Shown one piece after another: positions 1 to 64,000 of a DNA stretch of 64,000 bases (positions are counted from its first letter, which is position 1; each line of letters opens with the position of its first letter). The position numbers and the translations under genes were made by a program. A model generated the notes under the pieces. It was not told the DNA's origin, did no database searches, and worked only from the letters and a program-made list of their open reading frames with translations. Source of the stretch: Tubiluchus corallicola (lineage: Eukaryota > Priapulida > Priapulimorpha > Priapulimorphida > Tubiluchidae). The stretch covers positions 372,001 to 436,000 of the forward strand of contig JAQGDQ010000012.1 of the NCBI GenBank assembly GCA_030141605.1, given 5' to 3'.

Positions 1-528
1 CAATTAGGCATTCCAGTAAGGCAGTTCTGAATGTTGCTAGTTGTTTGAAATCAGGGTAATAACTGACTTGACTAGTCAAAGATCATGTTGTGTCCATTTA
101 GCAACTGGAGTTAGGCAACACTTTGTTGAATTAGTAAATGGAGGGATCTCTGGGAAGTATTATTCTTGAGTGGTTCATCTGCCATACTGACCAGCACTAT
201 TTAGTATTTACCTGCTATAATCGTTGATAATTAGGCAAGTTCTTGTTCGATTATGCCACAACCATCTACATTAAGTATGCCCTTTTGTTGATTGTTGGAT
301 CTGGCTTCGCAAAGTGGAAATTGTATGAAAAAGTAATAAGTTCCTTGTTAGCATTTTTGTCGTGGCATGGAGCTTAGAAGCTAATTGTCACATAAAATGC
401 AAAATGATTCCAGGTTTAGAGTTTGGCAGTTACAGTAGTAAAGGATCCTAAACAAAAGTTTTCGTTAAGTATACCTTCTTGCTGATGGTAGAAGCCCATA
501 CTATTAATTAAATTTTGATTCCTGGATC

Positions 529-600
529 CATATAGCCTGGATTTGAGCCAGGGTCCTTCTGCTTACAAAGTAGATGCTCCTGCCCGCCATGTTGCTCATT
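529..600 (-). repeat. tRNA-Thr-like remnant or tRNA-derived SINE head
   Basis: Read on the - strand, this segment has a perfect five-pair T arm (CCTGG / CCAGG around CTCAAAT, positions 536-552). Before it stands an anticodon-arm-like stretch whose loop TTTGTAA would place TGT (Thr) as anticodon. The anticodon stem has one mismatch, the A-box region is degraded, and no seven-pair acceptor stem can be made. It therefore looks like a tRNA pseudogene or the head of a tRNA-derived SINE rather than a working tRNA. Confidence 0.42.
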
Positions 601-2440
601 GATCAAGGTAGACCATAGTTAACAATCGTCATGTTTGTAATATAACTGTGGATTTGTACCACTTTCATCTAATGATAATCTTGACATTAACATTATAACA
701 ATGAGTACTTTTTTGTATTTACTTGTTTAGCAAGGATTAACTCTTAGCCAGTAAATTTTAAATAGGACGTCTGTACAGTACTTATTTTAACTAATCACGA
801 TTATTTTAAATTTGTCAAGTTTAACATTGCTTCAAATTCAAGTGGTGATGATTTTGCTAGTTTGACTACACAATTAATTAGGAAATTTGGCTGACAATAA
901 TTTGCAAAATATATTTCTTAATTTTTTTCAGTTTTTTACTGCAAAAAGGACGGTCTAGCAGTTATGAAAAAAGATGATGTAACAGTTATGGAACACTCCA
1001 TTTGTTTGCTGTAATAATTGCTTTTTTCTATAGTTAATGTATAATTCACTTGTATAATTGTGGTATCTTAATCAATTAAATAATACGTATGCTGTTTATT
1101 ATTATTTTTTCTGTTTGGTGTTTGTGTTGTATTGTGTTTGTTTTAAACTCAGGACAAGGCTCTTAGTGTACGGTAGTACAATACTGAATTATCGTATGAT
1201 ACAATTGTTTTGCTTAGAAAGTATCCATTAAGCATGATATAAAATTGTACAACATTTTTTCGGAAATATGGTACAGTTTGCAATTAAGAATTTTGTTCAT
1301 AGCCATATTTTTGTCATATGCTTTCTGTACTGACTATTACTCAGTCTTGTGTGATACATTGTAGGTGTTAGAGAATGGATGAATAATCTGGAGAATGGTG
1401 AACACATCTATTTTGTTTAGAAAGCAATCTCATGTAACCCACTGCTGTTGGTAATTAATAAATTAGTAAAATTAGCTAATAAGTAAACGTTAATACACCA
1501 TGTTTCTTTTTCTGACAATCTTGCTGCAGCATAGTTGTTACTCATTTGCAATAGATTTGTACCTACATAATGAGCATTTTCAAAAAGTTATTCACAACTA
1601 TAACACGTGAAATTTTGCATAACACATTTCTCTATGATAACTGATTTAAGTGAAACCTGTCTGTATGGAATGTATTTGCATGTATGATATGGTGATACAA
1701 AATTTTTCATGGGAACATGATTTTTGTACCATACTACCTATCTTGGCTGAGGAAACTTTCACTTTGAGCAACTTTGAATGCTTCCCAAATAGAATCAAGT
1801 AATAGATACTGTAATATAGCCTGTGGCATTATGTTTTTACCAACTTTGAATAGTGTAAAACAGTAAATTTCTAATACTGTGATTATCACATATGTTGAAC
1901 ATAAAGTGTCTAGAAAAATTAAGCAAAAATAACAACCTTTTTGATAATGAATTCTGTAGCTTCTCATGTGTACATATTATGTCATTACTGTCTAACAAAG
2001 GGATTTTACTTGTTTTACCAAATGTAAAAAGTGATGTGGAATTTTGTTTAGTATCACAAATGAACGGATCTCATGGGTTACTAAATTTGAACAATAAATT
2101 TGTAAATAATGTAATTCACCTGTAAATTATTTGGAATGGGTTTACAATTTCCCGCACAACTTAATTACCTTAATCCTAGCCCTAACCCTAATCCTAATCT
2201 GTTTCATGAACTAATTTTTTGTCTGTGACGAATTGTAAACTTTAGTTAATTATTTTTTGTTTGGAAATTGTTCTTTTTTGTTACTTTATTTCGGAGGCAG
2301 TTATTTTATTTTTTCAACAATTTGTGTGTGAAAAATAGTGCGTCAGCTTATAAATTTCTATATGTGTACACAGTATGCTTAAGCAGTCTGCTATTGTAAA
2401 AATAACATTGCCGCCGACCTATAGATGGCGCAAAATTTTT
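601..2440. other. AT-rich intergenic DNA, no gene recognised
   Basis: Both strands are interrupted by frequent stops, and the 77-codon open frames near 1.73-2.13 kb overlap each other on opposite strands without any family signature. The only local structure is a short degenerate CCCTAA-like run at about 2178-2198 (three to four imperfect units). This is too short to be more than an interstitial telomere-like repeat. Confidence 0.5.
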
Positions 2441-3560
2441 AGCCGGTTTAAGTCTCACCTGGCAGGTTGGTTAGCCAGGTAAAAGAAGTGCCATTCATAC
2501 GATTTACTTGTGCACAACTGGGCCATTGTTAGTGAACATGTAGACTTGCCTCAGGTTGTAGTTCACAATGGTGTGCTGCCATTGGAACTTCTCTGTCTGA
2601 AAATTTGCCTTTTCGTGTTTTAATCAGAGCTGGTTTTCTCTTGTGAAAATTTTAAAGCGGGTGCAGATGTGCTGTAGATGGAATAATAATTGTGTCAATG
2701 TTTTGTGTGCGCTCGATTGCTTAGCGCTTCCAGCCACAGCCAAAATAGGATTACTTTCAAGAAAGGAACGCTTATTTTTTGGTAAGTATGCTAAACCATT
2801 AAACTAATTAACGATTAAATTAAGTTAATCTACGTTTAACGTCAGGTTTAATGTAGGTTTATTACTGCATATCCAAATATGTTGTTATAGAATTATATAT
2901 ATATACTGCACTTGTTGTACTTGTAAGCCACATTCTAATACATTACGATTTGAGAGTTTGATTTTACCCTGTTTTTTTTCCAACAGAAGTTGTTACGTGA
3001 TATTTCTAGCCTTTTTAATACATGAATGATAACTAAAAATTTAGCTATTTTATTCTTTCATCGCTGCTCTCCAAGTATTCTTAATTAATCCACCTATCTT
3101 ACAATCGGACAAATAAGCTGAAACAGCAAATAGGCAGAGTCTATCAATGAATATACACTGAATTTTTTATCATGTTCTTTGTGTAGATAACATTTTTGTT
3201 GGATGCACAATTTCGTACGTTGTACGAGCTTTATATGCTTCTGCTAATTTTAGTCTGTACAGCTGACACGCATTTATAAGAAAGCTGAAATGATCTATGT
3301 TTTTGCAGATGGTTCGTTTCTGTTTTCCGTTCTTGTTGCTTTTTACTTTACAAGACTGTCCAGTCGTTTAAAGTTCTAGAATTGTCTATATATTAAATTA
3401 TCTGTGTCATCGTCTTGATTGCTGTTTTTGGTTTTTTAAGGGTTTTTGTTTTTTGCAGAGGCTCATTCATTAGTTATTTGAAGTCAAATAACATGTAATT
3501 TGGAGTAATTTGGCTATGGGCAGCAACAAGGCATCTGAGTTCATCAGTCGCTAATAACAG
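2441..3560 (+). promoter_or_regulatory. Possible untranslated leader exons upstream of the PPxY gene
   Basis: A strong donor (G|GTAAGTATG) ends a possible exon at 2781. A pyrimidine-rich acceptor (TTTTTGCAG) at 3458 and a donor (CAG|GTGAGC) after 3560 bracket a 102-bp non-coding segment (3459-3560). These signals lie on the same strand as, and upstream of, the gene whose coding exon begins at 11513. They could be 5' untranslated exons of it or of an unseen transcript. There is no coding evidence, so transcript data would be needed to decide. Confidence 0.22.
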
Positions 3561-6500
3561 GTGAGCGAACGTTTAACGTCACATAACAACTGATTGGCAA
3601 ACACCATTTTAGGAAAAAAAGCGCACGGCTAATGAGGCAATTTTCACTAAAACTGATTGGTTAGCTTAAAGCGTTTAGCAACCTCTTGTGGGAATAAAAA
3701 TGCTGCATTTGAGTAAAGAAGGGAAACACCATCAGAAGCTTCATTTTTGTGTGTAATTATGATGGCCTCTATTCAAATATTATTAATATTAATTATTCAC
3801 CTAACCAACAATCCCAGAACTTAATCAATACACTATGAGGTACAGTATCATCAACATCTGTGTTATTGTCTACTTAGTTGCCTATGTAATTATTGCGTGA
3901 CTGTGCAATAGTAACCAGCAGCATATAAGTTATCGGAATACATTTACACGTTATTTTCCCTGTACTTGAAAGTAGCTAGCTGCTTATAAAAATCACTCAT
4001 ATAATTTGCAGTTTAGCTGCAGAACAGAGGTAATAGATTAGCTATTATTTTGCAGTCAGGGCACTCTCTTTTTGTCTCTTTTTTTGTTTCTCCTTCTTAG
4101 CATGTCAATAATTGTGTATTCAACTGAACTTTTGTTAGTTTGAAAAGCCTATTTTTCAGCCCGTTTTAATATTATTGTTATTTGAGGCCTACTCACACAT
4201 GAGTGAAATTATACTTAACTGTGGGAAAGCCATTTAATTTTTTTTTCTGAAAGGGGCAAAAAACTATAGCTTCTTGTAGGTTCTTAAATTTCAGAACTAA
4301 GCTACATTAGCAACCTGGTAACCTTGAAACACTAGCGTTGCCGCTAGGTAATTAGTAATAGCTTCTTTAATTATAAGTGCCTGTACTGAGTAATGACACA
4401 CATGCGTGTAATTGTGTGTATAGATTTCCACAGTTGTCACGCACGCGTGCATTTGACGTCTGTTCTTTGTTTTTAGTGCGCTATTTGTTTACAGGCTATG
4501 TTATCTGTAGTCCATTGCATCTTAGAAAACTTTTTATTAACATGTCTGTTGGAAAGACTGCTGTTAGACTAAGAAGGTCAGGAAAAATACGTTTTAGGAT
4601 GAAAGCAATCAAAGTATAACAAGTTACGCGTGTTATTTTTGGATAAATGTGGGTGAATATTAGACATCAGTTTCGGTGGCAGTACTATAGAAGAGCTTTC
4701 ATGCTGTAGAAAATGTTACACATTTTTGGGCTCGGTGAATAGGCAAGTGGCAACTGTGTATGCACAGTGACTAAAGTTAAACAGTGCTTAGTCTGGTCGC
4801 TAAATGACACTAGGTGACTGATAGGTTCAATAATCATTGTTACATCTGCTATACTCTCCTGATCTTTTATCTTGCTGAGAGAGTATTTACTCGAACATGG
4901 CCTAGACGCCTCTGATGGTCCAATACCTCGTGTTAGAGCACTGTCCTTGATAATGAGATACCAAGCGGGATCGCAGCTTGCACAGTATCGAACTGTAAGC
5001 CTACATAATAAAAATATGAATGCAAATTGCCTCTTTAATATGAGTTGCATCTGGACGTTGCTGAATACGATTGGGCCGTTCCAGACAGCTGCTACAGGAC
5101 TAAAAATAAAGCGCATCATATATTTAATATAATTATATATATAAGACGGCTATCAATTTCACTTAGCCTCATTTTTGTTATAGTCTGTCAGGCTGTCAGT
5201 CTTTTACTTGTCAGGCGTCTTGTCGTTGATGCCTTCTTTTCCGAGTTTGTTAACCTCTTAAACTTTTGCACAGTAGCCACATTATCGCTTTTTTCAAGTA
5301 GCTAATTAGTTGACTAACTGTTACCCGTCTTTTGGCAAATAAGGTGTGTAGAGTTTTTGCTAGCATTTCGTTAAAAAAGAGCCGCTTTATTATGATGGAT
5401 GGGGCGAGAGTTGAATGTATGATGGTGCCTGTGATCGAGGAGGAGTGCACGCTTCAGTGTACATGCTAAAATTTAGTGGAATTTTATTTCACTTGGTCTG
5501 ACATTTGGTAATAGTAATTTATTCTTACATCATTTACGACTAAAAGCTTATAGTCTCATTTTTATGGTTTATTGTGTGCTGTATTTTGGATCGTGGTAGT
5601 AAATGAACAAAATTGAAAACGTAAAAATGGTGAATTTAATGTTTGTAATGTAATGTGATTTATTTCACTAAGAACGACATACCATAGTTACATATTATAA
5701 AGAAAATTTTATCGTATGTTGTAATCACAAAGACAATGGCAAGAATTCCTTAGGATAGACAATTTTAATACAAAATGTACAACAGCTAATTACTTTAAAC
5801 ATGTAATGTGTTCAAAGCCCTTGAAATTCACCAAGTCTGGTTGTAAACCTAACTTTTGAAGAGTTTCGGCTTTTGGTCCTCTTTTTTAACATCTTCAGTG
5901 TATGCCCCGGAAAGTGGATAATGCTTTCCTGTCAAATCTGGTTTTACATTTCTGTTACTGGTTATAGAGACAGCACGTTTCAATAAATTAGCCATATATA
6001 TCCGGTTAAATGTGGTTATATTTTACTAATTTGCTTCGGAAATATGCTACAAACAGATAACACGCAGGTGCTCACTGGTGTGCTTTAGTAATTGTTACTT
6101 TAAAATATTTACTCAAAATTGCATGTACTTACCGAGTTGAAACCTAGGGCTACCCTGCGTTTTTGAAAGCTGGTTGTAGTAGGTGACGCAGTTTGTAATA
6201 TTTAATCTCGGGAAACTGTTAAACAGACAGTTCAAGGAGAACTTGAGACCATGCTGTTTTTCTTAGACAAACAGTTCTGGATGAAGCGGTCTCCGGGTCA
6301 AGGATGGGGCTTATCAAGTATCTGATCTTTCTAGTTTTCTTTTTTGTAGTGCCTGGCAAAGTTTCATACAATAGCTTAGCCAGAAGCTTGATTATTTAGT
6401 GATTTTAGATCGATTTTATCCAATTTCGACATCGCCGTAGAGAAGCTGAAACGAAAAAAGAAGAAAATGCGCCGATTGGGGAATGATAGAGTGGACGTGT

Positions 6501-7013
6501 CGGGGACGATCTCAGACCCCCAGCTTCAATCCCACAGCCTCTTCCCCGCGACACGAAATGTTAAAGTTCTGTGTTCGCTTCTCCGACTTTCTGGTAGCAT
6601 GTAAAGACCGGGTTGTCGTCTATTAAAATATTAAAAATAACTATGTAGAGCAGTTAATAGAAGTTGGCTTACCCGCATTAGGTGATGAACACCGCGCTCT
6701 GTGTTATCCTTATAATCCACTTTTCCGTGCTGTCAAAATCTACTTAGTAGTGCAAAATAACTTGTCTTTTGCTGTAAGTCCAGGTCAAATTGAAATATTG
6801 CTGATACTTGTGGGGCAGCAAGTGGCTGTTTTTTATCTCAAAGTGCATGTAATTACAGGTATAGCTGATATAATCACAGGTGTGAAGTTTCTTCATCGTT
6901 GCTTTTGAATTAGAAATAAGAATCGTATGTTCGCTTATAGCGGCTTATGGTTTTACAGTTCTTTTGGCAGCAGCTATGTAGTAGCCCAATGAAATATGTA
7001 CGCCAGTCTTTTT

Positions 7014-7016
<3 letters not shown>
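3561..7016. other. Intergenic DNA, no gene recognised
   Basis: Several overlapping open frames occur near 4.4-5.3 kb, the longest 144 codons on the - strand at 4685-5119. They overlap open frames on the other strand, have no recognisable motif and no splice context. The segment around 4860-5110 is richer in GC than its surroundings and may be an old element, but I cannot name it. A further GC-richer patch lies at about 6450-6610. Confidence 0.4.

Positions 7017-7067
<51 letters not shown>
7017..7067. repeat. TC dinucleotide microsatellite, left arm
   Basis: An essentially uninterrupted TC tract of about 50 bp directly precedes the LINE fragment. A second TC tract in the same orientation follows the 3' end of the LINE at 8657-8744. 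The arrangement suggests the LINE inserted into one microsatellite and split it. Confidence 0.95.
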
Positions 7068-7068
<1 letters not shown>

Positions 7069-7070
<2 letters not shown>

Positions 7071-8656
7071 GTAATATGGGTATTGTGAGTTCTTTCACTG
7101 TGAGAGAAGTACAAGAGGCCATTTCAAAACTATCTCTGCACAAATCGGCTGGAAATGATGCAATTAAATCGGAGCATTTTAGGTATGCTTCACATATGCT
7201 GCCAATAGTATTATCACTTTTATTTAGCGCTTGTGTCATACATTGTTTTTTGCCTGATTCTCTAATGCTGTCTGTCATTGTACCGATTGTGAAAGACAAA
7301 AATAAGGAAATTACAGCCAAGAATAATTATAGGCCAATAGCACTATCCACAGTGTCGAGCAAACTATTAGAAATTTTGTTTTTAAGCAGATACGGTAACT
7401 CAATTCAATCAACACCAAATCAGTTTGGTTACGTGGATGAATTGGGTACAGAAATGTGTTTGTATACCATGAAAGAAGTTATCGACTATTACATTCAACG
7501 CCAGAGTCCAGTACACATATTGTTCTTAGATGCATCTAAAGCTTTTGACCGGGTAAATTACTACAAAATGTTTCTAAAACTGGTCGATACTGATATGCCT
7601 AACATTATTATAAGATTATTAGCCTTTTACTACTCTCGACAAACCATGTTTGTGAGGTGGGGAAATTTTTGCTCTAGCACATTTAAAGTCGCAAATGGTG
7701 TTCGGCAGGGTGCAAAAATGTCACCCATACTATTTAATTTATATTTCAGAGACTTGAGTTCTGACCTCACATCTACCGGTCTAGGTTGTCAGATAGGTGG
7801 TACTTATATAAATCACCTTATGTTTGCTGATGATGGATGTTTACTAGCATCCACTACCACTGCTTTACAAACTTTAGTTGATATGTATGTTGATTACGCA
7901 AATAGTCATGACATAGTAATAAACGTCGACAAGACTAAACTCATAACAATTACACCCCCCAGTATGTGTGGGTTCAATTTCAGTTCACCTGAGGTAGCCG
8001 GTAAAATAATTATACCGTGTGAAACAGAAAAGTATCTTGGCCATATCATCACCAGTGATAACAAAGATGACATGGATGTAATCAGATAACGAAGTCTGTT
8101 TTGTGCTAGAGCGAACCGTATTCTTAGAAAATTTCATCATTGTTCACCTAATGTCAAAGCTCATCTGTTCAACTCTTATTGTAATTCTTTCTACGGTATG
8201 GCCACCTGGCGACATTTTTATAACTACAGTCTCAGCAAACTTAAAGTAGCTCACAATGTTTCAAAACGCAAACTTTTCAACTACCCATATGATTATAGTT
8301 CTAGGACCATTTCAGTAGACCACGATGTTTTATACTTTGATGTAATACGTAGGAAAACTGCATACAGTTTATACATTAGAGTAATGCAAAGCTCAAATCT
8401 TCTCATAAACGCATTGAATAACAGTGAAGCTTTTTACACTTCAGACATAAGAGACCAGTGGAGGAAAGTGTTAGGACGATTCAGGCTGGACGCATGATAT
8501 TGTATATATATATATAGACTGTACTGTTATTTTATTTATTTATGTATTAATTTGCATGTGTTGAGAGGAGGTGTTATAATTATTGTATGTCTTGTAATTA
8601 TTGTATGTTATGTATTCTATGAACTTGGTTCGAAATAAAGAGTTAAATCAAATCAA
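7069..8656 (+). mobile_element. 5'-truncated LINE (CR1/jockey-like) with a premature stop
   Basis: This is the reverse-transcriptase part of a non-LTR retrotransposon. The frame runs from about 7075 to 8497 and shows the finger region with NNYRPIAL, motif A (FLDASKAFDRVN), motif B (GVRQGAKMSPILFNLYF), motif C as FADD, and the following KYLGHII segment typical of CR1/jockey-group elements. The endonuclease domain expected upstream is missing, so the copy is 5'-truncated. A TAA at 8087-8089 interrupts the frame. The same reading frame continues for about 136 codons after it and ends at 8495-8497, so the break is a single in-frame nonsense codon and not a frameshift. A 3' untranslated region follows with AATAAA at 8634-8639 and a tail of ATCAA-type repeats. 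The copy looks recent but cannot transpose by itself. Confidence 0.9.
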
Positions 8657-8700
8657 ATCTCTCTCTCCCTCTCTCTCCCTCTCTCACATCTCTCTCTCTC

Positions 8701-8744
<44 letters not shown>
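8657..8744. repeat. TC microsatellite, right arm
   Basis: TC-rich tract of about 88 bp with a few CCC and ACA interruptions in its first half and a pure TC run at the end. It abuts the 3' tail of the LINE and has the same strand orientation as the tract at 7017-7067. Confidence 0.93.
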
Positions 8745-8748
<4 letters not shown>

Positions 8749-11441
8749 TTCTAGTCATAACAATAGGCAACGCAGAATTAGTCAAATCGTACTCATAAAC
8801 CTTCACCGGAGATGGTTCAACTTTCGCAAATAGGTGTGCTTGCAATAAAACACGTATCCTGCCGCGGCTGCTCTGTTTAATAAAAATTTAACACAGTAGG
8901 CCTGTTTATCTTCCTGCAGACAGCCTGCTCTTTTGCCTGGGGTTAGGTGCAAAATTTCCGGCTTGATTGCTTTAAAATTGCATTACATGGTTTTAATCAC
9001 GTGTAAATTTGTGCATGTTCCCTACTGGGTCCACTCGAACATGTAGGCGATAACTGCGCGAAGTCTTATGATGTTATTGACAGTGAATTTAAATGTTACT
9101 TCACTTTACAGCCTTCGCAGACTTTAATGTCAATATCAATGTCAAACTATATTTGAAAACAATCTACCTCATAAAATATAATAAGTGGACATACTGTTTT
9201 TATAGTTTGAATCAGAATCAGTTCTATAGCTGAAACAAACTGTGAAGGAACTGCAGAAATTTAATTTCGCGTTCGCTTGACTAGTTCTTTGTTGCTACAT
9301 GCATTTCAGATATGTCCACTTGTGATGTAATGCACAAGGCCGAGAGTTCATGCGTGAGAATAGCTGTAAACTTGAAATTTGAATTTTAAACTTGAAGTTT
9401 TGCAGAGTTTTTTTGTATATCACACTGAATGTTGTACTGTAACACTGTACTTCAATCTTTCCTTTTGAAAACACATGCAACACGCTCATAGAATGTTTGT
9501 GCTGTTGACAAAGAAATGCTTTGACATTATTATGGGTGTTAAAATGTATACTTCTTGGTTGGGGTAGATTATGAAAATAACCCTTTTTCCTTTAAGAAAT
9601 GACAGTGATCCGATATATGAAGTAAATTCGTCACTTAAAACTGTGATTTTACTTGATAATGGTGTTACAAACGTGCACCTCTGCTGAAATCAAAACAAAT
9701 AAAAAACGTTTATTAGGTAATATTTGTGGTTCCAAATTTTTTTTAATACATGCTGTTATGACTAAGACTACTCCTAAACGTGATAACAAAAGATTATTCA
9801 CACAGATTGAGAGGACAAAGTCATCAAACACGCAATCTGGTGGCTTTTGTTCATTGGAAAAAGTGCTTAATTCTGTGTATAGCCTTAGTTAGTTTTGTTT
9901 GTTATTTTTACTGACTGACTAGACGGCACGTTTAGAAAAATTCGCATACAATGTTTTAGGACGTTCAGACTTCAGCGTTCATTGACGAAAACAGGCAAGT
10001 TTGTAATAATGAATTCACTCAAGACGGGAATCGGAATGCGTTGTATGCATTTATAATAGGACCTGAAATCGTCATGTATTTACAGGAGTAAACGTGTTCA
10101 CATGAATGTTTTATGTTGCATCCTGATTATTCCTCGGCGTGTAACCATCTTTATTGTAAAAACGAGGTGACTTTGATTGTAATTAATCGAAAAACCGCGG
10201 GTCTACAAATCATTATAGTGGGCGAGTTTAAAATTAAATTTTCGAATGTCACTACACAACTGCTAGTTAAACTTCGCCTTAAAATTTTTCACAGTTAAGA
10301 TTTGCAACCGGAATTTACGCGAATGATTAAATTTAGGCGTTGCTTCGTGTATATCTGTGTTTTTTCATGTAGTGTGTTGAAGATAGTGTGATATTGTTCG
10401 TTTAGACATTATAAAAGCTACGACTATGTACAGTACTTTACATCGGCTTCACTCTTTAAATCGAATATTTTCATTAATTTTGTGAGCTTCGATTTGCAGG
10501 TGCAGATGCATTAAGCCAGCTTTTCTTAAAGGCTGCGTTCGTACAGTTTTCTCACATTTTTAGTAGATTTTTGCCTCGAATAATTAGTAGTGTGCTGTAT
10601 TGTATTTTCAGCAATCTGTGCGACAAATTCCAAAGATTCTAGTATGTTTCAAAATCTTTTTTATTTAATTTTCGGTTGCAAAAATGAAGATCACTTTCTT
10701 GAAGATAATCTATAATTTCGTCTAGTACCGTCCATCGCTGTGCGGAACCGCCGACATCGGCTTGCAAAGCCCCACAACTGTATTATTGAGAGTTTATCCC
10801 GACTTTGCTGCGCGAGTTTACCACACATGTGCGTTAATCATTGTTAAAAAGTATCACAGATACTCAAGAATTGTTCTTTCCTTTTTAAAAGAAAAGTAGA
10901 CTTACTAAGTAATATCTCATCGTTACTTTTTGTGTAACATCTTTATGGCTTGTCAAGTGGTCCTGGCGGTCCTTAGGGTCCTTAGGGTCCTTAGTCCTGA
11001 ATACCTGTTTTGTTCTCTAGGGTGACTATTAACTACATTACAGAACTACAGTAATTTATATTACTTAGCATTTTTCCTCGTATTATTTTTTTAACATTTA
11101 TGGAATGACTATTTGTCTCTAGCAAGCGTGCAAATATTGCTTGTTTGTGCGTTTAAATACTGGATTGAGTTCAGGTTCTGATTTGGCGTCGTTCTCAATT
11201 TACCTGTGCGAACTGTAGAAAGACGAGTTCTGCTGTTTGTTTGAATAACTTCTTTTTTTAGTCACCTTATGACAACACCTTGAGCCTAGTAAAGAAAAGC
11301 GATTGTGATTTTTCAGCTCTGTGGTACAATATGACACTTTTATCATATTTTACTACATTACCCCTTTTGATTTTTCTTTTGGTAATGCCGCCAGCTTATA
11401 CTACATTTGCATTTCTGTGTAACCGTTCATTTATTTTTTCA
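8745..11441. other. Intergenic DNA, no gene recognised
   Basis: No open frame with family resemblance was seen. A short tandem run of GGTCCTTA-type octamers sits at about 10966-10992 (three imperfect copies). A pyrimidine-rich acceptor (TATTTTTTCAG) ends at about 11441, just before the first coding exon of the next gene. Confidence 0.45.
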
Positions 11442-11512
11442 GGTCCTTATTAAATTCAGATTGCAAGTGTTTGTCTGCTTGATGTGACATAGGTAAGACT
11501 GATGAAGTTGAT

Positions 11513-14500
11513 ATGATCAACATGCCAACAATACGAATTGAAGAAACCAATGGCAACCATGCAACTGAACTAATTGAACCACCTCAGTCATGTGGCGCAT
11601 GTCCTTTAAATGGTGGTATATCACTGGTCGAAGAGATCTTAGCACTGTCTTCTGGTGATTGTGATGCTTGTGTTGATGTGAACAGCAATGTGTACCAACT
11701 TAATGCTATTACTCAAAGTGATGAAAACACTCAGAATAGTGTATCCAATCAGATGCACAGTGTTGTTGATGACAACACTGATATAGTGGAAAGGAGTAAT
11801 GCTGAACTGCATAGTGTGTCTCCTGATGTCACGGTTAGCAACAGTAATACTGTAGATCTTGTGCCAACGGAAATGGAGCATAATGAGACTAGCACTAATG
11901 CAAGTGGAGTAGATGTAGAAGTTAGTCTTCCGTCTACTTCAGAACAATCAGGCAACAGGAGTAGACGGAATCGGCACAGTCGTCAGACCAGAGGACATGC
12001 TAACGCTAATCATACTGCTATAAATAGCACAAGCTGTGGTCATAGCAGTCATTACCAACGGCAGAGAACAGAGGCTGCAATGCCAATTGAAAATGTGGTT
12101 AATCCTCCTCCTACACTCAACACTGGAATAGTGTTGAGACCAATATATAGTCCTTTTGAGCTTCCTGATATCTTAAATTCTCATGTGCCACTAGGAACAA
12201 GGATTCATCCTACACTGACGTCCAGCATGGGCAGGATGCCTGCAGCTCATGCCAGTTTCTGTGCAGCTGACAACACTTTTGAAGACATGGAGCCAAAAGG
12301 TTGCTGTGGGGAATCAATGAATCAAACTATTGGTAAGATACCTAGAATGTATTGTTTATTATTATGGTATTACAAACTTATCATGAAGACTGTTGAATAA
12401 AGCAAAATATTTTACATGTTTTGTTTGCGGAAATTGGATGATTACCATCAGTACCATGACTTCAGTCATTGTGTGTTGAATTTTGTCAGTCACTGTTTAC
12501 AAAACTTTGTCTTTAGGTATGCGATGGTTTGTTGTATTCGTGGGAATGATAGGACTTTTGTGTGTCGTCATTGGAATTATACTCGGTGTGCTGGGAGGTG
12601 TCCGTGTCACTGGCCCAGAGTACGTCACTGTTTCTCTGCTTCTGATAGGTGAGACAAGAAATATTTTTCTGTACTTGATTGTATCGGCATTCTTACATTA
12701 ATATGTAAAAATTTTTATTATTATTTACCAAGTTTAGTTTTAGATTAAAAAAGTAACAATTAGCCTATAAGTAATGTAGTCTGTAGCATATAATTTCTTT
12801 AGCTAATCAAGTGGCATGAAGTTAGGCTCAGCTAGCTAAGATAAGCTATAATAGATTAAATTACAAGTGAGTCACTGGAAAAGTTTTGAGTTTCTTGTTA
12901 TAAAGTGACTGTAATTTCCGAGCAAATCGAGGTTACGAGGCTTATTATGATTTTCGTAGCAGTCAGTTTCAAAATTAAAGTAAAAGTACCACAATTAGAG
13001 TAAATTAATTTATTAAATTGGGGTAATGCTGCTACAGTGACTAGAAAGCTGCACTTGCAGAATAAATTATATACTTAGTGCATTATGTAATTTGGTAATT
13101 GAAACGTGTACCTAACATAAGGCCTCGATTGTCTACTTATAAGCTTTCTGAGCTTGAAAAATTCTTACACCTAGACATTGGTACAAAATGAATTGCTGAG
13201 TCCTTGATCCAAAATATGTATGGCTTTTACTTGGTGTACAGTATTTTACAGCGCGAACTGATGCTAATTATCTATAGCTTGTTGTGGTAAAGGTTAAATC
13301 GGAGAGTCTTGAACCAACAGGCTGAAAGATTAATGCGCAGGTAGCAACCAGATGTGCTTTTCTGAAAATGGCATCTGAGTGTAAGAACCCGTCGCCGATT
13401 TTAATTTGTATAATTTATGACACACAATGAGTCTGGTAGCTCGAAGCTCTGGTAGTTACTGTATTGTAGTTCTTGCATGAAATCGTTGACTGTCTCTTAT
13501 GCGAGTTGTGTTGCATCCAAATGCGCAAGTCTATTTACAACAAGTTTAAACTAATTCTGCAACCCAACGAAAAACTAATATGGTAACAATCCTCCTATTG
13601 AGCCTGTTGTATAATTTGATGAGAATTTTCAGATTAGAATTTTCACAGATGTAGGGCTATAAATTCTTGTTTTTTTTACACATCGGCTCCTTGCAAAGCA
13701 ATTTTTAATAATTGTGCAAATGATTACATCGTTGCACTTTTTCAGCGCTCTTCAAAACGAAAATCTATAAAACAAAATAATATAGGCAGATGTTTCAGAA
13801 TTCCTCCTTATTGTTATTGTTCTTCATTTGTTTGTTTACTTGTTTACTTTCAATTTTGACCTTGGGTATTAAGATGTATAAATATTATTGAAATTATTTC
13901 CTAGTTCTCTTATCTAATACTTAAATTCAGTGCTTCCTTACTTATTTGAAAAAAAGTAAAAGGCAATTTTCCCCACAGAGCAAAGGCATATTGACTTAAA
14001 TATCTAAGTACCCATACAACATATGTAGGCAAATTGCCGGATTATTTTCACTGCACTTTGTTTCAGATCTTGCGGAAAATATAACTATTGTTCTGGTCAT
14101 ATGTTTGATCAATATAACAGTTTTTTTCTTTGTTATGTTCATTTCCAAACTCTTTCGGACTTCTCACATATGTGCATGGACAAAGCAAATTTGTACAACC
14201 GAAAAACTGATAAAAGTGAGAAATTTTGTTTTCTGTGCAGTTAACCGATAACTAGTTGGAAGTTTAGATAATTACACAGATTCGCGTGATTATAGCAGGT
14301 TTTTAATTTCGTTGTAACAATGAATTTCCTGCCGATTTGACGAAGCGCGAAAATTAGATAAATGGTAATGATAATTTTTTTCAATCACAGAAAACTGATG
14401 TGATGAGAGATGGGTCAAGAAAACTTCAACAAGTTCAATATAATATATAGCCTGTGTAGAGACTCTGAGATTGCTACATGTATTTTAATTATGAAAATTG

Positions 14501-17500
14501 TATCCTTGTAAATTAAAGCTTAAAGCTCGTAATTTTGCCGTTCGTAAAATTAACTCTGAGCCTTATTAAACATTAGAATCTGTATTCTTGGTTTCACATA
14601 CTTTTCTAGCTGACACAACTCGATTATGGAAAATGTTCCAGCCAATTCAAAATTGCCTTTTACATCCACGGTTAAGTGTACATGTATACATTTTTGCACA
14701 TTTATTTAGCTTTCCGTCCTTTCAGCTAGAATCTTTACATTTAATATAATGTCCTTCTTAATAGGCAGTTTCTCCCTTAGCTGTGTCTTATACATACTCG
14801 TAGTTTTATTAAACACAGTGAATGGCTGAAAATTGAATCCTGAGTGCGCCACCTGTACATTAGCCTGTTGGAAAGACCTGCACGGTCGTCACTTTTGATA
14901 ATTTGTGTAAATAGTGCTATATTTATGCACGTACAGGTTTTCTCTTTCAGTGTTTGACTGTTTGAGGTCACAGTTGTAATCCATGGACAAAGAAATTTCA
15001 TGTTGTTTGACGTTGTGGGCTTTTATTTTAATGTTCGGCGATTTTGTCTCTTTCCAGCTGTCGTAAAAATGGAACAGTGGGTTATTTATAAGCAATAAGA
15101 GATCATCTCATTTTCCCCAAATTTGAGGCATTTTTGGCTTCTTCCTAAAAACTTGCTTTCTGAGTGGCCTTTTTGAGTAATACATTATTTTAGTGGTAAC
15201 GCTGCCTGAAAAAATTTTCGATTTCATGCTGGGTGTTTCAGAAGTCACAGTGCAGTAGAAATATGCTGATGTGTGCATATTGGAATAAACAAAAACCAAA
15301 TTATATTGTACGCAAAGTGGAGTTAAGCAAATAAAATGTCATTTTACGTCATTACGTCGTAATACAGAAATACAAATTCATTTTATATATAATGAATTTG
15401 TATATATTCATTAAGTGTGTTTTCGTAACATTCAGGGTCGTGCTCGTTTATGTCTGCAAATTAACGGCATACACTTCCTGCATTTATTATAGTATAACCT
15501 CTTACTAAATGATTTAACACTTTCATTGCGATTTGATCAGCATATCACCTTCTTTCTACTGTACTGGTTCTTCTGGAACACCCTGTATCATCATATTACA
15601 TTATTTCTACTGCATAGATTCTTTATTTCGACAGCTAGGTCATATTTTGCACTCAATTACAGAAATATTTACATTTGTGAATTTTGTAGTCAAATAAATA
15701 AAGAATAAGCTGAGCGTTTGACCATGACATCAGAATAAGGAATGTCGTAATCTAAACTCATCTGTCTAGCACTGAAGTCATACTGAAATAATAATTTTCT
15801 AATACATCTACAGAAGTAATAAGTAAATTTATTACTTCTGTAATAATAGTGAAAGAACTTTCTCCATGTGGATATTCCAATAATAAAAGCCCGATAGGTT
15901 TTTAAACGGTTAAGTTTTAATTTTTCTAGATTCTAGAACATTTTCCAAAGTCTGTACAGATGTAACTTGAATAAAAGTTGCTAATTCAATGCGGTTTTTC
16001 CTTACATTGCCATATCTTTTAAAAAGGCAAGACGTTGTTTTGAAGAATTTCTTTATGCGGGCTCTAGCACCCCCCCTCCACTCCTCCACGTTAATCTGTA
16101 ATAATTAGTTGTTGCAAGGTGCGTGCGTATAATGAAGGAATAGATAAATAAATAAAGGGGACAGTGGGTCACCGCATTCTTAAAAGTTGTTGTAAAAGTG
16201 AAAGTTGAAAGGATGCATGCTTAATTACAGCCTCCTTTAATGAATAGCTATTATTTATGATTTTCTCATTCAACCTTGGTTAAGAATACCGTTCCTCTGG
16301 AATTACATCATCAAGATAAGAATCGGAAGTTCAGAATAAATTAGCATCTGGCAACAACAGAAGGAAAGTTGGTTTGACCAAAATGTCCAATTATTGTGTC
16401 AGATATCAAAGGCGTATAGGCTAATGTCGTTCTACAATGAATCATTCGAGGAAAGAATAAAAAGGGAAAGGTATCGCGGTACGTTTGGTTTACAAAGTTC
16501 ACTCCGCCTTGCGTTGATTTGGCTTGTTTTCCAGATTTAGAAAATCTTTTGCAAACAATTGTGGTGTCGCAAATCCACTAACGCAGGTATCCAATAGCGT
16601 AGTTTAGGCCAAAAAATGTCATCCACTCACCAGCTTTACTTATGGCGGTGTAAATGTCGCGCTTCCGCCACTTTCTCATTTTACGATTTCTTCGTCTTTA
16701 AATTATTTGTAAAGCTAAGTACTTTTTGTATTCCAGTTTTCCCGTAGCTTTGTAGGTGTTCAGATCATAAAGAACGTAATAGAAAAGCGAGAACTGTTCG
16801 TAAAGCATAAAATCCATTAGTTTTAAAATAACTGTTACTGGACTTTGTAGTCTGCACTCTACACGCCGCAGGCACAAGCACTTGAAGTTGTCCATTTTTG
16901 TTAAGTTTTCAGTTTTTATTCTGCGTTCACAAAGCCCGGACCTCTGTGTATGGTTTCAAGTGGCATGTCTTAAATAAAATTTAATTGCATAAACAGGCAG
17001 ACTCAGGGGCCGAAGATGTTTGAATAAGGTAGCTTAATATTTTCAAAGTACCTGACGAAATAAATGTACTTCCTTTTACGGATCTTTGAATAAGCCTGTA
17101 TATACTGTAATGATGTGATTGTTCTGCTTCTCCATTAGGCAGAGTTTGGCTTTTGAATAAGCCTGTACTATATAATGTAACTGAGATGTTTTCTTATAGA
17201 TTTTCGAATAGTCTGTATAACGTAATTGTGCTGTATGTGTGTATTTATGTACAATGTATGTATTTATATTTTTGAAAACAATGTATACATTGTGTGCATT
17301 GTATTTACCCAATAAACAAATATTACATAATCAGCGTTCAGTGGCTGTACGTTGTAGTTTCAGCCAGATCTTTATTAGCGTCAGTGCCGTGCAAGTCGCT
17401 ATGATGTAACTGCGTTATGTGGCGTTTATCCGAATGCGTATGCGTTTCCACCTGCGGAATAGTTGCGGAAAAAATCGATAGAATAGTTGCAGAAAAGGAA

Positions 17501-20500
17501 AAACTGCGTAAACGGGTGCATTGAAAACAATATAAACCCATTTTATATATATATAGGCACTTGCTACGTAATTATGTTTTACCTTCTAGCTAATGGTACT
17601 ATTCTGATTTATCCGGGGCTGATAATCAAATCACTATCTTTGCAGGTGTTGTGAATTTGTTATTAAATAATATCTGGGATCTTTGTTTTTGTGTTCTCAG
17701 CTTTTTTGTACAAAATTGGTCTTTCAGTCATTCTCATCATATTTTGATGTCTGCTGACGTAAAAAACCAACAACCGGAATGAGTCCTATTATTAAGTTCA
17801 TTGATGCCACTGGTGTATTTTTAATTGGTACTGCTAAATCACTTATTAGAAATGTCTTCCATAAGCTACAGACTAGCCTCAGCTTGCATATTAAACATAA
17901 TTTTCGTTTGCTTTTAACAATTGATTTTAATCTGCTTAGGAAGTCGGAAGGCAACCGGTGCAACTCAGTATTATCATTCAACTCCACACGTGCCTACTTG
18001 TTTGTCCCGCTCAAGGCGGTAGGTGGCCTCAACAAACGTGTATATTTGCGCCCCTTGCCTCTCTTACTTCATGCGGTGCTGCCTAAGCCAAGTGTCACCG
18101 AAGCTACTGCTGTCCAGCTCTCCTTCGTGGGCCAATAATGGCTACCATCTAGCATACAATTTCTAGTTTTTGAAAGTTTGAACATCTTTTTCCCTGCACC
18201 CCTTCAAGTATTGCCCTTGAATTTATTAGTGGTAATCACAAACACAACATTAAGCCATTGCGGAAGTATAGTTTACAAACAAATCACGTTTACATACCTG
18301 TTTTGTGTTTACCTGCTACGGTGATGTGGTCCAGTTGTCGGTGTACTGTATTCTTATTATATACTCTTCAATCTTGATGTCAAGTTATTATATCTGGAAC
18401 ACGGATACACCTCGACGCTGAAGGTTTTTTTCGTTAATGCTATGTGCAACCAAACTGAGACTTTGGTGGCTATTTTGTGCAGAAGCAGCTGTAGCTAGAC
18501 TTATTTGCCACATTACGTAATAAATTATGTACTAATTGGCAAACTTAGCACAGGAATAGGTCTCAGCAAGACATAAAAACCCATTGTTTTTTGGTTCAAA
18601 ATTTCAAAGGTCAAGGGCACATAGTCAAAAATATAAATAAACTTAAATATCCTGACTGTTATATTGCTTAAATCTATTCTGGCAATGTTTCCCAGCATAA
18701 AATTTTTGCCCATAGTGACTTCGTGAGAGAGAAGGTATGGGTCTACACCTCTGTTGTGTATGCTCTACTTGTTATGTTATTACAATGAAATAAGTTTTGT
18801 AGTAAAGCTTTTTGATGTCGCCGTTACTACTATCACTGCTGTGTTGATGTCAATGCTGCTGCACCTCAGGCTGTAATGACTAAATGTTCAAAGGCTTTTA
18901 TGATCAGTGGAAATAATAGATGACATGATTATATTTTTCCAGGTGTGGGAATGGTGCTGAGTACTGTCAGTGGCGTAGCATGGAGGGTGACATCTCCCAC
19001 CCCTTCTTCGTGTCCATGGGCATGCTGCTGTTGTCGTCGACCGCCTCCTCCAGATGAAACTTTTGCACCCCGTCAGCCCAGAAGTTATGACAGAGGACCA
19101 CATCCATTTTCAGGTACAATAATTGCATTGGGGATGTCTGAATGAAGCTAATAATTCATTTCATATAGTTTGGCAGTCTGCAAGACAAAATCTTGTATTT
19201 AATGGCGGAACTACTTAATGTGGGTGGCTGTTGTGGAACCTGAATGAAACTCTTTATCGGTGCTAATTCTCTAAGATGAGATATTGAACCAGCAGAGGTG
19301 TCTCTGCCATTTTTTGGATGTGAACACTTCTTTCAAACAAACAAAATTTGTATGCTTATCGAAAATTCCACAGTTAGTAATGAACGTGGTGGTCAGCCCA
19401 TCCAGTCACTGACTAGTCTTGTTAACCATGTCGTTACCAATTACTTTTATTCCACTCATCTGGTATCTTTTAATCATGAGTTAAGGAAAATGAAAAACCA
19501 GTTATTGTTTGTTATATATTCTAATGTAACTCACTGGCAACAACCATTCAAAAAATGAACCTGGTAATGACATTACCTTGTAATTTTGTTCATTTTTGCA
19601 TAGGTATTTAGTGCCAAACTATGATGCATAGGTATTTAGTGCCAAACTATGACTGATTTATTTACACAAAGTTATATTGCCTAGCATTGCGGTCTTTGAA
19701 ATACTTTCTTGTTTTTTTTATTCACGCCAGCTGGTAAAACATACCGTTTCACTGTCCCAGTGTTCACCAAAAAGCGTGCCAAAAATATATTATTCATCTT
19801 AGTGACAAGATAAAGTAATTTAAACTTTTGTTTGGTTTGTGTAGTCAAGTGTGCACTCCTAAATCGCTAGTATTTTTCATACTTTATGCAATGTTATCTA
19901 ACTAATTCTAATCAGTGACTGACTGTTAAAGTGGCTGCGCCTGTTTGTCGGTGTCACTGCTAATAGAAGTCTGTGTGTAGTAAATAATAGAAGTCTGTGT
20001 GCAGTAAAACAGCATGTAGCTGATACAAAATAACAATGTGAATTTTTTTAAGTTTTAGTCTGGAAAAATTCTGCTTTCTTGTCTTTAAAAATTAATTGAT
20101 ATGTGCTATGTTCACACTAGAGCTCTCGTAAAGTATGAATGTCACTACAAATATGGCATTATTATAGACTAATGTTACAGTTCTGAAAATTGGGTCTAAT
20201 GCATTTACTTGTGCCCCATAAGTCCTGATACTGCTTGCATGCTTTACACACGGGAGGTTTTGAGTCTGTGATAAAATTGCACTGGAAGAATGGTACCTTG
20301 TTGTGTTCGTGTTACCTTTGTTAGCTCAGTAACTCACTCAGCTGCTGGCATGGTATTTTCATCAATCGTTTTTTGTTTACAATTGCTATTTCAGCCATGT
20401 TGTATCAAGACTTTCAATTTCGTCCACCACCTCCTTCATACCAGGCATCAATGCAGGACTACAGGTTACGTTTATTGTGGGAAAGATCGTCGCCAGCAGT

Positions 20501-21501
20501 CGCACATCCATCACCACCCCCTACCTACAGGTTAGTCTTCATGTTATTCACTATCAGTGTCACCTGATAAAACTGGGCAAGTTATTTTTGTTTTTGTAAC
20601 AGATTTTTTGCTTTAGTTGTGACTATGACTCTATTATGACATTTTATTATAACTAAGTTATTTTTGTTGTGCTGATAAGGAGTGTCATTTAAAGTATGGC
20701 AGCTTTCATGAAATGCTTGATTTTTATGAGTGACACAATTTGTTATGAGCAACAGTTATTACATTTGCCCGTATATTTGCCATTGGATGGCACAACTTGT
20801 TTTGCAACAGTGCAATGAGAAAGTGTTACCTAACATTTACCAAACCCAAAAAGTTATTGCAAAATTAATAAAATGTAGTCACATATTAAACCTTAATTTT
20901 CAGGTCTCATGCGAGCACTGTAAGGGCATCACTTGAAATACCTGCAACTCAAAACGAAAACCACGAGTCATCCCTTCCTCCAAGCTATAGATCACATGAC
21001 AGTAACAATCTATTGGCAGTGCAACCTCCTGTGCGAACTCGGGGTAGCATTTCCACAATTACTGGAAATATTACAGTCACATCGGAAGTCACAGCTGCAA
21101 CTGAAAGTAGGGAAAATGGGGTAAACAACACAGAAACACAAGCTAGGCAGGAACCTTCTGGTGCATCAGGTCAACAATCAGCTTTGGTGAACTCGACTCC
21201 ATGCCGCAGCACCAGTGCGCACCATTCTCAAACCATACCCGGAACCTCTATGAACTCGTCTACCATGGAACAGAGAAGGAAAAGGAAACACAAGGCAAGG
21301 CGTCGACATACAGAACTAGGCAGGAACTGTACACTGCCTGACAGTGTACGAGAAGCGATAACGCCCAGGACTACTATTAATCCACACACAAGAGCTCACC
21401 ATCGTCGCCCGCCACACATGCAAGAACATGGTGCATTGCATCCAGAAGATTTAGCCACTCAAGTGAGACACCACAGTGGCAGTTGTCTTCGTGAATCATG
21501 A
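11513..21501 (+). CDS. Two-pass membrane protein with three PPxY motifs, likely WW-domain/NEDD4-ligase adaptor
   Basis: Five coding exons join in phase: 11513-12332, 12517-12648, 18943-19113, 20395-20530 and 20904-21501, giving 618 residues. Residues 1-273 are a hydrophilic, Ser/Asn/Thr-rich, probably disordered N-terminal region with an Arg-rich patch. Transmembrane segments lie at about 277-302 and 309-330, joined by a short loop. They are followed by a cysteine cluster (C341, C345-C348) that could be palmitoylated. The tail carries PPxY motifs at 387-390 (PPSY), 416-419 (PPTY) and 445-448 (PPSY), then a Ser/Thr-rich region and a strongly basic stretch (RRKRKHKARRRH). PPxY motifs bind WW domains, notably of NEDD4-family ubiquitin ligases, so a membrane adaptor or substrate role is inferred; no orthologue name was recognised. 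The start is the first of two nearby ATGs (11513, 11522) after an acceptor at about 11441. The second intron is over 6 kb. Confidence 0.85.
12649..18942. other. Large intron of the PPxY gene
   Basis: A 6.3-kb intron bounded by GTGAGA and a TTTTTCCAG acceptor. It contains small palindromes (15370-15403 and 15809-15842) and a GC-richer patch at 17940-18140. That patch carries a 119-codon + strand open frame overlapped by a - strand one. Neither frame has a recognisable domain. I see no nested gene. Confidence 0.6.
15809..15842. repeat. Perfect 14-bp inverted repeat
   Basis: TACAGAAGTAATAA and its exact reverse complement are separated by a six-base spacer. It lies inside an intron and could be a remnant of a small hairpin element. 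No function is evident. Confidence 0.7.
19597..19652. repeat. Perfect 28-bp tandem duplication
   Basis: Two adjacent identical copies of a 28-bp unit (19597-19624 and 19625-19652) lie in an intron of the PPxY gene. A similar two-copy repeat of about 23 bp (AATAGAAGTCTGTGTG...) lies at about 19962-20007. Both look like recent slippage duplications. Confidence 0.85.
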
Positions 21502-21968
21502 CAGGAATGCTAATGTATTATAACGTTATTCTGAATTGCTGTAGTAAATTGGTATTTCTTTGCCTTTTTTCTTTTAGGTTAGTTATGAAATTGCATAATA
21601 CAGTAATGTCGCATTGCGAATACAGAAGCCAAATTTTTCGTCTTCTCCTTTTCTTGTACTGCTTGTATTTGCAGAGTAGCGCATATTTACTTTCTGCAAA
21701 TGTTCTTATAAATTAACTTGCACATTTATCTGTTCGAGTAGGAACGTGCTTACTCCTGAGTCAGGGGCAGAATCTTTGTAAAATATTTTGATGTAGTTGT
21801 AACTGACATTCCATATTTGATCTAGAAATTACTAAAAAATTTACACTAGTTATTGTATTTATTGTGATATGCTAAAGTAATGCGTGATATTCTGCCAGGC
21901 AGCTGTTCTGTCATTTTTTGATTGAGTTTTTCCATTAGTGTTTTATCGTCGTTTATGTTGTCTTATTG

Positions 21969-22130
21969 AAAAAACAATTAATGAAGTTGTGACTTGCTTG
22001 TCAAATGTCTAAAAAAACAATTAATGAAGTTATGACTTGCTTGACAAATTAAAAAAACAATTAATGAAGTTATGACTTGCTTGACAAATTTAAAAAAAAA
22101 CAATGAAGTTATGACTTGCTTGACAAATTT
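21969..22130. repeat. Four-copy tandem repeat of about 40 bp
   Basis: Four consecutive units each contain CAATTAATGAAGTTATGACT or a close variant, followed by TGCTTGACAAAT and a poly-A spacer. The first copy differs at two or more positions and the last has lost a few bases. It lies just 3' of the PPxY coding region, probably in its 3' untranslated region or immediately downstream. Confidence 0.9.
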
Positions 22131-24687
22131 CTAGCAGCTGAATGAATAATGTAATGTTTTGAAGTCTGTGATTTTGATTACCCTATGTATAATGTTATTA
22201 TCAATATAAATATAATTTTAGCATCTTGTATGTCTCTTGGATGGAGGAAATCTTTTGTAGTAAGCTTGCTAAAGAGAGGTGTTACGAGTTTTTATCGAGT
22301 TTGTAGTAAGAAAATGCCAAGTCACTATGTAAATATTGAAAGCAGGGTTTAAGAAGAACACACTTTTCTTGTAGCCTAATATAAACAGGTAAATTACCTA
22401 TCTGGGTGTTATTTTGTACAAAAATAGAAGATATATTTACATGTACAATATATTTATTCTAGTTTTTGAGTACTTTTTACAGCTGTGTCCTATACAGTAT
22501 AAGACCATTATTGTGAACATGGTTTATTGCAAATTCTCAAAACAGGACAAACTCATTTATTTAATTAGTATACAGCGTACTTGGTTAATGCAGACTTTTT
22601 GTCGAGCTCCACTGCACACATTACTATGCATTCATAAGTATTTATTGCTTATGTTAACTTTGCCAGCCCTTTTAGTATTGCAAAGAAGTTCTTGGGCATG
22701 CAGCACGTGACTTGTTAACACTGCTTGGCACCCCCAAGTTTTACCTATGTACACTTATTTACACCTATGGAAACTAAGATGTTTCATCAAATGATGAGCC
22801 CTGCTACAGTTACTTTGCTGCAAATACTTTTTATACAAGAGACAAACAGAAATTTTGTGCAAATAAAATTGACCGAATTTTTTAATCTCACTGACTTTAT
22901 TGAACATGTCATGCAAATTTACGAGTGATGCTGTACACACAATTCAACACGAAACCTTTATTAACTTTTAGTTTACTGAAACCACATAAAATACATTTCA
23001 TTGAATTTGAATATACTGCAAAATAGTTGATACTTGATAGCATCTCCAAGAAGCTACACTTCCATCTACATTGTACATTATTTATACACTTATTATTAAT
23101 ACGTGTTTGTCCATTTAGTAGTCATATACATTTATTAGTCGCATATGCAATATGTTATAGAGCACTGTTTCTTTTCCCTAGTATTTTTGCTATAATGAAA
23201 TTATACTGTAAATTTTATTTAATGGTATAAATATTTACACGAAAAAGACTGCATTTAAACTAAGAACCTGCAACTTTTGAAAAGGTGCAGCTTAGAAGTT
23301 TTGTTTTTCAATAACAGATGGCACCATGTTGTGCATCATATTCTGACGTTAACACTACTTACAACAGTGCTATCTACTAAATTTATTACTGAGTTTTGCA
23401 CATCACTGAATATTCTATGATTAAGATTTCACGTTAACTGATGCAAACTCCCCTTTGAATGTTGCAAGAAAATAACAAACATATAGTTTAGATAAGTTAT
23501 CATATACATGTATAACTTTTGAACTTTATATAATTTTATAAAGTATAAAAAACATTCAACATATATGTAAATGTTTAGGAATCACAATAGAGCAAAATTT
23601 AAAATACTAGTCAATCACAACATGTAAACATTTAAAATGGTTTCTGATGTGCAAAACATTTTTGAAAAATAAATCACAATCAAATTTCACAAATTACTGA
23701 ATTTACATTTTAAACATAGCCACTATGCACATAAACTTAAAATATAAGACAAGCGCTTGTACGAACATGGAATGTTGACAAAGGAATGCATCAATTTATG
23801 TAAGAAAGAATAAGTTTGTTTTTAGTAGCAAAATCTTGTACAAGCAGTCCTTTGCCCGCATAATTCCGATTGCCAAATTGTCGGAGCCATAAACAGAATT
23901 CGGTGAAGACACATTTTCACGCAGTCATTTTTCGGTGGATGCACTGTGTGTGCTTGCGTTTAGCTATTTATTGAAACATGAGCCTTCTTCATGGAAAAAT
24001 GTTAGTTTGCTTAGAAAACCCCGAGCACTAATCAGTTACACACTCACTGCACTGCAGCTCAACCTGGAACTACCCAGTTATCGTAACTCAGCAATCAGCA
24101 ATGCACACATAAAAACACCATGTGCAAGTTCCAGCAGAAGCAGTAATATTGCAGTCACTCAGAACTTTCCATTTTGTTATTTTACTACAAGGGTAGAATT
24201 AGTGAATTACTGGTGCACAACATAATCAGAAAACAAGGCTATTTTCATATGTGCCAAATGCATAAATACGGTGTAGTATTTATTGATTTGTTTTCTGATT
24301 GTTTTACACCCTTGTTGATGGCACAGTCGGGAAAGCACGCATTCGTTGTATTGGCAATGTTTCTATGTGTCTGAGATATGCAGAGAAAATACAATAGGTT
24401 TGCGTAAATTGTTCCTCTAAGATATACCGATTTCAGCAATATACAGAGTTTTGCAATTGCATATAGAAACAAATCCTATCATATCTGTCTGAGACGAAAC
24501 TTATTCCGAATTACGTAGAACCGAATTAAGCAGTCTGTTGTAGTTTAGTGCATGCACAGAGCTAAAAACTGACCTCGATTCATTTATATCACAAACTTCA
24601 CATAACAAACTAAAAACCTTGAGGTCTAACTACTGTTTAAAAGGTGTGCTACGACATCATTACCGAATAGTGTACACACTTAAAATA
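22131..24687. other. Convergent 3' region between two genes
   Basis: This AT-rich interval separates the stop of the + strand PPxY gene from the stop of the - strand deubiquitinase gene, so both 3' untranslated regions must lie here. Candidate poly(A) signals are AATAAA at about 22862 on the + strand and its complement TTTATT at 24279-24284 for the - strand gene. No additional coding region was recognised. Confidence 0.5.
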
Positions 24688-27600
24688 TTAAATGGTACTT
24701 TCAGCAGCTCCAGCAAGACTGTTTCTATTACAAGGAGATGCTACAGAATTAGACGATTTCTCTCGTCGCTGTGCAGAAGATGCACGCGAAAATGAACGAT
24801 CCAGTGTGGCAGAGCTACTAGCACCTTCAAGTGACATTCGTTTCCGAGTGCCTCTGGTAAAACTGCGATCCAATGTAGCCGCTCCGCTTTCTATAATCCG
24901 CCTCCTATCATCTAAGAAAGGAAATTGAAAAGAATGTTATGAAATCACAGTAAATGCAGAAAACGTTTTGATTCATTAACACACTTTTATGGCATGAAAA
25001 TTTACAGTCAGTCGGGGTCGAATTTATAAGGGGATAATTGCTCTGGGTCACCTGCCATGGACCTCAAAAGTTCTAACGGTTTATACATATTATAATAATT
25101 CAGATTAAATTAAAGGGACGTGCCTACCGTCAACACCTTTTTATCAATGGTAAAAATAAATCAAATAATGTTATATTTAAGTTTTTGATTGTATCATTGT
25201 TTTGCATTATACTTTTAGATACATCATACTACTTTAAAAACTTATTTACATAGACATAACAATTTATGAATACTATATGAATTATTGCTTATTGTTATTT
25301 CTATTCTGACTGTCACAAAATTTTAATATTTATTTCTTCATTGGGACCACCATGTCTTTCTTTATATGGATCAGATGTCTAGGAATGGGAGCCGATGACA
25401 AGATGCATTTATTTTGTTTAATTTCTATGTGGAGGAACCCCAAAGCTAAAGTTCCCCATGGTCTAAATACGTTATATTTTAATCAAACAAAAACACGGGT
25501 AAATAAACTACTAGAAGAAAATCCTTTCTTCACAGCAGGGAGCAGCACTGGAGTGGTTGGCAAAATAGAAACAACCGGTAATACGACGTTATAAATTTTA
25601 TCTTTGTTAAATTAACAATAGAAATAGAGTAGAAGAGCCACATATTACAATAACATAAATGATATTCACAATATGTTGAATACTATGAATTACAAAGCAT
25701 GTGAAAATTTAGAAATTTTATAATGAAAATTACGAAACAAGTTTAACTACTTTAAAAAATACCAAAGTTTAATTTTTTGACAGCAGGCAGCAGCACAGAG
25801 CACTGGCTGGATATTTTTTGGAACCTGGGAACCCAGTGTTTCATTTAATTTTTGTATGCCAAATTGGAATTGCAGGATGGCAGTAACGAAGATTACAATT
25901 CCACATCTGGGGGACGGTACGGCGTGAACAGTAACAGTATACAAAAACAATTGGCATCAACATATGGAACGTGCAATGTTTTAGAATGTTCACACACCCT
26001 AATGATCAGCAACGAAGCGTGATAGAACGTTAAACACGACATAAACTGTAGGTGACATGTTAATAATATGGTGTACCTACCCAAAACTCCAGCAGAATGA
26101 CTTTTACTAGGAGGTGTGTAACGAAAGGCTGGCATGTGGTGCACCCAGTGTTTAGATGAACCTGCTACACTGCTGGAAGCCATACTTCGTCTCTGAAAAA
26201 ATACACGTCACACTCTTGCTCAGATTCTTAAAAAATAAAAATATGCAAACAGAAACTTTCAAAATGTATTTTAATAACTTTTATCCAGTTTAGTTTTTTT
26301 TGTATTGCATTTTCTAAGCTTCAATGGAGCAAGATTATGTAGAAAGAAGACATACTTGTTAAAGAACACTTTATGAATGTCTTTTAAATAATTGTCAAGT
26401 GATTTTACAGCTAAAAAATTTACCTGACCTTACAGGACATTAGAAAATATTTGAATGCTATTATTATTTGTTAAAAAATTCCTGAAAATAGACAAGCACC
26501 CAGTAAAGTTACAAAAAACTAAAATAAAATAAACATTTGAACAATCTAATCATCTACCTGAATAAGTGCTAGTGGTATCATAATTTTAATTCGAGCTCAT
26601 ATTAAAATTGTGTTGTAAATTATTAACGTTATGTTTGGTGGACCTATATTGCGAATGCTATAAACGCGGAAACATATTACATTCCTGTAAAATGTCATCT
26701 TCTCTGGTTTATCCTGGTTTGATGTATTACAAAAGCAACCAGTTAATTTAAACAGCAACTTATAATTGATCAGTTGTCTAAAAAACATTTAGTACCTGAT
26801 AAAATAAGATGTAAGCAGATTTGTTCATAGCATCTTCTTCTGAAACAGACTTGACCCTCTGATCATCATATAGGTACCACTTACTATTAGCAGGATTTCG
26901 ACATATTGCTAAAACACAAAAAAACAGTGCAAAACTATTACTGCAAAATGTGTAATACTAATAGTTGTTTTTTTGTGTTTGAATGAATGAACAATATTAT
27001 GCAAAAAGACGTGAACATGTAAGCAAATTCCAAACACCTTAAAACTGAATAAAACCGCTTGTCGATCAAATTTGTTTCATACCTAGTAAAAGCTCTGCTC
27101 CCAAGATTTGGCAAATTCCTTTTAGGTTCCCGTAGAACCTTCCTCACACATAGGAAATAATTTTGTGACAAAAACTTCCAGTCCTTACCTGTATAATGTC
27201 CACCAGTTAACGTTCCAATATGGTTGCATATGCCGTACAGGTCGTAAGTAAAATCATCAGGACTGGGTGCATGTTTTTGGTGGGATGTTCGTTTCCATGG
27301 TGACCAGGTGTTATAATGATTGTTGTCTGTGCTAGTCCGTGGAGCCACATGTTTTGACATATCTAGGCCATATATGGGATATTCGACTAGAGTGTTCAAC
27401 TTGACTCCCTGAGATGTTAGCTGCAGAACAAAATAAACTACATGTGTAATAATTTGTTGTTATGGTGCTGCTACATTCTAAAAAAATACGGCAACAGCAC
27501 ACCTCATCTGTTGTTACTGCTCACAATGCAACATCCCTCAAATCTAGAGTCGTATTTGATAAATCTTTTTGCAGTATATCTATACACGTGTAATAATTAG

Positions 27601-30600
27601 TGAGAGCCAAATGTTTGCTAGTGGGAAAATACAGAATTTTCAAATTCATCAAAAAGATAAGAACTAATCTAGAAAAAAGAAAAATTAACAGTTACATTTA
27701 TAATCTATTGAATTTAACTGTGGTAGCCACAATTCTGTATAATCAGTACATGTAGTAATAGCAACATCAAAGGAAATTATAGCACAGGTTATTTGAACTA
27801 TTTTGAATATCTGCCATGTTGAACTATAGAAAACTATTAGCAGCAGAAGATATTTTGAGAGTGACTTAAAATAGTTTTATTAACCTAAAATATGTCATCG
27901 ATTTATATTAAAATATGTCATGGCAACAGTGCCATTAATTGCGGCTCTAACTGTCATTAGCTGATCTGATTAATGTAATGGACAGTTTACATTTTTGGTT
28001 ACCTTATAGGAAACAAATTGGAACCTAATGAGCTATTTAAATTTAGATTAGTACACCACAGAGATAATGTTTCAAAGCTAACTGTGTGCATGACATGCTT
28101 GGCAAACAACAAGTTGTGGCATATTTTCTCTTATCTTACAGACAAGACACATTTACTTATAATTGCATAAGCCGAGCTACACAATAAAAAACAAATGATC
28201 TCAGTAAACATTATAGACTACAAATTTGGCCATGCTACACACAATGCGGTCTTCCCAGTAATATGCCGCATTCAGCGCCACTGCACCATACGAATGCACA
28301 TAGACTGCTCTGCCGCATTACACCATGCAGGCTACTTTACGGCCTCGGACCATAAAGGCCATAAGATCATACTGCTGCATTTAAATTTCTAACTGCTTCA
28401 TTACACAGTTTAGCTCTATTGCACTATAAAAATTGTTCAGCTGTATCACCCAGTTCCAGACTTCTAGCCATGATGAATAGTAATAGATACTCAGCTATGG
28501 TGTGCCAAGTAGTAGAACATCTACCCTCACAGGTAACATCATACTTTTCAAACACAACAGAGAATCTTTTTACTGTACCAACTTCCAGTGCATCTTATAA
28601 CAAAATAATTCCGTAAATGTATAAGACTCTACTTTTTGTCAGTCAATGAGTAATTCCTACACAATACCTGTTGGAATCGTTTGAGATGTATAACTAGGAT
28701 GTCTGGTAATGTCCACAGGTGCAGACGCTTTGTCGTTCCTGGTCCGCCTTTTTTACAGTTTGGACACCGCCATGCATTTTTGTCATCCAACTGCAAAAAT
28801 ACGTGTGTATACAGTCATTAGTAACAAGATAATACAGAAACAGCCGAAACAAACTCTTTTTTTCATGTGCTTAGTAAAATCAACGCTTTTGCAAATTTTT
28901 TTTATCAAATCTTTCATAAATTTGCAGCAGAGATACAAGTCTGGATTATATTACTGCTGAATACATACTTAGGTATTTTGTATTCATCAAACAGAAATTA
29001 AAATGGTGCATAATCTATTTGTCATTGTTTGTTATTTTTTTAATCTACAATTTCATTTGGTAAATAGGAATGTCAACCATAAAACTGTTTACGCTGCCTA
29101 CAGGAACCAAATCGTACTGGCCTGGAAAAGGTCCGATCTCAAGGTGCATTAAATGTGTAAGTGAAAATGAGTGAAAATCAAAATTTTAATGAAAAATTTC
29201 AGGTGCTCAGATAAGAACTAGCAGGAATTTTTATCACATTTCTGCAGAGGCAATTTCAAACAATATATCAAGTGGATTTTCATGTCTTGGAACCACTGTA
29301 CTCATTAGAATGATAACAAGCAGGCAAAAAGTAAGGAAAGAACCAAGTAAGCAAGCATATAAATAAACAAGCAAGCCTGTACATAGAAACATTATGTCCA
29401 TACTAATTGGCTATGCACACCTGCACTATGAAAAGGCAAGATATTTTAACCAGATGGTAAAACAGCTTGGAACAGTACAGCAGATGAAACCGCCCAAAAT
29501 TTTGGAATGTCACCCATCTATTTACTGACCAGGCACTGCTTAACTAAGTAAGCACGCACAAAACAACTAGCCAAGCAGAGATTGAATTGGTAAATTGAGC
29601 CCATCGTTTTCAGTTTGCTAACTAGATGAGAAGAAATGGACTTTTGTAAGTTTAAACATTAAACAGTGAAAGTACCAGAATTAAGTTTGAAAGAAATGCT
29701 CTTTGCAATGATCAGCATGAACAGCATGCCATCCAAAGACTCTGGTTCAGTTCCAGCACTAGAAAAAGACTTTCTTGCCAATTTAATTGTTGTAGTCCAT
29801 TAAGTTGTTTTTGTAATAAGGCATTTATGAATTCATGAAATGGACCTAAATACACCATACACAACATGGTACATTTCATTCTAATATAACTCCAATGTAT
29901 TTTTCCTGTATGTTTCCTTTGCATATTTTTCTTTCTTATTAAGTGCATCTACTAAACTGTCACAAACATTATGCAGACTTTAAAAAAAGGCAGGATGTCC
30001 GTCACGGACACTAAAGTCATGACAATCCAGAACTGGTAAACCATATGATAAAAATAATTGACACGTGAATTACCAGCCCTTATCGAATGGCCTACTGAAA
30101 GCGAGAAGCTAGTAAATAGTTACAAAATAACAAGTCTAACTACGTAAGCTTAATTAAATTAGTGTAAACAAAATGCAATAGCGCATTTAGGCATTAAATA
30201 AGTTAATCTAAAACATTCTAAGATAACAGGAATTACAATAGCGATCTTCAAGATTGCCATAACAATTGCACGAATTCTTTGGTCTATCAAATTAGCCCAA
30301 TTGCACAACGTCACATTTGGCCATCCACAGTTTACGTTAGTGCAATCTCATAGTGAATGCAAATTTAACAGAACCGCTCTTAACCTCATTCGAAAAGGTT
30401 ATGTTGTTGGCACATATATTTTACCCAATAAAGTAAGTCAGTGTACCCTACACATCTGTTTGCAATAAACTACATGTATTTAATTAAAAGCGCGGTTCAT
30501 TTGAAGATCTCAAGGACACGAAGAGACATAAATTAAATGTCAACCAAGCTCGACACCCTAACCCTCACTCTGAACAGTTGAAAATTAATAACACACAAAA

Positions 30601-32517
30601 ATACCCCCTCCCTCCCGAACAGAGTGCCATCTACTTATATTGTCATTAATCATTAAATTAATTAGAATTGAAAACTCATTTATTTCAAGTGCCTGCTGAC
30701 ATTTTCCGGGTACGAGCATAACTTGCCTATAGGCCTACGACGAACGGTCAAGCAAGGGATATCAAATAATTAATAAACAAGTTAGCCGCTTGGATATGAA
30801 AGCATTAAATTCAATATCAAACAACCTATGTAACTAAGGTGCAACACACGCCAGGGTTTCCAATAATCGCTACTCTTGTCGACAGTTTGTCTATCCGTTT
30901 TTGTTTAACAATGTGACAAATACCGCACTTTCACAACATGAATGTTTGACGAAAAATCCAATTCTTTTCGCTCCAAATAAGGCACGATTTTCGTCACTGT
31001 CTCCATTCTACCTACGTTTATCTAATTGATTGCTTGCTTTGATAGGTTGACCACACAGGTATATAATAAAATCGAGTGTGGGTCAGGGCACTGGTTCACG
31101 AGTGTGGCGATGAATTGACAATCATTTCACGATCAAAATTCATTGCCGACAACGGATTAGTAATAAACGAGTGATTCAGTCAATTTCAGTGTTAGTGCAA
31201 GCCGAAACTGGCCAGTATTCAATAAATTGATTCTGAAAGATTCTTCGTAAGTATGTGATGTAATTTAAAAATTAAACACTATTTTGTGACAAATTAGATA
31301 TTAAAACTTATTACTTGTTATAAGTGAAAATGCTGCGACATAATTCAAGGTATAAATAGACAGTGTCAATATTACATTATACTTGGGCTTACAAATCTCA
31401 AAATTTAAAATGTCATTATGGATTAAACGCTTTATTTGAATGGCGAAAAACTAGACGAAAATCACTAATCGATCAGTGCTTTTACTTCTCCTTACGCATA
31501 CATAAGATGCTTAAGCAGTGCATCTGTATGGTCGCTTAACTGGCTTTGTTGATTTAAATCTAGACAACACTGCATATAACATCTCAACTTTTTTGGCAAC
31601 TGGAAGAGAGACGTAACATTTTTTTTATGGTAAGAAGACTGTTTAGTACCATTGGTGAATAACAACAATGATAACATAGTTTGTAAATTAATGCACTCTC
31701 CGAGGCTTAATTTGAATAGTAGTAATGGAAAAGCAACAAGGAGTTGAAATTGCATTATCAAATATTGTCAAACAATAATTCTAGTGATGACTTGCTCTAT
31801 TATCCTGAGAGCCAAGACCTCTAGAGATTGCGTGCTCATCAACTAGTGAGTTTAATTTACTAGCTTGACGCTATTAGCTTATAGCATCGTTATCCAGTGT
31901 AACTGAAAAGGCTGGCTTAAAAACGTGAACATAGATATGCTTGCCATTTTATTTTAGGCTACTATGAACGACCTCCATTATCTGCGAATTTCGTAACCAC
32001 TCAACGTGAAACATTAGTAATAACAATAATATTATTTCAGTTTTACTATTGTCACTAGCTCACGACCCTACACGTAGCGTTACGCAAAATCCTTAACTTA
32101 ATAAAATTATATATCAATATTTTTCTAATGGTATCACTCAAATAAAAAACTTAAAGACTACAGTAGCAACGAGTATTATAACTACAAAGAAATTGTTTTA
32201 CGGAGTGAGCCAGAAAATCTACGGATAGTTACTATTAAAAATACGCTTGTAAAATGTTCTTTCTCTAGGGCAAGCATGTGGATTTTTGTGGCTTTAATAG
32301 CAAATGCAGTCACAGTAGTAATCACTACAAATCAAGCTGACAACGTATGGCGGTCACGTCTAAACCAGGGTAAATACGAAGTTGTATCTTGAATTAGTTT
32401 CTTCCTTTATTTATTTTAACAAACCGCTCTTTTTACTACTTTTTGTTATCTTTATATGGTTTCTTAACCGCTAAAAGTATTTATATATTTCTTAACCACT
32501 AGAAGTATATTTAACAA

Positions 32518-32564
<47 letters not shown>

Positions 32565-35500
32565 TAATAATAATAATAAATGAACAAAATAGAAGTAATT
32601 ATATATAACCCTTAAAACGTAACTACATCCTAATCGGAGAGGTGGCCTGAATACAATGGCAAGGTTAGAAAATTTTGTCTTCATTTACCTTCAAAATGGC
32701 TAAAACATTGATCACAGTGATCAAAGCTCAAGCTAATCCATAAGGGACATAGTAAACAGGCAGACCTGGTAGTTTGCGGTTTGAGACTATCTTGTCGTTT
32801 AAGCTCATTTGCAAAAACAATATCTTTATTAAAATACATGGTGTTTCACATTTTTCGTACAAAGGTTACACAAAAGCTCCAGAAGCTGTTGTGGGTTACT
32901 TCACAACGCAAAGATATGGACCAATTGGTGCTGGTCAGCTCAGTGGACGCGGTAAAAAGGTATCCAAGGTGCAGTATACAAGAGATGGAAAGGCTAGGGG
33001 AAGTCTATACTCAATTGACCAAGCAGAAGCAAAAGAAAAGGCTAAGAAACAACGAGGATATGATTATAACTATGCGTAAGTTCACTGAATCATGGTCACA
33101 TAGCAAACTATCATGCTCAACTATTTATTTCATGATCACACCATTATTTCATATCTGATTATGATTAACCTAAAGGTTATTTCTTTAGATGTCATTCATA
33201 TTTTAAACCCGATGATCTAGAACATACACAATAAAAACCATGATGTATGGACATTCTTGAAATCTAATAATGGGTAAAGAGGTTCACATTTCATTTAAAC
33301 AAAAGAGAAACAACATTAACCTCAAAAATGGACGGCTTTAAAAATGCTTTTCTGGCAACTGAGTTAAAATTCCTTTTGTAATACTCGAAAAGTCACACAT
33401 GAAAAGCTTGATTTTTGTTTGCTGGAAATTTTACTGTTGAGCAAATATGATCCATGGGAACTCTGTATATGCATATCAGTAAATTAGAAGATGTCAAAAT
33501 AACTTAAAAGAGAGACACCATGGTACTAGCATCACACAAATTCTGAACTTTAAGACGTATTTAATTCTGATGTACAGTTGGTTCACATATCTATAATGAT
33601 TTCTGATAACACTCATACATGCCTGGACCCAATACGTTCCCAAGCAAAATGTTCCCAAGTACCATTGCACTCAACTGTTAACAGCCATGCAACTAGCTGC
33701 GATAGTTGTCAAAACTGGGTAAATGTGAAATGCAGCGGCATTCAAGGCTCATTGTATCAGCATGGAATGGACATTTATTTGAAAGTTTCATTCGCTTGTG
33801 ATTACTGTATTTCTACACTACCTATCTTTCTTTTATTTACCGTGAATCTGTTACTTCAGTTCAATGATGTGTAGACAGTTCTAGTGCATTCTTATTTTAT
33901 TTTATTTATTGCTGAGGATGTAGCAAATAAATGTAATTAAACCAAGTCCTTAATATAGACACACCTATTAGCGGTGGCTATTTATTGAGCAGCAATGAAC
34001 TCGAACATTGCCCAGTTTTACAAAGTTGATACAATCAACGCGAACAGCTATAAATTATGAGAGCAACCACAGTTTGGTAGCCAGAATAAGAACTATTTAA
34101 GGCAAAGAATGAATACGGCACTGCGGAACTATAGGGTAAAGCAGTCTTTGATCTGGCATTTTAAGTATATAAAAAATGAATGGCATGCAAACAAATGAGC
34201 AATATGATATGGCTTTTGCTATATGTGTAGATGAAGCTGCATGCAAGTATTTCATTAAGTAACAGCATCTAGCTTCAGGATAAACAAAATGATTCTGTGT
34301 AGCTGTAACCCAAGTCCTTTAAAAATACCTGACACATATTCATCTTCTTATTTTATTTTGCATTTTATTATATAAGCTAGTCTGCATTCAGACATAACAT
34401 TTTGCGACAAACTAAAAATATAGAACCAGTCAGTTCAATAAATTTTGTCAGAAAAGAACCCAAACGGTGATTCTTTTGTCAAAAAAAATTAAATCAGACG
34501 TTAAAGCACCAAGCAAATTTAGTCAGATGTATGGCAATAAATAGAATCAAGACAAGCTTTTATTGTGTGCTATTTTAATGATTTTCAAGTAATACAAAAT
34601 AAGTGAAACACCATTTTTAATTTCTGTGCAACCCTAAGATAGTTAAGTTTTTGTTTTTACCGAATAGCATGCAATCATGCATAATAGTAAACTACAAATA
34701 CACTTTTTAAATTTTTTTCTTTATAGAGAAGGTCACGAGTATGAGCAACCTAGAGAATTATACAAATATGAAGAGGAAGAACCTATATGGGGTACAGCTG
34801 TACGAATTGTACCAAGAGGTAGCCGATACAGACGAGGACGCTCACGGCGAGGATATCGTGCAGGAAGAAATAATGTTGGCAGATCCAGATCTAGAAGCCA
34901 TTACAAACCACATGACACAGTGCAAAGAAATGCAGATGAGCACATTGTTCCACAAAGTTTGACAGGCTATGCAAGGCCAGTTCTTGCTTCACCTGCAACA
35001 AGACAGTACAGCAGGGACAACATCGATGCTCCAGTCACTAATTCCAGACAAAATGACATAATTCCACCTTATAACAGCCAACATGACATATCAAGGAATG
35101 TCAGAGGATACGCAATTCCTTTGAGCAGTTCAAGTCAGCTTGCTACAAATGATGTTGATACTGCTGGAAGATCAACATATAGTAGTCGAACAAACAGTTA
35201 TCAACTTACACCTACCAATCATCTCCTAGGTCTGAGTGGTATATCGTCAGTTAAACAATATGAAACTGATAGTGGACAAAATTATGGCAAACCAAAGTTC
35301 AAGGTTACTGAGCAATCTTCAGAAACAAATTCAATTCTTACAGATCCAAGACATACATTTGAACTAGTCATGGTGCGTGGTACAATGAAAAAAGACACTT
35401 ACATGCAAAATTTTTAATAATTTTTGACAAGAAAGAAACTGCTTGTACTTTACACTATAGTTAAAAATAATAATAAAATTGCAATTGTTAAGATACAATG

Positions 35501-38500
35501 ACGCAAAATTTACAGAATGTGTTACTAGCGATGCAGCTAGAGCCAGACGTAATATTCAGGTTCAAGAAGCATTTTAAAATTTTTGACAAATGGAAAATGA
35601 CTCAAAAGAAAAGATCCCACAAAAAGAAATCTGTCAAAACCCTGAATAATCTTACCTTCTCTGTCTGGGTGTATAAATCAAAACATTCAGAAAGTGACGC
35701 AGTGACTGGCTTCTGATATTTCCGCTTCAATTCCCGCACAGTTACGTGTTCTTCTATCACATCTTCAACACTAGTAAAGACCCTAAAAACAAATTACTTG
35801 ATATAATCAATTTTAAGCTAATTTAACATGCACATATACTGTATAGAAACTTCATTTAAAAATAAATTACATAATTTATTAACACTTACTATAATGTCAA
35901 AGCTTTTTTATCATGCAGTCAGGAAAAAACGAAAACCGGTTAAATAAGTTAAAATCTAACATAAATGTATAAAGTCCAAGAGAGAAGACAAGTTCTTCTA
36001 ATAACTTAAAAATCAAATCCTATAGTTTACAAGTAAGAATGCACATAAGTTTATGGTATCTTTAAGAGAACCAAACCTACCTACAGACAATAATTTTTAA
36101 ATGTATGAAATTAATTTTTGAATATGTTAGCTTGAAAGAATAGTTAAGAAGCACTTGACTAAGAAGTACTTGACTATCTGTCTGAGCAATAACAACAATG
36201 AACAACTGATTGCCTAACACTAAAATCCTAGAAAAGTAGTAACAGGTGAAATGTGTAACACTCAATCTTTAATGATTGTTAGTCACTTCACCAGTGGTAC
36301 GGATGACTAATGGTACAGCTAACCAGCGGTACAGTTCACTAGTGATACATTTCGTCAGTGTCACATATCAAAAGTACACACTAATGTTTCTCTGCTATAT
36401 TATTACCTTATTACTCTAACAAAATGTTTCAGTTTGCCAATAGCACAGATTGTCATGACACACTTTGTCAGTGGTATAATATTCCACCAATAAAATTTCT
36501 CTACTATGTTATTACTTTATTACTTCTAATAAATTGTTTTTGTTCACTAGTAGACCACTTCGCCAGTAAACCGACATCACAGATGAACACTGCAGTTCAC
36601 GATCATGCTTATCACGGTACTGCGCGTATTTGTCAGCCACACGAATGTGACAAAATGGCGCCACTGCCAGTCTTAGCGGATTCGCTGAGACGCATGTAAC
36701 TTTGAAAGTTTAAAAAAATTAGCTATCCATGGTAATTATTATTTAATCTAAGCTTTGATTTAAAAAATAGTTTTCAATATTTTAGAGCATACTTTACTTT
36801 GAACTAATGTCTGAGCAATCGTCCGGTTTTCCTTTAACCAATGTTTTTCAATAACTTCTTCATTTCAGATATCAAATAATATTTAAAATGATCGATCGCT
36901 GGTAAAATGTGAAACCACGGCATGTGTTATAACAATGACAAAAGTACAAGCATAACAGGTACACCGGCAAACTGTACTACTGGAAAAACTGAAACATTTG
37001 TTAAATAGAGAAGTAAATGATATCGAATACAGCAGGAAATTTTCACTGGCAGAATGAAACAATTTGTTAAAGCATAAGGTAATAACATACAGAAAAAATT
37101 TTATTTGCTAACTGTATCGCTAGCAATGTGTAGACTGGCAAACTGAAATGTTTTGTTAAAAATAAGGTAATAACATATAGCTGAAAAATACGTTGCTGGT
37201 GAAAAGTACTGCTGGCAAAGTGTATTACTGAAAAAGTGTGTCACTGGCAAACTGTACCACTGGTGAGATGTCAACTTAAGAAATGGGAGATAGCATCTTT
37301 AATCATTTGTTGTATAGTAATGTGACATTTTCAATTGTATCATGCCAAATTATATCATAGAAAAACTCAAATGATCAAAATATAAAATAGGATAACTTAT
37401 AATACATAATAGACTTACGTCTGTTTAGTTACTGGATCCCACTCTAAATAAAGCTTAACATGAGTTGGATTGCCAAGATTATCACATGACTCTAAGGCTC
37501 TGAAACAAATTTTTAGAAAATATAATGTTTAAAAGCTAATTTCCAACGCGTTATTAAGCATTAAAGTTGCGAAGAATAGATAATAAATAAATAACAGGAT
37601 GACAAACAGTAAGATTTTACTATAGCAAAATCTTAATAAATACTGAAGCCAGGCACCAGTAATGCACTACAACTGAAACGAGCATTTTCTGTGATTTCAA
37701 AATTAGCGTCGGTTCAAAGCAATAAAAAAGCAATAATTAAGCAAAAGCATAATAATGAGCTGCTTCAATTATGTCCTGATTCGGTTAAAGTGCAATTTGT
37801 CTCATTTCATTTATTTTCATTATTTTATTTCTCATTCATTTCAGTTCTTATTAAATCCCTTAATCTATTGAACAAATGAATAAAAATAAACTATACCACA
37901 ATAATCAATATGCAGGCTAATAAGAAATTTACAGTTTTTTGATAAATAAAGTTCAAAAATGATTTCAATTATAATTCGGTTCAGAAGTAACAAAAATAAG
38001 AAAGAAAAGCTGACTCAACACTATAGCACAGAATGTTAGCAATAAAATACTATTCAAATTAAGGAAATGAATGCAGAAAAATCCTGACATCAGCAATTTA
38101 GAATTTTTGTACTATTTGTGCCACTTAAGTACCTGCCGGAGGGGGTGACAGACTGGATCTCAAAAAAAAAACAGAAACACTTAGTGAACTGGCAGAGGTT
38201 GTTTCTTTTTAAAACAGGTTAAAAACATTCTGTCTGTTCTGTGTAAATGTGGGCTTTTTGACTTTTGCAATAAAGATCTTTAGCAGCAAAATTTCTAGCT
38301 GTCACTACCTGTACTAAGTACTATCTGGCTTACAATGTTTAGAAAGTTACAAAGTTATCTGTTACAAAGATAGTATAACAAAAGTACAGAACTATATAAA
38401 ACATCACAAGCACAGAATCATTATAGCAATACCACATGCCTCCGATATCACTTTTGATGCTATTAGAAATAATGACTTGGTTCCAATTGTGTACAATGAG

Positions 38501-41500
38501 TCTGACCTTACTGTTACATGTACAGTCTCAAACAGCATTTTCAAAGCACACACATGAAGCTGAAATTGTTAAACTGGTCAGAACCACAACTCTCATAACA
38601 TCTTGTATAATTAAAGTGCCTACGTCTTCTCTTACTAAAGGCTCACAGTCTACTACAAATATTGAAAACAAAAACAAAGCACTTGACATTATCACCATGT
38701 TTTATACCTGTCTATGGTAGGCACAAACAATGGAAGATCAACATCGTGTGAAAGATAACTCTTTCCTGGTATGCCATCAGCCACTCTTATTTTGAACAAG
38801 ACACCCATTTGGTCGGTCGTTATGCCATTTCGCAAGCCTGGAAGAAGCTTAGTAATCATGGCACTTTGTAGCCTATGGTAGGAGCATTGCCTATCAATGG
38901 CAAACACTACTGGACTGCCGAACCTGGAAGAAAAAGAAGCACTGCATTTTTGAGTAGCTGAGAAAAGGCGAAACAAAACAAGACAAGACAAGGCATAGTT
39001 GCAAAAAACAATAAGATGACTTTACGAATAGTATTAGCTTGTATGTCTATATGCCGACTATATACAATTTATACCCTTAAGATGTGTAAATCCAAAGTGT
39101 TAAATTTTAAGCTGGGTAACTGACAACATCATTAAATACATTCTACACATTAGTGCGTAAGTCACATTAGTGCGTAAGTCTTTGTGAGGGTAGTAAACGC
39201 AACAATAACTCTTAGATGAAAACTTTGATGGTACGTAACTGCTTTAGACAATAATGACCATGACTGTGATGCAATGGATCATGTAAAATTTTAAACGTGT
39301 ACAAAATGAAAGTCAAACAATCTTAAGAATTATGTAATAAGATTATAAATACCAAGTCATCATCATAATTAAAAACTGTCATTACTGATTACTGGCTAGT
39401 GGCTAACACGTACTAAATGCCTGACTAAATAACTATATAACTGTGTATTAAGCAATACACTTTTGCAACAGTCTTAACCATTATGACACGAGTACGATTT
39501 TTTCCCAAAAAACCCAGTTTTCCCAGTTGCACATTAGTTGTGTAACAATAAAAATGAAACTAGAACATGTGAAGACTTACTTTTTACCCTTACTACCAGA
39601 ACCAGAGCGGTTTACGCAGATAAGAAGCATCTTGCGGCTGCTAATAGGTGGAGTTTGTATACAAAAAATGTTATCCGTTTCATGTATGACACTGACAGAT
39701 TGGTAGTCATTGAATGTCCGGTGAAAACCATCATAGTATAATTCCGATAAAATAATCTATAAACAATTAATTTAAATAAAATCAACTACCCTTCTTACAG
39801 CAAATTGAATGCTGACTCGTTTTGCAAGATATATAAACAACAACAGAATGTTAAATTAGTCACTATTCAGTCTCAGCAAACTGTAGCACATCTTGTAAGC
39901 TACTATTCAAATTCTGAATGCCATCAAAAGGCCAACAACAAGAGCAATACTTAGGTATCCTCATATAAACCTTGCATTTCTTATCTTAATGTATTCAACC
40001 ACCCAACTGGTAGTTGGCAAATACTAACCAGATTTGGTGATGTGTAACTGAGAAATTGGTCCAAAACTAAAACCACTAGTGTCTGCATGCTTTCCTTAAA
40101 TAAGGAGGACTGCCCATCTACAATGCAAATTGAGCTGTTTCTCTTTAGCAAAATTCACGAGCACCACTGTCACAGTTGCTTTAAACTTGTATGTAACTAA
40201 AGTGAGACTCGGTAGGTTCTGATCTTAACTTGCGTAGATTTTGATCATTTGCGTGAGGAGAATGCCCAAATGACCACAACCTAATAAAAGTTAAGAGTTA
40301 AGATCAGAAGCTACTGAGTCTCCCTACAATTAGAAAGTTGATGGCCGGTTTCAAATGCCATACTGCATCTGGCTATTACTCTCACTGTACATTAGTAGTT
40401 TGCTCATCAGTAAGTGATGGCTTACTGTATACACATGTATGTGATATTAACTACAACACCTCTGCTGCTTGGAAGATCATCTTTGGGATAAAAAATGTTG
40501 TCCTGCTATAATCACTGCACATTAGTAGTTTGCTCATCAATAAGTGCTGGCTTGCCAAGAATGTATAAAAAATTATACCTGATTAACAGGAATAGCAGTT
40601 TGCAAAGATAACTCTTCTCTCAGCTCTTTGATAGTTGCACTAACATTGATGGTGATACCTGCAGAAAGCAAATAAAACAGCCATCCTTTATCTTAGCTGA
40701 ATTTTGTTGGGAACTGGACATAGACAACTAATATAGTCTCTGTTCTATATTTACAATACACGTACATTTTATGACTTACCTATTCGCACTTGTTTAGGAT
40801 GTGCATCCAGGTAAACAATGGTCACATACACAGGCCTCTGCAGTCTCTGTGGTATTGGAAGCGAGACACATAGAAATGGATCAAAATTATTACTCTTTCT
40901 CAGACAATTAGAACAGCAGAGGGACGAGCGATACTGTGCAAGAAAGAGATCCTGCACAAAACTGCTGTTACAACGTGTATGATTAGCCATTGCTTCCGCT
41001 GCCACAATTTCGTCTGTTCGCCCTAGACTACTCTGAAACATAACATACTCCACAAATTACACAGAGTTAAAAATTATTTTGCAAATACTATAGCAACATA
41101 TACCTTGCAGAAATAAAAAATTAAAAGTATTGTTGGCTGGTGATAGATATTAGACTCAATTCTAAAAAAAATACTGGACAACGGATAGTGAAAACATTAA
41201 ATACAGCTCAGTTATTACTAGAGTGTAGTTTACCCTTGACTATATCTCTACTAGTGCATATAATATTAAATTGCTCTTATAATGCATAATAATAAGCAAT
41301 ACATGCATAACAAAGTCCTAGATAAGTGATGTGAAGTGATTATTGTGGGGGCAGGGGGATCAATTAAGCTTTAACGCCCTTTGAGATAATGAAGCATGCT
41401 CATATCACTCAGTTACTAGTTAGGACCTGCTGGCTTCAGTCTAGGTTTGTAAGTTCCTCACAATAAAATAAAAGTTCCCTTAACAGTAACGATGTAGATC

Positions 41501-44500
41501 CAGCTACCACTAGCAATACTGAAGTTTCCTATTCTAAAATTACCTGACCCAAAATGCAATCATGCTGATATATGTATTAAAAAAGATTCCACGGTTTAAT
41601 TCCACACTGCAGTGCTCAAGAAGTAAGTCACCAATATAGTGCACCTTTACAAACATGTTTTCATATCTGTTATAAAAACCACAAGCATCACTAATACACT
41701 GACCTAGTTTATAGCATATATGCTGCAACTAGTGTTAATATTATAAAATGGAAGATTACAATCTACACAAATAAATATTGAAAGTTGACTTCCTATTGCA
41801 ACTTACACCTGTTCTGCATAAACAATGATATGATAGTTTGCTTGCAGACTTGCCTTTACAAGATTCGTAAGAGTGCAGGAGATTCTCTCGCTTTCATGTG
41901 CCATATTAAAGTACCCTAAACATTTTATTTTTGTTGAACATTTTCTTACTGGTTTTACAAAGAGCCTATTGTTATACTGCTGCTACATGTTAAGAAGGTA
42001 AACAGACATACTGTACCACTTAAAATATCAAACCTACGAATTTCAACACTGAAAGCAGTGCCAGTTATACTATCTATTTATTACGTTATATAATACACTG
42101 ATCAAAAATTAATCTCTGTAATACTACAAATGGCTTCCCAAACTGTAAATTTGCTTATAACACCAATGATGTCACATTGATTCTCAGTTTATTTTATGAT
42201 GATTAAGTCAAATGTCATTTGAATTAAATGTACTCATTATGTAATAAAGAGAAGCTTCCATCTATGCTAAAAAGATTTACCTGATTAATTTGGTCAATTT
42301 GGTCAAAGCACTTGGTCAATTTGTAATAAAGTTAAACTGAATGCACAGATAATTTCGATTGCACCTAAGTATGGCTTACTCTGCACTATTTCTTCATGAA
42401 ATGTGAAAGCATGTTACACAATCACGTTAACGTGTAGCCGTCAATGGCTGTCTGTCTACTGTTTACAGGTAATCACCGACTTATGACTCACAATTAGTTC
42501 TAGCTGATTGATCAAAAGACGATTTTGGATGCAAGTCAGACCAGTACGTTCAGGTGAAATATTGTGTCTATAAGGACACAAAGTACGGCGGCACCTACGG
42601 GTGAATTTATCGAAACAGATAGCGATTTAAAATTAATTGGCTTAGAAAAGAGAAGGAAATATAAGTTATAATTAGTTTTGCATGATTAACTAATTAACTT
42701 GTGGTCAGATCATAAAATTGAGCAGTTGTAAGTTGTATAGGTTGTAAGTCGACAACTACCTTTTCTATAATACAGAATTTAGCGCATGCAATGTTCACTG
42801 TGATTTAAAAAAAATAAAGATTGCAAAAAAGTAAAAAACCTACCCATCTGATTTTTTTAATGTTATCCTAACCAAATATTTTTTGTGTGACTTTAGTACG
42901 ATTTGTCCCAGCAATCAGAAAACTGCGAGCTTCCATTTAAAATATGTATGCCAAAATCATTGCCATTATTAAAACAACCACATGCATGACGCAAGCATAT
43001 TACATTTACCTTATTTGACCGGTACTTCTTTTTTGAAGCTGTGTTTAGATCTTCGTGAATCTTATCCAACAACCAAGTTAGGAATTCCTGAGCATCATGC
43101 TGTTTAGAACCCCGATATTGGGCACCATACTTTCCAATACAAGTTCGAAATTGGGTGGTTAATTCAGGAGCATATTGTCCCGCCCATAAAGACTTCATAA
43201 CCATTGCTAACATATCGGTTATTTCACCACGAGTACCATACTGTCGTGCATTTAATTTGTTGCTTCTCACTACGTCCTTCTTATAAAGATCACAGCAAAA
43301 ATATTCAGCTAAGGCATCTGTATTAGTGAGACACTGGACAATTGAATTAATATAACAAGTATTGCCATGGTTTCTCATACCTGCTAATGTAGTGTTCAAC
43401 CTCTCTGGAGGTAACTTAACTACTAAACGAGTAGGCACATTACACAATTTGTCTGAATGCTGTTCACTTGACACTCTGCTTGCCACTGCTGCTGCATGAG
43501 CCTTAGCAGCATCTCGCTCCATTGCCCATTTTTTGCCCACAGGTGTGATTTTAGCAACTTGCCGAAAGACTCTCATAGCAAAATGACCAAGTGGAAGAAA
43601 AGGATTGAACTTTTTCTTTTTGTCCTCACCCTTGGCATTAGATTGGCCCCTGCTTGTTGGTCGCATGCTCTTGTGACTGAGAGAACGTGGCAGTGTTGAT
43701 GTCGATGAGCCTGGAGTTTGAGTCTGTTCAGTGTAGCTCTGCGACGACAAACGATGAGAAGCAGGAGAACGTGAACGTCTGCGGGAGTCTAAAAAACAAT
43801 TTTAGTTATTCAAAATACCAAATTAAAGAAAATAAAGAGAAGTTGCTGCAGTATTGCAGATGCTTAATAAAAAACTCACATGTAGCTGCATTTAAATCAA
43901 CAAACAATCTCTTTAATAATCAGGCATCAACAGTAAATTTGAATGTGTGGAATTTACAGCAGACAATCTTAAATGAAGTAACATTAAAATTTTAAATTTG
44001 AATTTTGGTAGCTGTTGCAAATGGCATTTAAATACTGTACAATCAAGTGTGATGGACCTACATTTTTTCTTTCTATTAAGCAAAAACTTAATAACTGAGA
44101 CGTTCTTCACTGTTAGGATTTTTTCACTATTTGGTACTAATGAGTAATATGTTTGCACAATAACATTTAGTATGGCAGATATGTTTCTGTTTAGTTTTAG
44201 TGATTTTTTCATTACTATGGTTTACATACAATTACAATATTGCAATTGAGGTAAACTTAAGCTTGTGCTTTAATGACCAGCAGTTACCTCAGGTAAGGAT
44301 CAAATACTATAGCAGTACCCAGTAATGACTGTTTACCTGTAAATACTACTGACATCTACACTTGTTTGGTGATTGCTTTTGAGTAATCACTATTTTCCTC
44401 ATTTCTTGGTAGTTTTAACTACAAAATCTAAAAACAATGGTTTCTATGTTCTTATCATTTTAGTTACTCACGTAAGTTAAATTAAACAATTGAGCTAATC

Positions 44501-45470
44501 TACCTCAAGTACTAGTAGGGGGGCTGTAATGTTACCAAGACTCAGCATGATGTACAAAAATTGCTACTTGAACTAAGAGCCAATGCATCTGCAGAACCAG
44601 ATTTAATTCAGCCAAAGATACTGGTTAAGGCTGCTGATTCACTGGTAAAGCCATTGACAATAATTTTTAGAAAGTTTTTAGCTATTGTTTAGCTAAGTTG
44701 TCTCGCATTAGTCCGATACATAAAAACGAGCCTAAGAATAAACCTGCGAACTATAAGCCAGTTACAGTTACCAGTAATGTTGGCAAACTGCTGGAGAGTA
44801 GAGGCACATCGTCAATATAATACTCGTGTACTTACAATCTAATATTTTTTTAAGTAATGTCAGTATTTGTTTAGCATTGTTGTTGTTATTTAAAAATCTT
44901 ACATATTCACAATCACATTATTTTTTATTAAGTTCATAAAAAACTTTAATGGTATTTAACCTGTTGCAAAAAATATTGTGCATTCTACTGAAAGGACTTG
45001 GCAGTAAACAATGATGCAACTATACATATACATACATACATATATTTATGTGCATGTAATGTATATGCTATACTGCTAGTAGGCAAATGTGTCTGGTGCA
45101 AGCTGTTAGCAACAGTTCGTTTAAGATACTTGCGTACTTGTCTGTAGGTAAGTAGGGAGGCTAACCTCAAAACGGCAACTCTTCCTTTAATCCCATGGCA
45201 ATATTTTTTAATTATGCCTAAAAGAAGCAGTCAGCAATTATCACTAATGTACAGTAATTTTTATTCCAAGTGTTCTCTGCACTCATGGTACACATACTAT
45301 GGTAACACGGGACCAATTAGCAGAATTAGTGGTAACACAATTCTAAAGTTAAACATATAATGATCACATTTAAACATATAAGTATTAGTACCTCTAGTTG
45401 TAGAGCGGTTACGTACTAACTCCGACTCCGACTTTGACCTTTGTGAAAATTCTGGTTGATTTTTATCCAT
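24688..45470 (-). CDS. USP31/USP43-type ubiquitin carboxyl-terminal hydrolase
   Basis: Thirteen coding exons on the - strand join in phase: 45470-45392, 43788-43010, 41032-40780, 40658-40579, 39756-39581, 38923-38708, 37499-37419, 35782-35656, 28790-28668, 27420-27189, 26908-26796, 26192-26081 and 24911-24688. They encode 864 residues. The product is a cysteine protease that removes ubiquitin. The Cys box (GMRNHGNTCYINS) places the nucleophile at C171, the QHDAQEF box follows, zinc-ribbon CxxC pairs lie at 326/329 and 606/609, and the His box GGHYT gives H713 with the partner Asp at about 730. The LAQYRSSL, SNNFDPFLCVSLPIP, ELYYDGF and THVKLYLEW segments match the USP31/USP43 subfamily. Residues 1-100 are Arg/Ser-rich with a lysine patch. 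The C-terminal tail is short (about 110 residues) against several hundred in the vertebrate proteins. The ATG at 45470 is the first in-frame ATG of exon 1. Poly(A) signal candidate: 24279-24284. Confidence 0.95.
31060..31070 (+). promoter_or_regulatory. TATA-like box of the intron-nested gene
   Basis: The sequence TATATAATAAA stands about 30 bp upstream of a plausible start of transcription near 31090-31095. A leader of about 150 bp follows, ending at a strong donor (CTTC|GTAAGTATG, exon end 31246). The position fits a leader exon spliced to the coding exon at 32269. Confidence 0.5.
32276..35417 (+). CDS. Predicted secreted Arg/Tyr/Ser-rich disordered protein, nested in a USP intron
   Basis: Three coding exons join in phase: 32276-32369 (exon begins 32269), 32865-33075 and 34727-35417, giving 331 residues. 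Residues 1-21 form a signal peptide (MWIFVALIANAVTVV, then ITTNQA before a likely cleavage). The mature chain has Gly/Tyr-rich stretches (GYFTTQRYGPIG), a Lys-rich segment, an acidic run (E117-E120), then a very basic block at 132-159 made of RGR, RRG and SRSR units. A Ser/Asn/Gln/Tyr-rich tail follows with repeated GYARP and GYAIP. There are no cysteines after the signal peptide and no second transmembrane segment. GRGKK at 59-63 and several paired basic sites would allow proteolytic processing, so a peptide precursor is possible; a matrix or polyanion-binding protein is equally possible. No family was recognised. It has its own TATA-like box and poly(A) signal. Confidence 0.72.
32518..32580. 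repeat. AAT trinucleotide microsatellite
   Basis: About 20 near-perfect AAT units, interrupted once or twice by an extra A, lie in the second intron of the nested gene (32370-32864). Confidence 0.95.
33640..33820 (+). pseudogene. PHD-finger-like remnant, probably from a LINE ORF1
   Basis: The + strand frame reads SCDSCQNWVNVKCSGI and then, about 20 residues later, FACDYC. This is the CxxC...W...C spacing of the PHD-like finger found in many non-LTR retrotransposon ORF1 proteins. There is no start or splice context, the expected His is not in place, and the frame lies inside an intron of the nested gene (33076-34726). A decayed transposon piece is the simplest reading. Confidence 0.5.
35472..35477 (+). 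terminator. Poly(A) signal of the nested gene
   Basis: AATAAA lies 55 bp after the TAA stop of the nested gene and about 180 bp before the next exon of the host gene on the other strand. The nested transcript would therefore end inside the host intron. Confidence 0.6.
36281..37272. mobile_element. Foldback-type element built of 16-bp inverted subrepeats
   Basis: The left half contains consecutive variants of a 16-bp unit (consensus near TTCACCAGTGGTACAG) at about 36287, 36304, 36320, 36335 and 36351, with further copies near 36430-36480 and 36543-36575. The right half contains the same unit as its reverse complement, densest at about 37195-37272 and ending CTGTACCACTGGTGAG. Longer arms also match: the segment at about 36393-36446 is the inverse of about 37134-37181 (AAGGTAATAACATAT, TTTTGTTAAA, GGCAAACTGAAA). 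A nine-base direct repeat ATCTTTAAT flanks the element (36265-36273 and 37295-37303) and could be a target-site duplication. No transposase frame is present. It sits in a USP intron (35783-37418). Confidence 0.68.
39146..39180. repeat. 17-bp tandem duplication
   Basis: CACATTAGTGCGTAAGT occurs twice in direct succession in an intron of the USP gene. Confidence 0.85.
40204..40322. mobile_element. 119-bp MITE-like hairpin
   Basis: The ends GAGACTCGGTAG and (inverted) GAGACTCAGTAG are continued inward by TTCTGATCTTAACT on both arms and by TCATTTG / CAAATGA around the centre. Nearly the whole element can fold. It lies in a USP intron (39757-40578), carries no coding frame, and resembles a miniature inverted-repeat element. 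No clear target-site duplication was found. Confidence 0.62.
40380..40555. repeat. Direct repeat pair of about 45 bp spaced about 120 bp
   Basis: ACATTAGTAGTTTGCTCATC followed by ARTAAGTGNTGGCTT occurs at about 40390 and again at about 40508 with a few substitutions. It is adjacent to the hairpin element and may be a partial tandem duplication. Confidence 0.7.
44567..44802 (+). mobile_element. Eroded LINE reverse-transcriptase fragment
   Basis: One frame reads DLIQPKILVKAADSLVKPLT, and after an in-frame stop and a shift of frame another reads SPIHKNEPKNKPANYKPVTV then GKLLES. These are the well-known N-terminal reverse-transcriptase segments of non-LTR elements (PxxY+PVxLTS...KLLE). The copy is short, broken and lies in the first intron of the USP gene on the opposite strand. 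Confidence 0.75.
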
Positions 45471-48400
45471 GCTGTTAGTAGCACACGATGCGTACACTGC
45501 GTTTTAACAACTTCTTCACATTAGATTAAAGGAACACTAGACTGTTCCATAAACTCTCGAGTGACACTGACAAAACGATAATCACAGCCATACTCCCATA
45601 GTGGCTTGACCAGGCTTACCGGTTACCATTAAGTCTTGCTATGTTCTGGGTAACGCGGTTATGCACTCGACTTTGGCCTTTGCGATATTTCCAACTGGGT
45701 TTACCGATGTTGCTGACAGTACATAGTTAAAAACTATTTTTTATTTTTCAGTTTTCACAAATAATTATTTATCTTAGACGTAAATTTCCGTAATTTGTCA
45801 AAACAGTAAACAGTCACCGTTACGACTAGTGGCCAATTTCTGAACTAATACTGTAGAATAAATCGTCGATTTATAAAGGAAAACAACCTCATATTACCTA
45901 CTAGACGCTCCTTTTAGCAATTGATTCAACCAAAAAACATCTACTTGAACATACGAGCCCTGTACCGTCAGGTGTACAGGTCAGCTGTGCAAAAAGATTG
46001 TTTTAAAAAGAGCAAAACTTTTATATTTTCAGATTCTTTATTTTAGTCATTTTAAATCAACCTCTGAATATCTGATATACTCTCAAGTGAAATGACCAAA
46101 CTAGACTGAACTGAAATATTTTTTATTATAGCTGCTATATTTAGTAATATTATTGTGCTGTTTGTATACATGGCTTCCGCTCTTCAGTTGCACCATGTAT
46201 GTGTTTTGGCAAAACAAGTCAGTTCTCATAATTAAAGCATTATTAATTTATAAATTAATTTCATTTCATTTAAAATGTTTTAATAACTGCAATTATTATA
46301 ATCATGGCTGCTCGAGGACTATCATTAATTATGTTATTGATGAATGTTTTAATTAGTGGCATATGCTGATTATATATTTTCATTTTTATTCGCATATCAG
46401 AATGCTAAAAAATTACAAGTTAGTATAATGGTAAGAATATAAATAAATAATTAATCACAAGTGTTAGTAGCATAATTTCAATTCATCGTCTGTAAATCCA
46501 GGTATTAACACTTTATTGTTCAGCGTCCAATAAAGTTCACGTGCTATCCAAAAGAGTGAGCATCACATTAATGTACAAAAATGTTATTCTTTTCTAATGT
46601 TGTTAAGCTGCTCTGAGTATTTAAATTTGACAATGCTCTTAAAAGTTTATTATTAGAGTTATCAATAAATTTAGAGAGATTCAATGTGCATTTGACAATT
46701 ATCTTTGTAAGGAATACGTGTCAGCAATGCATGTTGCCATGCAAGAATGAGAATTTTACATATCTGAGTATTACAAATTTAATGAATTTACGTAACTGCA
46801 CATTTATTTCATTATAATATACATGTACAGTTATCGAAAAGTGATAAATATTTAATTATGTTTAGATAATTTTGAATTAATAAAAATTTAACCATTCTTT
46901 ATTTATATTTCATCTTTATGAAAAAAATAAGCGACAAATGTATGTGAGCTAAAAGAATGTGGTACAGAAATATATTTTAACAAAGATTAATAAGGGTAAA
47001 CATTTAATTACACTGGCAACAGACAATGATTATCAATTATATGACAAAGAAATCATACAAGCAACATGTACATTTGTTTATGCATAAAAACTTTGCTGTA
47101 CCAGTCTGACAAAATTTCAAAGAACTATACATGGCTTTACAGCTCAATTAAGGAACAGTCACTAGAAAGAAATTGTTTGGACATTGTTTGAAAGTAATAA
47201 GTGCAATGATTTTTGGACACCATATACATGATTAATATCATTAAGGTTGGCAAAGTAACCATATAGTAGTAAACATCATTATTTCTAAAAATTTAATACA
47301 TTATACACGGACTAAAAATAAATAGATATCAAATGTTATCCCAGCCAACACGCAAAAGCAGACATTAATTAGGTACACAATTATATTTTGTCAATTTCAA
47401 AACAACAAACAATAAATGGAACAAACTAACAAGTTATTCTAAAAATATGGTTTACTCAACAACAAGTTAAATGAATGATTACCATAGTACCTGGCAGCAA
47501 AAAGGAATGTTTAAAATGGATAGAATTATTATTTTGGAAAGAGCATCAGGTAAATGGAAAAAAATTAAAAATTTTTATAATATAATCATATATTCTATAA
47601 TACAGGTAATATGCGGACGGAGGTAAAAGTTAAACAAAGTAAAACAAGCGTGTCAGGTCTTACAAAGAACCAATCAATATCAAGCTCTTATACATATGAA
47701 TTATGGCATGATCATAACCAGGTTCTCGATTTTTGCACTTAAACATGTCACTGTCTACAATTTTGGCTAAAAATTAATATCAGTAACACACTATTTGGGG
47801 ATGAGAAGAAGAAGTGGGTAGACATGTGTATGGTTATGGATATGAAAGTTCAGCAATCCAAAACTGGTTAATTAGTGAATGAATGACTACCTCAAATATT
47901 GCATATGGGCTCTTTCATCTGCCATACATCTCCAACACATATCAGAAAACGGTTAAGACACCGTTATTGTTTCAGTGTTTCAGAGAACTCTGTTTGATGA
48001 TGTTCTAGTTCTGGCCTGTTCACAATAAGTTAACATCAGTATCAGTCTCGGCCACTGGGTGCTTGGTTCTGGCTTGCAGGATAATAAACTCTCTTTAATG
48101 GAATGTTCAGCAGCAAGACTATAAACCTAAACCAAGTAGCTTACACTACATGTAACTGATGATTGCAAAACTGTTGATCTAAATGAACTAGGAACACACT
48201 GAAAAATCTCAAACAAAACTTACATTAAATTTATCAAGGTTCATAACACAAATAAAATAAAAAGAACTAGGAAGATAGGAAATACTTTACAACATAATGT
48301 ACTCTGCAAGTAACATACAAATAAAAAACTTGGTAGATAGCAAATACTATACAAATTAGACGTACTCTGCAAGTGGTTATCTCTTAAGCCAGAAACGGCT

Positions 48401-49499
48401 TTGCACAAAAATTGGAATGCAACGAAAAAGCAACAAGGAATCTATAATATTGACTGAATGTTTAACAACAAGTGATATGAAATGAATATAATATATTTAT
48501 CTAAACTATGCAGTACATATGTTACATAAATTACAAGCATAAACATAACGTTGATACATATAGTGTGTAAATAGACATAAATTTATACAAAGTAATACTA
48601 GTTTTTCTTCACAGCTAGATAAAGAAAAGTTCTTACATGCATGTGAAAAGTTTCTTTCTAATTTCAAAACTATTTTGCATAACTAATAATAGCACTAAAA
48701 ACTGAATAAACCACATAATAAATGCACTAAAAATCCAAAAACAGATGTATAAAGGAATTAGATTGGTAAGAGTATGCAAGAATTTTATTGGTCAACATGA
48801 AATAAAGCTTCTTTTCAGGAAGGTGTTTTTCTAGGATTACTTTTCTATGATGTCTTAATCTCAGTGGCACTATTAAAAACATAGTAGTTGTTTCTGTTTT
48901 CAGACTTTATAAGCTCTGTGTGATGTTTCAGCAACATTCGTTTCACTAATTACAAATTCTTTATCAAACATAATTTGTACATGTAACTATACACTTTAAG
49001 TTATTTTATATCAACATGGTTAAAAAAATTCTATTTTAATCCTTGACCTTCATTGCAAGAAACAGATGTATGATCAAAATGATATTCAGAAAAAAGACCT
49101 TAGAAACAATAAAATAACAGATATCACACATTTACATTACAAGTTAAGTTATAAATGCATGCAAAAAAGTTGAGAACAACACAGTCACAGATCTATATCG
49201 AATTACACAAATGACTAGTTTACTTGCTTAACGTTGGAAATAACTAATAACATGACAAAGGCCTACACCTGGCAAACACTTAACCAAGAATGAATATTTA
49301 CTATACTGTCAATGCTGCATAAACTACTGCCAAAATTTGCACTTACCACTTTTGAGGATTGATCAACAAGCCTGGTAACAGCATGGAAAGCACACTACTA
49401 AGCTGTGTGCTCACTGCATAATATTCTATTCTAATCATGACTAGCACATCTTATTACAATGGTTGCAAACTGCATTATTTGATAGAAGTAACTCATATC
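45471..49499. other. Intergenic region between PP1-type and USP genes
   Basis: The two flanking genes run in the same direction (- strand). This interval must hold the USP promoter and leader (just above 45470) and the 3' untranslated region of the phosphatase gene. A candidate poly(A) signal for the latter is TTTATT (AATAAA on the - strand) at 48784-48789. The DNA is very AT-rich with many stops, and I see no coding exon. Confidence 0.5.
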
Positions 49500-57386
<7,887 letters not shown>

Positions 57387-58980
57387 CTGAGCAAAGAACG
57401 AAAATTCAGCTTCATTACCTATGTTGTTTTACAGTTTTACACAATATAAACAACAATCGCACTCTTTATGTTTGTTGGGATAAGATTTGTTCCATAACTC
57501 CACTATAAACTGCTCCCTTGGGCTAATAAGGGAATGACTTGGTTCACAGGCAAGTTCAGAACACTTTCCTACAACTCTTGTAAAATTTTATCTTTTTACA
57601 AAGCATTTACGAACTTCACACAGTACACGTCCAAGTGCAAAAACTTACAGTAACAAGTTCTCATAACCAACAAGTTTTCAAAAATCCAAAGAAATTATTA
57701 GTTTATTTAAACCCTTACCAATAATAACTCCCTCACTGTAATGAATCAACTCATTGGTGTTGCCTTTACTGTAGGCAAATTCAATGAGCAAAGCTGTGTT
57801 AACACCACCGTCTCACCTACACTAGCTTAAATTACACAGATCAATACACAGGTATAACGAAGATGTAAAGGAAGCGTTAATCATCAAGCAACTAGTTATT
57901 TAAAGATGAACGAACAAACTATGCCTATCATAATTCCATTAATTATGTCAAAAACCAGATAAAATTTAATTAGTATTAATTACAACTTGTAAGACTCAAG
58001 TGTCAATATATTGATATTACATTTAGCAATAAGGCCTACTACTATCAATAGATAGAACTCCAAAACCTTGCACAATGCATGCACAGTCGGTAACACATTA
58101 TTTCGCAAATTTGTATAAAACAATATTTTTCTTTAAGAGGAATACCAAGCAGCATTTAAAGATAAGTTTGCACAGCCCAGGGACTTCTTGGCAGTCCTGA
58201 AACAAGATATGTACGTAATCCCAGCACTTAGCTCAAACATCAGGACTTTTTTATGACATTTAGTGACCTTATTTGTATTGTGAACATTTCCGTGACATTA
58301 ACGAATTCATTTTTATAATTCTGCTTTTGCTAGACGTAAAAAGCTTTGTGTTTTCCCAAGAGAAATATACAACGACTTAGCAGAAAGCGCTTTAGCTGCT
58401 ACTAAAAGCATGCAGCCTTAAAAATTTTTTTATGAAATTTACTATGAAAGTCCTGTTGAAAGCCATTAATGACAGAGCTACTATAGTAGGCTCAGCAATA
58501 AGAGAAAATGACTCGGCAAATGAAACATATACAATGTTTCGCTTTTGCTGTTTATCTGTTCATATTACTAAACTGCCCTTTTTTAATTTCCTTTCCTTGT
58601 TTTGTTCCTTTCGAAAGTTTCGATTCATTAAGTCTCCTGCCATTAGGTCAAAGAAATGAATGTTTGTGCTCTCCTTTGATATCCGTAATTAGAAAAGTTT
58701 AACTGCCTTTATGGGGCTCAAAACAGTTATATCAACACACATTAAAGTTACACGAAAAATTTATTTGATGAGACGTGAATTAAAAAAATGTAACAATGAA
58801 CTAGCTGACAATGTTTCCGACGTAGTCAGAAACTAAAGATTTTGCAAACAATAGTTATAACATTCAGCCTTAAAAATGAAGAGATGACAGCCTTTGTTTG
58901 AAAGTTATTATTTTCACCCTGCTTGAATACATAGGAAGTGCAATTCTCAAAGAAACTTCAGCATTTAACTGTTCAGCCAT
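57387..58980. other. Upstream of the recognised phosphatase exons, no exon identified
   Basis: I searched the - strand here for the missing N-terminal exon of the PP1-type gene. A good donor occurs at 57718 (TTATTG|GTAAGGG), but the only open frame ending there leaves phase 1, whereas phase 0 is needed; the phase-0 frame meets a stop. No other candidate encodes a PP1-like N-terminus. No other gene is evident. Confidence 0.5.
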
Positions 58981-58995
58981 TCACCCTTTGTCAAA

Positions 58996-59560
58996 GGTCA
59001 ACCAATCTTGGCATAAATTGTATCCTTAAAAAGTGCTCACTGAGACCTTTCATTTGATATACTACAAGCTACTTTTGGTCGACCCTGGAAGGCATTTGTC
59101 TCCCCGACCCCTATTTTGGCCCTAGTGGGGTCAAAAGTTTACAATTATAACGTATGCCATTCGAATCGTCTCATCGAGATCTTTCATTTGATGTGCTACA
59201 TGGTACTATTCGTAGACACTAGATGCATTTCTGTTCTCGGCCCTTATTTTTCCCCTTCTTGGGGTCAGAGATCAACCAGTCTCGGCATAACTTGTGCCAC
59301 TTCGTTTGTCTCATTGAGACCTTTCATTTGATATGCTATAAGCTAGTTTCGATTTACAATGGAAGGTGTTTGTCTCCTCGACCCCTATTTTGCCCCCTCG
59401 CGGGCTCGCGAGTTAACTATTCACATTGCAACGTATACCATTCAATCCGCTTCATCGAGACTAATTTCATTTCATTTGCTACAAGGTACCATTACTCAAC
59501 ACTCGGGGCACTTCTGTTCCCCACCCCCATTTTTCGGTTTCTCATCCCCTTAGCAGAAAA
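58996..59560. repeat. Higher-order A-B-A'-B' tandem array of about 137-bp monomers
   Basis: Four monomers share the core GAGACCTTTCATTTGATATG followed by CTACAAG-like sequence, with cores at about 59049, 59183, 59323 and 59471. They also share a CTCCCCGACCCCTATTTT-like end. Monomers 1 and 3 share AACCAATCTTGGCATAA and monomers 2 and 4 share AACGTATGCCATTC, so the array is dimeric. It is richer in GC than its surroundings and keeps long open frames (for example 131 codons at 59223-59618), probably by base composition. Confidence 0.78.
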
Positions 59561-59639
59561 TTTTACTATATGGACACGTCCCTTATTTTGTGACGTGAAA
59601 AGCCACGATACCACCTAGCAACCTACCAAATATTATGGC

Positions 59640-60020
59640 CCTAGTTCAAAAACTATGGGAGCAGATGGATTATAAAGAAACATAAATGAAGACCTGCCAA
59701 CTCCGTACCTTTGACCCCATGAGTTTTGTGTCCCTAGCTCTCAGTCGCCAATTGAGGACCCCAAATTTTGCATTTTGGTCCCTCCCTCGGGCATTTAAGA
59801 CTTGCCAGCTTTTTAAAACCCCAGGTGCACACCTGCCCCAATGTACCCAAATACTTGTGAAAGAAATTGGGAGAAAACCTAAAGCCCTAGGAGGAGATGC
59901 GATCTAAAGGAAAAAGTGACCATTGCCCACTGCCCTCTCCCCTTGACCAGTAGTCACCACACTGTTATACTTCCCGCACCCAGGGCTACCAACCCAGTGC
60001 AGTGAAATATCAAATGAAAT
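59640..60020. other. GC-richer repeat-like segment
   Basis: C-rich phrases such as TTTGGTCCCTCCCTCGGGCA and GCCCACTGCCCTCTCCCCTT make this stretch unlike the AT-rich surroundings. Near 60006 the inverse of the TTCATTTGAT core appears (ATCAAATGAAATTT). It may be the flank of the same element as the array at 58996-59560. Confidence 0.4.
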
Positions 60021-60628
60021 TTTGGCAACTAAAGTTCCATATGATGACACAAAAAACAGCAATAAACAATGATTACAAAATTTTTAACATCATTTTTTGT
60101 GAACACTTGAATTAGAAAAGTTTACGAGTACGAAAAATAAAGAAACACCAAATTTAAATGAACATAAAAATAAGTAAAAATAAAGTCAAAAGAAAGCAGA
60201 AGCATTAAAAACTGCATAAGCGTTAAAAGAAGTTTTAAAGTGTGCTCATATACGGAAGATGTGCACTCCAACAGGTAAGAAAGTTAGTGTTGCATAGTCA
60301 TCATTTCACTTAGTGCAATTTCTCCCCATAACAACTTCACTATTTTATTCAGTAATATGCATATACACATAACTGTGATATTAATATGCGAGGCAACAAC
60401 GTAAATCGCATTCACTCTGTAAGTGGTTGTAATTCCATATGTGCCAAGCCTAATTCTTTTTTCCTTTCCCGATTTCCGAACAGGGCTCTAAATGCTCTAC
60501 GTAACAATTACAGCTAAAATATTAATCTACTTCATACTATGCTTCACCAGAAGAAAATGAGGCAAGGTACTGCAGTGTTGGGGAGTGTGTGCGCTGCATA
60601 GAAGTCTGAACACGTGCATTAAAGAAAG

Positions 60629-60708
60629 TGTGTGTGTGTGTGTGTGCGTGCGTGCGTGTGTGTGTGTGTGTGTGTGCGTGCGTGCGTGTGTGTGTGTGTG
60701 TGTGCGTG
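60629..60708. repeat. TG microsatellite with phased CGTGCGTG interruptions
   Basis: TG dinucleotides are interrupted at a regular spacing of about 32 bp by CGTGCGTGCG blocks. This indicates duplication of a larger unit within the microsatellite. Confidence 0.95.
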
Positions 60709-61225
60709 AAGAACGAGTTTGATTCACTCGCCTATCCGATTTTATTTTGCTCTGCTTGAAATATGAAGAGAAGATCAATGCATGATGACGTACGTCACGA
60801 GAAATCTAAAGCCTAAGGGTGAAATGCACTTTATTGATGTAGATTTCCAAGCAAACAGAAAAGAGCACCAAACCATTTTTCCATGACAAAACCAAAAATT
60901 AAGAACATGAAAGTTTAAGTAATCAGAATTCTATGTCTTATACTCAAGCACAAATTGATATGGATTTCAGTTTGCCCTGATAATTAGAAAATGTCACAGA
61001 TCACAGAATAACACAAATTAAAAACACAGATTAAAGAAAGATCACAAAAGAAACGCTAACCCAATCCTTCAAAATATAAGCATATACGTTTACGAAAAAT
61101 CAAGAGTTTGCAAATGCATTTATTGATGATATTGTACAAATGAAATGTTCAAAATCATCAATAAATAGTTTACAGCACGATGACAGCCTTTAAAATGGTT
61201 TGAGAAAAGGCAATTAATATTAAAT

Positions 61226-61375
61226 TAGCTGTGCCACAAATAATCCCTTACACCAAGTGAAGTTCTATCCCCAATTTGCACTTGCCAGTTACCCAGGTCC
61301 ATCTTAAAACAAAGTGGCTCTAACTCGCCATTAAGGCAGTAATCACAGCCGAGTGCAGCAGGGACCTCAAAGAGA
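61226..61375 (-). other. Unexplained open stretch, coding-like composition
   Basis: Read on the - strand, a 45-50 codon stretch (VPAALGCDYCLNGELEPL ... WQVQIGDRTSLGVRDYLWHS, then a stop) has amino-acid composition and GC content unlike the surrounding AT-rich DNA. No start codon, splice site or known motif supports a gene. It could be part of an old element. Confidence 0.25.
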
Positions 61376-62294
61376 CAAAAGCTTTATTAACTAATCGTCA
61401 GAATCGTTTATGCTTTTATTGTTTTTGACTTGAAGCAAGAAACAAGTTCTTGGAAAGTTTTGACGTCACCGCATCATCAGTACGAATATTATACTGCTCA
61501 GAGATTACTTATATATACGCAACCATCACAATTACAAAAGATTTAAAAAGAACACGATTTTTTCTGAAATGTTGATTGTGTGAAAACACAATACGTATGC
61601 ATGTTGGACTATTCGCTGTGTTTGGATCTATCCATTCCCTGTGAGACCTTCCAATAAAAGTAAAGCAAAGAAATGTTGTTACTGCCACATGCTGCACATT
61701 CGTCACGTCCTAATTAAGTAGATTAAAATCTTTGTAAGATACGTGCTGATGCTTCTATCTGCAAGGCTGAGATTTCAAATGTCAGCTTTCAAACCTAATT
61801 AAATGTACTGAAGAATCACCTGCAGAAAAGATAAATGTAACATGCAGTAAATCATTAAAATGGTTCGATCTTATAACCACTGAATAACTTCATTCTCTTT
61901 TCCTTTGCCTCATTCAAGCACTCACATGCTCTCTCATTCATACATTCACACCTCCGTGCAACTTGGTGGGTTATATTTCCCATTGTTACAGTGGCTGGAT
62001 AAGTCACTGTAGTACCAGACTAGCAATGACTGTATAAAATTATAACTAGTGACATGGATCAAGACCGGCTATTGTTGGCACAAACTTCATTTTGTGATAG
62101 GTTCGAAGAACCACCAGAAAAGATGAACAACTGATAGCGCCAAGCAGAGTATAATTTGTGCTAGCGCCCACGACTCTGCTTTTCATGTTGAAATTAAAAA
62201 TGGATCAAAAAATTTACACTATAAGTTCTGTAAATATAAGAATACATCTAATAATAGTGTGAGCCCTCACGTGAGTCAGTAATGGCAAAACTTT

Positions 62295-62480
62295 ATTTTG
62301 ACAATTTTTAACTTGTGACCTTGACCTTTGGTCATTTAAAGCAAAAAGCAAATGGGGGCTCCAGGTCACGCCCAGACGTTTAAGCTTCACATGCCAAGTT
62401 CGATGAATATAGATTCATCCATTTTTAATTTACTGTGCAGACACACTGGTCGGGCATACAGACGCACAGGCACGATTGAA
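62295..62480. repeat. Dispersed-repeat candidate (GTGACCTTGACCTTTGG type)
   Basis: The segment starts ACTTGTGACCTTGACCTTTG and ends with CAGACACACTGG...CAGACGCACAGGCAC. Phrases of this kind recur in dispersed non-coding repeats of many invertebrate genomes (recollection, not a search). It is richer in GC than the flanks and has no open frame of note. Confidence 0.45.
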
Positions 62481-64000
62481 TTATTTTAATGCCAAAAATT
62501 TTCTAACGTCATGAATAGCTTTTAATAGTGCTAAGAAAGATGAGTACAATGCTAAAGTAGTTATTATTAAGTGTGTGCCATTTCAAAAGTCAGTACTTAT
62601 ACAAAAACCTACTGGGCCGTGGAAGAACCGACAGCATAAATTTTTTTTAAACCATATCCTATATGTATTATGAATTTCATAGATTCACAGAATTTATGTA
62701 AAAATTCCAAGCCAGCGTAGGACCGTATTGCTCTCTTAGGCAAGATGAGATACAGTCCAGGTATTTAAAAACTCCCATAATCTCAATTTCAATGTTTCAC
62801 TTTGGCTGTTGATAAAAGTAGAAAGTCCACTGTGAGTGAGTATGAACTTAGTACAAATTTGTAGTAACAGCTACGTTAAATGAGGTCTATTTATAACACT
62901 GTAAACAATGAGAAATCTTAAAAGAAACTTAAAACAGCATGAACTTTTTTATTATGCAGTGTAAAACACTTAATTAAACACTTGGTGGAAGAAAGCACAT
63001 GTTAAACATTTCTGCCAAGCTCAACACCCATTATTTACTGATGTCCACAAACTAAATGTCAACATCCTCAGCGAGGAATGCCCAAGATCCGCATTTGTGC
63101 AATGTGCATGTAGTTTTAGGAATATAATATGAAAGCCTGAAATAATCTCAATTTAGTAAACTAATTGTTCTCTCCCGCAAAGTTAAACTGTTTAGTTAAT
63201 GATTAATAACGATGACTGCCACGTCCAAGTGTAAACTTCTTCGTCTCATTACCACTAATTAATGATGTAATTAAAGGCAGAAAATGACAATCAGATCCGC
63301 TCCAATTTTATTCGCATAAAATTTTCAAAATGACATTACTTGGAAATTTGTCAGTGAGTAACATTAACTTGGTCACATTACTTTAAAAAGTCAAGTACAT
63401 TAAATGTACGGTAGTTTATTGTATAAATGAACAAGCAATGCTGTATTAAAACGTTCATAGACAAAACAGTGCCTTTCCATAAAAAGTATATACCCATAAA
63501 TGCAGTTATAAATCAAAATAAATAAATGTAGGATACAAAACATACAAATATTTTGGATATTGCTATAAAAATTTCACTTGTATTGAGCATCTTATATTAA
63601 TTACAAACAGGATATAAATACATCGGAATAATATTTATTCAAGGTTAAACATTCGTTGGCAAAGTATTTATGCTTACCTTTATACATACACCCCTTAACT
63701 TGTCTTACTATTAACACTGTAACAGAGTAATTATTTCAAAATTGTATAAATTTCCAAAACGTGTATTTAGGGTGATAATGTTTTTATGTTTGACCTTTTT
63801 AGACAGCTGACACTACTGTGCTGTTTAAACAACTGGAACTTCTAAATACTTATTATACATATTAACAATGTTTATATAAGCCTATTTTTATGTAAACTCC
63901 ACAACAATTTGCTTCCATCAATCTCATCATTCTCAAACTATTTAGTGCAAAAACCTTAATATACACACATAGACTAAGATATAATACCCAAGTGAAATGC
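62481..64000. other. AT-rich terminal region, no gene recognised
   Basis: Stops are dense on both strands and no conserved motif was seen. A good donor signal on the - strand (AAAG|GTAAGCATA, about 63675) has only a stop-closed frame before it. It could end an untranslated exon of the phosphatase gene, but nothing else supports this. Confidence 0.45.

Follow-up and report, generated by a model that had tools for sequence, protein, structure and literature searches.

A gene on the opposite strand of a ubiquitin-specific protease (USP) gene, and inside one of its introns, is probably a working, diverged member of a large secreted family, with a product that forms part of an extracellular material (shell, cuticle, tube, silk or adhesive). 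The structural role is suggested by composition and architecture, and secretion would take place through a predicted N-terminal signal peptide. The core of the family is an uncatalogued bipartite domain, domain A plus domain B, with a phase-2 intron between the two. Initial annotation of the window (the whole 64,000-nucleotide stretch of DNA analysed here) had called this gene an orphan. About 36 relatives were found in its own genome, a count in which haplotype copies may remain. The features are listed in Table 1.

Table 1 Nested gene, its shared domain and its host gene. Positions refer to the window.
Feature	Position	Strand	Remarks
TATA-like box	31060..31067	+	TATATAAT; possible promoter; pattern present, at chance level in the window
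Proposed untranslated leader exon	31090..31246	+	predicted start; alternative leader runs to donor 31349
Exon 2	32269..32369	+	ATG 32276; likely signal peptide MWIFVALIANAVTVVITTNQA; acceptor rank 2 of 410; recovered de novo
Exon 3	32865..33075	+	domain A from ~32876, family-shared; ends at a phase-2 donor like relatives
Exon 4	34727..35477	+	domain B, variable tail, stop 35415-35417, AATAAA 35472-35477; acceptor rank 5 of 410
Domain B	34728..34793	+	EGHEYEQPRELYKYEEEEPIWG; present in 15 of the 20 relatives fetched (E at most 6e-7)
Arg-rich block	34815..34898	+	residues 132-159; two R-X-R-R sites
Host USP gene	24688..45470	-	13 coding exons, 864 codons
Host intron 8	28791..35655	-	contains the whole nested gene; from the host gene model

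The proposed multi-exon structure and its antisense nesting within a single USP intron were both borne out. Junctions 31246/32269, 32369/32865 and 33075/34727 were all GT-AG when checked in the sequence, and the spliced frame gave exactly 331 residues from ATG to TAA, with all coding junctions in phase. Exon 4 contained 229 codons without a stop (P ~6e-8, given 0.070 stops per codon in intron DNA). In codon score, the coding sequence reached 0.195 bits per codon, compared with -0.221 ± 0.042 for stop-free background codons, thus ~10 standard deviations above. An exon-chaining search that considered every ATG, GT and AG in the host intron and was blind to the gene model returned the coding exons 32269-32369, 32865-33075 and 34727-35417 with 84.5 bits. 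Forty Markov nulls reached at most 6.4 bits and 12 strand-segments without known exons at most 15.1 bits, the top one located within the boundaries of a PP1-like gene. Training of the codon and splice tables relied mainly on the host gene; as a positive control, that gene was recovered in full. Synonymous codon choice alone was weak support, with 318 of 5000 null draws scoring as high; most of the strength of the exon chain comes from the open frame and the amino-acid make-up.

The signals around the coding exons were less distinct. The leader donor at 31246, initially described as strong, ranked 36th among the 333 GT sites of the intron, and the donor at 31349 ranked 4th. Use of the latter with an in-frame ATG at 31330, the start codon chosen by the de novo chain, would give 340 residues beginning MLRHNSRAS-MWIF...; the annotated 5' end is therefore tentative, with two candidate leaders. 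The suggestion of TATA-driven, tissue-restricted expression found no backing in the motif count: the window has 25 copies of TATAWAAT where 20.8 are expected, and 23 of 100 shuffles reached 25. The AATAAA at 35472 is present as annotated, but it is weak evidence, because the window holds 229 of them. The exon-3 acceptor was weak (rank 65 of 410 AG sites); an alternative AG, read from the sequence, would start the exon at 32877 and keep the frame. A "textbook" signal peptide had also been proposed. The hydrophobic start is plausible, but seven of the 388 open ATGs in the window, that of the nested gene included, were followed by an equally hydrophobic start with no acidic residue at positions 2-16, so that "textbook" overstates it.

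The strongest confirmation of the gene is homology. When exon-4 DNA was used to search the source genome (343.5 Mb), a second locus was 80% identical to its first 66 bases. This locus holds a two-exon gene with a signal-peptide-like start and a Gly-rich tail; its identity to the nested gene was 58% over a core of 89 residues, a figure that joins two rows across the intron. The first exon of this relative, used as a genome query, gave 49 rows, among them the nested gene at E 1.4e-13. As a query, exon 3 of the nested gene recovered, besides its own locus, 48 places (E 8.1e-18 to 0.0017), all of them free of internal stops. Thirteen of the exon-3 rows had one and the same score. They were taken as one locus because the two copies fetched were identical over 1,981 bases, which was assumed for the other eleven. 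A profile search that returns no known family therefore does not make a gene an orphan; here, the relatives showed up only in the genome itself. They are intron-bearing genes, and the nested gene matched no Pfam transposon family, so that, as far as was seen, it is not a transposon.

The equal-score member lies on contigs C2, C14, C457, C628, C1781, C1850, C2066, C2159, C2185, C2200, C2228, C2254 and C2271, with identical coordinates three times, and is either an assembly duplication or a recent multi-copy locus. A small cluster of four members on the same strand spans 33 kb of contig C1408 (22400-55233). No further member was found within 80 kb on either side of the relative on contig C1209.

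Family anatomy was studied on 20 fetched loci (L020-L039), a sample biased to close relatives because it consists of the best 20 of the 49 rows. Domain A, ~63 residues encoded in one exon, was found in all 20, and in all of them it was ended by a phase-2 GT, as in the nested gene (GC followed by gtaagt). Domain B, ~22 residues resembling EGHxYEQPxxLYxYDxEEPIWG, was in the next exon at 15 loci, as it is in the nested gene, and was not found within the fetched DNA of the other five. A signal-peptide-like start in the frame of domain A was seen by eye at 14 of the 20 loci; L028 and L035 had such candidates in an upstream frame. Invariant columns among 19 aligned rows (A2) included T11, G15, P16, G24, G26, R36, G38, D48, E54, K58, Y62 and Y64. 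The flanks around this core were variable, being Gly-, Gln- or Ser-rich and in part made of long repeats, such as those of the QQGYQQQQ type in L039. At least 25% Gly over 80 residues was recorded for 11 of the 20 loci and not for the remaining nine, in a count where some loci are truncated and L038 was not scored by the pattern used. L030 (contig C1631, around 5113) has an open frame of 1288 residues, which consists of a ~50-residue tandem repeat (GGGKQPLDTVDNLGSIQQVQRTSRIPIGSL...) before the domain.

No convincing family was found in Pfam or PDB for the nested protein or the core. The earlier statement that the protein matches no family is nevertheless wrong, because its own genome holds a paralogous family. 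The 331-residue protein had no Pfam family at E 1 or less, the arthropod cuticle models (RR/Chitin_bind_4 and others) included. Searches with pieces of the protein and with the 340-residue form gave two Pfam candidates below the cut-off: SPMAP1-like, with E 0.02 on exon 4 and, as the only family up to E 10, 1.5 on the whole protein, and Mo-co_dimer (E 0.067). Both were rejected as chance, because two of six shuffled exon-4 sequences also matched (best 0.064). Across the 19 A2 rows, five families fell below E 1, each in at most three rows, and none was consistent; the best was Peptidase_S32 (0.0041, 3 of 19). In PDB, the whole nested protein had no match at E 5 and A1 (the family query) none at E 10; exon 4 hit 1wi6 at E 1.4, and A2 had a weak match to 6aem, a PKD domain, at E 0.031. 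Rfam gave nothing at the gathering score. Prokaryote, viral and phage collections, which contain no animal genomes and thus say little about other animals, gave no match. Neither exact family peptides nor a description of the A + B family were found among the papers listed by literature searches, in whose text sequences are rarely printed.

By tree, the nearest relatives of the nested copy were L028, L035 and L036 (support 94/96, bootstrap not settled), and its own branch was long (0.59). That branch, the uncertain leader, the weak exon-3 acceptor and the weak synonymous codon signal would fit a paralog that is decaying or not expressed and has yet to lose its open frame. However, identity to domain A of the 20 fetched loci was 39-61%, and 331 codons over three exons have stayed open and in phase across this long divergence; we consider decay very unlikely. 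The closest domain B was that of L036 (84%). The same gene fetched longer (L040) has EEPIWGTAVRIVP in common with the nested copy and then a tail with 52% Gly, whereas the nested copy goes on with Ser, Arg, Thr and Asn. Since the core was shared, the tail has therefore been exchanged or has lost all recognisable similarity.

The tail of the nested protein is not Gly-rich (at most 13.75% over 80 residues, below the 25% mark), and Ser, Arg, Asn and Tyr are abundant in it. The mature protein has a pI of 9.9, contains no cysteine and is classed as disordered by the charge-hydropathy line. An AlphaFold model of exon 4 from one sequence gave no structure (mean pLDDT 47), which is uninformative in both directions. 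The Arg-rich block carries a net charge of +12 in 28 residues, equalled in 9 of 2000 shuffles. It is preceded by an acidic Tyr-rich patch (~98-120), equalled in 87 of 2000 shuffles and so no more than mildly unusual. The basic character given in the initial annotation was confirmed, and the tail is also cysteine-free and of low complexity.

The same annotation offered a precursor of basic peptides as a second reading, pointing to GRGKK and paired basic sites; such a precursor would be cleaved at dibasic or furin motifs. The protein has five dibasic pairs, and the R-X-R-R sites at 135 and 140 are possible furin sites as judged by their motif. Against this, none of the pairs is KR, and an internal repeat was not significant, with 25 of 200 shuffles as high. 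GRGKK, one of the sites invoked, is an ordinary variant of a conserved domain position, because relatives read GEGER or GSGDR there. A peptide precursor is, in our judgement, highly improbable.

A secreted or matrix-type protein had been the other reading of the initial annotation, and we retain it: the protein is probably secreted, and a matrix role is our best guess from its sequence features. Secretion through the N-terminal signal peptide would come first. The conserved core would then act as a fixed module for assembly or anchoring, and mechanical or binding properties would be set by the flanks, the exchangeable part. In the nested protein, the acidic Tyr-rich patch and the Arg-rich block could act through charge and Arg-Tyr contacts, with charge-driven condensation, polyanion binding, Tyr sulfation or Tyr cross-linking as candidate outcomes. 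The nested protein might then be a partner or binder, and not the fibre itself.

The family could also consist of soluble secreted factors (immune effectors, mucus or reproductive proteins). The domain would then serve to bind a partner, and conflict or sexual selection would drive variation in the tails. The large number of dispersed paralogs, their rapidly evolving flanks and the strongly basic block of the nested copy are consistent with such factors; however, cysteines are lacking and many relatives carry long Gly- or Gln-rich repeats. Cysteine-free proteins with long repeats of this kind are more usual among structural proteins, and we regard a soluble factor as rather unlikely.

For a structural family, we tentatively propose a more specific history, read from the sequences. 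The ~85-residue bipartite domain may be the fixed end-module of ~37 material-building genes, with a role like that of spider silk terminal domains, and the repeat flanks may have been exchanged many times. The copy in the USP intron would have exchanged a Gly-rich tail of fibre type for a disordered one rich in Ser, Arg and Tyr, which would serve as a condensing or cross-linking partner. The family forms a natural series, one conserved module with Gly-, Gln-, Ser- or Arg/Tyr-rich flanks, and bears on the open question of how repeat proteins give rise to new animal materials in evolution. Domains A and B together provide a handle to find all members and to ask which animals have them.

Several known systems resemble parts of this picture. 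Silk-like structural proteins (SLSPs), as described by McDougall et al. 2016 (PMC4944945), are likewise secreted, modular and lineage-restricted, and combine low-complexity regions with other domains. In that account, they are recognised with SilkSlider as secreted proteins in which Gly makes up at least 25% of an 80-residue stretch, and are grouped by composition, mostly with independent origins. The A + B family is instead defined by a homologous core domain; the Gly part of the SLSP definition holds for the 11 relatives counted above, but not for the nested protein. Low-complexity shell matrix proteins of molluscs such as Lottia gigantea, as portrayed in PMC3374290 and PMC4094399, are similar by description, being secreted, often cysteine-free, with Gly- or Gln-rich repeats and some basic members. 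Nematode epicuticlins with the GYR motif, which according to PMC9612446 are related in motif to arthropod cuticle proteins, share with the nested protein a signal peptide (predicted in the latter), intrinsic disorder and Tyr motifs that are proposed there to cross-link. Unlike them, the nested protein had no PF02756 (GYR) match at E 10 or less (within HMMER filters) and no significant tandem repeat.

There is nothing unusual in the nesting as such, because opposite-strand nested genes are common; PMC3786989 puts intronic genes at ~6% of all genes in Drosophila. The Drosophila gene 2mit, described in the same source, similarly lies on the opposite strand in an intron of an unrelated host, timeless2, but its product is different. 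The position in the USP intron may be an insertion accident that has no role for the host gene. Two host exons matched Pfam UCH, and the closest solved relatives were USP4 and USP15. The host may be USP31/43-like.

Elsewhere in the window, a LINE-type reverse transcriptase (RVT_1) at 6941-8497 was broken by a stop near 8089, and a minus-strand stretch at 56825-57127 may be a remnant resembling it. A plus-strand gene at 11513-21501 encodes a membrane segment and several motifs of PPxY type; its largest exon had no Pfam match. Exons of a PP1-like serine/threonine phosphatase (STPPase_N, Metallophos) occupy 50900-57428 on the minus strand.
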